DNA of 64,000 nucleotides from assembly GCA_031213475.1 (NCBI GenBank), contig JARUPZ010000007.1, positions 3,653,586 to 3,717,585 on the forward strand. The letters run 5' to 3'. This document shows positions 1 through 64,000 of this stretch, in pieces. The notes beneath the pieces are model-generated. The model did not search any database. It worked only from the letters and a program-made list of their open reading frames with translations, and had not been told where the DNA came from. How positions within the stretch are numbered: the stretch's first letter is position 1; each line of letters begins with the position of its first letter. Made by a program: the position numbers and the translations under genes. Source of the DNA: Nereocystis luetkeana (lineage: Eukaryota > Sar > Phaeophyceae > Laminariales > Laminariaceae).

Positions 1-1409
1 AGTTATTGCCGTATATGCATGCCACACCGACCAGATTGCTGGTGTACTGCTGTGTGCTGTAGTTGGGATGAGTATCGGCGTGACGGCGAACCGTTTTGCT
101 CTGTACTACTGTGTGTGCTTCCATTGCGTCAGAACTACTTGTATGTAGTATCATAGAAGGAGCATCGACCCTTGGGCCCGCACGACCGCAATACTTTAGA
201 GCAACGAAATACTTGCAGCGAACCAACCACAATAAGACGATCAACAATGTTTTGCACGAACCGAAAAACACACCGGTCTGATCGAAAAATATAAGGTACC
301 TTTGTACATATTGCGTACCAGGTACCTTCTAAAAATCGACCAGACTGGTACGTGAGGAAAATCAATCTACCCGCAAAGAAAAACACACCGCTAAACATCG
401 GTGGAGAGGGTCTGCAATACTCGTAGCTCCGAAGTTGTCTGTGCTGCTTTCTCGGAAGCGGGCGACCACAGCCCTCCAGCGGCCGGCAGCCAGACCCCTG
501 CAACAGCAGATGTGGGTACCTATTGCACCAAGGCGAACGCGCATGCGATCGCCGGGGCTTTCCCGTGCGCGGCAAAGAGCAAGCAAAGGCAAGAAGACCA
601 CAGAGAGAAGCTTGGTGGGGGCTGCCTAGGCTGTCAGCTGAAGTATTGCTGACATGCCCGTCGTGCATGTTCTGTAGCATACTATTAATAGTCGTCGTAG
701 CGCACTTCGCCTGCTTTCATGTGTGTGCTGTCGCTAGAAGCTACCACGTACCCAGCTTGGGCTAGTCGTTTTGCGTACGTCGCCTCCTGTCAGCTTTTGG
801 CGTCAGAAGCTAGCCTAGTCGCACCTTAAAGCTAGTCGTACCGCTGCACCGTACCGGTCCCCTATTAATAGTACAAAAAGCTTACGCGTATCTATCTACT
901 GGGAGGCACCTCAAAGATATACGACACGATAAAAAAAAAAGTTGTATCGATCTTATCTACCACTATGAGCGTAAATAAAAGGAACGTTTACAAATTAAAA
1001 TGGGGACCAAGCGGTCGTTATATTTACGTCCGGAGGGGTAGCTACGAATATGATCCTTATTAGTACTCGGTATGGTACCACTACCAATTTGGACAGGAAT
1101 GTAAAGGCCGTTTGATATTCAGACGTATACGTACCACAACGGACAACGGTCCAGGCATTTCCGCCCAGCTAATAATCATGCTGCGGCCGTGTGGCACATC
1201 AACTTCTTGCGGTCAGTCCATTGCAATTACAAGTTTTTGGTGTCGTTTCACTATTTACGAGTATTGCCTCTCTCAAACGTGTTTAGGTTTCTGGCGTCTT
1301 TACGTTGCCAAAGTGCTTGTCGAACCCAGGACGGGGGCGATGCGGTGGCATGACGTTGCGTTGCCTCATCGACTTGCGATAAGTGCTTCACGATTGACGA
1401 TTGTGCTAG
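1..1409. other. Non-coding stretch, no gene recognised
   Basis: No open frame here resembles a known protein. A GC-richer patch at about 360-660 is open in several frames on both strands, but no splice-consistent model or family match is visible. The stretch holds one decayed MITE-3 copy near 960-1037 and scattered TA-flanked short words such as TATTAATA. Confidence 0.5.
960..1037. mobile_element. MITE-3 (Stowaway-like), decayed copy
   Basis: The two ends are inverted copies of a GTAAATATAAGG-type sequence (GAGCGTAAATAAAAGG on the left, TTATATTTACGTCCGG on the right), enclosing a GGACCAAGCGGTC core also seen at 18733-18815. Decayed and probably old. Confidence 0.5.
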
Positions 1410-1411
1410 TA

Positions 1412-1510
1412 CGGGGGACCATAGTTAACAGGACCCATGGTATTCATAAAAACCTATATGTTTAACCATTTTTCCTAACAATATTTGGTCCTGTTAACTA
1501 TGGCCCCCCG
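1412..1510. mobile_element. MITE-1 copy a, 99 bp
   Basis: The terminal inverted repeat CGGGGGACCATAGTTAACAG is mirrored at the right end, and TA is duplicated on both sides (1410-1411, 1511-1512). The TA duplication points to the Tc1/mariner superfamily. Non-autonomous, with no coding capacity. Confidence 0.9.
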
Positions 1511-1551
1511 TAATATCTTCGGGGCGTATTTGCTGTGGTTTGTGACCCCAG

Positions 1552-1648
1552 AGCTTGTACGGTGAAGAATCAGCAAGGACACCGGGTGTGCTGGATGTCG
1601 ACGGGTAGAAGAACGGCTTAAATATCAAAAACACATACACGCAGCAGC
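1552..1648 (+). repeat. R2 interspersed repeat
   Basis: Carries GTGAAGAATCAGCAAGGACA followed by GGATGTCGACGGGTAGAA and an AACGGCTTAA stretch. Related copies lie near 6425, 6581 and 12398 (same orientation) and 4838 and 9045 (inverted). Unclassified. Confidence 0.55.
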
Positions 1649-1862
1649 AGCAGTTGAATTCCGGTGTGCACCCAACGTATGATCTCCTAACCCAGCAGGT
1701 CCGGGTTGCTAGAGCTGTGTTGGTGTCAAAAAGCGTGGCCGACACTGCTGTACGTAACCGTAACCTTTTTTTGCCGCCCCTTTTCGCCTATGCAGTCACA
1801 AGGGAGGTTCAGAGTTCAGAGCATCCACCGGAAACTAACCTGGAAGAACAACTGAACATTTA

Positions 1863-1953
1863 ACCCTTTTAGAACTGCAATCCCACTGTGGGGACAAACC
1901 AGTCCAATTTCAAGAAGTCTGTACCCAAAACCGGACTGCGGTCCTAAAAGGGT
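1863..1953. mobile_element. MITE-2 copy 1, 91 bp
   Basis: The ends ACCCTTTTAGAACTGCA and its complement flank a hairpin-forming body, with TA duplicated at 1861-1862 and 1954-1955. Non-autonomous TA-targeting element. Confidence 0.85.
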
Positions 1954-1990
1954 TATAGCAAGAACCCAACCATGGCCACGAGCCTATTTA

Positions 1991-2088
1991 CGGGGGACCA
2001 ATCTACGATACGGACAAAAACCTAAATGTTTCACTACTGTGTATTACTATTAATAACAATATTTGGTTCTATTTACTACGGTCCCCCA
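1991..2088. mobile_element. MITE-1 copy b, with TTAA scar
   Basis: MITE-1 ends with flanking TA. The family sequence TTACTAACAATATTT reads TTACTATTAATAACAATATT here, an exact 6-bp gain (TTAA plus a second TA) at 2050-2055. Confidence 0.85.
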
Positions 2089-2094
2089 TAAAAG

Positions 2095-2368
2095 TAGTGG
2101 TCCCTCTATAGTGCCGGGTGCCCGTTATAGTGCCTGTGGAGTCGCTTGGTACCATGGTACAGATGTCATTCACCAGTGTGGTAGTACGGGGGATCATAGT
2201 TAATAGGACCTATGGTGTACATAAAACCCTATATATTTGACCATTTTTACTAACAATATTTGGCCCCATTAACTATGGTCCCCCGTAAATAGTGTGGGAG
2301 TAGTGTCGGTTGCAGCTATAGAGCCCGTAGAGTTGATTGGCGCATACCGGCTAGAGGGACCACCACTC
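2095..2368. mobile_element. MITE-5 copy interrupted by MITE-1
   Basis: The left end AGTGGTCCCTCTATAGTGCC is mirrored by CTAGAGGGACCACCACT at the right. The interior contains a complete MITE-1 (2187-2285). A related uninterrupted sequence lies at about 56950-57110. Confidence 0.7.
2187..2285. mobile_element. MITE-1 copy c, nested in MITE-5
   Basis: A full 99-bp element with TA on both sides (2185-2186, 2286-2287), sitting inside a MITE-5 copy and therefore younger than it. Confidence 0.9.
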
Positions 2369-2593
2369 TGTACTACTGTGGCTAAAATCGTCAACACGTC
2401 AAAACACGCAGCGGGGGTGGGAGGAGGAACGGGAGCGGGAGTGGGCACACCACGTCCCCGAACAAGCCAGGCATCGATCCATCGCTTCAGCCCCCCTCCT
2501 CCGAACGAAAGTGAGGACCCGTTCGTCTCACGGTCTAATGGTTGCTGCTCTAGAACAGAGACAGAACGCACCAACGACAACATTTAACATTTA

Positions 2594-2806
2594 ACCCTGT
2601 TAGAACCGGCACTACTGGAAACAAACAACTATTACGGGGGACCGTATTAAATAGGGCCTACGGTACACACAAAAACCTACCTGGTATATATTTCGCTATT
2701 TTTACTATTAATAACAACATTTGGTCCCATTTACTATGGTCCCCCGTAATATATACTGCTGTAAGTTAAATTTCGAGTAAGTTTGTCCCCAAAACGGGGC
2801 TAAGGT
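2594..2806. mobile_element. MITE-2 copy 2, split by MITE-1
   Basis: The left half starts ACCCTGTTAGAACCGGCA and stops at 2633. The right half (AGTAAGTTTGTCCCCAAAAC and onwards) resumes after a MITE-1 at 2635-2746. A TACTGCTGTA word sits between the MITE-1 end and the resumed half. Confidence 0.75.
2635..2746. mobile_element. MITE-1 copy d, nested, two micro-insertions
   Basis: Length 112 bp, exactly the 99-bp family length plus two gains: CCTGGTA at 2680-2686 and TTAATA at 2708-2713, each at a TA. The TA target duplication flanks the element. Confidence 0.9.
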
Positions 2807-2864
2807 CCTGACGGAGCTAAACTAGGAGTACTGCTGTACATCGTTTCGCAACATTGTTTAGATA

Positions 2865-3195
2865 ACCCTTTCAAGACCGCAGTCCCGTGCTGGGGGCAAA
2901 CTACTATTACGGTGGCCCTTAATATATAGGCCCTCAAACGGGGGGAAGAGGCTTCACAACGTGTATGTGACTACTAAAATTATAGCATCGATGGCGAGAT
3001 GGAGAGCAGCCTATCATCAACCGTGTAATCGGAACGCACAACATTTTCGATTCACGCCGTGCTTCTCGAGATACCACGCCCCGGAGTGGGTAACTTAGAG
3101 CTTATCTTTGAGCCTCGTATATACTATGGGCCTCCGTGCTAAATAATTTGAGTGGTTTGTCCCGAATACGGGGACTGCGGTCCTAAAAAGGGTTG
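2865..3195. mobile_element. MITE-2 copy 3, split by MITE-6
   Basis: The left half, ACCCTTTCAAGACCGCAGTC and onwards, ends near 2905. The right half runs from about 3147 to 3195 (GTGGTTTGTCCCGAATACGG to AAAAAGGGTT). About 230 bp with its own inverted ends separates them. Confidence 0.7.
2910..3139. mobile_element. MITE-6, single copy inside MITE-2
   Basis: The left end CGGTGGCCCTTAATATATAG is mirrored, imperfectly, by GTATATACTATGGGCCTCCG on the right, and CTCAAA/TTTGAG follows inside on both sides. TA lies at both junctions. Its GGCCC and TATATA ends may relate it distantly to MITE-1. Confidence 0.55.
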
Positions 3196-3199
3196 ACCT

Positions 3200-4117
3200 C
3201 TGTCCCCACCAGTAAACATAAGAGTAGGTTTAGCAATCTGGGAGAAGGGATCTTTAGGGATGTTTTTGACTTGAAAAATGAGCCGCGTGGTCTGCACTCC
3301 GGAATCGTCGTCCGCAACTGAGAAATTTCCTGGTTCGATGCCATCGCGGCGCAGCCGCGTTTATGGCGAGTTTTGGCCCGTTTTGGCTGCGGTTTGGGGT
3401 CAGGGTCAGGGTTAGGGCGAGAGTCAGGGGTTGGGTTCGGTCTTCGCCCGTACCTTGATCCCAACAGGAACCAAAACACCTGAACAGCCTACCAACCTAA
3501 AGATCCCTTCTCCCAGATTGTTAAAGGTCCTCAAACATAAGGACAGCTCTAATACTACTATCTATAATATTCAATCAACGTACACGGTAACGTTCCACAC
3601 ATCGGACACATCAGATCAGATCAGATTCTCCCGCTCGCCATCTACTGCAGATCTTTCGGGAAATACACATTCCTGATTTTCAACGATCTTCGTGTGTACC
3701 TCACGTTGTCGTGTGGGAACCATAACACCTGCATGACCCAGCGCGCGTGTCCCGGGTTGGATCTGTACTACTTACAGTATACAGATCCCGTACAATAGAT
3801 TCAAACGGCAGGATGGGGTCTAGATGATATATCTGTAGGTAGATAGATAGATAGACATATAGATAAATAGATAGATCGTGACCTGTTCGAGGTGCGTAAC
3901 CTTTTGGACGACTGCACCCACGTTTCAGCAACTCGGAACTAGACTACAGCAGTAGGAACACTTTTCGGCAGTAAAGCTTTCGATTGCACACTGCACAAAA
4001 CCGTTTTTCAGGATAAAATGCGTGGAAACAAACTTGGCCGTTCATGCAGCGTGTTAAAACACCCAAATGTGTAAGACTCCGAGAATGTAGATACTCATCT
4101 ATAAAAGACAAAGGGTT
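3200..4117. other. Non-coding stretch with short degenerate repeats
   Basis: No gene recognised. A GGGTCAGGGTTAGGG-like patch near 3400-3440 and a short (AGAT)n run near 3835-3875 are the only structured parts. Confidence 0.4.
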
Positions 4118-4118
4118 A

Positions 4119-4209
4119 ACCCCTTTAGAACCCCAGTCCCGTTTTGGGGACAACATACTTATAATTTATCTGGTTTGTCCCCAAAACGGAACTGCGGCTC
4201 TAAAAGGGT
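4119..4209. mobile_element. MITE-2 copy 4, 91 bp
   Basis: Near-intact copy: ACCCCTTTAGAACCCCAGTC with its mirrored right end, and TA on both sides (4117-4118, 4210-4211). Confidence 0.9.
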
Positions 4210-6656
4210 TAACATTGAAGTGGAGGGGGGGGTCGGGGCGCTATTAAATTATCTTTTTTTCTGAGTCAACCATGTTTTGCCCGCCTTCTCTCTTCAGAAG
4301 AAAAAAGCAAGACCGAGGGTACGAGATTGTTGCGGCGCACTACGCACGGAAGGCCAGTCAGCGCCCACGTCAACATCGCATCATCGCAACACTACCGAAT
4401 GTCTAATACAGTACTAGAAAGCCGATATTGATACATACACATACAACTCATGTATGTGCATATAGCCGCGCACGATCGGACCCAAACACGCTTTCAACGT
4501 ATTCACATGTACCTGGAAAAGCAGAAAAACTAAAAAGCCAATAGCAGAACACGATTTCCCTCTCGCCCTCGTTCAGTCGGGTAACCGTTTAACTGGTGCC
4601 AAAATCATCCCACAAGAAAAAAAATACAAGTGGTCTGTCCCCACAAACTTGGGTGCACGCTGATACATATGCGCATATATCATATATGTCGACATCGGTA
4701 TCGATGGGGATAAAGACATCAATATCGGTTTGACATCGACATCGATTTGGCATCGGCATCGTTTTTTTTTATTTCGACAGCAAGGTACACCTTTTTTGCA
4801 CCGCAACATGCGGGTACTTGCTTTCTGATGTGTGTGTTGCTCGCATTAAACCGTTTTTTTGACTCATGAAGCAAATCCAGCGCCCGTGCTGGTTCACCAT
4901 CCTAGAGAGAGACAATCTCGGTGGCGCCTGTGGCCTGTGCCAGGCACGAAAACATACCGGAACTTCCAAATGTGTAAATATGTGAAGTAGAGCGCGTAAA
5001 ATCATATTGCGTGACACGCGCTGAAATGGTGGCATTTCCTCAAACCGCTCCAACTGCTTTTAAAGCACAAAGCATGCACTCTGTGAAAGAGTTTCGTATT
5101 CATTGGGTGTGCCTCGAGATACATGTATCACACAAACACCAGCAAAGTTCTAACAGACACACCTGACCGACGCATAGTGAAGACAGCAACACACTAGAGC
5201 AGGCGCACCAGATATAAACAACATCGAGCAGGATCAGTGCAGCAGCAGCAGCAGTTGTCGGCGGTGGTATAAAATACCCGGGGTATGAACGTACAGCAAA
5301 AGTAGTACAGCAGCTCGTATACTTGCATGAATATATCGGGAATACATGCCTGGTACTCGATGGTACGGCATGACACAACTATTAATAACAACTACCAGGT
5401 ACAGATTTAATGTGAAGAACACACACACAGGTACAAGTACCTGGTATATGCTCACCTATACTCGTACACAACGCTTACCTGGATGCCAAACGTCTCAGTT
5501 CTCGACGAGGCAAGTTCTCTCCGAGCTTGGGCAGTTGCGGCGGAATATCGGTGTCATCCCCCCTTGAGCTGTAGGGCAGGGGCCAACACGGGACACGCGA
5601 TGCACCGGGCGGGGTGGGGCGGGTTCGGCAACAGGGACACATTGTTTCGTGTACATCTACGATTCATGCCGGGTAGAAGTAATACCAGGTATATGATACG
5701 CACATGGGTACGTGTTGAAGAATGTGGTACCAGGTACGTATCGTATCAGTTGTCTGTAAAAAATTACCGGTATTTTTTCAGGCATTCTTGGCTATTTTTA
5801 GGTGCCTGGTATAGAGCAGTAGATTACGTTACGTCCTGCAGTGCTTCGTCCATGATTATGTATGGTGGTACGGTTGGGGGAAGAAGAACATAACAGCAGT
5901 TCACATGGTTGATGAAACCGAAACTCCAGACACCATGACGAATCACGATCCAGAAGAACTTAAATCACTGGCTGTATAAGATCATGGATACATAGCACGT
6001 ATAATATTAATGCCAATACCTGATGGTAAAAATAGTACGCGAATACTTCCAATACCGCTGTTGCTGTACCATACATACTTGGTTGTGCTGTGTGTACAAC
6101 ACTATACGTATTATAGGAGCGCGCAGCACATATCTTGGCCAGTACCGGTAAAATTCGGAAGGGTTGAAATTAGTTAAGAGTTGAAGAGATGACTGAGGCC
6201 AACATACCCAAGAAAACCAAGGACTGCTTGTTGTACTTGTACCTTGTACCACAGCGTCAGCTGTCTGCTGTACAAGAAGACATTTACCAGTTACCCGTAT
6301 TGTTGTACTTCGTATGACGAAGTATATAGCTATCATAGCCGCTGTACAGAGTACTCGTATTAATAGTTGCACTGCTGTCTACTCTGTATGCTGTATGTGA
6401 CCGCACTACTTGTATCTCTGTCAGGTGAAGAATGAGCACGGGCACTGAGGGTGCTGGATGTCGACGAGCAAAAAAACGGTGTGATGTCGATAACACACAC
6501 AAATGCATTTGCGATGGAAACTATATAAATGCATCTCGTAGTTTGTGCCCACAGAGCTTGTACGATCTCTCAAGGACGAAGAATCAGCGCTGAGACGGGA
6601 TGGATACCTGGTATTATATTACATGCTCCGTGTCGACTGGTGGAAAAAACGGTTCC
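4210..6656. other. Non-coding stretch
   Basis: No gene recognised. It holds inverted and direct R2 fragments (about 4838-4906, 5405-5435, 6425-6505, 6581-6655), a degenerate GACATCGATATC array at 4690-4765, and many TACCAGGTA, TACTGCTGTA and TATTAATA words. Confidence 0.45.
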
Positions 6657-6744
6657 ACCCTTTCAGAACTGCAGTCCCGTTCTGGGGACAAACCACTCAA
6701 ATTCCAAGTTTTTTGTCCCCAACACGGGACTGCAGTCCTAAAAG
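6657..6744. mobile_element. MITE-2 copy 5
   Basis: The left end ACCCTTTCAGAACTGCAGTC and the right half with GGGACTGCAGTCCTAAAAG form the family hairpin. The right tip has decayed. Confidence 0.8.
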
Positions 6745-8029
6745 AAGAACATACACGCAATCACGCACAAACTCGTCCCATCGCGCCATGAGGTATACTA
6801 TGAGTGTTAACAGCAGGCAAGGGGAAAAAAAAATAAGGGGCATCGACCGACCAACGCACCTCCATACACCCCCGCGCGAGGTCGAGCGACCCTGCACTCC
6901 CGCACTCTCGTGTGAGCCTCTTTCCTCTGCTCTGCTGTACGAACGTCTGCTTGTTATTTCTTGCCAATCACTGCTCTGCAATCTGCGAAGAATAATCTGT
7001 TTCTTGCTACTGCCACTCCGCTTATTATGGTCTGCTAAGTAATAAATAATGCTCTGGTTTTCATGAAATCGTTAGCTTGCTGCACCGGGCACCGCGATTC
7101 ATTCGCCCCTGTGCTGGTGCTGGTGCTGGTGTTGATGCCAGTGCCGCTGCTGGTGTCTTTTCTGGTGGCTTAATAGCTTCTTAAATATGTACCAGGTACA
7201 TACCGATCGCAATATGGCTCATTCCTTCTGTCTGTTTGCTGTGCCTTGTACTTGCCATAATTAAAAACACTTCTATTTAGCGTCTGTGCGAGCAGCGAAG
7301 GCATGCACGTACCGGGGAGGGGGGGCAGGGAGTACACCTGTTGCCACGGCTTGTCCAGGAGGCTGCTGAGGATGAAACCTCCTACAGCAGTATGTACGAG
7401 TTAGATAAGCTGAAAACTGAGAGTGATGGTTTAGAAAAACAAAAAAAAATAGGACGGAAAAGTTCCTAAAACGAGGTTCGGGAGAGCCCCTCCGCACGGA
7501 TAAGGGGCCCAGAACCAGAACAGCATGCAGCAATATTGGATAATCGTTTTTATATTCCACGTACATCGATAGGTGACATCATTCGTATGTATATGATACA
7601 GCGATAGTATCGGACTGGTCACAATACAGCCCAGTGGTTGGGATCGAAGGGCAGAACGGGACAGACTGGGGACATTATCTATCGATAGACATCACACCGT
7701 ATCTCCACGATATCTCATTTTTCGATTTTACAAAATCCCCCATGTTTTTTTATTTCCTCGCTCGATTTATTTCGATGACCAGAGTTAGAAAATAGAATTT
7801 AACCGAGACGCAGCGGAACAGAATAATCAGTTTCTCTGCGCGCGCCCGACCAAGGGCTAAACCTTCCGTTTTTACGTGTGTGGGTGTATATGTATCTACT
7901 GCTGCTGTCTACCACGGCGGTGGCGTATGTAGGTGGGCGTGTGGCTGAAGCAATACGGCTGCTGCTGTCAACCCGACAAAACCACCACACTATCTAATAC
8001 CTGGTACCTGGTACGTAAACATAAGCTTA
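6745..8029. other. Non-coding stretch
   Basis: No gene recognised. Low-complexity patches include a GGTGCTGGTGCTGGTGTTG run near 7115-7160. Confidence 0.4.
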
Positions 8030-8115
8030 ACCCATTTAGAACCGCAGTCCCGTTTTGGGGACAAACTACTTGAAACTGCTTCATCCCCCAGACGGGACTG
8101 CGGTTCTAAAAGGGT
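8030..8115. mobile_element. MITE-2 copy 6, 86 bp
   Basis: Ends ACCCATTTAGAACCGCAGTC and its mirror, with TA duplicated at 8028-8029 and 8116-8117. Confidence 0.9.
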
Positions 8116-8152
8116 TAGAGGTACGTACGTATATACGAATATTTTCATATGT

Positions 8153-8262
8153 CGCCCCGGTGGTTCAAGTGGTTAACCTCGAATTCTACTTGTTTGAGTC
8201 CTGGGTTCGAGCCCCAGGAGGGTCGGACTTTGACTTTATTTGCAAAAATAAAAAAAAGGGAT
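8153..8262 (+). repeat. tRNA-derived SINE-like head
   Basis: The sequence carries an A-box-like TGGTTCAAGTGG and, 31 bases later, a B box GGTTCGAGCCC. The T arm folds perfectly (CTGGG, loop TTCGAGC, CCCAG). The acceptor strands GCCCCGG and GAGGGTC pair at only four of seven positions, so this is not a working tRNA. An A-rich tail follows. Together these features suit a SINE head or a decayed tRNA copy. Confidence 0.5.
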
Positions 8263-8268
8263 TCAATT

Positions 8269-8412
8269 GTTGAGAGCGCCTTGCAGCGTGGGTAGGCACA
8301 ATTCGATGCGAGTCGACGAGGGAAGAAAAGGCTGAAATCTTCTCGCGATAAAAAATGAAGGCACGTACCGTAGCGGGAAGGGGGGAGAAGAGCCTGCTAT
8401 GTGACCCCGGAT
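8269..8412 (+). repeat. R3 repeat, copy 1
   Basis: Shares most of its length with 61157-61306 (for example CTTCTCGCGAT, ATGAAGGCACG, GAGCCTGCTATG). It starts just after the SINE-like head, but the second copy has no such head. Confidence 0.65.
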
Positions 8413-8470
8413 CTGAGTTACAAGTTGGAAGGAGAGAGAGAAGAAGATGTGCGAAGATAATGAATGGGAT

Positions 8471-8472
8471 GG

Positions 8473-8511
<39 letters not shown>
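8471..8511 (+). repeat. Poly(A) tract
   Basis: About 41 uninterrupted A residues, between R3 and a MITE-2 copy. It could be the tail of a retroposed copy reading in the + direction. Confidence 0.8.
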
Positions 8512-8514
<3 letters not shown>

Positions 8515-8537
8515 GATATGATAGTACGTACCGTTCA

Positions 8538-8628
8538 ACCCTTTTAGGACCGCAGTCCAGTTTTGGGAACAAACTACTCAGAATTTGAGCGGTTTCTCCC
8601 CAAAACGGGACTGCAGTACTAAACGGGC
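8538..8628. mobile_element. MITE-2 copy 7
   Basis: The left end ACCCTTTTAGGACCGCAGTC is mirrored by GGGACTGCAGTACTAAACGG. Tips slightly decayed. Confidence 0.85.
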
Positions 8629-8642
8629 ACCACTTGAGATAT

Positions 8643-8848
8643 GATAACACACCCGCTGGGACAAATTTCCGAGCCGAGTTTCTCCAAAATTCTCCAAACC
8701 TAGGCGAGCAAAGCCCACAGCCCAACGAAAATGGTGGCTTTGTAAAGATGTCGACGAGTTATTTCCATCAGACGCATCGCTCGGCGCATGCACTCCTTCC
8801 GCTGTCGAGAAAATCGGCTGCGAAACACATCCGAGGAGGTGTCGTCCT
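8643..8848. mobile_element. MITE-4 copy 1
   Basis: The left end GATAACACACCCGCTGGGAC and a mirrored but decayed right end (CATCCGAGGAGGTGTCGTC). The interior shares AACGAAAATGGTGGCTTTG with the copies at 11511 and 61792. Confidence 0.75.
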
Positions 8849-9812
8849 ATACCTCCGTGTTATCTTGCGTATTTACGTGACACGTAAATGCCGGTACAGG
8901 GTAGAAGCAGTTTTACAGGAGTTTTAATATGTATGTACAAGGGGAATAGACTCGTCCAGGCCGGTCGCCAGCTTTGCGTGATGCCCAAAAAGGTTGCAGC
9001 GTTTGGACACCCGGTACATTTACATTTATCTGTGTGTGTGTGTGTGTTCTTCACATTAAACCGTTCTTTCTACCCGTCGACATCCAGCACAACCAGTGTC
9101 CGTGCCGATTCTTCCATCCTAGAAGAGATACAAGTTCTGTGGTCACAAAGCTACGCCACAGAGATACTACGTTGCCACGTGTGCAGTGTGAACTGCAGTG
9201 GGCAATGCAAAGCCATGTCATCATACTAGATACGACAGGCACGACATACGCAATCTATGAAATAGTGAAACGAAAAGAAACAATCAAAGAGAAAACAAAA
9301 ACAAGGTAGACAAGTCGAAAAAGAAAAAGAAGAAAAATGAAAGCAAAATCTAAGAGAAACAATCTGTCGTGCCCCCCCCCCCGCAGGCGAGGTGGCCTAC
9401 ACTTGAAAAAGAACGAGCTGGAAAAAAGAAGAAATAACAAAAGACACCACTGCTTGTGAACAGAGTAAGACAAAGAACCAAGGAGAAAGTAACAAGGAAA
9501 AATAACAAAGGGGAAATAACAGGCAGACCAAAGCCCAAAGCACCTTCTAGGTGGCGGCAGCAGCTTGTGGTACGAGTAGTATAGCCAGGTTCTCCCTGCT
9601 AATCCGCCTGGTACCTTGCTACCCAGACTGCCGTCTCCGCCCTGCGTTCGTCAACTATGCCCAGCCCCTTGGCGTCAGACAATACGAGCCGAGCAGAGCA
9701 GGTTCGTCTTCCAACCACGCCACACGGCTCCTTGAGTACGGCTTATCAATCAGAAAAGGAAGAGGAAGAGAAAAAATGAAATGAAAATCACGGAGAGTCA
9801 GCGCAAGAAAAA

Positions 9813-9852
<40 letters not shown>

Positions 9853-10160
9853 TATACAGCAGCAGTGCATACATACATATCCCTACCATAGGTGAAATAT
9901 AGGCGGGAGGGTTTACCTTCCTCCTATTTTACTGACACGGAGCCAAAGTATACATTACCAGAGATATCGGTATACGTGTACGGGTACTGCTTGTACTTCT
10001 GTTCGTAACTTCGTACCTTATTGTTCTGAGATGCGAATCGGGTACTGCTGCTACTGCTGACTGACGTCTGGGATTTTTACAGCAGTAGTAGAGCTGCAGT
10101 CTTATTATGAACAGTTCTGATACTTCTGCCACTACAACAGCAGTACAATTAATACTATCA
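8849..10160. other. Non-coding stretch
   Basis: No gene recognised. It contains an inverted R2 copy (9045-9160), a purine-rich stretch (9255-9540) and a poly(A) run followed by (TA)n at 9809-9856. Confidence 0.45.
9045..9160 (-). repeat. R2 interspersed repeat, inverted copy
   Basis: Contains TTCTTCACATTAAACCGTTC then TACCCGTCGACATCCAGCAC, the reverse complement of the R2 core at 1552-1648. Confidence 0.6.
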
Positions 10161-10258
10161 CGGGGAACCAGAGTAAATAGGACCCAATATTGTTAGTAAA
10201 AATAGATGAAAATATAGGTTTTGTGTCTACCGTAGGACCTATTTACTACGGCCCCCCG
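10161..10258. mobile_element. MITE-1 copy e, 98 bp
   Basis: Inverted-repeat ends and interior (CAATATTGTTAGTAAAAATA) match the family. The left TA is altered to CA, the right TA is intact. Confidence 0.85.
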
Positions 10259-11510
10259 TAATACTGCTGAATTTAACCTGGTGGTGGGTACGCATGTGTT
10301 TAGGCCTGTACACGCAGCAACCAGTTGAATACCGGGTACGCCGGAGTATATGATACTCGGCGGTAGCGCGGTGGAATCGTTCTTTATCAAGGATCGCAGT
10401 TACCTGTGGCTGAACATGTTACCCAACCCAAACCGGTCACATGCCAAAACCGGAAAACCCTGTTACTACCGCAAGTTACCTACTGGCATAAAACAGGGAA
10501 TATACAATATCCTCCGGGGGATTGATAAAAGCCATCCCCTTGTTAAAAACGCCTTCAAAAAGGGAAAAAGTGCTCCATTTGTCTTGTTTCATTGCCTTGT
10601 ACCGGACTTTATACTGGTACTTGAACAGTACGGCTGTACAGTTTACAAGCAGTAGTGCTGCAGTACTACTGCTGTTACGAATTACAGGAGGAAAGTATGT
10701 TGCACTTGCCAGCTGGTATTTTACACTGGTACCTATCAGGTATTGGATGCTGTACAGCTGGGTGACGATATGGCGCAGATATTTTCTGCGTTCAAAAAAA
10801 TCAAATAAATGGCTTGTACTGTTGTACGCCTCGCAATATCGTGAAGTAACGTCAACGTGGCCCCGTGCTCCCTCCACAGCAGTAGTCAGTGCGCTACTTT
10901 CGTTCGTGCTGCTGCTGTGAATTAAAAAAATAGGGGGTTCCAATATGTATATACCAGGTAGGCGTTATTTACCCGGGGATAGGGGATACAAATAGGTACC
11001 TGAGGCTTTTATGTTACCTACGTACCGCTGACATGTGTGTTACCGCAAAGTCACCGGCAGCCCCTGTGTCAAGTACAAGATGGAGCTGGCTGCCCGGAAA
11101 CGCAAGGAACATTTGTTTTTCATATAATATGAATATCCAAATGATCTTCACATTTACAGACAGGATTTTATTATACCAGGTACAAAGTACCAGAGGTAAG
11201 GACGATGCAGACGCATAACTATTGCTCGTACCTGTAATAGACTTTGTGCAAGTATCGTACAAGCACATTATTAATAGTACCAGGTATGTACTACTTTGTA
11301 AAATTTCGAGTCGTAGTCAGAATCAAATGTGCTTTCAAGTGGCGAACATGAAGGATACCTCATGGAAGGGGATACATACTCTGTAATACATACGATGTAC
11401 CAGGTAAGTGATACGATACTTGCCGGGATATGCTCCTACGGTTTTGGGGTCCATCGTGGGTTCTGACTACACACAGCAGTACTTGTAGTATCCGTGTACC
11501 AGGTAAAACG
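10259..11510. other. Non-coding stretch
   Basis: No gene recognised. A 101-codon + frame at 10350-10655 has no recognisable motif. TACCAGGTA, TACTGCTGTA and GTACGTAC words are frequent. Confidence 0.45.
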
Positions 11511-11610
11511 CAAGATAACACACCCGTTGGGAAGAATTTCAGACCCCGTTTCCTCCAAAACATGGGGGGTGCACACAACGAAAATGGTGGCTTTGGAAAG
11601 ACTTCGTCGA

Positions 11611-11668
<58 letters not shown>

Positions 11669-11765
11669 GTTGCAAAGAGGCATCGCTCTTGTCGTATTCA
11701 ATACGCCCTCCCCGTTGTCCAGAAACCCAGCTTTGAAAATCGTCCGAGGGGGTGTGTTAGCTTGC
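11511..11765. mobile_element. MITE-4 copy 2, with (TA)n interior
   Basis: CAAGATAACACACCCGTTGG on the left is mirrored by GAGGGGGTGTGTTAGCTTG on the right. An (AT)n microsatellite of about 50 bp at 11615-11665 lengthens the centre compared with the copy at 61792-62000. Confidence 0.85.
11615..11665. repeat. (AT)n microsatellite
   Basis: About 25 AT dinucleotides at the centre of MITE-4 copy 2, absent from the other two copies. Confidence 0.9.
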
Positions 11766-13650
11766 GTCACACGGTAGGTACTACTCGTACCATCGTATTA
11801 GTTATTGATACTATTAATACAAACAGTTGTAATACATCGGCTCCCGTGGTGAGTAATAATGCTGTATCGATGGAGCCTAAATGAGCTCTATCGTAGCAAG
11901 AGACTATCGTATATTGTTCCACTATATTTGGTGTCCGCTGATCTTTCCCCCCCGGGCGCGTGTCACAACGATAATGGCAGCGCGCAGTTATGACTGCGGT
12001 GGCTACGACGTGTCACTCCCACGCCCACGACATGGCATGTATGACAAAAACGATATAACATGATTAAAGTACCAGGTACCTGGTATGAATCTACTGGTAC
12101 GGCGAGCATGAACTGCACTCGTTCATCATGGCTATTCGGATGATATGTACGTACATCAGGCGTGTGTATGTTCTGTTTTTCGTATCCAGCACGTACGTCG
12201 GCATTGCGTTGTCAATTCCCCTCATTTTACAATATTACATACCAGGTACCAGGTACCGTCCAGGTACGAGTACGAAGTTAGTTGCTCTTGTTTCTGTCTC
12301 GCAGTTTGTGAACACGTAAGTTGTACGAGTACATACTGCTGTTGCTGTTTGTGTCTCCCTCCGAGATTTCGCCCCTACTCGTACCTCGTGAAGTGAAGAA
12401 TCAACACAGACATGGGTATCGAGTGTCGAGGATCGATGGAAAGGCCGGTACTACTACTACAGCAGTTGTAGAAAATAGTAAAAAATAGAAGAAAAAAGTA
12501 GTACCAGGTACGAGTATACGCATTTATATTAAGGCCGGGCGTGTCGTGTCGTGGCAAGATGTCCTCCCCCGCCACTGCTGTCACAGGGGGGTGACCTCCG
12601 CCATCAACTAACCAGCCCACGAGCAGACGCACCATGCTGCTGTCGCCGTGCGGCCCCCAACCCCATCCACCCCAACACCATTTCTCAACCTATCATGCCT
12701 ACTCTGAAGCGTTTCTTAGCGATTTTCCGTTTTTTTTTTTTCGTGTGGCATGTTGCACCATCCGCACAGGTGCACAACCAGCAAACGATGATTATTCGCC
12801 GTGCGAAATACGACCTCGAAAAGTAGAAACGGAGAAGAAACCGAACGCGCTTGCCGATCGCGCATCGAAAGCGTCGGGGTCGGGTACATGGTACACGTCT
12901 GGGGTAAGTATAAGCTGTTTGGTACAAACCCACCGAATAATCTATCGGAAACTATAAACTGCTGTTGTTGTTGCTGCTGCTGCTGTTGTCGCGAGGAACG
13001 TCGGAACGTTACGCCAGCGAGCGAGCGGTAGAGATTGGAGGAGGAAGAAGGAAGCGCCGTTTGATTCCAATCCGAAAAGCTCCCTCGACAACTTCCAACT
13101 CTTGCGACCGGACCCTACACGTAAACCCCTGACCACTGCTGTAATACACTGATTGCTGCTTGCTGCAACACACCTGTTTAAATCAGCCCCAAAATTGACG
13201 TGGATTCCGCCCCTCGCTGTCAGCTCTCGGTCGTATCTCCATCCTGCAGTCGATTGCCTCGTGTTGGTCGTCTGGGGGTTGTTGTTCGGGGCAGCGGCGG
13301 AGGCTTGCGATTGATCGGCGTTTTGGTTGCCCGTCGCGACTCGCAGGGACAGCGAGCGTCGCAGCGACCCACGTTTCATGCTGCAGGGCTTTGTCGGCGT
13401 ATTGCTGCAGTATAAACTCCCCTCTGGCACGTCTGCGAGGGCCGACGTACACAGGTGAGGCTCCGACCAAAACACGCACAGCAGGACAGAAGAAGAAGAC
13501 AAGAAGACACACAGAACCTGGGTGAAAATCTATAACAATGTCAAAGTTGTCCCGCATAAACATGCAGTTCATGTTGTGGAACACCTTTGCGCGAACGTCC
13601 ACACGTCCACCCACCGTAGACCGTAGACCTAGACAGCGGTAGAGAACAAA
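11766..13650. other. Upstream region of the aminopeptidase gene
   Basis: Up to about 12500 it is repeat-rich DNA. From about 12540 it becomes GC-richer and unique. Minus-strand frames of 186 codons (12942-13502) and 169 codons (13183-13692) overlap each other in different frames and match nothing I recognise; they may be chance frames in a promoter or 5' leader. No clear TATA box was seen close to 13651. Confidence 0.4.
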
Positions 13651-14259
13651 ATGCTCACTTCTTATTCCCACGCTGCCGGTGCGATGCGACATACGAGAAG
13701 CTACCGGGGCGTCGTGGGGCCCATCATCTCTTCATTGAACATCAATGCATCCCAGCGCTTAGGCTCTCTCTCCGCAAAGCAACAAGAGCAGCAGCAACAA
13801 CAATGGCGCTACCTTAGCTCCTCGCTGCCTGAGCAAAGGCGACAGCAACACCACCACCACCATCACCATCACCACCACCACCACCAACAACAACAGCAGC
13901 GAAATTGCGAAAGCGACACCTTGTCGCTGCTGCCCATCGTAGCCACCACGGGGGAAATGGGGGTGCCAGCGGCGAGAATACCGATGACCCGTAACGGATG
14001 CGCTCGTTCTAGCAAATACTGCGGCGGAACCTCAACCTGGGTCGTCTCGGGCTTCGGAAGCGGGAGCATGACCAGGGCCAACTCCTGCGGCGTGTCTCGA
14101 GGGCTCCACACACCCTCCTCGGCGAATAGCTGGTTCCCGCCGGAGATAGCCCGCGCGCCCGTCGAATGCGGAGTGGTCAGCCCGAGGCGAACGGTGCCCG
14201 CCCACATTCCGAAGACGCCGTACTACGCCGGCGGCGCCGTCCCTCCAGCGGACAACACT
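13651..14259 (+). CDS. MAP1D: Aminopeptidase exon 1: leader, poly-Q/poly-H and family N-terminal motif
   Basis: 203 codons, ending PPADNT before a GTGAGT donor (phase 0). The early residues are rich in R, S and A with no acidic residue until about position 46, as in a mitochondrial presequence. Glutamine runs near 45-51 and a His/Gln tract near 69-87 are low-complexity inserts. The [12 protein letters not shown] motif ties this exon to the downstream catalytic exons. Confidence 0.85.
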
Positions 14260-17200
14260 GTGAGTAGTATGATGTGACTGTCGGTACCATCCCACACTGG
14301 TATTATTATCTGTTATAGGATTACGGGAAGGGCTAAATCCAAAACCAGGTACACCTGCTCCATTTGAGCCAAAAGACAGTTACATGCTGAAACCAAGTAA
14401 AGAGCACACTCCACGAGCGGTGTTTTTGGCCGTGAAAAATCACAAACATTTTTTTTTTTGCGCCTGCACAATGAGCATGTGGCCTCCAAGATCTGAATTG
14501 TTTTCTCACAGGTACGACGGGCTCCACTTCAGAGGGTCGCCAGGCTTCGTTTGTTTCGCCACTGCTGGTGCGCCAAGAGTGTTTATTCTGCCCCCCCCCC
14601 CCCGTTGCCAGCTTTGAAGCCTCTCGACCATCCTCGCGGAACCGCCTGCTCGGCACGTAATTATTTAGCCGTGCCAACCTGAGAACACCTCGACCCGAGG
14701 TGGGGCAGACGGACTGCCGTCCGTGTCCACGGTGCTGTGATACGATTCCTGTGACCATAGAAAACAACAATAGTGTACACATCACATCAACTAAAGCACA
14801 TCGCACACCCCAAATAAGGAAAAGTGGAATCAGCGTACGTAGGTGTCCCTAACTACGTGCGTACAGAGTTTCTACGTAACAATTGAAACCGAGGGACCAG
14901 AGACCGCATACGCAGAGAAAAAGAGTGTACGTGCGGCCTCTCTGATTGGCTGACAATCAGGCAGAACCAGTTGAAAGCTAAACAAAGAAGACAAATCCAG
15001 GTATACCTGGCCAGTTGTACAAGCCTGAAACAGGTACGATGTAGGCTGCCCATTGGCAGGGCTCATTCTTACTTGTTTTTAGGGTGTACCCGATTTTGAT
15101 TCAGAATGGGCCAGGTATACCTGATTTTGGCTCAAAAACCATACGAGAACGTACTGGTCGTGGCCTAAAGACGCCGACGTTCAGACCTTGCACCTATTTG
15201 GGCGGGACTTGGAACTATACGTGGTACAGTTTTTTTTCTTTTTATTATTATCCTCCGACGGATTGGTAAAAATAAAGCTTAAGCTCACCACACGTGGTAC
15301 AGTAGTCAGTCGTAGTGCCACGCGACAGAGGTAGTGTCAAACGACAGTATTGACCCCAAGGTTCAGATGATTTTTTGTACAGACTGACCGTATGGTCATA
15401 TCATATGTACCAATCAGAGCAGTATTGTCCCTTGGGGGTACAATACAAGCTACCGAAAGTAAATCGTAAATCGAGTGAGAAATCCCGGGATGTTTTTAAG
15501 GCAGCGGGACTCTCAAGGCACGTTTTTTGTGCTGGTAGTCAATAGGCGTGTTTCCTTTTTGGAATTGTTCTGTTGAAAGTCGAGTCACGGGTTTCGTTGC
15601 GAAGAGGCACTTGTTAGCTGTTTCTACGACTCCCCGTAAATTGAGCAAATAATGGCTAAAATGTACGTGGACTCCAGCCAATGCCACGAGCGAGCTCGCC
15701 GGACACCGCGGCAAACACCACACGTTCCAGGTATGACCACCATGTGGCGTACATATGTATGTATGTTGCTGCATCATGACACCAGCCGATCGTTCACGTT
15801 ATTCGCTAGTCTATAATAACTGCAGGCGTCTCGTCGCAAGCGATGAGACGGTTTAGGTGACCGGTGTTTGTTGCTGTTCCATGACCAGAGCAACCACACC
15901 CCGAACCACCAGCGATTCCACCATGTCTCCCCGCCGACGAAAGACGTGTTGGGCGTGGTACTCCTCACACACACCACATGGAGGTCGAATCTCGAATTCG
16001 CGGCTGGTGATCGTTCTCGTGGCTTGTGGACGAGACATCCGCGGCCGACAAACGTGTTTTTCAGCAGGCTTTTTACTGTTGCATATTTGTTTTGGGGACG
16101 TTTTGTTCGTGCGAGGTTGTTGTTTTATCGTTCTTGTCATGCGTCGACCTCGAGCCAAGCAACTCCAGTTCACTAGCTGATGGCTTCAAGCTCAAGTACG
16201 CCGCACGGGGGGCAACATTCCCTTACTCGTGCGGTGGTCCCTTGACGGCAGAGCCTGATTATCTCAGGAAACAAAAAACCACCCTATTCAAGCCAGCCAG
16301 AATCCACAACTTTATTATTTTTTTCTAGTGCGGATTAAAGAAGCGGGAGATGATGTTTCGGCCTACTCGAGCCTACTCTAGAATGTATACAGCAAAAAAA
16401 CAGGGGACAGGAGAACCGTATGCTGGAGGGGTGTTTTTTGTGCCACTAGGCGGTATAAAGGAGCCTATGTACCGTGGGGTTTGTGGCCAAATCACGGTAC
16501 AGCGGTGCCTTGGCCCATGAGCGCTGCCGGTATATGGTGTTTTTTGTGGTGGCTTAGCCCTATACCGGCAAATGACGCAGAACACCCCCGGTATACCATT
16601 TCGTGGATATTTCACATATGTGAATACGGTAGTTTGTGTCTTCGATTTGTTTTGTTGAAATTGTTGGAAATGGCGCAATCCTCAAGAATTCGAAAGGCAT
16701 TGTTGGGGGAGCCTTTTCCGAGTTACCTCTGGGATGGTGGGAGGGCCGAGAAGCGTACCGCCGGTTGGTTCGCGTTCCGGGTCGAAGACAACAATAACTG
16801 CCTGAAACAAATCCAATTTGTTACTGTCTTCCGAAGATACGAGGTATTATGGCTTCGGCTTTCTGTAGGCAGGCTTGCTTCTGAAAGCATCTACATACAG
16901 TATCTGCTCTACTCACACTGTAAGATACTGAAAGCGCCAATCCTCGCAATGATACCTATACTATCTCAGACCCTGGGCATTGGGCTCTCTGCCGGGTCCT
17001 TGTTTCAAGGTTTCTGCATGTTTACAGTATGTCTTGCGGACTCAATCCATCTCGAAAAAAATCTGAATACACATTTCGTATATTTCCGATTTCTCCATCT
17101 GGCAAGGTTAAAAGTTGCGTCCTTACGTACCTGCTGTAGACAAGCTTGCAGTACGACACAAGAAGCGCCAGCCGAGACGCCGATACTTCAAACATCCATC

Positions 17201-20200
17201 CGTGCGTACACGTAATGGCGCTTGGATTCAGCACGTACCTATCTCGTTAGAAAACCTATTATTTATACCAGGCAGCAAAGCCTAGCCTAAAGGTCGATTT
17301 TGGATACTATATTTTGAACGTTTTCGCATTTTCCTGTCCTCGACTGCTTCGAAAGTCACGTATCTGTTGTATGCACGCGGGTTGGCACCACATGCGCAAA
17401 ACCAAGACCCCGTGCCTATCTCTTTTCCCTGTCTCTCGTGATTATCTCTCCTGATTGTTAATGCGAACGTAACTCCGCCTCTCCTTACCTCTGCTTGATG
17501 GCTCTGGGCCTCTCACTTATTCTTGTTATATGTCGGGTTTTCAACCCCCCTGGATGTTTTCACCACCACCTCCCCCCCCCCCCCCCCCTCCTTCTTCCAT
17601 GACGGGGACAGATACACCTCCACACGGCGGAGAGCTTGGTGCCCATGCGCGAGGCCTGCATCCTTGCGCGAGACATGCTCGACCTCTGCTGCGCGATGGC
17701 GCAACCGGGAGTGACGACGGACGCGATTGACGCCGCCGTGCACGAGGCCATCGTGGCAGCGGGAGCGTGCCCTTCTCCCCTTAACTATCACGGCTTCCCC
17801 AAGGTACGACGTCATTCTCTAGCGTTAGGTATCATTGTTGGTGTTGGACATCGTATCGGAAATTCCGATAGATCGGTTATCCTATCGCATGGGAATCGAT
17901 TTTCTCTCTTGTGGTGCTTTCCCGCAAGGCACGACGCCGTTCTCTATTATGTCATACAGCAGTGCTGTAAGTACTTCATATTATCGCCGGTGTTGGAAAT
18001 CGTATCGGAAAACCCGATATGTACTGTAGGTACCTTGTACTATCGTCGGTGTTGGAAATTATATCGGAAAATCCGATAAATCGAAAATCTCGTCGTACAG
18101 GAATCGTACGTACTGATGTCCAGGACTGCTGTGGGAGTAGTAGTAGTAGTAGTCGTGCTCGTACCACACCACGCCACCGCACCTCTATGACTTAGCATTG
18201 CTGTTGCGGTACCTACTTGTACGTACCGGGCACGAGTACCTCCATTGGGTAGGAGAAGTATGTGCATTGACTCGCACACCAGTGCACATATGTTTCGATT
18301 ATTATTCAAGTACTAGTGGTTTGCCCCGGAAACATAGGTGCTATTGTTTAGGGGTTTGCATAAAGCCGAGAGGCCTTTCCCCCGCCCAAAAAAAATACCC
18401 ACTAATTTGCAAGACCGTCTGTTTTTCCTCGAAACGACGGAAAGGAGAAGCAGCTGCCACCATCCTGCGCAGCGATGGGTACATCCTTATCCTTACGGCT
18501 CACAGCAGTCGCCTAGGTACCACAGTTTCAGCTGTATAGACACCTTCGCTTCCGAAGATGAGTTTTGAAGAAATCTTCGGTCGTGCAGCTTCCGCTTATT
18601 TTATTTTTTTACTTGATATCTTCGCCGCGAAATGAAAAAAAACAGAATGGTTGTGCGCGATTTCGAGTCCGAGCCCGCTCCTTGCAGACGGACGGACGAA
18701 CCAGCGCTTTTGCCGTTTTCCTTGCGTTATACCGCCCTGGGCGGAAATATAAAAGCCGTTCAGACATCAATATGGACACCAAGCGGTCTTTATATTTACG
18801 CCCAGACGGAGAGGGACTCAATTTTCAATCAAGGCGGCCCCCACCGCAAGCCTTTCACAGTTAGTTGCACCCGCGTTCCGGAGAGACCTTGCTTGAATTC
18901 AGACTCAGACCTTTTTTGCGGTCTTCGTCGCAAGACTCTGCTGCGAAAAAAACTCTTGCACTCGTAATGCCAAGTAGTTTTGTTTGGAAGAAGTGGGTGA
19001 GTGCAGTATCCTAAAGGTGCCAAGGCAAGGCGCGAGACACCGACTGCGTCAGGGCTTTTTCGCCGAGCGGCAACGAACCGACCGCTGGGCGAACGCACGG
19101 CAGTAAGGCAGGCGCCCGGATGGCGGTTTCACTCGCACCGTTCACAGGGGTTCGAGTGTTGAGGTGGCGTTACGGGAACGGGCGTGCTTTCTTTTAGTCT
19201 TGTTCTCTTCGCGACCTATGTTTTAGGTGTGTTTTTTTTTGTGTGTGTTTTGTTGGTGTTTTATTTGGCGATTTACCGTCCGCTGTCGCCGTCGTCGTCG
19301 GGAGCACCGTCGGGAAAATCGGGTGGTAAATTTGTCGTTGGTGTCTCCGGTACAGTACTTTTTCTCGTTCACATGAACCCGTTCTTTCTGTTGAGGTGTA
19401 CCTTTTTTTCGTTCACATGAACCCGTTCTTTCTGTTGAGGGGTACCTTTTTTTCCTTCCCATGAATCCGTTATTCCTGTTGACTCTTCTAGAACTGCAGT
19501 CCCGTTTTGGGGAGTGGTTTGTCGCCCAAACGGGACTGCAGTCCTAAAAGGGGTACGTACAGTGTACCTTTATTCGTTCATATGAGTCCATTTTTTCTCT
19601 ACTCGTCAATTTCATCCAGCGCACCCAGGATTTGTTCGATACTGTCTGGTTTTTTTTTTCTTATACGAAGATGGCAGGTTTCGTGGTGACGAGCTACAAA
19701 AACAAAGAAAAGGCATCGCAGAATAGGCGGAGGTTTTGCAGCTGGTGAAATGTCAACACGAATTGGGTACGAAATAACGCACGTTCTGAAACCACCCAAA
19801 CGAGACAAATAAATAAATAGAACAAAGAAAAAAAATAACGACTGACTTGATGACCGACCGACGCAGCTTGCAAAGCTGGGCATCAGCCTGTCAATCGGTG
19901 GAGCGCTTAGCTGACGTACGTATTTGTTTGTATGAGAACAAAAAACGGAGATTCGAATTAATATAGCGGGAAAGAAGGGAGAACGAATACCAACAGAATA
20001 GTGGGCAGAGTGGAAGTGGCGGCAGGGGAACAGAACGCGACAAGAATACAAAAAAGGACACGCGAGACAAGAAACTGCGGCGCAAAAGAGCCGGTACGCG
20101 CGCAAGGAGAAACGCACGGGAGAAAACAGACGGGGCGCAAGAATACGAGAAAAATCTATAACCGAGACAGCAGCAGCAGCAGTAGCAACAACAACAGCAA

Positions 20201-20748
20201 ACATGGGTTCCGTCTACGAGTACTACTGTTAAATGTCAAATTGGGTGGAAACTTTGCAACACGATATTCCCTTTTGCGCACGTGCCTTTTTTCTCAAGTG
20301 TTGCTGCTCACGTATGTTGTGTGTTCGACAAGTACCTTTGTTTTAAGAATCTCGTCTTCCACTCGCCAGGTTTGTGTCTATTACGGGGGACCATAGCAAA
20401 TAGGACCAAATATTGTTAGTAAAAAAAGTTAAATATATAGGTTTTATGTATACCATAGGTGCTGTTAACTATGGTCCCCCGTAACAGTACACTGCGTGTG
20501 GTGTGCGTGTTTTTTTCTCACTTTTTTTCGCGTTCCCATCGTCCACCGTCGCCGCTCGGGAAACAGTCCGTGTGCTCCAGCGTGAACGAGATTGCCTGCC
20601 ACGCCATTCCCGACGACCGGCCGCTTCTGGATGGGGACCTGGTCAGCTTCGACGTGTCGGTGTTCTTGAAGGCGAGAGACCAGAAAATGGACGTGTTTGA
20701 GCCTCATGCTTTGAACGTGTGCCTTTGGCAGGCATTTCGTTGTTGTTA

Positions 20749-20784
<36 letters not shown>

Positions 20785-23700
20785 TTGTTGCTGTTGTTGC
20801 TGTTGTTTCCAGCCTGTTTTTCATGATGACGGGAAACGTGTACTTCAGAGAAACCAGCTATAATATAAGATCATCACCATCATCATCACCATCGTCGTCA
20901 TAATTGCACTATTAATATTTATAGTGTCAAGTTGGGATTTTTTTAACTACAATGCGTGCTGTAAGCGGTTCGGGGCTTTTTTTAGTACGCTATTAATAGT
21001 TTGGATTTTTACATTTACTACACTATTATTTGTGCATCTAAACTGCCCTTGCATACTACGTAATTCTGGACATTTATTGATAGACTATTAATAGACTGCA
21101 GCAGTACGAAGGCATTCAGACGAGTATTAATACTATTACGGGGGACCATAGTTAATAGGACCAAATATTGTTAGTAGAAGTTGTTAAATATATAGGTTTT
21201 TATGTGCACCGTAGGTCCTATTAACTATGGTTCCCCGTAATAGCGTCAACACCATTTTTAGAACTCGTGTGGTGCGGGCTCGACTCGCGCCTGTCAACCG
21301 TACCGCTCCACAAACAGCAGACGAGCTCCAACAGAGTCTTCAAGCCATATTTTTGTTTTCTGCCTTTCGCTCTACAGTACCAGGTATTCATTATACTCGT
21401 ACCTGGTTGCTTCTTTCGAGGCAAACGCCTCTTTCTGGGGGCGACGCCACCAGCCACCTTGCCACAGAACGAACATGAAATGAGTTTTTACAGTACGTAC
21501 GTGGCAGCACTCACGGAAGTGGAGAGTTATAACAATTTTTGCTCACATTTTGCACGAAAAATTGAGATGATCGGTTTATTTCTTTTTTAATTCGAAATTT
21601 TGGTGTAAGACACACCCCGCCTCGCTTACAGATAATTTCAACCTGGTGAAAAAAACAGATCCCTCTGTTCCTAAATATAAGGAGCGTTTGGAGTCAACAT
21701 TGATATAAAAGCGTTCCCTATATTCAGGGTCAGAGTGTTGGTTTCTTATTAATCCTTTTAGAACCGCAGTCCCGTTTTGGGGGCAAACCACTCAAATTCC
21801 AAGTGATTTGTCCCCAAAACGGGACTGCAGTACTGAAAGGGTTCAAGCGGTGTCGCGTACTGGCGTATATACTAGGTATCGGTGTACCACTCCGGCCGGA
21901 AATATAGTCACCCTTTGCAGTCTGGTGTGAGTATCAAACGGGATGGTTTCCCCGGCAGGAGTGACCACCATGTGGGGGAGTGCACTCATTACATCATGCA
22001 TGGGCGTTAGTCGTATGACCATAGACCCTCGCGTGCCTACAATACCGGGACGGAGCACGTCGGGTTTTTCACCGAACAGGCAGATATCGCTAGGACCAAG
22101 CTTGCGAAGCTCCGCGAGGGATCCGGCGAGTCGCATGAAGGGTAAACTGCATCACCTGCTAAGAACCGCTTATGAGGCGGGCCTTCTTGCACATGGAGAT
22201 AGCAGCATCGAATGAACTGATTTTGTTTTTCGGTGTGACCACTTCCAGAGAGAGCAATGAGGTTACTACGTAGCTGCCTCGTCGGTGCCTTACCATAAAC
22301 ACTACTGTACGTGATGCGACCATTCCCCTTGTGCAGAGTTAAGGGTCTCCACCCCACAAGAATCTAAATCGACCGCCAACCCCCCCCCAAGAAAAACACG
22401 GTACTCTGGTTGTCTAGCCCACACAGTGAGCGGAATGTTTTACGGTGTCGTTGCCAACCGACGCCAACCCGACCTATATGTTTAAGGGGGGGGGGGGGAA
22501 TACATGTGAGATTTGAGTTGAAGGCGTCGGCCGTACCATATTAGAATATATTTCCAACACTTTTTCTTGTGCTATTACGGGGGACCATAGTAAATAGGAC
22601 CAAATATTCTTAGTAAAAATAGCGAAATATATAGGTTTTTATGTGTACCGTAGGTCCTATTAACTATGGCCCCCCGTAATAGTAGTAGTTGTAGGCAAAT
22701 ATACATAATTCCAAGTAGTTTGTCCGCACAACGTTTTTTCTCGGCAACGGGGTTATAACGTCACAAACCTTTGTCGAGGGGTTAATTAAGGGGTTGTAAA
22801 CCAACCTTTTTATCAGCCTTTTTTGCAACTTCTTTACAACAAGGTCACAGGGAGGAGCCCCCCCCCCCCTCCCCCTCCTCCCCCCCCCGCCCCCTCACCA
22901 CGCCTCCACCACCCCCACCCCCGCGTACGTACGTTCGTACGTGTGAATTGTATTTTGTAACTTTTTTTCCGACTTTTTCCTCATAAAAACAAAATCACAG
23001 CCCCCCCTCCTCCCCTTCCCCCCCCCCCCCAACCCCGCGCGTAGGTGTGTACGCGTGAGTGGTGCCTACATTAATTTTAATTTTGTAACCCTATTGTCAC
23101 TGCAAAACAATGCTACACTAAGTCCAGGTAGTTTGTCCCCAAGGTGCAGCTATATAATGGGTTACTTCACCACTGATCTCACTGATCCCCCGCCGCGTTC
23201 CTCCGAAATATCAACCCGAAGGGCTTTCACGGAGACAACTGCGCGACGGTCGGGGTGGGCACGATCGATGCTGCCTCACAGCGCCTCATGGACGCCACCC
23301 AGGTATTTTAAAACCCTTTTTCTACGCCATGAATACTGCAAAAATGTCCCGAGTCTAGTTCCAAGCTACATGCTCTCCGAAGTATTATCTTCTATGGAGT
23401 TGGAAAGGGATGAAGACTTTTTTGCTGCTGAGGTGGCGAGGTGTGCGTGTCTTTCCCCCAGCAGGGAAGACGGCGGGCTGCTTTGTTCTTAAGATCTGGG
23501 GGAGTTGGGAGGGGAGCGCTAGAGGTCGTATGGCGGGCAAGACACGCTGGGACCTCGAAAAATTTGCGACATATTGCACGTACCATTGTTGTGCTGTATT
23601 TCTACAGCGGTTCCACTCTGTTCGGGCATGGAAGGACTGTTCTGGATGTTAATAAAAGTATCAAAACGGCCCTTACATTTCCGGAAAGATTTGTCCAGGT

Positions 23701-26700
23701 TACGGTGTTAAAAATAATCGCACACACTTATATATGGTGTCGAACCCGAGCGCAGCATTTTGGGCTGGAACGCTCGGGGCGCGCTTGCTGTCCTTTTGTT
23801 GTGTGTTTCGAGCCCTTGCGGAGCTTTACACCAAGTGTGCATGTCGTAGCAAGCGCGAATCCAGAGCGTTTCATACTAGAAATAAGTGAAACGACCTATT
23901 GAAACATTTTCGTTCCTTTGCCATATTTTTTTCCAACTCCGATTTCAAGTAATTTGCCCATAACAAACGCGAGTGCAACTCTAAAAGAGTCATCAGACGC
24001 TGGCAGACCCTCCGCCACCAAAGCGGGGCGCAATCATTGTCCGTCCCTGGAACGATGCCAGCCCTCAGCGCGCTTCCAATCCGCTCCCGTTTTATTTCGA
24101 CGAGCAGGAGGCAATGATGGAGGGCGTGTCCGTGTGTCGGCCCGGCGCCTGCCTGACGGAGATCGGGAGCGCGATCCATGCGGTCGCCGACCAGTACGGT
24201 TTCGACACGGTGCGAAAGTGAGAGCGCAATTCACAACAACAACAACAACAACAACAACGACGACGACGACAACGAAAAAACAATACAACAAAAAAACGGA
24301 ACTCTGACAACAACGAGGCCTCTTTCTGTTGCTGGCGTACAACTCCATCGTAGATAGCTCCGTATTTGCTGTAGCTGTAGCTGTAGCTGTAGCTGTAGCT
24401 GTAGCTGGGCCTGTGCTAGATGTAGCTGTAGATGTAGCCGCATGTGTATCTCTAGCTCTAGCCGGGCCTGTGGATACAGCAGTACCTCTCTCGATGGCCG
24501 TCTTCGAAAGCTCACCTACGAGCACAGGAGGAGCAGCACCACACCAAATCTTTCGCTGTGTCGCCCTTCGCAGCACGCGAAAAGCCGCGCCCCCGCTGAA
24601 CGCAGAAACAAGAGTTCACTTGCAATATGCACCCCGCCTGTCAACCCGACCACACACCCCATCCCCAGAGTCCCCGCGGTCGACATCGCCTCTTGCACCA
24701 CGCGGATTCCCCTTCAGTAAAACGCAGAGTTTGGAGTTCGCTTGCGCAATGTGTATGGTGTATGTATCCCGCCTGTCAGCCCGACCACCCGCCCCGTCGT
24801 GCTCCGGGTCCTCGCGCTCGACATCGCCTCTCGCAGCACGCGGAAACCCTCGCCGTAGAGCACGGAGTTGCGTGCTTTCGGTTGCATTTTATTCCCCGCC
24901 TGTCGCAAAAACGACCCGCCCCATCGTGCTCGGTTTCCCCACACGCCTGGCGCCGCCCGCATTAACATCGTGCTCGAAAATGGACCTTCTCTCTTTTTCG
25001 TCTCCGGGGAAGGTACTGCGGGCACGGAGTGGGATCGAGCTTCCACATGCTGCCCTTCGTCGAGCACTTCCGCAACAAGGTGGGGGGTTCGTGCAGAGGG
25101 GGAGAGGAGTGCACTTGATAGCATCTATGGCCGTAGCCGAGGGGGGGGGGAAGGGGGGGGGGGGGGGTATGAAAGGGGAATAGGGCAACGTGGCGGAGGC
25201 TATGGCCGGTCGCTTGGTTTGCCTGCGGTGCTATCCTGGAACAGGTCCGCATCCCTTTTTTGTAAGCGGCTCGAAGGGCTCCAGCTCGGGTGGTGTGGTA
25301 CGCGGCAGAGATTGCCGCCTTCCTGGTCGTCGGCGCCTGCGACCTCGTTGGGTGTGGCACAGCATGCCGCGATCAGCCGATCTGCGAGAAATATTCCCTC
25401 CCAACGAAACGAGACGAAAAGGACGGCCTTTTCCGTCCGTTGTGCTGTTGTTTTCGCGAGGCCAATGGAAGCTAACACCTCGTGCTGACGGTAGGATAAC
25501 ACGAGGGCGAGGGCGGGACGTGTGGCCACCTCGATTTGTGACGGTTCCAACCAAACCCATGCGTGGTCTGTCCTTCAGACAAGAGTGTGCAAGCTCGGAA
25601 CCGATCACCCACCTCCCGAAAGAACAAGCAATCGTCTTTACTCGACAAGGTGTTAATAGTTCATCTTCTATTGCGGGGGACCATAGTAAATAGGACCTAC
25701 GGTACTCCCAAAAACCTATATATTTACCTGTTTTTACTAACAATATTTGGTGTTATTTACTATGGTTCCCCGTAATAAGGATATCAAGTTGTGTGAAATA
25801 CCAGGTACACATTTTTTTGCCTTTTCATTTCTATACTCGTAGTATCGGGTCTTCTGGCTCATGAACGAGATGAGATACCGCCCAAGAAATATCTGAATCG
25901 ACTCTATAAGTTGAAGTGTATGGCAACATGTTTTTTCAGATATGATTCCAGGTATGGTATACCGCAAGTATACCAGGTGTGTACTATTCATATTGGTACT
26001 TTATGTTTCTGGTTTTGGCATCCCGGTTAGTTTCACACCAGGTACTCGAATTGAAAACGTTTCGTTAAGAAAAACACTACCGTGTAGGGAAAATGAAGCA
26101 AACCCTCCCTAGAACTCTTCCAGACTTATCAAATATTCGGCGTATACGTTTCGTTGTTTGGCATTACGTAGAAACGTCAAGCCTGCGATGTACCTGGAGA
26201 CCTCATACTTTGTTCCGTATTTTTCATATTTTTCCGTCTAATTTTGCTATTTTATGCGAGTACCCGAAGTAGATTTCAATTGAACCTTATGCTGGTACCA
26301 GCTACCTTATCATTGTTCACAAGGAGTGAAAGGGTAGAGAGCGCGGGCTTTCACCTACTATATATAAACGAATACTATGTTATTTTAACGATTTTCATTG
26401 ATGTACTATTACGGGGGACCATAGTAAATACCAGGTAGGACCTATGGTGCACACAAAGACCTACCCTGGTATATATTTACCTAATTCCTGGAACAATATT
26501 TGGTCCTTTATACTATGGTCCCTCGTAACAACCACCTCTTGGCCAGGGGTACGGTCTCTATGGATGTTACATGGCCACCTTTACATTGACACCCCTTAGT
26601 ATCATCAATACGGAAAACTCTGGCATCTGTTTTTGAAGCTGCTACGGCTGCACCCCTCCCCGCCCCTACCTCCCTCCCTCCCGGCTCTCTCTCTCCATGT

Positions 26701-26907
26701 ACGCCGCAGAACCGACTGGAATTGGTGCCCGGCATGACCTTCACCATAGAACCCATCTTCACCGAAGGTTCGGAAGCGACGACGACGTGGTCGGATGGGT
26801 GGACGGTTCAGACGAGAGATGGAGGGCGGTCAGCGCAGTTCGAGCACGTGGTGCTGATCACGGACGAGGGGCATGAGGTGCTTACCGTCCCGACGAGAAA
26901 AAAATGA
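13651..26907 (+). CDS. MAP1D: Type 1 methionine aminopeptidase, organellar form (7 exons)
   Basis: Removes the initiator methionine from new proteins; the N-terminal leader suggests action in mitochondria. Exons: 13651-14259, 17612-17803, 20567-20671, 23222-23302, 24108-24217, 25013-25079, 26710-26907, predicting 453 aa. Residues 1-203 hold a leader poor in acidic residues, poly-Q and poly-H, then [18 protein letters not shown], typical of organellar members. The catalytic domain follows ([56 protein letters not shown]). All five metal ligands are present: D296, D307, H370, E402, E433; H279 and H377 are also kept. An in-frame stop at 13630-13632 supports the ATG at 13651. Junction phases agree throughout. 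Donors are GT except intron 3, which begins GC. No bipartite plastid leader was seen. The model is inferred and has no transcript support. Confidence 0.9.
14260..17611 (+). other. Aminopeptidase intron 1 (3.35 kb)
   Basis: GTGAGT donor and CAG-type acceptor after a C-rich tract (17571-17589). A 244-codon + frame at 16481-17215 is the longest in the window but shows no recognised domain. I see no dense MITE cluster here. Confidence 0.7.
17612..17803 (+). CDS. MAP1D: Aminopeptidase exon 2
   Basis: 64 codons, from [16 protein letters not shown] to YHGFPK, aligning to the start of the pita-bread fold. Acceptor ACAG, donor AAG then GTACGA; phase 0 on both sides. Confidence 0.9.
18733..18815. mobile_element. 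MITE-3 (Stowaway-like) copy
   Basis: GGGCGGAAATATAAAAGCCG on the left is mirrored by GCGGTCTTTATATTTACGCCC on the right, around a core of about 40 bp with GACATCAATATGGACACC. Confidence 0.65.
19369..19610 (+). repeat. 42-bp tandem repeat interrupted by a MITE-2
   Basis: The unit containing GTTCACATGAACCCGTTCTT occurs twice almost perfectly and a third time diverged. The third unit breaks off at a MITE-2 (19483-19553), after which a further unit-like CGTTCATATGAGTCC continues. Confidence 0.7.
19483..19553. mobile_element. MITE-2 copy 8, internally shortened (71 bp)
   Basis: The ends CTCTTCTAGAACTGCAGTCC and GGACTGCAGTCCTAAAAGG are kept, but about 20 bp of the central spacer is missing relative to full copies. 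Confidence 0.8.
20384..20481. mobile_element. MITE-1 copy f, just upstream of exon 3
   Basis: A 98-bp copy with TA on both sides (20382-20383, 20482-20483). It ends 85 nt before the exon 3 acceptor, so the hairpin lies close to the likely branch-point region. Confidence 0.9.
20567..20671 (+). CDS. MAP1D: Aminopeptidase exon 3
   Basis: 35 codons, [17 protein letters not shown] to SFDVSVFLK, holding H279 and the first metal ligand D296. Acceptor ACAG. The 3' boundary is set by homology: the next family residues are GFHGD, and the only fitting junction uses a GC donor (AAG then GCGAGA). Confidence 0.85.
20738..20812 (+). repeat. (TTGCTG)n-like microsatellite
   Basis: An imperfect run of GTT and GCT triplets beginning about 65 bp after exon 3. 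Part of the wider CTG/CAG richness of the window. Confidence 0.85.
21139..21237. mobile_element. MITE-1 copy g, 99 bp
   Basis: Full inverted-repeat ends with flanking TA (21137-21138, 21238-21239). Confidence 0.9.
21658..21740. mobile_element. MITE-3 (Stowaway-like) copy
   Basis: CCCTCTGTTCCTAAATATAA on the left is mirrored by CCCTATATTCAGGGTCAGAG on the right. The left tip is very close to the plant Stowaway consensus. Confidence 0.75.
21752..21842. mobile_element. MITE-2 copy 9, 91 bp
   Basis: Near-perfect hairpin with ATCCTTTTAGAACCGCAGTC and its mirror. TA on the left (21750-21751); right tip changed to TC. Confidence 0.9.
21981..22476 (+). repeat. R1 interspersed repeat, copy a, with CTG scar
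   Basis: About 496 bp, matching 39876-40360 and 49217-49701 over its length (for example CGTAGTCGTATGACCATAGA, CTTACCATAAACACTAC, ending near ACGCCAACCCGACCTA). This copy alone has CTGTA gained at a TA (22305-22309). Unclassified; not obviously coding. Confidence 0.8.
22578..22676. mobile_element. MITE-1 copy h, 99 bp
   Basis: Full copy with TA duplicated at 22576-22577 and 22677-22678. Confidence 0.92.
22709..22735. mobile_element. MITE-2 fragment
   Basis: Matches only the start of the right half of the family (ATTCCAAGTAGTTTGTCC). Another such piece lies at about 23118-23147. Confidence 0.5.
22840..23095 (+). repeat. Imperfect tandem duplication with C-rich tracts
   Basis: Two units of about 130-150 bp, each with CACAG or CACAGGGAGG, a long C-rich run, CCCGCG, a GTGTGAAT or GTGTACG segment and TTTTGTAAC. 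Confidence 0.6.
23222..23302 (+). CDS. MAP1D: Aminopeptidase exon 4
   Basis: 27 codons, [16 protein letters not shown] and onwards, with the second metal ligand D307. The acceptor CCGAAG is weak. Donor CAG then GTATTT; phase 0. Confidence 0.85.
23303..24107 (+). other. Aminopeptidase intron 4 (805 bp)
   Basis: GTATTT to GAGCAG. Holds a degenerate MITE-2 right half (about 23933-23990) and otherwise nothing recognised. Confidence 0.7.
24108..24217 (+). CDS. MAP1D: Aminopeptidase exon 5
   Basis: 36 codons plus two bases, [20 protein letters not shown] to DTVR, matching the helical segment between the second and third metal ligands. Donor GTGAGA splits a lysine codon (phase 2), completed by exon 6. 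Confidence 0.9.
24369..24407 (+). repeat. (GTAGCT)n microsatellite
   Basis: About six tandem GTAGCT units, followed by diverged copies to about 24475. Confidence 0.85.
24600..24960 (+). repeat. Degenerate tandem repeat of about 130 bp
   Basis: Three diverged units share CGCCTGTCA then CCCGACCACNCGCCCC-like sequence and CGACATCGCCTCT-like sequence, at about 24640, 24765 and 24895. Confidence 0.55.
25013..25079 (+). CDS. MAP1D: Aminopeptidase exon 6
   Basis: One base completing a lysine codon, then 22 codons: [15 protein letters not shown] to RNK, with metal ligand H370 and substrate-contact H377. Donor GTGGGG. Confidence 0.9.
25674..25772. mobile_element. MITE-1 copy i, 99 bp
   Basis: Full copy; left dinucleotide changed to TG, right TA intact. 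Confidence 0.9.
26412..26525. mobile_element. MITE-1 copy j, with two TA micro-insertions
   Basis: 114 bp, the 99-bp family length plus CCAGGTA (26431-26437) and CCCTGGTA (26464-26471), each gained at a TA. Flanking TA is present. Confidence 0.92.
26710..26907 (+). CDS. MAP1D: Aminopeptidase exon 7 (terminal)
   Basis: 65 codons plus [20 protein letters not shown], then [12 protein letters not shown], then [14 protein letters not shown], ending TVPTRKK. It contains the last two metal ligands, E402 and E433, and ends at the usual family C-terminus. Confidence 0.92.
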
Positions 26908-29281
26908 CGCCGTCGTTGCTGCCGCCACCGCCGCCGATGCCCTACCGGACCTAGGACCCGTTCTACGATAGAGGTAGCACATTTCCGCTATTTTGTTCCT
27001 GAAAGACGGGGTTCCTTGAGCTCGTCGGAATGCCAATCTTGACTTCGAAAAAAAACGTTTTGTAGACTTGGGCCATGGGATTATTCGCCGCGATGCATTT
27101 AGATTTTTACTGGAGTCAGTTTTCGGAGGAGGTATGGAGCTCCTTAAGTGAGGAGCCTCAGAAAAATTAGGGTGAAGCTCTATCGTAGAACGCCTCCTAG
27201 ACGCTGCTCTTTCTGTGGTTTTTTCCTTTGGCCTTTGGCTTTTTCTGTTTTTTTCGTTGGGGCTTTTCCGCGGAAGGGGGTGTTGTTGCCATACATGTGT
27301 CACTGTCGCTGGAGGTGGTGTTGGTGTTGGTGTTGTTTCTTTTAGAATGTTCGACTTTTTTGTTTTAAGGTCTTGAAGGTTTTGTGCGGTGCAAGTTGAC
27401 GACTGACGTCGTCCGCATCTTGTAAGCTTCTCGCCACTGCGGTGACGTTTCGGGGACATACCACTTGGAAATAGAGTTCGACGTTTTCTGCAGTGAGGGA
27501 TGGGGTTCGTCTGCATGTCTTTGTTGAGTTTGCTCGCTAGGAGCCTCCCGCCGCAGGATACCAGGTAGCAGTTACGCCCATGAATGATGAGGAGATATGT
27601 ACATGGCGTGCGCCGCGTTTTCCGTCACTCCTATCTGAATTTAGTTTTTTTTTATTAAAATCTGAATAATAGAGACACAAGTTAGAGTGGCGAGATACAT
27701 ATGATAGGAGTATCATTTGCCCGACTCCTTTTTTTCTAACCGAGTTTGGTGCCAACAAATCATCTTTTGGCTTTCACAGGGTGGAGATTCAGTCGTTTTG
27801 GTCGCGAGACTCGTGGCGAGACACCCCCAGACGTGGCTGCCAGCAGCGATTGCCGCACAGCAGTATTTTTTGCTTTTTTCGTCAAGCATCACCGTTGTTG
27901 GTGATGTTGGTTGGGTGAAGGTTGTTAACCTCTTTTGCAACTACACCCACGTGTAGGGGGACGAGCTATTACGGGGGACCATAGTTAATAGGACCAAATA
28001 TTGTTGGAAAAAATAGCGAAATGTATAGGTTTTTGTGTGTACCGTAGGTCCTATTAACTATGGTCCCCCGTAATAGTTGATATTTGAGTCGTACGGTTGT
28101 TTCGCGGCACTACTGTAATATTAATAATATTTATATGAATAGTAGTCGTAAAAGAGGAGTGATCGTGCAAGGGGTCAGCATCGCTGAAACACGCCCGCCC
28201 ACAGGCAGCGCACTTACTTGAGAGATACATTTTGGGCGTGTATTGAGCAAGGTAGCTTTAGTTTGTGTCGTGACAGACAGGCAGAGAGGCAAAAGCGCGG
28301 CTGTGCGCGATGTTCCCAGCAGCAAGCATCCGCATCCTTTTTTATCCGCCTGTTTGGCGTTGGTGTCACGTTATGTTGGCTCATATACCACCCATCCCAG
28401 CACTGCAGAGGCGTGGGTTACCAACAGACAGAGGAAGCGGATGTAGCACCAAATGTCGAGTAGAAGCTTCAATTTCACAGTGTTGCACGCGGGGAGAAAT
28501 TACCAATGCCGAACAGAGGTCATGATTGATTGAGTATCGCCGTACGAGCACGAAACACGACAAGTTGACAATACTGTACACTTGAACAAGTTGATCCTTA
28601 CTGCCGTACAGAAGCTGACACTGCCGCACAATCTTGAGCAATTCAGCTCCTCGGGGGGGTGCCGCAACATTAGCTCCGAGCTGTTCCGCCACGTATGGCA
28701 TGCTCCACATGTACACGTAGATGCATAAACCGTTTTCCTTTCGCTGGCCACCTTTCGTTTTTTGGGCTACGAGTATATCTTCAATATTTCAACGGCTGGT
28801 GAAGGCTGATGGGCCTAGTTTTTTTTCCTGCTGCACAAAATATCATCCGATTTGTACCTTGCGTCACCCCACGTCAGGACACCTCCGAAGCGAAACTTTG
28901 TATGCACTCGTAGGGATATTTTAGTCTACGCTGCTACGAGGTATGTGGTCGTCAGGGGATATCCGGGATACATCCCCGGGTTTCCTACAGTAGGTGTATA
29001 CGGATCTTGGGGTGTTATTGACGGATGGATGTTGCTACTTGCTGAAGAACTACAGCACATACAGTAACATTACAGCTTTACGTGACGGGAAAAGGCGCGG
29101 TGGCGCGGGCATTATTGTTTTCCACAACCCAAACCAACAGAAAACAGGGCCAATAAAAACGGTTGTCGTGCCGTTATTCCCCCAGTGTACGCCTTTTGGT
29201 TTTGGTTGGGCGGTCGCACGACGCACTTTCGAGTTCGCTAATAATATCCAGGTCCTGGAGCACCAGTAAAAGTTGCTATTA
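26908..29281. other. Intergenic stretch after the aminopeptidase gene
   Basis: No gene recognised. A 228-codon minus-strand frame (26830-27516) overlaps the last exon and is basic and proline-rich without known motifs. One MITE-1 (27972-28070) is present. Confidence 0.45.
27972..28070. mobile_element. MITE-1 copy k, 99 bp
   Basis: Full copy with TA on both sides (27970-27971, 28071-28072). Confidence 0.92.
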
Positions 29282-29379
29282 CGGGGGACCATAGTAAATA
29301 AGACCTACGGTACACACAAAAACCTATATATCCCTCTATTTTTGCTAACAATATTTGGTCCTATTTAGTCAGTCCCCCG
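29282..29379. mobile_element. MITE-1 copy l, 98 bp
   Basis: Left end perfect; right end diverged (TTTAGTCAGTCCCCCG). TA on both sides. Confidence 0.9.
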
Positions 29380-29582
29380 TAATATTATTATTATTTTGCT
29401 TGCCATCCGACAATGTGATGTGTTGTTCTAATAAACGACTACATAACAGAAAGTGAAGAACTCTCCAGAACAAAAGCGCGGCAGTATCCTACGACAAATC
29501 AGAGCTGATGTGACGCTCATGAAGACTACGACGACCAACATCCCTCCATCTCGTCCACCAAAAAACGACCACTCCCCTCCTT

Positions 29583-30270
29583 AAGCACCCCCGAAGAAGC
29601 ATCTACCAAAACCCGCTGTCCATAAAAATGGCTGGTTTATTACTGCTACGCGCATGTTTCAACGCGCAGAAGGTCGTGCGGTGTTGCTGGTCTACAATGC
29701 TATCGGTATAGTGCCTAGGAGAGAGTCCCTGCCGTCTTGCTCTTCCTGCGGCTCTTCTTCCTTATTCTCCGCAACCCTTCCCCCCACATACCTTTACAGT
29801 TACTTCTCGTACCCCTAACCCTGCCACCTCCGACCGCAAGGGCCCAGTCCTCCTTCCTAAGCACCCCCGAACAAGCATCTACCAAACACCCGCTATCCAT
29901 CGAAGTGGCTGGTTTTAATACTGCTACACGCATGTTTCAACGCGCAGAAGGTCGCGCGGTGTGTTGCTGGTCTACACTGCTATCGGTAGTACCTATGAGA
30001 GAGTCCCTGCCGTCTCGCTCTCTCTGTAGCTTTTCTACCTCCTCCAACCCTTCCCCACACACACTATTACTACTCTTACTTCTCGTACTCCTGACCCTGC
30101 CACCTCCAACCGCAAGAGCCCAGTCCCCCCCCCCAAGCACTCCCGAAGAAGCATCCACCAAAAACCCGCTGTCCATAAAAATGGCTGGTTTATTACTGCT
30201 ACGCGCATGTTTCAACGCGCAGAAGGTCGTGCGGTGTTGCTGGTCTACACTGCTATCGGTAGTGCTATTT
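29583..30270 (+). repeat. 276-bp tandem triplication
   Basis: The AAGCACCCCCGAAGAAGCAT start recurs at 29583, 29859 and 30135, a period of exactly 276 bp. The third unit is cut short near 30270. As 276 is a multiple of three, a + frame (29737-30309) repeats LTLPPPTARAQS and CCWSTLLSVV, but no family is recognised. Confidence 0.85.
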
Positions 30271-30308
30271 TACCAGTCATATTTATTTGGTCCTGGTCAC
30301 TATTATTA

Positions 30309-30422
30309 AGGGGGACATACGAGTTAATAGGACCGATCGATGGAATTACACATAAAAACTTTATATTTTTTACGTATTAATTTTTACTAACCATATTTGA
30401 TCCTATTAACTATGGCCCCCCG
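30309..30422. mobile_element. MITE-1 copy m, diverged
   Basis: 114 bp with several small gains in the interior (CATACGAG, ACGTATTAA regions). The right end is good, the left end starts A instead of C. Confidence 0.8.
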
Positions 30423-31102
30423 TAATACTACAGTACTACTACGAGTACTCACTGCTGTGTTCGCCCGTATGATACAATAACAGAGAAATAAAAACTCTGT
30501 GGCCGCAAAACCACGAGGATACTGACTAATTAATCGTACGTACAGCAGCAGTAAGATACTTTTTACACAAGATGTTACAATCTCTCATCATCATGCAGCA
30601 GCGAGGTAGATGAAGATCAGATATATGCTACCGGTACACAGTAGTGCTACACAGATTTATCCCCTCGTAACGTGTTGATGCTCTTTCTTGCTGTGAAACA
30701 ACGGAAGTATAAAGGGAAACGGGGGACACCTGGGAGCAAGTGAGATAGAAATCTACTCATCATTCGACCGAAGATCAAGATTCAGCAGACGAAAAACACG
30801 CTATAAAAGTCGAAACCCGGGGACGTGAAAATCTCGCCGCACCCGCTAAAACGACCAAGCCACCGGCCAAGCTGCCAAGCTCCACTCTTTGAACATAGCG
30901 CCTAGCGCCGACTAGACGACTACTACTGCTGTGGCTGTTGTGCTGCATATGTCTCAGAGATAAATAGTCTCCTTTGCCTCAAGTGCCAGCTTTGATCCTG
31001 CTCGTTCGTCTCCGTGAGGGGTGTTTCTAGTCGGTGCTGCTGCTTGCAGCGCGCTGTGCTTCCGCTTCTGCTGCTGTTGCTGCTGCTGCTGCTGGGCCTA
31101 CG
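30423..31102 (+). other. Upstream region of the SR/RGG gene
   Basis: No other gene seen. Two TATA-like sites (30706-30711 and 30802-30809) precede the first ATG by about 400 and 300 bp. A CTG-rich run lies directly before the ATG. Confidence 0.5.
30802..30809 (+). promoter_or_regulatory. Candidate TATA box
   Basis: TATAAAAG, the canonical core, about 300 bp before the ATG at 31103, in line with a 5' leader of roughly 270 nt. No transcript data. Confidence 0.4.
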
Positions 31103-31207
31103 ATGTCGAGGCGATCGGGCTTCACGGATGCCGAGCTAGCAGCTGCGGCGTGGAGGAGGAACATGAAAATGAAGGGGAGCATGCAGGAGGAGGAGGAGGA
31201 GGCTGAG
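31103..31207 (+). CDS. SR/RGG gene exon 1
   Basis: 35 codons from ATG, MSRRSGFTDAELAAAAWRR to EEEEEAE, then donor GTGGGT (phase 0). Matches the phase of exon 2. Confidence 0.6.
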
Positions 31208-34200
31208 GTGGGTGAACTTGGGTAGGCGTCAGTCTTGAAGAATACCGATGAACACGAGCTCAAAACAGCAGTACAACACCTGGTTGCCTGGTTGGGACTG
31301 CGGTATGTACTGCTGTACTTGCATCTCCAGCGTACGTACAGAGTACATTTCGCAACTTCTTGAAATAGTATGGCTAAAGTTGGCTTCGCGAGGACGCTGA
31401 ACACAGCCACAAGCGTGCTCCAAGCTGCTGGCGTTCGCTTGGCAGGCCCATGTTTGGGGCATTGAAAGCGCCCATAGTTCTGTTGATCGTCGATCGCGTG
31501 CTTGCCATTTGCCAGCGTGTCAAGGAAAAGTGGAAGAGTACGTGGTACCTATGGGTACTGGGCATGTTTGGGTTGACGCAGAGAGCAGTTCGAACCTTTA
31601 CACACGGCACTCCACGTACACTCTACTGCTTCTGTACTTGCAGGATGCTACAGAGTAGAATGGGTGAGTGGAGACTCCAAACAGCATTATTAATACGAGC
31701 CTGGTATTAATATTAATAGTACTCAAGGAGATGGGTGCCTCCTCAGTCCTACCAGGCTGCCTGGTACCTGGATTAAATAATAGAACGCGAAAAACATTCA
31801 ACATGCAACCGCCTTTCTTATAGTAGTGCAAAGCAGCAACCGAGCAACCACGACCACGAACAACAACCAGCAACAACAACTCGTCGTATTCCTACGTAGC
31901 TCCGTGCTGCGGATGAACGCTATCATGATTGGTAGGCTACCCCATTGACCACCTTCCCGCCAAGCTGTCGCCTCGGAATTGATTCCGCGGGCGGCGTCAA
32001 CGACAACTCAGCATAAAAATACGACGTATGTACACTATTTATGTACACCCTGGTTTTGGCACATCCCTGGTATCAGTACATCAGTACCCCCCCCTCCCTG
32101 TACTGCTGTGCTTGCTTTATTCGTGAATTGTTCCTTTATTCGTCGCTTGTGCCACACCTCGGGACTGAGCTACGCAGGGAAGCCGTAAAGAAGGGTCAAT
32201 GTGTATCCGTTTATTCCGAACGTTTAACATGGTAAATTGACGGGATGGCAGCGACAGTAAAACCGTAAAAAGACCGGGTCGGTAATTCCACAGTGATTTT
32301 TCTTCCCGTCATTCCGTCCCATCTCGTCCCGTCAAGAAGCGCAAGCAGCGCCCGACATTCCAAGTTTCTCGGCCCGATCAAGAAGCTCTTTTTTTTTTAT
32401 CATCACTTGTACTTTCCCGTTGGAGGTTTTACCCTCTCAGCGGTCTTCTGGACAAGCCGTGGTCACAGGTGTCGTCCCTCCTCCCCCCCGGTACCTGCCT
32501 TCGTTTTTCTCACGCTTAACCCTTTTAGGACTCCTGTCCCGCTTTGGGGACACACTACTCAAATTCCAAGTAATTTGTCCCCAATTGTCCCCAAAAGGAG
32601 ACTGCGGTCCTAAAAGGGATAAGGTTTAGCATTCGCACTGCTCGTCGATTTTCACCGAATGTTGCTGACCCATACTCTCGCGCTTTCCGCTAATCTTTTT
32701 TTCATGCCAGAAAAAGTCCCTGCGAGTACAAATATGCACTCGGTAAGACCCGAACCCTCGAAATTTATCGTACGTATTAATAGTAGGCACACGGACCACC
32801 TTACCAAGCCACCTGGGACGCCGGCATACTCTGGGTCCAAGCGGCTTTTGCTCCACCCAGAGTATACTGAAAACACATAGAGAGTCAGCTGCTGTGACTG
32901 CAAAGACCCTGATTGAGTAAACGGTCGGTCGCCTGTTGAGCATATGTTTCGAGGTTGGACTCCGTTGTCCCTCCCATTCAGGCTTTCCGGCCTCTTCCCG
33001 TCATTAACAGTATCTTTCCCGCCCCTTCCCGGCCGAAATTCTCACCTTCCCTGCTTCATTTCCCGTCAAAATCAACAAATATAAGACGTAAATATTTCCG
33101 TCACCTCCCGTCAAAATCCCATCCTCTTTTCCCATCCCTTCCCGTCAAAAAAATATTTTCCCGCCGAAATATTACCGCCCCTTCCCGTCAAGGTAATAAG
33201 TATCTCCCTACCATCCCTTCTCGTCAAGTTTTTATTTCCCGTCCGGAGGCGCCATCCCGTCCCGTCAAGAAAATATATCCCGCCTTCCCGTCCCATCCCT
33301 TCACGTCAAAGTTGATGGCCTCAAAATTGCCGTCCCGTCCCGCCCCGCCCTGATTTTGTTCCCGTCAAACTACCCGAATTCTTCCCGTCTCGTCCCGTCA
33401 CGAGTTTTTGTTGCCACGTTAAACCTTGGGTTTATTCGCCGTTTGCCCGCCAAAAAAAAAACCGCCATGCAGCTGTTTATTTACTTTGGATAGCAGCGCA
33501 ATTTGTGTGTGCTATGGGTGCGATTTTGGCATCGTTGGAGTTGAGGATTCTGAGCCAACCAAAGCCAAAGTATTGCATATGTTGCCGAGCAAAGCAAGGC
33601 CCAAGCCAAGAGGGGTGGAGGAACGCCTAGCCGAATTAGGCCACGCCGCGGCCCGGAGGGTGCCTGCCTCTCTCTCTCTCTCCCCCCTCTCCCCCCCCCC
33701 CCCCTCTGTTGCCTCCTATTGGTAGACCAATGATGAACAAAGGCAACCATTTTCGTTGTGACTTCCCCCCTGCTTTCGGAGAAAATGGGCTGGAAAACCC
33801 ACGCGGTATGCCGTTTCAGGTGCTAATGTGAAAAATAACAACGAAAGTCGATTATCGGTTATTGCTGGGTTTTTTCTTTTTTTAGGTTTTTACCGGTACC
33901 CGACTATTTCCGTGAAATCAAATGCTGTTCCCCCCCCCCCCCAGCATCCCCGACCACGATCATCTCCAGACACCGCCTTCTATCGCTCGCATAGGTATCG
34001 CATTATATCATTATTATACAATATAATCATTCATCTTCCCGCTTCTCCCATCGCCCCCAACCTCGACCTCCTCGAAACATCATATCATATCCTAGCATAT
34101 CATATCCTAGCATATCCTGGCACATGATATCATATGATATCGTTCGTGGTATCATATCATGTCATTTCATTTCATTCCATGTCACGTTGTGTCGTATGTG

Positions 34201-37200
34201 TTCATGCTCATGTCACATTCCATTTCATTTCATATTTTTTGTAGCATGCAATTTAGCATGATTGCATCACACACCCCAACGTCCCTAGCCTGGGCCTCCT
34301 CGAAACAATGTATTTTGTTTCTATCGTACACACCATCACACGATATTAACTCACACAATATCATACCATACCATGTCGTGCCATACCATACCATACCATA
34401 CCATACCGTAATAGATCATGTAATGTCATACCATGCCATACCATACCATTCCGTACCACTATCGTCAGGGCAGCCGAAGGGCCGACCGCAAGAAGAAGAA
34501 GAGGCACCGCCCGGGGGGAGGCGACGATAGGCGCGGTGGTGGCAGCGGCGGTGGCGGCGGCGCTTCGAAGAAGTCGAGCAGCAGGAAGAAGAGCAGCACC
34601 AGCAAGCGGTCATCGGCCAGACGAGAAAGGGGCGAGAAGCCCCCAGCAAAGGGAAGGGGGAGGGGCGCCAGCGTGGGGTGCGTGCTACGATTTTAATTAA
34701 ACTGCTGTGTCCGTGTTTCTGCTCCCGAGTGCTTTTCTGCTGTGCCAGATATGTACGTACTTTTTGTTGGTCGGCGACAGAAGAGATGTTCGGTGCTACC
34801 CCGTGCGCCTGGCGCTCCCCTCTTTAAATTCGGGACCGCCGACATCGCAAGGCGTTTTATCGGAACGGGGCGGTTTTGCTGTGGTTTTTTGTATTGCCAG
34901 TCGAAGGTGGCGACGCCCGCTTGAAGAAAAGCCTTTGCATGCCATAGCTCACCAGCCCACCATCGCCTCTTTGAAGTAATATGCGTCTAGGCAACCCACG
35001 AGTAGATCGACCCCCCCCTCCCCCCCCTCCTTGCTTTGAAGGATGCTCCCTCCCCCAATATTCGACTTCACGGGCCCTCACCATACTCTTCCACCGTCCG
35101 ACATACCGCTTCTCCGGAGCTCTCATAGGTCTAAAACTAACCATTTTCCTCCCCCCCCCCCTGCTCCCACCACCAATACAACCAACATCCCTACCAAAAC
35201 CATCCCCACTACCGCACCACCTACACCGACACCATCATCCACACCGCCACCGCCATCATCACCCCCACCACCCTACCCACTCCCTGCACCCCCACGCGCA
35301 CCCTCACCCCCCATGCTCACCCCCCCCGCCACCACCGCCACCACCACCACCGCCACCACCACCACCACCACCACCCGCGCGCTCTCCGCGGCAGGAGCGT
35401 CGACTCCCTTGGGAGAGAGCGCAAGCGCGGGTGCTCTCGATCCATGGACCGATCGGCCAGCCGCAGCCGGAGCCCCGGTCGACGCGGACGATCACGCCGC
35501 CAGAAGCGCTCGAAAAGCGGCAAGCATCACGAAAATTCCGACGCCGAGGAGTTGGACGAAAGGGAGAAGGCATTGGGTTGGAGGGGGGCGATGGCCAGGG
35601 CGTCTCGGAGTCCCAGCGTTAGTGACGGTGGTACCCGTAACCGGAGCCGGAGCGGTAGCATGAGCGATGGCGACGGCGGGCGGCGGCGGAGCTGGAGCAA
35701 CGCTAGCAGCGTCGGGGGCAGCGTCAGCAGTGATCGGGTGAGCCGGTAGCTCAGCAGGCAGCTGCAAACGGCCTCTGCCTCTTCTCGCTTGGCACCTCGC
35801 ATTTGTCTAGCCTATTGCCCAAACCAAACGTCCCCCTCTTCCCCCTCCCTTCGTCCTCTGCGCCTTGAGAGAAAAGGACCAAAGCGTTAAAACAGTCGCG
35901 CGACTCGCGTTACTCGTTCGCGCCTCCTTGGCGGCCTTGGCTGTAGCTCTGTATTATGAACACTCGGGGTATGTCCTGTCTGCTCGAATTACAGCTTCGT
36001 ACGTACACGTTTAAAACGAGGACACGGGAGAAAAAAGACACCGCACGAAAAGCGGGTTAACTGGTGCACACCATGAACCGTTGTTGTGTCATTCTTTTAC
36101 ATAAACACCTGCTGCCGCGTCCCAGTTACAAGCGGACGGCACGATCGTCAACCCCCACTCACTCACCCACCCACCCACCCACCCACTCACTCCACCCAGT
36201 GCAGGGTAGCCAAATGGTTGGCGGTACAAACAAACTCCTCTTTACGGCTTCGTTCCAAGATTTTTCCCCGACGATCGGGGTTGTGATTACGTCTCGGGCG
36301 GCCCGCAGTGTTCGCTTGCGGCAGAAATAGAAGGCGTGCGGGTTTTCCCCGGGCGCTTCCAGCGGCGTTTTGCCTCACCAGACCCGTGGCTGGTTTCGCC
36401 CTATTATGAAGGGTGGTTACTCGATGGTTACTTGGCGTTTACTCGACGATTACTAAACGGTTCTTCGTTTTTTTGCGATTTCTCGATGGTTAAGGCCCAT
36501 CTTAACGAGGAACGCTATTTGTAAATATAATTCAAAATTCCATGAATTTCAATTTGATTTCGACAAAAAACGTGTTTGTGTCCTATCCGGAGACGCCCTA
36601 TTAACCCCTCTAGAACCGCAGTCCCGTTTTGGGGACAAGTTACTCAAATTCCAAGTAATTTTTCCCCAAAACGCGACTGCGGTCCTAAAAGGGTGAATTG
36701 CCAATAAAAAAAGAATCCGGAATAAACGCGCCGCACTCAGCCGACAAACAGCGACGCGCGTAGACGAGAGCGAAGGTTTGCGCTGCCGCGTGCGCGCCGC
36801 CACCAGCCTCTTTTTCTTTTTGGTGGCGCAGGATAGGAAGCTATCCACTCTCAGGGTGTCTTGGGTGAGCGGAGGAAGCCCTCAAGTGCCACGTGCGGAA
36901 CAGCAGCGATGATGCAGCTATCGAGGTCTCGAGCGTACCCTCCGTTTTTTTGTTCGTTTGCTCCGTTTTCGTGATTGTTGGCCAATTGAGCAGGCCGAAA
37001 AATTGGGCTTGGGGCCGCCATGATTTACTTTTGAGGCGCCACCGCCGGGGTACGATGTGCTTCGGTCTGTGGGCGTGGGCGTGGCTATTGCTCTGGTCAC
37101 CTCTCGTTGAGGTTTGCATTTTTATCGCCTCGATCGTGGTCACAGAAGCGGCCAAGAATCGCCCCAGACTCCACCGAGGGTGTTGACCCACCATGAACAT

Positions 37201-40200
37201 GCTAGGTCAAGACTGAGGAACTCCCGAATTTCAAATTGAAATCAGAAAAATCCCACGAAAAAAGACCCAAAAGACTTTTCACTCAAATTCAAATTTTCTA
37301 GTTTGCCTGCTTGGTTGTTCACTCTTCGGGCAATCAGATGGAAATTAAATTAGAAAAAAAAAAAAAAATGAAAAAAAATAAGAGTCCTCGATAAGATGGG
37401 CCCTTACGGATTGATTACTCAGCGGGGACGTCACTTGGTGGTCACTGGGCAGTTGCTCGACGGGTTCTCGGTGGTTGCTGTGCAGTTTACTCGACGGCGA
37501 CAGGCGATCACTTGTGTACTTCTCGGCCGCCACCCAGGGTTTTCTCGACGTCTACTCGATTGTTCCGCGTGAAGCGCGGAGAAGCCGCAAGCCGCCCCCA
37601 TCCACGCGCCTCGCAAACCCGATATTGTTTTGTTCCCGAAGGTCCTCCCTGAGTATTTGTTTCACCACATGTCGGCGACTGACACCGTGGCCAGGCTTCG
37701 CACAACGTAATGAGTCGTGCACTTTTGGTTTCGAGAATGGATGGAAGGACCTGACAGGTTTACCTTGGGTCCACATCCTATTACGGGGGACGATAGTATA
37801 TACCAGGTACCTGGTAGGACCTACGGTGCACACAAAAACCTATATATTTGCCCATTTTTTCTCACAATATTTGGTCATTTTTACTAATAATATTTGGTCC
37901 TATTTACTATGATCCCCCGTGGTATTGCAATCGCGCGTTGAGTCGACCACCCCGCCACCGCCTCTTAGGGCACCAACTCCCCCCTTTCCTCCCCCCCCCC
38001 CCCTATCCATTCCGTTCCGTCAACGAACCAACCAACCAACCACCACTAAACACTGAGCAAGCATCGGCAATCAATACTCAACAATTATTACCCCTTGTCC
38101 GAGCTTCAACAATCAATATTCAGCCACAATCACCTACAATCACCACTCAGCAACGGACGACCAACAATCGGCAATCAATCCATCAACAATCACTTGTCAA
38201 CCATGAACCATCAACGAGTAAGCCACCAACAACTGCCGGTATAAATTAACAACCAACAAATCAACCATGCGAAACCGACCATCAGTATCATTGGAAACCA
38301 AGAGTCACTATTAATAATCAGTAGTCAGCAATCATTCAAACATCAACAATCAACAACAAAACTATTCCGTTTTCTATGACGACCCCCTCTGCACACAGGG
38401 CACCGATGGCGAAAGCGACGCGGACCCAGAAGACGCCCTCCGTCTCGCTACCAGGGCAGGCGGCCCCGGAGAAGGGATGGGAATGCTCGGATCGGCAGCG
38501 GATGTACCGTTAGACCCTCGCAGGTACGAACGGAGGGACGGACGGATGGATGAATGCACGAGTCGGGCAGACCATGATCCCAGATCAGATCTCCATTTTA
38601 ATAGCCTACATCTCTTGGGGCAGATGTAGGTCTGATTTCCTTGAGGTGTGAGTCGGCACGACTTAAACCACCAACTAGTTTCGAGTCGGACCACTGTGAT
38701 TTTTATTGTTAGTCGTTTCCCGGGTGTGCCGACTATCTTCGACACCGTGGGTTTCCATACTTGAACAAAGGAGGGTTAAAATTCGGGATACCGTTTTTTT
38801 TGTTGGGGGGGGATCGGGGCCCCCTCCGCCTGGGAGGGCTGATTTGGCTAGCTTCGCATCCCGGACTTGAGCCGGCAAGTCGGCTGGCCATTAGCTGGCT
38901 TTTGCATGTCGAAAAGGCTTTGTATTCTGCCGGTTTCGCGTCTTCGTTCGAAATCTACCGTAGGCGTGGGCGCTGACACCGTAGGAGTGTTTCCCGACAG
39001 ATTTCCCCGATTGGTAACTGGAAAACCCCATCGCCCCCCCCTACCCCCCCCCCCCCCCACACCTCGCTACCTCAAGATTAGCCTTGCATGAAACGTCCCG
39101 CATTTTTCTTCTTGAATAAGGCCTCGCATGAAACGTCAATATTCAATTTGTACCGCCTCCTCCTCCCCCGCCCCCCCCCCCCCTCGAAAATACGCTTTTT
39201 TGGTGCGACCGAGAGCGCGCGCGCGGCAAAACCGTCAGTTGTGTTGCGTCTCGTTTGAGCTCCCTCCCATTCATCGATCCATCCATCCACCCGCCCACCC
39301 AGCCACCTACGAGTACCCACCCACGCAATCACGCACCCACTCCCGACGAACCACCCACACCCACCGACCCATACCCCTACCCTACCCCTGCTCCCCCCCC
39401 CCCTCCTCCTATAATTGGCCCTGCCTTCGTCCGCTTCGACCAGGCCCGACCACGACGACCGTGACCGACGATGGCGGGGGGGTCGGGGACGGCTCGGGGT
39501 CAGCATGGGCATCATGGCCAGGGGCGGGGGGGGGTACGGCGGGGGAGGAGGCGGTGGCGGTGGTGGTGGGTCTGCCGGAGATATTTCGGACTGGGAGAGA
39601 CGCCGCATGAGAGGTCGGGGGCGGCGAGGAGACTTGGACTTGGACGAGTTCGACAGGGGTTACGGCCGTGGGAGGTGCGGAGTGGGGAGAGAGGGGAAGG
39701 GTAGGGGGGGCGGGGAAGGATGGAAGAGGCGGGGGAGGGGGCAGGAGGAAGGGAAGCGGGGGAGGGAGGGGGGATCGATGGTGAAATTCTGCTTTGTTGT
39801 TGTGTACGGTTCCGCGGGCATGTGGCTGTAGTTTTTTGTTTGGAGAGGGGGGGGGGGGGGGGATGAGGGTTGGGGTGTACTCGACATCATGCATGGTCGT
39901 AGTCGTATGAACATAGAACCTCGCATCACTACAATGCCGGGGCGGAGCATGTCGGGTTTTCACCGACCAGGCAGTCATTGCTTGCACTAACCGCGAAGCG
40001 CCGTTAGGTGTTGGGCGAGTCGCATGCAGGGTGAGCTGCATCCTACTAAGAGCCGCTAGTGAGGCGAACTTGCATATGGACGACAGCTTCAACGAGTTAA
40101 TTTAATTTCCGGTGTCGCCACTTCCGGAGGCAGTAGTGGGGATGTTATGTAGTTGCCTTTTGGGTGCCTTACCATAAACACTACGTGATACGACAAGTCC

Positions 40201-43200
40201 CCTTGTGCGGAGTAAAGGTTCTCCTCCCCGCACAATTTATCTAACCCGATCGCCAGCTGTGACCGACCGCAAAAAAAACAACGGCACCCTAGTTGTCTAG
40301 CGCACGTATTGAGCGGCATGTTTTGCATCGGGGTTGCCAACTGACGCGAACCAAATCTATGTATAACATACATGGGGGGGGGGGAGGCTGGGCTTGCTTT
40401 TTGTGTACCTGGTACCCTGCACGCTGCACGCGCGTACGTGTACGTAGTTTTTTTTTATAAGTAGCACTTTGCTCCAATTTTCATTCCGATTCCAGTCCGT
40501 CTCGTTCTATCCCGTTCCGATCCGATCTGTTCTGTTTCGTCCCGCGTCTCTGCTACCGCCTCCCGTTCATACAAGGGTTTCTAGAAGGCAGAAAGGGCGC
40601 AGTCCAAGCCCCGGGGATGGGGGTGTGGCGCGGAGCCTTAGCCGAAGCATCAGCAGGGACAGGCGATCGAGGTAATTTTTTTACTGATATTTTGAACGCA
40701 GATCATACTGTCTTGGTTGATGAAACCGTGAGCAGACGAAAACGTCCCCTGACATATGACGAAATACAGGGCGAAAGGGCCAGTCAGTGGATGAAACGGA
40801 CATCGCATGAAAACTGAAAACGGGCATCGAACAAACCCGTCAATAGACGAAGCTGCTATAATAGCGGATGAAAAGCTGAAAGCAGCATAGGATGAAATCA
40901 GTATACTCGTAGGACGAGCCGGTAGAGGGCGAGACTGTCAGTGAATGAAACTGACGTCTCGCATGAAACTGTCAGCTGGCAGCGGATGAGACCAACGTGA
41001 AACGAAACCGTCGGCGGACGAATCAGCATCGGACGAAACAATCTAAGGACGGAACCGATATTAGACTAAACTGGCGGCGGACGAAACCGTCGCCGCATGA
41101 AACCGGCGGCAGGCTATTTCGACACCGGACGAAACCACCAACGAATTAAACCGATATCGGACGAAGTCGTCGCAGGGCTAAATCTCCAACCCCCCTACAA
41201 GCGAAACCGTCAACAAGCGAAGCTGCCGGTGGGCGAAACCGTCGGCGTCGGCGGGCGAAACCGCCAACGGGTGACACCGTCGTCGGGTGAAACGATCGGC
41301 GAGAAAAAGCGCTAGCGGGCGCAACCATCGGCCGGTGAAGCCACCAACGGGCGAAACCGTCGATGGGCGAAACCATCGATGGGCGAAACCGTCGGCGGAC
41401 AAAACCGTCAGCGATCCAAATCGCAAACGGACGAAATCGTTGGTGGGCCAAACCGTCAGCGGGCGAAACCGTCGACGGGCGAAACTGTTGGCGGGCTGTT
41501 GGCGGGCGAAACCGTGAGCGGGCGAAGCTGTCGGTAGGCGAAACCGTAGGCGGATGAAACCGTACGCCGACGATATCGACATCGGATGAAACCACCAACG
41601 GACGAAACCGATATCAGACGAGAACGTCATTGGGCAAACCCGTCGGCGGGCGAAACCGTCAGCGGGCGAAATCGATTTGGGACGAAACCATGAACGGACG
41701 AAAACAATATCAGATGAACCCGTTGACGGACGAAATCGTCATCAGGCGAAACCGTCAACAAACGAAACCGTCAACAGGCGCAACCGTCAACAGGCGAAAC
41801 CGTTTATAGGCGAAACCGTCAACAGGCGAAACCGCCAACTGACGACACCGTCGGCGGTTGAAACCGTTGGCGGGATGAAACCGACATCGGATGAAACCGC
41901 CAATGGACGAAGTCGATATCAGACGACAACATCGTCGGGAGAAACCGTCGGCGCACGAGACCGTTGTCAGGCGAAACGGTCGGCGGGCTGAACCGTAAAC
42001 GGGCGAAATTGACATCGGACGAAACCATGAACGAACGAAACGATATCAGACGAAACCGTCGACGGACGAAATCGTCAACGGGCGTAACCGCCAACAGACG
42101 AAACACCAACGGGCGAAACCGTCAACAGGCGAAGCCGTCGGTGGACGAAACCGTCGGCGGGTGAAACCGTCGGCGGGTGAAACCGTCGGCGGGTGAAGCC
42201 GTCGACGGGCGAAACGCCAACGGACGAAACCCTCGGCGTGTGAACCGTCGGCGGGTAAAAATGTTGGTGGGTGATACGGTCAGCCAGTGAAACCGTTGGC
42301 GGGTGACGCGGGTAAAACCGTCGGTAGATAAAATCGTCAGCGGGAGAAACCGTCGGCGGGCATAGCTGCCAACGAATGAAACTAGTATCAGACGAAGCCG
42401 CCATCAGGCGAAACCGTCAAGAAGTGAAACCGTCAATGGCCGAAACCGTCGGTGGGCGTAGCCATCGGCAGGCGAAACGCCAACGCACGAAACCGCCGCC
42501 AAACCGCTGCCCGACGGCTCCGCCTCACTCCCCGGCACAGACCAGAAGTACTCTTCATAGTTGTTTGCGTCAATCCCCTCTCTGCTGGCATGCCTCGTCA
42601 GTCGTTAATCGTAAACGCAGTGCTCACCATGTTTTCCCTTTTGTTTCTTTTCGCTCGGTGCGGAGTGGGATCATTCCTGACTTCTTCGTGTTTTTTCTGC
42701 GATTGCAAGGTATTATCACGTCTACCCAAGTAGCCTAGCATTTTTCGTTTCTGCAGTATGTCCCAAGTACCAGGCCCCCGGAAAAAGGCGTTCCCCCTTT
42801 TTTCCATTACTTTTGTTTGGTTTGGTTGTAGGTTGACTGTTTTGCACTTGTTGCGTCACATACCTGAACGTCTTTTTGAGACGTGGCATACCAACAAAAA
42901 ACAACCGAAACCCTCGAAAATGCGTATCCCGAGAAAACGAAGCGAAAATCTCGAGGAAGTCGAGAGTTGCGCCTGGTTTCGCCACATGGAATCCCGAGGT
43001 CCTCGTTGCTCTTCGTAGCGATTAAAGATGCGTCAGAATGGCTGTGCTTCGTGTCACAGGTATCATGCTGTCATCACCGAGGCCCTCGCGGCCGTTGTCG
43101 GCGTTGTTATTAGCAAGTCACATTCGCCAAGCACGACGTACGGCGGAGGAACCGGCACAAAACTCCAACGGGAGAGTTTCCTGACACGCCACACGCTACC

Positions 43201-46200
43201 ACGCGGCTCGGTTGCACCCCCCCCCCCCACCCCTAACCCTCGTCACGACGACACCCATCCACATCCCAAGTCACTGTCTCCGCTCGCGAACAACCCGCCT
43301 CCTTGCGCACAGCAATGCGGGCCGGGGCGGGGCTTAGCAAGCGCTTTAGGTTGACGGTTAAGGGTGTTCGGTGGTTCGGTGAGGGGCTGCTTTCAACAAG
43401 CGCGTGGTATTCTGGGTTGCAGCAGAGCAGGGAGCACAAGATGCTGCAGCATGCTGTCTTCAAACTCCTATTCAATCTAACCAAACCTGATACTCCTAGA
43501 CCTTCGCTGCTCTAGTTGCATCGGTGATAGAGCTCGTTCCCGTGAAGTGGGCCTCGAGAGCTACGCTGTATGAGCTGTATGCCTGCCCGCGGCAAGTCAG
43601 GTGGAGACGAACCCCCGAAACGATGCTGCTTGTTTGTGTCTGTAGCTTTTTTTCCGGGGTGCTGTTTTTCTTTTCACGATGCATGGATTCGTACACAGCA
43701 GTACTGTACGTGTACAGTCTGGTACACAGCAGTACTGTACGAAGAGCGACGAAGGTCGAAGGCGCGAGCGAACCGAGCGATGTCGGGAGGGGGATAGAGC
43801 GACGTCGGGAGAGGGAACGGGTGGGTATCGGCAGCTGACCCAGAGGCGGTCGACGCGAGCGAGCGCAGCTACGGTCCGATCGAACGAAGCGCGTAGCATC
43901 GCCCTTCAGCTCGCTTTTTTCAAGTTCGTTGTGCCCCGTGGGTTTTCCATATCACTAGCATTTCGTAAAAACAAATGGGGCAGAAACCTCAAACAAATAC
44001 CGGTCGTACGTATGTACGAATGGATACGAAAAGTGCCCATGTACGTACTTGCAGTACCATTGTTTTTGTCTTTCTTCCGTTTTTTTTTCTCGTGTTTTCT
44101 TTCCATTTCTTCATTTTTTTTACAACAAGTACGAAAAAGTTTTTTTAGAAAAAAAGTTCCATTTTGACACCCCAAATACCTGAACCTCTCCTCTCCTCTC
44201 CTCTCCTCACTCTCTTGTAGGCTTGTTTCTTTTTGTGAGGTACCTTGTTATTGGTTCTCTCTTTGCTCTGCATTATTACTATATACCTGGTACTTGTGTT
44301 ATTTTTGTGTTTTTTCCTATGCCTCTGCTGCTGCTATTGCTTAGGAGCAAGACCGATGAGGCTGTCCCCTGTCCCCTGTGCTGCACTACTTCGTTGGACC
44401 GGTTGAATCCGTTGGATTCGTTGGATCCTTTGACTGCTTGAACAGGCGGAGTAGTCGAAGCCGAAGCCGCAGCCCTAGCTGTCGGAGGAGCAGGAGCCGG
44501 GACAAGGCTGTTTCCAGGTGTGTATGGTACGGTGGGTGGGTGGGGGGAGGCAGAGTAGATAAATTACAAAATACCAGGCACTAGGGAATAAGCGCCCCCC
44601 CCGTCCCCACGGCGGTAGGGCCACAGTGAAGGAAGTAGTTCTGAAGCGAATGTGAGAAGGCTTGGAATAAATTGAATGAACAGGCCTGAGAAACCGTTTG
44701 AAGGACACGTTATTTGGGGGGCAGAGACTGGTATATACCTGGTACTGCTGTACTGTAGGAGTAAATATGGGCGATACCAAAATATAACCGGTGTACGCGT
44801 GGCAGAAACCATGTTTGACGACAAAACTATATATAGATATAAATATTCCTGTCCTACCTACTGTAATAAGGGAAGGGGGTCTCCGTTCCCCCCCCCATCC
44901 GCGTTCTTTCATTTCCCGACCAAAGCATGCTTCGGTTGCGTCATAAGTAATGTTTCATGCCGCCAGAGGCCTGGACCAACGAGATGCCTGTTTATTAGAA
45001 TGGTTCCTTAATTTCAGCTCGAAATTGCGCTATTAATATTACCAGGTATATTATACAGCAGTATTAATAGTACTTGTTCCAACCAGATCACACACGGAAT
45101 AGTTGAGCCGAGAAGGCGATCTCTGGTAACCTTGCCCTACAGCATCCTGGCAGCAGCGGAGAGTGCGAGTGTGGTCGGCGTCCTTGTGTATGACTGTTGT
45201 GAACGTTTCGTGCTTTTTGGTGGCCCGTGAGAAAAATTTTTGACCATCGCCTGTGATAGAATCGAATTACACGAGCCATGTTTCGGCCCTCTCCGGCCTC
45301 CGGAAGTATATATACTAACAGATGAAATACTGCGAGTATAGTATACCTGGTAGTACTTTAAGAAGCGTGCCAATGAGGTTGTGAGACAGATGCCTTGAGG
45401 TGATCAAACTCCTAACTGCAATAAGCTACTGCGTTGGCGGTTCTTCTATCGGACAAATATGTTGTATTTCGTACGTGTTGAGCTTGGCCAGTTTGGGAGC
45501 ATACGTCACGCCCCCCATTCCCATCAATCTTGTAGTTTCCCCGTTAGAACTGCTCCCACGTTTTTTGGGGGGAAATACTTCAAATTAGTATGGGACAGAA
45601 AGAGACACGTAAGATTGCCATCATAGGCCAATAACATCAACAACAGACACCAACAGCGCAACGATTATTGATGCACATACACCTTAATAAGTCAAGGTAC
45701 TTGGAATTAGTATGGGACAGCAAGAGCACGCGTAGTATTCCCACACCCTAGTCTAGGCCGACAACGACAACACCGCAGTATTAATAGTACTCCAAAAAAA
45801 GGGCATACGTAAATAATGACAGCGGAGAGATTTCTGGACGATTTTACATTTTTTTCAAAATTATTTTGTTGGTCTCAGTACAACCTCTGAAGCATACCCC
45901 CTGCCTGGTCTCCAAAAAGGATAGTGGGTTATCGGATATTTTTACCTGAGTTTGTTGAGGCCAATGCTTTCAGTTAACCCTATAATTATGCCAAAGTCTT
46001 CGGATATCTCTTTAGTGGTTAGGCGATACGCGTCAGCGCAGAAAAAAATTACCTGGTACTAGGTACGTACCAGTTAGATTTCGAAAACGACAACGACAGC
46101 AAGGCTTGAACAACAACGGCATTTGCATGCCCATCGCCATCGCCACCACCACCAGCAACAACCTTCTGCTGCTGCTGCTGGTCAGCTGGGGGTGGTGATG

Positions 46201-48720
46201 AGGATGATCATATCTGGTACCTGGTACTTGTTTTTTTTTTTTCCAGTGAGCACACAGCAACTACAGAGATGCCACCACCACCACCACCACAACCAGAAGG
46301 AGCAATCACAACCACCTCCGCCACCACCATCAGCGACAAGCTTCTGCTGATGCTGGTGCTTAACTGGTGGTGGTGGTGGTGGTGGTGGTGGTGTTTGACG
46401 TGAGGATGGTTATTGTTGCTCTCAGACCTGCTACTTGGTATCTACGTGATATGCGGTGGGATACCAATACTTGAATTACTTTTCCCAGGACGATACCTGG
46501 TGCCTGGTAGGTAGGCCACATTCAACATGACCAAGCTTGGCAAACCCAAGACGGCTTTGAACACGAGCAGAGGAGGGTGGGATGATTTTTAGGTGGCTTC
46601 AGAGACCCCGTCCGTTTCCGAATCAGTGGTGCTTTCGTCCCGCACCGTGGCAGAAGGCGACGTACGTATCATATTATGCGAGTATCAGAGCGAGGATGAC
46701 CGATACTAAATATTAAAAGTAGCACCCGCGCTGCTGCAAATAGAGCAGCCGCGAATCGCAGTGGCCACGACAAGGACGGCGCATGTACAAGTTTTAGTAC
46801 AGTATGCCAACCTGCGACGTAACAACGAGGTGCCGGACATGCCGGCGTGCAGAGAAGCGGGCGTTTTGAATGTGCGTGGGAGAAAAAATAGAAAAAAAAA
46901 AATTTGCAGTTGCTCCAATCCAAGTTGCTATGATAAATTGGGCATCAAATATCACATCATTGAAGGATTGATTTTTTGGGCATCAGACGAACCACATGTA
47001 ATGGATAGATGCAGAAACAGCAGATAGAGCAGAAAATAGAGCAGAAGATGCGGCAGTAGACACGGCAGTAGACACAGTAGATGGCGGTAAGTAGAAGAGT
47101 ATGCTGTGTTCGAAGTGTGGCGCTGTTGTTGTCTTGTGTTCTCACATTGCTGTAGCTAGTTGTATGCTCCAAGCGGCCACAAGACGGGCTCCGAGAATAC
47201 GCGCCTCCGTGTTGGGGGGGGCAGGGTCGACGTGCGTGTTGTCGGCCAGGCGGACTCCTCCCGGTAGGTGTTGGGTAGCGCGTGTTTGCCTTGTGAGGCA
47301 ATATATTGTTGGCTGATGGAGCTTCTCAACTAAAGAGCTACCCGTCTGATCGTAAAATTTAAGGGACGTTTAAATGGTAGCAACATGTCGAAATGTACCG
47401 TATGTTTCTGGTCAGACTATTAATAGCATCCAACATGGGTTGTTTTTACTGTATCACCTTCGATACATGCCTAGGCGATGGGATGCAATGCTTGATTGCT
47501 CATCGAGTTATAGCCCTTTTTTTAGGACTGCAGTCCCGTTTTGCGGTCAAACTACTCGGAGTTTGAGTGGTTTGCCCCCAAAACGGGACTGCAGTTTGCC
47601 CTCAAAGGGTTCGAGCAAGCGTACCCTTTTTTTTGGAGCCGTATTGTTGAGCGACTAGATAATAGTAGGTAGAGTTTTTCAAGCGAGGAGGGCCCCGGAA
47701 AATTGCTAAGGTACACCCACCCCCACCTACGTAGCACTCGTCTCCCTCTTTATTAGTGCTTGTTGTACCACTGGTGTAAACGCCGTCATCTCCGGTGGAA
47801 CTGCCCGGGGTAGGATGCAGCAGTGTCATAATTGGACACCCCTCTGTTCTCATCAGATATTTGCTCCATCATTGTCCGATATATCTCCGTCGTTATATAA
47901 ATATGTCCCTCTGTTCTTGTAAGATTTTGCTCTTTGTCATCATTAGGTGTATGTATACCCCTCCGTCGTCAGTAGGTTCCGCTCAGTAGTCGTTAGATAT
48001 CGCTCGGTCCTCGTCAGACATTGCTCTGTCATCGGTGAGTATCGCTCTGGTCATCATCAGGTATCCTTCCGCCATCATCAGACGTATCTCTTGTGATCAT
48101 TATTAGGTGTCGCGTTGACATTATTATATAAATTCTTGTATACGGTGCCTGATATTGCTCCATCAGCAGATATCGTATCGTGCATATACACCGCCCTGTC
48201 ATCATCACACATGCGCGCATGGTTCTGCCATCGTCATGCACCGTTCTGTCCTGCTGTCGTCCAAACTACTAAAACTGAACAGCCGCCCCCCCCCCCCCCC
48301 GCTCTTACTGTAGCCTCCTCAGGGAGTTCAGCCGCCCTGGTGACGCCCGAGCGGCAGGGAGCAGCGAGCGCGGATCTTGGACGCACGACATGTTCGAAGA
48401 GACCAAGGGAGCGGACAGGTGACTAAATGTGTCGAATGCATTATCATGTTATGTTAATGTTTGACTGCTGTATGTACGAGTATACCTTCGGAGTGGAGCT
48501 GCTCTGAATAGCAAAACAATAGGCCAAAGCAAAACAAAGTGGATGCCGCAAGAGGGAGCCTATACTAGACTAAGGTATCATATAGGTACTGCACATAGTG
48601 ATATATCGTGGACAACTTGAAGAAGCACACACCTGGTGCAGCAGTAGTATTATGATCGATGTTTTTTTTTTTTGCAGGAGCAACAGCAGCAGCGGGGATA
48701 CTGAACCCTTTGTTCGATGA
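31103..48720 (+). CDS. SR/RGG-rich nuclear-type protein, 9 exons, Btz-like C-terminal motif
   Basis: Probable nuclear RNA-binding or RNA-processing protein, identity unknown. Exons: 31103-31207, 34469-34677, 35395-35737, 38399-38523, 39444-39674, 40576-40671, 44446-44517, 48323-48418, 48678-48720; 1320 nt, 439 aa. Order: an N-terminal segment (MSRRSGFTDAELAAAAWRR) with an acidic patch; a Lys/Ser/Arg stretch; a strong RS block (SRSRSPGRRGRSRR); an acidic GMGML segment; a poly-Gly/RGG block with DISDWERRR and DEFDRGYGRGR; two more RS blocks; and W413-T-H-D-M-F-E-E, similar to the W-x-H-D-x-F core I recall from Btz/CASC3 and THRAP3 proteins. All nine pieces join in frame, most through phase-2 junctions completing an Arg codon. 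The exon 5 donor and the last exon are the least certain. The ATG is the first in its open frame. Confidence 0.65.
32519..32619. mobile_element. MITE-2 copy 10
   Basis: 101 bp; TA on the left (32517-32518) and on the right (32620-32621). The central AATTTGTCCCC is partly duplicated, explaining the extra length. Confidence 0.88.
32960..33415 (+). repeat. Degenerate TTCCCGTCAA minisatellite
   Basis: CCCGTCAA, CCCGTCCC and CTTCCCGTC recur every 15 to 40 bp over about 450 bp. No fixed unit remains, so the array looks old. Confidence 0.75.
34070..34455 (+). repeat. CATAC/CATAT-type pentamer array
   Basis: Runs of CATATCATATCCTAG and later ACCATACCATACCAT in three blocks (34078-34180, 34205-34260, 34355-34455), the last ending just before exon 2. 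Confidence 0.8.
34469..34677 (+). CDS. SR/RGG gene exon 2 (Lys/Arg/Ser-rich)
   Basis: 69 codons plus two bases: GSRRADRKKKKRHRPGGG, then SKKSSSRKKSSTSKRSS, then GRGRGASV. Acceptor CGTCAG, donor GTGCGT, phase 0 in and phase 2 out. Confidence 0.65.
34678..35394 (+). other. SR/RGG gene intron 2 (717 bp)
   Basis: The last 240 bp are almost purely C and A (CACCACC runs), a long polypyrimidine-like region ahead of acceptor CGGCAG. Confidence 0.65.
35395..35737 (+). CDS. SR/RGG gene exon 3 (main RS block)
   Basis: One base plus 114 codons: SVDSLGRERKRGCSRSMDRS, SRSRSPGRRGRSRRQKRSKS, SDAEELDEREKALGW, then SRSPSVSDGGTRNRSRSGS and SWSNASSVGGSVSSDR. Acceptor CGGCAG, donor CGG then GTGAGC, phase 0 out. 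Confidence 0.75.
36604..36694. mobile_element. MITE-2 copy 11, 91 bp
   Basis: ACCCCTCTAGAACCGCAGTC and its mirror. TA on the left; right tip reads TG. Confidence 0.88.
37784..37919. mobile_element. MITE-1 copy n, with double scar and internal duplication
   Basis: 136 bp: the 99-bp family length plus 14 bp (CCAGGTACCTGGTA, 37803-37816, at a TA) plus a 23-bp internal duplication around TTTGGTCATTTTTACTAATA. TA on the left, TG on the right. Confidence 0.9.
38020..38365 (+). repeat. CAACAATCA-type degenerate array
   Basis: Frequent CAACAATCA, CAATCAAT and AACCAACCAA words over 340 bp just before exon 4. Confidence 0.7.
38399..38523 (+). CDS. SR/RGG gene exon 4 (acidic)
   Basis: 41 codons plus two bases: GTDGESDADPEDALRLATRA then GMGMLGSAADVPLDPR. 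Acceptor CACAG, donor CGCAG then GTACGA, phase 2 out. Confidence 0.7.
38524..39443 (+). other. SR/RGG gene intron 4 (920 bp)
   Basis: GTACGA to GACCAG. Several long C runs (39033-39058, 39171-39183, 39388-39402) and a CACC/CATC-rich stretch before the acceptor. Confidence 0.65.
39444..39674 (+). CDS. SR/RGG gene exon 5 (RGG/poly-Gly block)
   Basis: One base plus 76 codons plus two bases: PDHDDRDRRWRGGRGRLG, ARGGGGYGGGG, SAGDISDWERRRMRGRGRR, DLDEFDRGYGRG. Donor chosen at GTGCGG for phase; an earlier GTTACG or a later site cannot be ruled out. Confidence 0.6.
39675..40575 (+). other. SR/RGG gene intron 5 (901 bp)
   Basis: G-rich at its start, then a nearly complete R1 repeat (39876-40360) headed by a G run, then a short unique part. 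Confidence 0.6.
39876..40360 (+). repeat. R1 interspersed repeat, copy b
   Basis: About 485 bp, similar end to end to copies a and c. Preceded by a 16-G run at 39847-39862. Confidence 0.8.
40576..40671 (+). CDS. SR/RGG gene exon 6 (RS)
   Basis: VSRRQKGRSPSPGDGG then SLSRSISRDRRSR. Acceptor ACAAG, donor TCGAG then GTAATT, phase 2 in and out. Confidence 0.7.
40672..44445 (+). other. SR/RGG gene intron 6 (3.77 kb)
   Basis: About half is a 16-bp-unit minisatellite (40710-42500). The rest is T-rich unique sequence with a CTCTC run near 44188-44205. Confidence 0.65.
40710..42500 (+). repeat. Minisatellite, 16-bp unit, about 1.8 kb
   Basis: The unit is close to GTCRRCGGGCGAAACC, for example GTCAACAGGCGAAACC repeated at 41755-41835. 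Roughly 110 units with 10-30% divergence. Because 16 is not a multiple of 3 and the unit rarely contains a stop on the minus strand, long minus-strand frames with a 16-residue period arise in all frames; these are by-products. Confidence 0.92.
44446..44517 (+). CDS. SR/RGG gene exon 7 (RS)
   Basis: RSSRSRSRSPSCRRSRSRDK then AVS, phase 2 in and out. Acceptor AACAG, donor CCAG then GTGTGT. Confidence 0.75.
46130..46395. repeat. CACCAC / GGTGGT-rich inverted region
   Basis: Two related segments of CACCACCACC with CTGCTG, ending in a GGTGGTGGTGG run (46365-46394) able to pair with the upstream CCACC runs. Confidence 0.65.
47345..47421. mobile_element. MITE-3 related copy
   Basis: CTGATCGTAAAATTTAAGGG on the left against CCGTATGTTTCTGGTCAGAC on the right, sharing CGAAATGTACCGTATGTTTC with 48838-48911. 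Confidence 0.5.
47513..47610. mobile_element. MITE-2 copy 12
   Basis: GCCCTTTTTTTTAGGACTGC on the left, AACGGGACTGCAGTTTGCCC then AAAGGGTT on the right. Confidence 0.82.
47850..48240 (+). repeat. Degenerate minisatellite of about 25-32 bp
   Basis: Recurring TATCGCTC or TATTGCTC followed by NGTCATCATCAG-like text about a dozen times (for example 47995, 48025, 48045). No fixed period remains. Confidence 0.65.
48323..48418 (+). CDS. SR/RGG gene exon 8 (Btz-like motif)
   Basis: EFSRPGDARAAGSSERG then SWTHDMFEETKGAD. Acceptor CTCAG, donor GACAG then GTGACT, phase 2 in and out. The W-x-H-D-x-F-E-E core is the only family-like motif in the protein. Confidence 0.65.
48678..48720 (+). CDS. SR/RGG gene exon 9 (terminal)
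   Basis: One base plus 13 codons and TGA: SNSSSGDTEPFVR. The acceptor TTTTTTTTTTTGCAG is excellent. A terminal exon this short is plausible, but a different 3' end further downstream is possible. Confidence 0.55.
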
Positions 48721-48837
48721 AGAAAAACTAGAAGTAGTGTACCGGGAGGGGGGGAAGGGCGAAATACTGCCGAGGAGCGTAGATTGCTGCGGGTTGATTG
48801 AGCTCGAGCGTAAACGTGATTGGCACGATGCCCAGTC

Positions 48838-48911
48838 TTAGTCGTAAATATAAGGGACTGTAGATTACAGCAAAACCTCCGAATGTACCGTATATTTCAC
48901 GATCAGAAATG
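48838..48911. mobile_element. MITE-3 related copy
   Basis: AGTCGTAAATATAAGGGACT on the left against ACCGTATATTTCACGATCAG on the right. Sister to 47345-47421. Confidence 0.5.
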
Positions 48912-49216
48912 ATACCATACAGCAGCACCAGTTGCAGACAAGATACTATCTGGTTCATGTTGTGTTCGTTTGAAGGGACGACCCCCTATTAATACTTACT
49001 CCACTTAGTTAGCGCCGACTGAAGGCCTTATTGTCGGAGAGTTTTTTCTAGAATTTCCAGAATATCCAGGGTTTTTTTCGCGCATTTTTTTTTCTTCCAG
49101 ATCTTCCTGATTTTATTCTCCAAATGTGGGAAAATTAACTTTCCTGGCACTTTTCCTTCTGAAGATTTCCACAAATCGTGACAAAACGTCTCCGTACCTC
49201 GATTCAAATTACACCT

Positions 49217-49701
49217 GGTACTCATTTTCATGCGTGACCGTAGTCGTATGACCATAGACCCTCGCATCCCTACAATGCCGGATCGGAGCTCGTCGGGTTT
49301 TGGCCGATCAGGCAGACATTGTTTGCACCAAGCGCGAAGCGCCCTGGGGTGTTGGGCGAGTCGCATGAAGGGTCAGCTGCATCCTACAATACTAAGAACC
49401 GCTTGTGAGGCGGACTTGCATACGGATGACAGCTTCAATGATTGATTCAATTTCCGATGTGGCCACTACCAGAGACAGCAATGGGGGTACTATGTAACTG
49501 CCTTTGGTACCTTACCATAAACACTACGTGATACGATCAGTCCCAATTGTGCGGAGTAAAGGTTCTCGACCCCGCACAAATAATCTAACTCGACAACCAC
49601 CTGTGACCGACCGCCAAAAAAAACAAAAACGGTACCCTGGTTGTCTAGCTCACGTAGTGAGCGGCAGGTTTTACGGTGCCAACCGACGCCAACCCAACCT
49701 A
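49217..49701 (+). repeat. R1 interspersed repeat, copy c
   Basis: Full-length copy ending ACGCCAACCCAACCTA. It starts next to a TACACCTGGTAC word rather than a G run. Confidence 0.8.
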
Positions 49702-52700
49702 AATACAACGGATAGAGGGGGGGAGGTTGATGCCATCAATGGGTATCATGCTGCAAGGTTCAAGTTGTGTTTCAAACGCCGACATGGGTAGCACGCCGAG
49801 TGTGTAATTTGTTTGTTGCAGCATATGATTCGACTATTCTGAGGGAGCAGCGCGAGGCGGCCGGGAAAAGGCAGAGGGGGGACACGCCTCCTCGGGTTGT
49901 TTATTGCATCCCTTTCAGACTTTCGAAAGGCAGTTTAGAGGTCTGGATAACACGGGTCACTTCGGGTATCGCGAGTTTGGGTATGTCGATGGTCGTTAGG
50001 GTATCGATAGCGTATTAATGGGGTGTCGGTAGCATATATCGGTCGGGTATCGAGACGGTTTCGGTAGGGCATCAATAGGGTATTGTGTACCGATACAGAG
50101 TCGATCTTTGTTGATAGGGTATCGACGTGGTGTCGATATGGTATATCGATATCATACGATGTACGTACAGCCTCGGCCGCCTACCTCCTCATCACAAGAA
50201 TCGCCCAGCCCCCTGACTCCGGTCACTCATGACCCCCGCCCTCCCCTTTTGTCCTTCCTTGCCCCGCCACTGCTTTGCTTGCGCTGCTGCTGCTTGGTAG
50301 CCCCCCCCGCCCGAGCCTTCCCCCTGGGTACAAACCCGAGCCGGAATCGTGGGTCAGCCGAGCGGGAGGAGTGTACATGCCTCTCAAGCCTGCGTGATGG
50401 GTTTTGTTCCAGTGACTTCGTACTTTTTTGCCGTCCAGTGGCTGTTGTTCCCGTGACCGTTTTTTTTCATCCAGTGAACGTTTTTCCAGCGGCTGGTTTT
50501 TCCGTCCAGCGACGGTCCTTCGTTCTGTTGGCTGTTGTTCCATTGTCTGCTTTTCCCATCCAGTTATGTTATTCCAGTGTCCTGTTGAGTGCTGCCATAG
50601 TGGGAAGGGGGGGAGGGGCGGAAAGGGGAGGGGGAGGGGGGGTCGGAAGAAAGCGTGAGGAGGTGTACGCGTCAACGGGGGCAAGCGGTATGCTTGGTAC
50701 CAGGTACCTGGTATACAATATTCCGGCAATTTAGCCGGTACCTGGTGTACGATACTATACACACCTTTTTTCGTTGGCTCGGTGATTAATTTGTCGGCTG
50801 CCATAAGAGGGGCGCACCGCACCGCTTACCCCTTTGAGGGCTCAGCCAAATCGACAAAAAAAGTGGCAAATTTGGTCATAATGATCAACCGTCTACGAGT
50901 ATTGTAGTTCGAACACCATTTTTTTTTTTTTCCGAGCCGGCGTAGTGTATACTGGTACCAGTACAGTTTAGAATCCCCAATCAAGCACTAGCCGATGCGC
51001 TGTAATTGTCAACTAATTGTCGTTTTTTTCCTACTGAAGGCCCAGAAGGCGTATACACGATCTTTATTTGTCTTTATTTTGTTATTTTTTGCCTCATTTG
51101 CGCTGATGGTCATGCTATTTATATTTAGGGTTGGGCGGGGGGGGGGGAAATATCTCGAGGTTCCGTGTGAGGAAAGTGGTGGTGCTTGGGAACGGTGATA
51201 TTCCTTCCCTCGGGCGAAGGGTTTCCACGGTCGGCGTTTTAAATTTTGAATTTCGAATTTTGAATTTTAAGTTTTGTACAGGTACATTTTTTGTGTTTTT
51301 TATTTTCTGCCTTCGACTGCGCGGAGCAGGCGAGAGGGGGGGGAAAGAAGAAGGCCTCGGACGAACGACGGTCCGGTATGGGTTTAACTTGGTGGGAGTT
51401 GGTTTGTTCTTGTGCGGGAACTCTTGATTGATGTGCGCCCATTCCATTCGCAACGCAATTCTTCACGCGCCGTATGTAAGTATCAATAGCCGCATATTGC
51501 AAAGAAGCGATGTCGAATACTGGCAGTACCAGGCACTGGTGATGGTGGGGGTGGTATCGTAGAAGGAGAATCGGCGTTTGCCGTCAACGCTCGAACCCCA
51601 CAGAGTACTTCAAAGCATATTGTATTAATGAAATTTCGAGCCGATCGTGGTGCGCACTCGATATCCATTACCAGGTACGATAGCTCGATACCCACACTAG
51701 GCAGAGTATGAGACAGAATACGACAGCAGTGGCTCCTCGAGCATCAAACACAATGTGCAGCCAACGATCTTGCGAAGGGCTGCATGCCGCAAAGCGTTCG
51801 TGCTCGACCGGATATCAGACACATGCATCGTTCAGACATGGCGACCAACCAACACAACACCAATCATCATCTCGTGAACGACAGGGCCCCCTCACTACCT
51901 ACACCTCTGAACCGGGGGGGTGGAGGGGGGGCAGGATGGATGCCTTTTGGGGCCCCGCCATAACGTACGATTCCCCGTCTTGTGGATTTTTAGGTGGGAA
52001 GAGTCGTGCTTCCCAGCCGGGTTTGTTTTTTTCAAATGGTTTTTCGGATCTTCATAGGGCTCCAGCACCTTTGTGTGATCGCGGACTCCTTGATTAATGT
52101 GAGAACAACAACAACAAATGACCACACACTGCAGGCGAACCCGTGCGAACGCTCTGCAACAAACACACACACCTGGTACGCGCCGGGTCCGCGGCCGTAC
52201 CCCCCCCACATACTTATGAGTACCCCCCCCCCCCCCCCCCCCTCCATATAGCTGCCTCAATAACCCCCCCGTGGAAATCGGGCATGCCGAGAGCCGAGAA
52301 CGAGTTACCATGGTGGCTAGATCTTGAAAAGCCTGCCGATAAAACCAGTCCCGTCTTCCGTTCCTTCCCACAACAACATCTGCCGTTGTCGAAACAAGCA
52401 GGCGCATGGAAAGACGAAAAATCAGCCGCCACAGCCGCAGAACAGACAAAAAAAAAATAGACGAATCCAAAGTGGTGTTGGCGGAGAGAGACGAAGCCCA
52501 ATGGGAAAAATGGGCTTTCGAGCGCGGGGGGGAAGGGGGGGTTAAGCTGCTGGTGGCAGTAAAGTGGCGTCAAAAATCATATAGTACTTCTGGGACTGTA
52601 ATAGAGGCCACCTGTTGTGTCCGTAGCGCCCTGTCGCAGGCTTGGCTGGATCACTCGCAGAGTATATCGCTCGGTGCGACGAGAGGGAAGGGTCCTCTTT

Positions 52701-53127
52701 TTCACCTGTTTTTTTAACTCCATATCTGGGATTTTGTCTCTATTACAAAGTGTCATTGCCTGCGTGCTTTTCCGCTTCGTTAGTCTAGGAACCCAGGGTC
52801 TCGTCGGGAGCGTGGTTGGGTGACGGTCTGTCAAGGCCGCGGAGTCCTGTGGCAGGCGCTTCGCAGCAATTATTGGTGTTGGTGGTGTTCCCGTCGACAT
52901 GGTGCGGCCCTGGTGGCTCGTTGCGCTGGTTGTTCTGAACGACGTACGCTACAGCGTATTTATTAATATTAATTATTAATAGCAGTTTCCGACTTTACGG
53001 AAGACTTCTCTTGCCCCTTCAAGGAAGCCCTCCACTATAAATATAACACTACAAAACAGTAGCACTTCTGAGGACTGGTTGTAGTACTCGATGGCATGCA
53101 CTGCTGTACTTCGAAGTAAATATAACT

Positions 53128-53170
53128 ATATTTCCAAGTAGTTTGTCCCCACAACGGGAGTGCAGTCCTA
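53128..53170. mobile_element. MITE-2 copy 13, right half only
   Basis: TATTTCCAAGTAGTTTGTCC to GTGCAGTCCTA, then replaced by a (TAC)n array. Confidence 0.65.
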
Positions 53171-53211
53171 CTAATACTATTAATACTACTCGTACTACTA
53201 CTACTATACTA

Positions 53212-53293
<82 letters not shown>

Positions 53294-53322
53294 GCTACTG
53301 CTACTACCACTACTACTACTAT
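53171..53322 (+). repeat. (TAC)n microsatellite
   Basis: Over 30 TAC triplets with a few TAT, CCAC and TGC interruptions; split from a second array (53544-53742) by two MITE-1 copies. Confidence 0.9.
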
Positions 53323-53324
53323 TA

Positions 53325-53423
53325 CGGGGGATCATAGTTAACAGGACCGAATATTGTGAGTAAAAATGGTTTAATATATAGATTTTTATGTATATCATAA
53401 GTCCTGTTAACTATGGCCCCCCG
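53325..53423. mobile_element. MITE-1 copy o, 99 bp, inside the (TAC)n array
   Basis: Full copy; left TA intact, right reads TG. Inserted in a TA-rich triplet repeat. Confidence 0.9.
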
Positions 53424-53442
53424 TGATACTATACTACTATTA

Positions 53443-53541
53443 CGGGGGGCCATAGTTAATAGGACCTATGGTATACATAAAATCCTATATATTCAAGCAT
53501 TTTTACTAACAATATTTGGTCCTATTAACTATGGTCCCCCG
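53443..53541. mobile_element. MITE-1 copy p, 99 bp, inside the (TAC)n array
   Basis: Full copy in the opposite orientation to copy o and only 19 bp away; TA on both sides. Confidence 0.92.
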
Positions 53542-53543
53542 TA

Positions 53544-53661
53544 ATAGTACTACTACTACTGCTACTGCTACTACTTCTACTACTACTACTACTACTATAC
53601 TACTATTAATACTGCTACTACTACTACTACTACTACTACTACTATACTACTACTGCTACTA

Positions 53662-53694
<33 letters not shown>

Positions 53695-53708
53695 CTACTA
53701 ATACTACA

Positions 53709-53742
<34 letters not shown>
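53544..53742 (+). repeat. (TAC)n microsatellite, second part
   Basis: Continuation of the triplet array after MITE-1 copy p, with scattered TATACTAC and TGCTAC interruptions. Confidence 0.9.
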
Positions 53743-53743
<1 letters not shown>

Positions 53744-53861
53744 AGCAGTAAAGGCTAATCATACGAAGTCTCTCTTCACTTATCATGCTATTATAGGAGG
53801 CCTTGACGCTTGACGGCGCGAAACTAGAGTACAAACAAAGTATAGTAGAGGTTTTACAATA

Positions 53862-53940
53862 CCACCCTGTACCTAAATATAAGGACCGCTGATATACTAT
53901 TATCAAATCCAAACGGCCCCTATATTTAGGTGGAGTGTGG
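53862..53940. mobile_element. MITE-3 (Stowaway-like) copy, 79 bp
   Basis: CCACCCTGTACCTAAATATA on the left, mirrored by TATATTTAGGTGGAGTGTGG on the right, with TA at 53860-53861 and 53941-53942. Best-preserved copy. Confidence 0.85.
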
Positions 53941-54217
53941 TATGCAAGATGAAACACGAAATGGTAATGAGTGATGGTGATGATGCATGGTGATGATGAT
54001 GTCGTTCCAGCCCATCAATCACAGATCACAGATCAGTAAAGAACACGCACAACATCAACCAGCTACCTAATGCCCAGTGCCATGGTTGCACTACATACAT
54101 TAAAAAATTACAGCAGCAGTATAGTCACAGATCATGCAAGGGGGTGCGCGACTCTTTGTCTTGGCCCTCTTCTGAACAGAAAAACCATGTGATACTTATT
54201 ACCAGGTATATCAATAG

Positions 54218-54652
54218 TGCATTGGTTTCCACCACGAACTACCGATCGACGTCTTTCACTCACGAAAAGTCTCTTTCACCGATGCAAGACGATGTGATCG
54301 AGCTGAAGGTAAAGAGAGCTGGCCCATCACCTACCTGACTGACGATGACGGGCGAGAGCTTGGCGAAATGGCCTTCGGTCTTCCCTCGTATAACAGTCGA
54401 GCTCTGCTGCGGGCGACACCGGTGCATTATCACAACATGGGAGGATTTTCGAGACGTCTCATCATCGCCGGGCCAGCTCCCTGCAACCACACAGACAGCC
54501 AGTTTGCTGATTTCGGACCAAATAATACTATTAATAATAACGTACCCTGGTACATGGTACATGATGGCAAGCGGCCCACTCCCGAGCAAAACACAAGCTT
54601 ATACGTGTATGGGGTGGTGACTGCCCCCGGCCCTGGCCTCGTGGTGGCATAA
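54218..54652. other. Coding-like segment, strand unresolved
   Basis: The + strand is open for 145 codons (for example WPITYLTDDDGRELGEMAFG and PWYMVHDGKRPTPEQ). The minus strand carries a good acceptor (TGTGTGGTTGCAG) and donor (CAG then GTAGGT) around an open frame with KTEGHFAKLSPVIVSQ. No family recognised on either strand. Possibly an exon of an unidentified gene, or chance. Confidence 0.2.
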
Positions 54653-56320
54653 TGTTCAAGTAAGTGGAGGGTCTATCTAATGCATGGTGAGAGCAGGCTG
54701 CATGCTGTGGCGTAAGTTCACGAGATAATTTTTCAGTAGTAGCTCCCCTCAAGAATCGATTTCACCTCAATCCGTCGAAAAACTGAAACCTCTCTCTCCA
54801 CGGCGGCATCGCTTTGTTGGGGAAATACGGCACGCCCTCACGTTATTGTACAGCAGAAGAAAGAAGGAGCGAGAGCGCCGCAGAAGTTTTCTGTTGGACA
54901 TACAACATGTAGTTGGACTACTACTACTATACTACTACTGCTGTTGTTGTCCTGCTGCATTGCCTTGAGCAAGCACTCCCTCAACAATTTTTCTCGCAGA
55001 CATCTGCAGCAGCAGGATGCGAGGGGTATAATCAGATGAACCCCACCCGATGCCGCGCTGCTGTTGTTGTGTGTTATTTCGTTTTTTTTTCGCCTGTTTC
55101 ATCCGATCGGAACGGGATCATTTCTCGTACCATTTGACTCGAACATCGACGACCGAGGACGCGTCGTATCGCATTTGACGAGCTCATCAGTACGCTTCCG
55201 CATGCTGATGCGCTGCCTCAACGACTGCTATCAGGTGCCAGGTATGTTGTATGATGGTGTGTGATGCCGGTATAAACTCGGTGCACTCACGGCCGCACAG
55301 CCGTAATATACTACTGACCCTCGTCGTATCCTGTTCCCATGAATGAGCGTGGCTCACGCCGTCACAAGCAAATGTGAATTGACGGCATCGTGACCCGTCA
55401 AGAAGAGCCGTCAAAACACTTTCAAGACTAAACATAAGATATTAAGTCTCAAAAGGCCTTGACGGGTCAAATCTAGACCGTCAACCGACATCTTTGATCG
55501 CAAGATCACAAGATCGAGCCTGCTTTTGGCAGTTACGAACTACAGTACGAACCCGAATGCCTCAATAAAAGGTTTCCATTTCGGGAACACAGACAGGAGG
55601 AACGAAGGAAGCGGGGAAGCACAACAAGCGCGTGTAGGGAGGGAGATATACGAACGAACCTGGATCATCCAGCAAAGGCGGCACACGGTCAGCTCCCCCT
55701 CTCCGGGTGGTGGAGAGGGGTCGAGAGGTATCGGAGGCAGACCCGGAGGAGGTGGGTGGACACCATGAGTGTTGGCAGTTGGCATCCTTCGCTATGGCGG
55801 GCGACCGGGTATCTTGTTACCACGTACATTATGTCATTCCAGGCGGCAGGGCAGTGTGGGAGAGCATTCAAGGGGGGGTTGAAACTTATTATGGGGCACC
55901 AGCGCAATCATCACACCAACTCTCCCGGAGTTTGGAACTGCTGTGACCGCTCGGACCGGCGGCAAGCGCGCAACAACAAGCTGGCGCAATGAGAGCTCTC
56001 TCCGTGTCAGGTTTAGCCCACGGGGCGAGAAAATTGCAGGCAACCCCCGCGGTTTCACAGCAAGCAGAAAAAAACAGATACGAATATGTATACCTGGTAG
56101 ATCCGTTTCCGTTTATTTTTGTAATAACTACAAGTACGTAGCTGCGTAGAGGGAGTGAAACGTAGAGAGAGATGTACGTATCGAGCGCACGGTTTATCGG
56201 ACGTGGACGGGAAAAAAGTACACCGAACAGCAACAGGGCGCTTGGTTGCTCAGAATTTGAGCCCCTATCCAAGCGAGTGCTTGAGCAGGGACATCTTCGC
56301 ATGTAACTTCCGTAGAGGTA
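54653..56320. other. Stretch without recognised gene
   Basis: A GC-richer patch at 55130-55245 is open on both strands. The frame 55943-56149 is open but unrecognised. No MITE-1 or MITE-2 copies. Confidence 0.4.
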
Positions 56321-56400
56321 CCGCTCTGTCAGGAAATGTAAGGACCATTTGTGCATTCAAGCGAATATCCAAAGGGTCCTTAATTTTCCGGACAAAGTGG
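56321..56400. mobile_element. MITE-3 (Stowaway-like) copy, 80 bp
   Basis: CCGCTCTGTCAGGAAATGTA mirrored by AATTTTCCGGACAAAGTGG; TA at 56319-56320 and 56401-56402. Confidence 0.75.
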
Positions 56401-56544
56401 TACCAGGTATCAGGTACTGGTATATAGTAATAATGCGAGTGGTACATGTGATTGATAGACGGTATTTTTTCACTCATCATGATGCCGACGGTGGACACTC
56501 AAAGCTACGTGCACATGTACGTACCACTCTGTCCCTGAATAAAA

Positions 56545-56648
56545 GGATATTTTATACCTGGTATCGAATATTAATATACAAGCTGTCTCTATATAAGGAT
56601 ATTTTATACTCGTATCGAATATTAAGATACAAGCTGTCTCTATATAAA
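56545..56648 (+). repeat. 52-bp tandem duplication with alternative TA scars
   Basis: Two units starting GGATATTTTATA are nearly identical. At the same TA site the first holds CCTGG (56557-56561) and the second CTCG (56609-56612), each followed by TA. Confidence 0.85.
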
Positions 56649-56949
56649 GGTACATAGTGGTGTAAAATACGTGCAGTATTAATAGTAGTACAGGACACAG
56701 GAAATTCTCTCTGGTCCAGGCTGGATTTATGCTTTGAGAATGGGTCGTACGTTCTGCTTACAACTTTGACTTACAAAAATAACGGCTCCATAAATTTTCC
56801 CTCGTACTTTCTTGGAGATCTCAGCTTGCCTGCTCGTCCTGTACTACTGCTGTCGTATGCGAACCCGTCGTGCCCATGGGAGGTGGTGCGGACGACCCGA
56901 CTTACAGTACATACTAGTACCTGGTACAGCACAGTGATGCAGAGGGCAT

Positions 56950-57110
56950 TATTTAGTAATGGTCCCTCTATACGTGCAGTGCCGGTTGAGTAGTGTCGGC
57001 TGCCCGCTAAACATATTGCTTGTGAAATCGCTTGGCACAGACTGTGGCAAGTGTGCGGAGTAGGCAGTGCCGGTTGCCGCTATAAGTGCCGGTACTGGTG
57101 GCCGGCGCAT
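56950..57110. mobile_element. MITE-5 related copy
   Basis: ATGGTCCCTCTATACGTGCA then GTAGTGTCGGCTGCCCGCTA, shared with 2095-2368. The right end (GTGCCGGTACTGGTGGCCGG) is diverged. Confidence 0.55.
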
Positions 57111-57475
57111 ACATAGCGGCACTACACAGAGATCACTAACTGCTGTAGTTCTGCAGTAAGTACTGCTTGCTCTGTCAACACTGCACGCTGCAGCAGAGGT
57201 TTCGGCGAAGCCGTCCAAGCGACGCGACGATTGTTTGGTTGGTGCATGGGTTCCTTCTCGTACCGCAGCCCCCCCCCCGCTCCCCGCCCCGCTCTCCTCT
57301 GACAAAAAAGTGACACGACACGATTGCAGTCTTTCGCTATGCCCTCAGATCTCTGCTGGCCGTTGTCGTTGTTGGTGCCTCCCGCACGCCCTTCCGCCCT
57401 TTCTCGTCCTTGCGCCCACCGTTCTGTTGCCAGTAGGCGCTCCCTCGAGCGGTTGTCGCCTTGTTATCCGTAACA

Positions 57476-57571
57476 ATGGCTGCGTTTGTCGCCATATCTG
57501 TGATAAGAGATCATGAAACCAATGGAGGGATCATGCGGGAGCCGTCACCGCGACCGGAAGTATCTGAGAAG
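57476..57571 (+). CDS. Candidate first exon of an unidentified gene
   Basis: An ATG opens 32 codons (MAAFVAISVIRDHETNGGIM, then REPSPRPEVSEK) ending at a strong donor, AAG then GTGAGC. No matching second exon could be fixed: a + frame near 57745-57902 (for example LVFLMYGLLYFLHEVVQ) is open, but its phase does not agree. Unknown function. Confidence 0.25.
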
Positions 57572-58311
57572 GTGAGCCGTAAAAATCCAGTACAGACGGG
57601 AGTGAAACTCAAAGTTGCAATGTTGTGTTGGGCGAGGTATATTGCGTATTCTGTTGTTTTCTAGATTGAACCAACGGTACTGCTGTATACCTGGTAGATT
57701 ATTTCCCAAATATAAACATAGACACACCCACTCCTTGAATTCTCCAGCTCCAGATCTCGTCTTCCTCATGTACGGACTGTTGTATTTCCTGCATGAGGTC
57801 GTGCAAAACCCGCAGCACGAGCGATCGAAGCACCACGCACAGCCTGCAAAGATGAGTTTCGACCAAATCCTCTATCTCACAGCTGTTGTTTTTTCAATTT
57901 TATAAATATACAATAGTACGTACCAGGTACTGCTGTACTGTAGGTATACCCGGGTGAAATACCCCGGTACGTATCCGTACCCCCGACACTCATGTACGTC
58001 TCGAGAGTCTCACCGTGTTTGACGTAAGAAACCACCTCGGGTAATATTAATTTCGCGTCACCCGGGATTGTTTCCTGTGGCCGGGTGACATCTAAGACGA
58101 ACCCCGGTGATAACGGACACGTTTTTCAAGTTTCTGCTTGTTTTTTACCGGGGGGGGGGGGGGTGTTCTCTGGGGGGGTGATAGCAGTGCGATGGTAAAA
58201 ACATTTGGCGCACTTGACGCACCCACCCAGGCGGCAGAGGGGGGTGATCACAAATGGAACGATGCCACAAGCCGGGATAGTTGGCGCCTTTTGACGCTTC
58301 CAGGCAGGTAC
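57572..58311. other. Stretch without recognised gene
   Basis: Apart from the open frame at 57745-57902, only TACCAGGTA-type words and a 17-G run at 58150-58166 are notable. Confidence 0.4.
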
Positions 58312-58937
58312 CAGGGGGGGGTGCACTCATTATCATGCTTAGCCGTAGTCGTATGGCCACAGACCCTCGCATCTCTAAGACATGCGGGGACGGAGCACGT
58401 TGAGTTTTCACCAACCACGCAGACATTGCTTGCCGGGGGGGGGGGGGGGGGTGTACTCGATAGGAGAGATGTACTCGATCTCATGCATGGCCGTAGTCGT
58501 ATGACCATAGACCCTGGCATCCCTACAATACCGGGACGGAGCATGTCGGGTTTTCACCGACCAGGCAGACATTGCTTGCACCAAGCGCGAAGCGCCGTGA
58601 GGTGTCTGGCGAGTCGCATGAAGGGTGAGCTGCATCCTACTAAGAACCGCTTTTGAGGCGGACTTGCATATGGACGACAGCTTCAATGAGTTGATTTAAT
58701 TTCCGGTGTAGGTGGGGGGGGGGGGGTGTACTCGATAGGAGAGATGTACTCGATCTCATGCATGGCCGTTGTCGTATGACCATAGACCCTCGCATCCCTA
58801 CAATGCCGGGACGGAGCATGTCGGGTTTTCACCGACCAGGCAGACATTGCTTGCACCAAGCGCGCGCGGGGGGGTACTCGATATCATGCATGACGGTAGT
58901 CATATGATCTGTAAACCCTCGCATCCCTACAATGCCA
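58312..58937 (+). repeat. R1 cluster: four truncated units, each headed by a G run
   Basis: Units begin after G runs at about 58314, 58435, 58713 and 58867, each resuming at the same R1 start (TGTACTCGAT or TGCACTCAT, then CATGCATGGCCGTAGTCG-like sequence) and stopping at a different point. The second is longest (about 250 bp). Confidence 0.8.
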
Positions 58938-59544
58938 GGGGGAGGGGGTAACGTAGGTACGAGGTATACACTGCGCGCGAAAGACCGTGCGCGAACGCCG
59001 TTCGTAGTATTCGCGGGCCGGCTCGCCGCCGATGGTACGGTTTAGATGCTGTGTGGGATAGGAAACAGACCCTGTGCGAAATTGGACTGGCGCCGGAGCC
59101 TCGGCCAGCGCCGCCTTGTCGATGTAATGCAACAGCTGAACCGGTCACTGCTGCTGTGACATCAACTTTTTTGTCTACGAAACACGATTCAGCGATGCTC
59201 AGATGTAGCAACGAAGGCGCTACTTGGCGAATGAGCGACGAACACCCCGTTCGTCCCCCCATTGGCATCGCAGGAAGGCAACAAATGTTGCTCGGATAGT
59301 TGGCAGGCCGAGAACGTCAGCGAGCGGGGGCCCGACGGCCTACCGGAGCATCCGACGAGCTGGTGAGAGTCTCCCTGTCTGTCCTATTGATATATTTACA
59401 TTAACGACGATTATGATGATGATAATGGTGGTGGTGGTGGCCACGCTGATGATTATGATGGCGTTCTCACGTTTTATCTCGTTTCACTGAAATCTAGCCC
59501 GTCGTCGCAGAACAGGCTAGACAATAAAAAAGGGTCTCGATGGA

Positions 59545-59740
59545 TGAAAACAAACAAGCAAGTGCAAACGATTTTGCTCCGCAGCACCAGCACCCAAGGA
59601 GAAGGTATTCACGAGCTGTGGTACCCCATCCCGTCTCATTTGAAACCAAATGATACCAGGAACATTATCCATCCATCCACGATATAAATACTTTACATGT
59701 TCGTATTAAGAGTATGTACACCCGCAAAAAAAATATGTTT
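59545..59740 (+). repeat. Inverted duplication, arm 1
   Basis: About 190 bp (from AAGCAAGTGCAAACGATTTT to GTACACCCGCAAAAAA) matching arm 2 at 61423-61609 in reverse complement at roughly 93-95% by eye. Confidence 0.85.
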
Positions 59741-60109
59741 CCGAGGTTTTCTTTTTTTCGGGAAAGTTATGAGTGATCCATGTTGAAGATCATGCTGCAC
59801 ATTGTCGGATGGCAAGAGAAATAATAATATATATATATATATATATACACAAAAAAGGGCAAAAACAAAAACAGACAAGAAGAGAAGGGGATAAGGAAGG
59901 AGAAGATATCTACAAAAGAACAGGGAAACGAAACAAACATTCGCTCAGAGCGCAGGCCGAGTCCCTGGGGGGGCAATGTTGCTGCTTGCTGGAATGATCC
60001 CTCCCACGATATGTCCAGCTGATGACTCAGCACAGACACGACCCAAAAAGAGCGGACGCAACGCAAGACGAGACAAGAATGGAGTAGTTGTAGAGAGAAA
60101 GAGCTTTTA

Positions 60110-60200
60110 ACCCTTTTAGAACCGCAGTCTCGTTTTGGGGACGAACCACTTGGAATTAGAATGGTTTGTCCCCGCATCGGGACCGCAGTACTAAAGGGGT
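60110..60200. mobile_element. MITE-2 copy 14, 91 bp
   Basis: ACCCTTTTAGAACCGCAGTC and its mirror with a few changes; TA at 60108-60109 and 60201-60202. Confidence 0.9.
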
Positions 60201-60400
60201 TAAGAGTACGAACATAAAAAAGGGCAGTCTCTAAGCCCGGCTGGTGGGCCAAGGACGACACGAACTACGAATAAGACAGATGAAGGCAAAGGGGGCTGAA
60301 CAAACAAAAACAGAACACAAATAAACAAATCACAAGAGCAAAACAAATTTTACGAAATAGAGTGACGCAGAGTCGTAGAGTACGCGGGGGGGGGGAGGGG

Positions 60401-60592
60401 TGTACTCGATATCATGCATGGCCGTAGTCGTATGACCATAGACCCTCGCATCCCTACAATGCCGGGACGGAGCACGTCGGGTTTTCATCGACCAGGCAGA
60501 CCTTGATTGCACCAAGCGCGGAGCGCCGTGAGGTGTTCGGCGAGTCGCTTGAAGGGTGAGCTGCATCCTACTAGGAACCACTTGTGAGGCGG
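60401..60592 (+). repeat. R1 repeat, truncated copy headed by a G run
   Basis: A G run (60385-60400) precedes the R1 start TGTACTCGATATCATGCATG. Similarity ends near 60592 and another long G run follows at 60609-60624. Confidence 0.8.
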
Positions 60593-61012
60593 TACGTAAG
60601 GGAGGGAGGGGGGGGGGGGGGGGAGGCACCATCTACTTGGCAAGGAAGAGGGTAACATAACAAATAACAGGAATAGTAAGATACAACTCTGACACATGAT
60701 ATATGTACCGTTAGAATATTCATGTCAGCATCTACAGCTAGCAGTAGGTGAATAAACAAACTATCGGGATTTCACTATTTTTACTGTGTTCACGATAAGC
60801 AGCCACTCTGGCGCAACGAAAAAAAAACTCCAGAAACATATACCAGTAAGTAGTCTTCATTGAGTCTCACTAACCAAGGACACTCGGAGCTCGACTTGCG
60901 AATGCTCCAGCTGAAAGTCCTCCCAACAGATATTTTCCTGTTAGTTTTTTTTGCACCGGAATTTGATTTTTCTCCCCGATCCTAAACAACCAATGAAAAA
61001 GTAGTACTATAA

Positions 61013-61123
61013 CGGGGGACCATAGTAAATAGGGCCTACGGTACGCACAAAAACCTGTATATATATATATATATTTCCCTATTTTCACTAACAATATTTT
61101 GTCCTATTTACTATGGTCCCCCG
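61013..61123. mobile_element. MITE-1 copy q, with (TA)n expansion
   Basis: 111 bp; the interior TATATATTT has grown to about eight TA pairs. Ends intact. Confidence 0.9.
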
Positions 61124-61156
61124 TGATGAAGAAAAGAAAGAAAAATGAATCATCTG

Positions 61157-61306
61157 CTGAGAGCGCGTAGCGGTGGGTAGGCGCAATTTGACCCCAGTCG
61201 ACGAAAGGAGAAATGGCTGAAGTGTTCTCGCGATGAGAATGAAGGCACGGACTGCTGCAGTGGGGAGTGGGGAGGAGAGCCTGCTATGCGAACCCGAATC
61301 TGAGGT
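61157..61306 (+). repeat. R3 repeat, copy 2
   Basis: Matches 8269-8412 and lies between MITE-1 copies q and r. Confidence 0.65.
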
Positions 61307-61317
61307 ACGACTATTTA

Positions 61318-61422
61318 CGGGGGACCATAGTAAATACGACCCAATATTGTTAGTAAAATAGCGAAATATACAGGTTTTCGTCCGTACCGTACCAGGTAGC
61401 TCCTACCAGGTACCAGGTATAT
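61318..61422. mobile_element. MITE-1 copy r, truncated, with three scars
   Basis: The left four-fifths of the element, with CCAGGTA gained at 61392-61398 and again twice in tandem at 61406-61419. It then runs straight into inverted-duplication arm 2, so the right end is lost. Confidence 0.85.
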
Positions 61423-61609
61423 ATTTATTTTTTGCGGGTGTACATACTCTTAATACGAACATGTAAAGTATTTCTATCATGGATGGATGGATAATGTTCC
61501 TGGTATCATTTGGTTGCCAATAAGACGGGATGGGGTACCACAGCTCGTGAATACCTTCTCCTTGGGTGCTGGTGCTGCGGGGCAAAATCGTTTGCACTTG
61601 CTTGTTTGG
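61423..61609 (-). repeat. Inverted duplication, arm 2
   Basis: Reverse complement of 59545-59740. It starts exactly where MITE-1 copy r breaks off. Confidence 0.85.
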
Positions 61610-61669
61610 TATTTAATACGGCCACCACCGACCTTCTACCGCATCATACTATTACGTAGGACCCTCTTA

Positions 61670-61779
61670 AGGAGGACCATAGTAAATACAACCAAATATT
61701 GTTAGTAAAAATAGGTAAATATATACCTACCTGGTAGGTTTTTGAGTGTACCGTAGGTCTTTTTTACTATGGCCCCCCG
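61670..61779. mobile_element. MITE-1 copy s, with 11-bp scar
   Basis: 110 bp = 99 plus CCTACCTGGTA (61726-61736) gained at a TA. Left tip diverged; right end good, with TA. Confidence 0.88.
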
Positions 61780-61791
61780 TAATAGGGTGAT

Positions 61792-62000
61792 GAGATAACA
61801 CGCCCCCTGGGACGATTTTCAGACTCGGTTTCTTCGAAAGCATGGGGGGATGAGGGGTACACACAACGAAAATGGTGGCTTCGGAAATATTTCGTCGAGA
61901 AGGTTGCCTCATAGACGCACCGCTCTTGTCGTATTCGGTACGCTCTCCCCGTTGTTGAGAAACCCGGCTTCGAAAATCGTCCGAGGGGGTGTGTTATCTT
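61792..62000. mobile_element. MITE-4 copy 3, about 209 bp
   Basis: GAGATAACACGCCCCCTGGG mirrored by CCGAGGGGGTGTGTTATCTT. Best-preserved copy and the reference length. Confidence 0.88.
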
Positions 62001-62535
62001 GCATGTTTTGCGGTAGTTTTTTTCATACCTGGTAGTTTTTTTGGTTAATTAAGCGAGTGCTAGGTAGTTTTTTTCATACCTGGTAGTTTTTTTTGGTTAA
62101 GCGAGTTCTAGGTCGCCCAGTGACTTTTCAGGCCGCGGTGAACGCTTGCGCTGTCCTGCTGAGTGAGCTTAGTACGAAAGTGTTTTTTCAAGAAAAATGT
62201 TTTGGTATTTTCAATTGGGAAAAAAAAAAAAAAAAACGGAAACGGAAACCAAAAACCAAAAAAAGAGACGAAAACCGCGGCATTTCATACCAGGTATGTT
62301 CGTTTTCCCTGTACAAACATCAAGAATGTTCTATCGACATGAAATACACGAATACGCGCGAGCTCTCCGGACGTAAAATCTCTGCCGTATCTAGCCAAGC
62401 AAGAAATTATCCTTATGCTATGGGCACAGCAAGATGGTCCCTACGTATCGACCAGAGCGGTAGTAAACAGTGGTCGCTGGGGGCCTCAAGCGGGAAGACG
62501 GCCAGTGCCACGTTTGGGCGGGAGCCTTCCCATTC

Positions 62536-63100
62536 TTAACGCGTATTCTCTGTCGTTGCTGCGCTTCCTTCAACGCGGCTCCTCTCTATACCCCCTCCCA
62601 CTCCGGGCCTTGGATTCAGCGACGTCTTTAAGTCGCTGCGCATTTTGTATCCCAAGCGTGCGTCGTTTTCCTGCCTCCTACTTCTCCGAAAAGAGAGCCA
62701 GCGTTTCAATGTACTGTACTCCTCCGCCGCTTCCTCAAGATGTCTGAACCACTTGCGTTCATTATTTTGGCTTCGGTGGGCAAGCTGAGAAACGATGGGT
62801 CGCGTTCGAGACGACCCATCCAGTCCTCCTGTTTTTGCCCTCCCAAGTAAACATTTCCCCCCCCCGTATCCATTTCCCCAAAACATGCACTCGTTTAGGT
62901 AGCCGCTCGTCACCCATGCGGGCCGCGAGCCCCGCGAAACGTATTCTGCGTTTTGGCGTCTGTACAAGCGCCCCAACCGCTATTATTTCGAAACGGCGTG
63001 CTTCCAGCTTGTACATCTGTGATGGGAGCCTTGTGTTCGTCCACAGTACCATGCGAACTAGTGACTGTCTTGAGGAAGCAGGAGATCTGCCGTGCATCTC
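62536..63100 (-). mobile_element. LINE (non-LTR retrotransposon) 3' tail, decayed
   Basis: On the minus strand one frame (62762-63097) reads KRRIRFAGLAARMGDERLPK, the conserved tail motif R-R-x-R-x-A-G-x-x-A-R-M-x-D-x-R-L-P-K found after the reverse transcriptase in many LINEs. Another frame (62536-62976) reads GYGGGKCLLGRAKTGGLDG and WFRHLEEAAEEYSTLKRW, resembling the parts that normally follow. The two parts lie in different frames, so the copy is broken. No reverse transcriptase core is present; the element is 5'-truncated. Confidence 0.5.
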
Positions 63101-63350
63101 ACCCCAAGAATGACCTTTGAAGAAAACTGGTACGCTTCAATCGTATAAGAGTACAGCCAATATTTGTTGTCGTGAAAACACCATTGGGATGCTACACGGT
63201 ATAATACCACTGCTGTGATTGGGAACACAAGCCTCGTTTGGACGTTTTCAGATAAACACCGAGAACGGAGCTAATATTCCCGGTCAGAGCGGTCAACGAT
63301 ATTCGGTACCATATTCGGTACCTAAAACAGTAGTGTTGTCAGCGCCCTTA

Positions 63351-63739
63351 ACCCTTTTAGGGGCTGCAGTCCCGTTTTGGGAACAAACCACTCGAATGCA
63401 GTCCCGTTTTGGGAACAAACCACTCGAATGCAGTCTCGTTATGGGAACAAACCACTCAAATGCAGTCCCGTTTTTGGGAACAAACCACTCCAAAGCAGTC
63501 CCGTTTGGGAGCAAACCACTCGAATGCAGCCCCGTTATGGGAACAAACCACTCCAAAGCAGTCCCGTTTTGGGAACAAACCACTCGAATGCAGTGCCGTT
63601 TTGGGGACAAACCACTCGAATGTAGTCCCGTTTGGGGAACAACCTACTCGAAAGCAGTCCCATTTTGGGAACAAACTATTATACTCAAATTCCCGAGTAT
63701 TTTGTCCCCAACAATGGGGCTGCAGTACTAAAAAGGGGT
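63351..63739. mobile_element. MITE-2 copy 15, internally expanded to about 389 bp
   Basis: Normal family ends (ACCCTTTTAGGGGCTGCAGT, and ACTAAAAAGGGGTT) enclose about nine tandem copies of a 32-bp piece, GCAGTCCCGTTTTGGGAACA followed by AACCACTCGAAT. The last unit has TTATA gained at a TA (63679-63683). Confidence 0.88.
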
Positions 63740-63751
63740 TGATTTCAGGGC

Positions 63752-64000
63752 TTTTCGCCGGTCAGGTCAAACCTCATGAGTCGGGTCAGCTGACCCTGAC
63801 CCTGACCCGACCCGCGATTTTTTTGAAGTATGGTGACTTGACCCGACCCGACCCGCGAGCGGGGTATAAAGAACTGTTAACCCGACCCGACCCGACCCGT
63901 GACATTTGAAAATCTCCTGAACCGACCCGACCCACGAGATTTCAAAACCACCCGACCCGACCCTACCCGACCCGAACCGCCACCTTCCGATGGACCCGCG
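63752..64000 (+). repeat. GACCC/CCCGA-type satellite, start of array
   Basis: Recurrent GACCCGACCC and CCTGACCCTGACCC with short spacers (GAGATTT, GACATTTGAAA). It extends past the window end. Confidence 0.8.

Follow-up and report, generated by a model that had tools for sequence, protein, structure and literature searches.

Known and probable excision footprints of TA-targeting transposons

Excision of Sleeping Beauty, an element of the Tc1/mariner group, leaves the footprint TAC(A/T)GTA. Its staggered cuts are described as leaving 3-base 3' overhangs (PMC7827188). For Stowaway/Osmar5, mariner-like elements of grasses, the published account gives variable footprints made of 1–4 bp of the element ends (PMC1925063), and footprints of 0–4 bp and 0–3 bp are given for Passer, a member of the pogo superfamily (PMC9976928), and for ZB (PMC7913693), respectively. 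TA-bounded germline elements of ciliates are described as being cut out by domesticated transposases (PMC9942856).

Here we describe a word, TA-CCWGG-TA, in a 64,000-nucleotide stretch of Nereocystis luetkeana DNA (the window), a 264-kb sample and the whole 465-Mb genome, and compare it with these footprints. As in Sleeping Beauty, the TA is duplicated around what would be the end bases of an element, and the inserted bases are self-complementary but for their centre. Two features described for Stowaway/Osmar5, short end fragments between TA duplications and re-entry of the same TA beside an old footprint (PMC1925063), would recur here, and Passer and ZB are likewise described as cut-and-paste elements with small footprints. 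There are also differences. The Sleeping Beauty footprint has three bases and comes from an assay, whereas the present word has five, so that a longer stagger must be assumed, and stands at ~182,000 inherited sites; the footprints described for Stowaway/Osmar5 varied, whereas one word dominates here; and 5 bp lies outside the range of 0–4 bp that the sources on Tc1/mariner and pogo elements give (PMC7913693, PMC9976928). A literature search, too limited in reach to establish that such a scar is unpublished, returned no title on it. What is new relative to the systems above is the 5-bp scar itself and the excess of scars over any element seen.

A CCWGG word inserted at TA dinucleotides

TACCWGGTA matched 50 times in the window, compared with a mean of 0.52 in 100 shuffles (largest shuffle, 4). 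After masking of MITE-1, MITE-2, tandem arrays and larger repeats, 41 matches were left against 0.63 expected, and the word was the most enriched in a scan for D-X-D words, whereas the control word TACCSGGTA occurred once (0.62 expected). Shuffles, masked scan and control together rule out chance or composition as its source. The whole genome holds 182,395 matches and only 1,744 of the reversed pattern. The initial annotation, which had noticed these inserts in copies of MITE-1 and inferred that an unseen transposon targeting TA had left them on excision, with a centre set by mismatch repair, had expected enrichment over shuffled sequence, and this was borne out, ~100-fold at the genome scale. 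In unconditioned counts the enriched word was 5 bp long. The 264-kb sample contained 119 CCWGG scars. Words with one mismatch numbered 126 against 64.9 expected, and the scars are decayed, as old fixed events would be.

The features of the window are as follows; 'scar' stands for putative excision scar, the basis is a TACCWGGTA match unless another is given, and only the MITE-1 copy is assigned a strand.

26407..26528, plus strand, MITE-1 copy, TIR TTACGGGGGACCATAG, upstream of a weak MetAP1 match at ~26.7 kb
26429..26437, CCAGG scar, MITE-1 site A (absent in most other copies)
26462..26471, variant scar TACCCTGGTA, MITE-1 site C (copy comparison)
2678..2686, CCTGG scar, MITE-1 site C (word match and copy comparison)
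2706..2713, TTAA scar in MITE-1 (copy comparison)
37801..37816, double scar CCAGG-TA-CCTGG, MITE-1 site A (word match and copy comparison)
61390..61398, CCAGG scar, MITE-1 site B (word match and copy comparison)
61404..61419, double scar, MITE-1 site A (word match and copy comparison)
61728..61736, CCTGG scar, MITE-1 site C (word match and copy comparison)
316..324, CCWGG scar
5393..5401, CCWGG scar
5438..5446, CCWGG scar
5683..5691, CCWGG scar
5728..5736, CCWGG scar
6605..6613, CCWGG scar
7190..7198, CCWGG scar
7998..8013, double CCWGG scar
10952..10960, CCWGG scar
11174..11182, CCWGG scar
11278..11286, CCWGG scar
11398..11406, CCWGG scar
11497..11505, CCWGG scar
12070..12085, double CCWGG scar
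12240..12255, double CCWGG scar
12502..12510, CCWGG scar, TA common to a CGAG word
21378..21386, CCWGG scar, TA common to a CAG word
22303..22309, CTG insertion (TACTGTA) in a ~500-bp repeat family (empty in 3 aligned copies)
25799..25807, CCWGG scar
27559..27567, CCWGG scar
40406..40414, CCWGG scar
44284..44292, CCWGG scar
44736..44744, CCWGG scar chained with CTGCTG and CTG words
45040..45048, CCWGG scar
45344..45352, CCWGG scar
46050..46058, CCWGG scar
46218..46226, CCWGG scar
50698..50713, double CCWGG scar
51669..51677, CCWGG scar
54200..54208, CCWGG scar
56091..56099, CCWGG scar
56401..56409, CCWGG scar adjoining a MITE-3 copy
56555..56563, CCWGG scar within a MITE-3 related tandem
56918..56926, CCWGG scar
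57688..57696, CCWGG scar
57921..57929, CCWGG scar chained with CTGCTG and CTG words
62026..62034, CCWGG scar, duplicated segment
62077..62085, CCWGG scar, duplicated segment
62288..62296, CCWGG scar

The 50 units of the window form 44 clusters, and the longest run is two units, so a tandem array of the kind that marks a microsatellite is not seen there. Because only 6 of the 44 insertion clusters fall in MITE-1 copies, the MITE-1 frame in which the inserts had been noticed was too narrow. Genome-wide, tandem doubles of the unit numbered 15,917, compared with 2 for the reversed pattern; among the 59 plus-strand doubles listed out of that total, 40 had the same centre twice and 19 were mixed (P 0.009), so some doubles are probably duplications. 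A viral contig database yielded 9 loci, in each of which the searched double was accompanied by no more than one further unit, and no match to the MITE-1 pattern; phage sequences gave no match.

Comparison of repeat copies provided evidence that the word is a gain. MITE-1 has the ends TTAC..GTAA, and the insert-free copies compared measure 109 bp with both flanking TAs and 105 bp between them; the 99 bp given earlier is the distance between the inner TAs. The copy at 26412-26525 reads as first described, with TACCAGGTA at 26429-26437 and TACCCTGGTA at 26462-26471, and the units placed near 2635, 37784, 61318 and 61670 are present (at 2678, 37801-37816, 61390-61419 and 61728). The extra length of such copies had been attributed to CCAGGTA-type inserts; these are indeed there, but the copy at 37784 also carries a 23-bp tandem duplication, and those at 61310 and 61667, which do contain CCWGG units, are rearranged beyond one insertion. 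The CCAGG at site A is missing from most other MITE-1 copies, pairs of empty and filled sites were seen at sites A, B and C, and a further pair lies in another repeat (L027:831). Relative to the empty site the insertion duplicates the TA, as an excision footprint does. Indels between repeat copies in the 264 kb comprised 16 distinct 7-bp insertion events, six of the form TA-Y-TA; five of these six were CCWGG, four of them inside MITE-1. Divergence was measured in 39 of 40 copies.

At site C, a genome-wide search that accepted any five inserted bases at the TA, and was thus not conditioned on CCWGG, found 1,082 filled and 8,462 empty copies; among the matches listed, 94 of 100 inserts were CCWGG and the remaining 6 were one base off. 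The empty state was the commoner at both MITE-1 TAs counted genome-wide, contrary to an ancestral CCAGGTA later lost by deletion. A and T do not share the centre equally at every TA. Site C favours A (63 CCAGG and 31 CCTGG among the matches listed, P 0.001), a point against the excision model, compared with 47 and 35 at another TA (P 0.22). The ratio of A to T at site C, among the matches listed, was 35:17 in ATAAAAA copies and 28:14 in ACAAAAA copies, which argues against few founder copies.

Other TA-bounded words served as calibration. At one MITE-1 TA, 81 of 100 four-base inserts among the matches listed were TA-TTAA-TA, a word that has MITE-1's own target flank (0 of 20,000 bootstraps) and agrees with both the ends and the target preference of MITE-1 itself. 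This flank was not shared by the CCWGG, CTCG (P 0.06), CAGCAG or CWG words. By this logic MITE-2 and family 4 should have left scars too; against the scar reading, the forms tried (ACSGT, ACCGGT, ACGT and ACWGT) had no matches in the masked window. An element with CAG ends, L044, predicts CWG scars; CWG words showed only weak enrichment (83 against 61.7 in the 264 kb, 25 against 9.7 in the masked window). A 5-base scar of the L044 type, CASTG, was rejected (2 against 4.3 expected), and CAGCAG words were not counted as scars because they are enriched without TA flanks too.

Target preference and competing explanations

Insertion TAs share the symmetric preference WA-N4-R-TA-Y-N4-TW. Of 88 flanks, 31 (15 left, 16 right) carry a further TA at a distance of exactly N5 on the outer side. 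Outside repeats the proportion was 22 of 70 against a background of 6.7% (P 6e-10), a value reached by none of 20,000 AT-matched draws, and 20 fresh loci replicated it (40 of 132 flanks against 6.3%, P 2e-17); with a cruder control, not itself free of scar flanks and MITE-1, the result was less extreme (P 8e-5). The AT-matched draws and clean TA-N5-TA controls exclude regional richness in AT or TA as the source of this signal. A matrix built from non-MITE-1 sites ranked the hit MITE-1 TAs 1st, 4th and 5th of 16 scored, although no insertion was seen at the TAs ranked 2nd and 3rd, which counts against the scar reading. Genome-wide, the predicted cold TA (48th percentile of the matrix; 129 filled, 24,466 empty) was filled about 20 times less often than the top-ranked one (1,082 and 8,462). 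Site choice thus follows a transposase-like symmetric target preference. The tie of the gains to TA, asserted at the outset from MITE-1, holds in the D-X-D scan, the TACCSGGTA control and the 7-bp indels between repeat copies; together with the majority of empty sites, the enrichment and the target preference, it supports the view that the CCWGG+TA inserts are scars from the excision of a cut-and-paste transposon that targets TA, a reading to which we assign a probability of roughly 0.88.

Four other explanations were weighed. Slippage of a 7-bp microsatellite or motif, with no transposon involved, would suit the 15,917 tandem doubles and their excess of same centres (40 of 59 among the matches listed), but it cannot make single units at TA or mix CCAGG with CCTGG, predicts no symmetric flank preference, and has to contend with units that are mostly single (44 clusters from 50 units) and in unrelated DNA; we consider it very improbable. 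We give less credence still to a conserved regulatory or chromatin motif, a 9-bp near-palindrome under selection: the very high number of a near-palindromic word speaks for it, but comparison with empty MITE-1 copies shows the word to be inserted, it is subject to decay (126 words with one mismatch against 64.9), and the outward TW at +6/+7 belongs to the flanks rather than to the word.

The 119 scars set against no parent seen in the 264 kb would also be expected if excision were programmed or near-quantitative, resembling IES removal in ciliates, instead of ordinary jumping, and the TA-bounded germline elements described in ciliates offer a precedent (PMC9942856). This is improbable given the decay of the scars and their position in heritable copies of MITE-1, both expected of old fixed events; moreover, ordinary cut-and-paste would give the same excess, since scars must outnumber copies if excision is much faster than point mutation. 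It is also unlikely that the parent is MITE-3 (~83 bp, TA-flanked, ends CCACTCTGT..), whose 3-base CCA overhangs would join through a one-base A:A overlap to yield CC(A/T)GG. MITE-3 occurs in both the window and the sample, with 19 copies in the 264 kb, its clean left ends start CCA or CCG at TA, and 2 of 14 clean ends adjoin a CCAGG scar. Flanks including these two exceeded background (P 0.004), whereas eight clean window flanks, with the scar-adjoining end left out, were indistinguishable from background (P 0.13). By eye, MITE-3 copies look more diverged than those of MITE-1, within which CCWGG scars sit; the product is more uniform than a one-base mismatched overlap would be expected to yield, and TACCATGGTA, which joining with no overlap would give, is a rare word (one match, 0.06 expected).

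A candidate parent and the proposed mechanism

Neither the window nor the 264-kb sample yielded a parent element bounded by CCWGG, and a Pfam scan of part of the window (five ~5-kb chunks in six frames and ten single frames) showed no transposase. A repeat at 59654/61505, both copies of which start TACCAGGAAC, was rejected as an element terminus because those letters lie within a longer inverted duplicate. The candidate we put forward for the excision reading is L045, a 6.1-kb element at G000:C2:6447062-6453191, picked for its CCAGG start from the surroundings of 28 DDE_1 matches, 12 of which were read, five at 9 kb. Its 26-bp terminal repeats start CCAGG next to TA at both ends (TACCAGGTGCCTGTCAATACATACCGGA / TACCAGGTTCCTCTCATTAAATACCTGA); 23 of 28 bases match including the TA, five differ, and the similarity ends there. 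Of the 85,897 inverted pairs anchored at TA and 1–9 kb apart in L045, no other reached 20 of 26 matches. A frame of 331 aa with no stops matches DDE_1 (3.4e-23), with HTH_Tnp_Tc5 at 1.1e-4, as in pogo/Tc5-like elements. Two other DDE_1 elements, L044 and L040, share with L045 the pogo/Tc5-type combination of DDE_1 and terminal repeats of ~26 bases at TA; L045 differs from that type in starting CCAGG rather than CAG.

L045 is a single, decayed copy, and a genome search with its ends at 0-1 mismatch returned only its own two ends. Three single ends resembling them (L047-L049) match over 25-27 bases only, may be chance and were set aside. The target preference fits one of its two flanks. A Tc1/mariner-type element with CCA or CCT ends had been anticipated; a CCAGG-ended candidate at TA was found, but it is pogo-type, and a first look for DDE_3 (Tc1/IS630), with 30 candidates scored, gave no match at E 0.001. 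We infer a 5-base stagger and, with a slight preference over its negation, the parentage of L045's family.

It is likely that each CCWGG+TA records one jump of a transposon that targets TA, as the scar that repair left behind. The element, whose former presence we presume, would enter a TA within the observed target WA-N4-R-TA-Y-N4-TW and duplicate it. On exit, staggered cuts would leave terminal CCAGG on both broken ends, which would anneal over four base pairs round one A:A or T:T mismatch; mismatch repair would then give CCAGG or CCTGG, with the observed TA-CCWGG-TA as product. Under this model the expected donor-site products are TACCAGGTA and TACCTGGTA. Each scar would create a new TA with a second TA seven bases off, a preferred target consistent with the flank statistics, which would help explain the tandem doubles. 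Scars would be inherited and slow to decay while the element stays low-copy, and so would outnumber elements. More tentatively, a pogo-type lineage with a 5-base stagger could be recorded almost only as ~180,000 fixed scars, with very few elements or a single one beside them; in the boldest form of this reading, excision may be near-quantitative or host-controlled, with elements hardly ever persisting.

The usual census of cut-and-paste transposons counts surviving copies; scars allow past jumps to be counted. At 9 bp with its TAs, the present scar has the length needed to distinguish it from chance matches, and its number, its decay and the targets it prefers can be established even when the element is missing. 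The scan used here, combining enriched TA-word-TA words, paralogous empty sites and flank preference, is applicable to any assembly, and the suggested stagger rule, by which ends anneal and a mismatch sets the centre, gives testable predictions for each element family. If the reading as a pogo-type lineage with a 5-base stagger is true, the genome would hold a countable, site-resolved record of jumps. Should excision outpace point mutation, scars would have to exceed copies in number, and a low-copy or extinct transposon may have ranked among a genome's main insertion mutagens.

Setting and abundance of the TACCWGGTA word

The window (G000:C7:3653586-3717585, in an assembly of 465,085,209 bases and 1,987 contigs) has a GC content of ~50%, no tRNA and no Rfam family were found in searches of it, and it holds parts of a gene for methionine aminopeptidase type 1; on these grounds its content is eukaryotic. 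If these parts form one gene, the copy of MITE-1, a short TA-flanked repeat, at 26407-26528 lies in an intron ahead of the last of them.

17.6 kb (17603 onward): methionine aminopeptidase type 1 gene piece, clear match
~24.1 kb and 26.7-26.9 kb (to 26865): methionine aminopeptidase type 1 gene pieces, weak, under the Pfam cut-off
MITE-1 site A: AAA-TA-GGACC, scar-bearing TA
MITE-1 site B: GACC-TA-CGG, scar-bearing TA
MITE-1 site C: AACC-TA-TATAT, scar-bearing TA

The window also contains a degenerate 16-bp tandem array of ~1.1 kb (CGTCGACGGGCGAAAC-like, 41246-42360) and an 8-mer, ACAGCAGT, which is ~16- to 18-fold enriched, also away from TA (44 places as ACAGCAGT/ACTGCTGT). A ~500-bp repeat family, with copies 74-97% alike at 21970-22497, 39863-40384, 49220-49726, 58310-58944 and 60386-60592, carries the TA inserts CTG and CAA (and TTAA in locus L020) at common TAs.

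The initial annotation had described CCWGG inserts at TA (W, A or T) in MITE-1 and attributed them to excision of an unseen TA-targeting transposon. The inserts were borne out, and so was their enrichment over shuffled sequence, TACCWGGTA occurring 50 times in the window compared with 0.52 in shuffles. It remained the top word (41 vs 0.63 expected) once MITE-1, MITE-2 (another TA-flanked family), tandem arrays and larger repeats were masked, with the matched control TACCSGGTA at 1 vs 0.62; only 6 of the 44 window clusters lay within MITE-1. In a 264-kb sample, made up of the window and 20 further 10-kb stretches (these including 2,500 N), it again ranked first among TA-word-TA forms, with 119 occurrences. 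Genome-wide we counted 182,395 copies vs 1,744 of the reversed pattern, and 15,917 tandem doubles vs 2. Doubles with equal centres were in excess (40/59 among the matches listed of the 15,917, P 0.009); therefore, some of them are probably duplications.

Filled and empty TAs in MITE-1

Closely alignable MITE-1 copies differ by CCWGG+TA units at the three TAs A, B and C; 6 of 40 copies in the 264-kb sample carry scars, and such a unit was also seen in another repeat (L027:831). A word-blind search for site C, in which the five bases enclosed by two TAs could be anything, found 532 + 550 filled places genome-wide, against 4,221 + 4,241 occurrences of the empty state, and among the matches listed 94/100 inserts were CCWGG, the remaining six being one base off. 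At a second MITE-1 TA, picked as cold, 69 + 60 places were filled vs 12,201 + 12,265 empty; CCWGG made up 82/100 inserts among the matches listed, the other 18 including seven TTTAC, which duplicate the 7 bp TATTTAC, and four that resemble it. Given these counts at the two TAs, gain of CCWGG+TA is a simpler history than its loss. Descent from a few scar-bearing MITE-1 founders is a concern, against which argue the scars at several TAs and the centre at site C, which is biased to A in the same ratio in two MITE-1 backgrounds (A:T 35:17 and 28:14 among the listed matches).

MITE-1 copies diverge from their consensus by 10.2% on average (39 copies), so the scars sitting inside them are younger than the copies themselves. 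One-mismatch forms in the 264-kb sample (126 vs 64.9 expected, beside 119 exact forms) were read as a scar decay of roughly 5-6% per base.

Target preference and calibration with TTAA

A second TA lay exactly five bases outward of the scar in 31/88 window flanks (15 left, 16 right). Outside repeats the figure was 22/70 vs 6.7% at clean TAs, equalled by 0 of 20,000 AT-matched draws, and in 20 fresh loci 40/132 vs 6.3% (P 2e-17). Across all flanks, T[AT] at +6/+7 occurred in 111/220 (vs 12.4%) and Y at +1 in 169/220 (vs 59%), giving the consensus WA-N4-R-TA-Y-N4-TW. A matrix from which MITE-1 sites were left out placed C, A and B at the 98th, 93.5th and 89.5th percentiles of all TAs, ranking them 1, 4 and 5 of the 16 MITE-1 TAs scored; those ranked 2 and 3 showed no scar in the copies read. 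Site C is 11% filled (1,082 vs 8,462 empty) and the 48th-percentile cold TA 0.5% (129 vs 24,466), about 22 times lower, a rough ratio based on two TAs and search patterns of unequal strictness. Such a preference is expected of a transposase; neither slippage nor conservation of a motif predicts it. Together with the empty and filled MITE-1 TAs, it upholds the reading of the inserts as excision scars.

MITE-1 itself served as a calibration. It has ends TTACGGGGG, of which 25,365 exact 19-base matches exist in the genome, and its insertions were seen against empty sites in loci L021 and L022. TTA overhangs would pair with each other through TA and leave TTAA, and TA-TTAA-TA came second in strength among the words of the masked window, at 25 vs 0.32. 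A search for four-base inserts of whatever sequence at one MITE-1 TA gave 182, and TTAA made up 81/100 among the matches listed. The flanks of TTAA words fit the MITE-1 insertion preference (0 of 20,000 bootstraps), a fit not found for flanks of CCWGG (P 0.24), CTCG (0.06), CAGCAG (0.31) or CWG (0.48). We read as MITE-1 excision scars the TATTAATA words, 30 of which, with MITE-1-like flanks, occur in the window (683, 863, 2048, 2706, 6358, 11269 and others). Inserts against empty paralogues were also found for CTG (window 22303), CGAG (L029:587) and CAA (49385, at a TA where L020 has TTAA). Because of these inserts and the TTAA calibration, it seems that scars from several TA transposons persist in this genome. 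CWG, the scar expected of CAG-ended elements, was weakly enriched, and none of the scar forms predicted for MITE-2 was found in the masked window. TA-CTCG/CGAG-TA words numbered 21 in the window vs 2.8 expected; a 4-base overhang of a parent element would fit them.

418, 1256, 5459, 6352, 9571 and others: TACTCGTA/TACGAGTA words

Candidate parent elements

The initial annotation had looked to a Tc1/mariner-type element with CCA or CCT ends at TA. The ends have a counterpart in a pogo-type element, L045 (G000:C2:6447062-6453191), which starts with CCAGG. The Tc1-type domain DDE_3 had 0 matches in the genome at E 0.001 among the 30 initial candidates scored; no CCWGG-ended element was seen in the 264-kb sample. 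The pogo-type domain DDE_1 had 28 matches, of which 12 were examined with 1.5 kb per side and the five best a second time at 9 kb. In two of these five, L044 and L045, the domain is enclosed by terminal repeats at TA. Those of L044, TACAGTGGGGGGCCCTATATAGTGCAGG, are perfect across 28 bases, and locus L040 has a third kind, CAGTACCGGCCAGCTAGTAAG.

L044:4152-6763: 2.6-kb element, perfect 26-bp terminal repeats CAGTGGGGGGCCCTATATAGTGCAGG at TA, DDE_1 + HTH_Tnp_Tc5 frame
Window 958-1040, 18730-18811, 53860-53942, 56319-56402 and others: diverged MITE-3 copies, ends like CCACTCTGTCCGGAAATATAAGG

The ends of L045, TACCAGGTGCCTGTCAATACATACCGGA and TACCAGGTTCCTCTCATTAAATACCTGA, lie 6.1 kb apart and match at 23/28 bases, with no match beyond, and enclose a 331-aa frame with DDE_1 (3.4e-23) and HTH_Tnp_Tc5 (1.1e-4). 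No other of the 85,897 TA-anchored inverted pairs of this locus has 20/26 matches or more; in 20 sampled loci 142 of 2,165,299 pairs reached this level, most of the 25 shown falling in L014, a locus with several copies of MITE-1 and further inverted duplicates. As 5-base overhangs, the CCAGG ends would form four pairs around an A:A centre and yield CCWGG, making L045 a candidate parent of the scars. Of the two flanks of L045, one departs from the target preference, and a rival parent is MITE-3, a family whose TA-flanked copies are ~83 bp long and have CCA ends.

At 0-1 mismatch the end pattern of L045 matched only its own ends in the genome, and the element is one old copy. A search with this pattern gave 343 places; among the 100 matches listed, ~37 had a double scar at the start and 23 belonged to one tandem array on contig C29 (both by eye). 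There TACCAGGCACCTCTCACTAAATAGC recurs 23 times at ~33-kb spacing over ~720 kb (G000:C29:785088-1507595), a pattern like that of a very long tandem array. If excision per copy far exceeded point mutation of the 9-bp word, scars would pile up to the number of copies times the excision rate, divided by nine times the mutation rate; with an assumed mutation rate of ~1e-9 and excision of 1e-5 to 1e-4, tens of copies would suffice for ~2e5 scars. On such assumed rates, scars without elements would not be absurd.

The portions available of published accounts give footprints of 0-4 bp for the superfamily (PMC7913693, PMC9976928), cuts two to three bases inside (PMC2170065) and three-base overhangs (PMC7827188); a scar of 5 bp lies outside that footprint range, which counts against our reading. 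The A bias of the centre at site C counts against it too, as does the excess of doubles with equal centres. As far as the portion available of PMC1925063 goes, Stowaway footprints in grasses are inheritable and the same TA can be struck again, which supports the kind of event seen here and also shows that the principle is not new. New here are the scale, the 5-bp word, the target preference as measured, the MITE-1/TTAA calibration and a candidate pogo-type parent.
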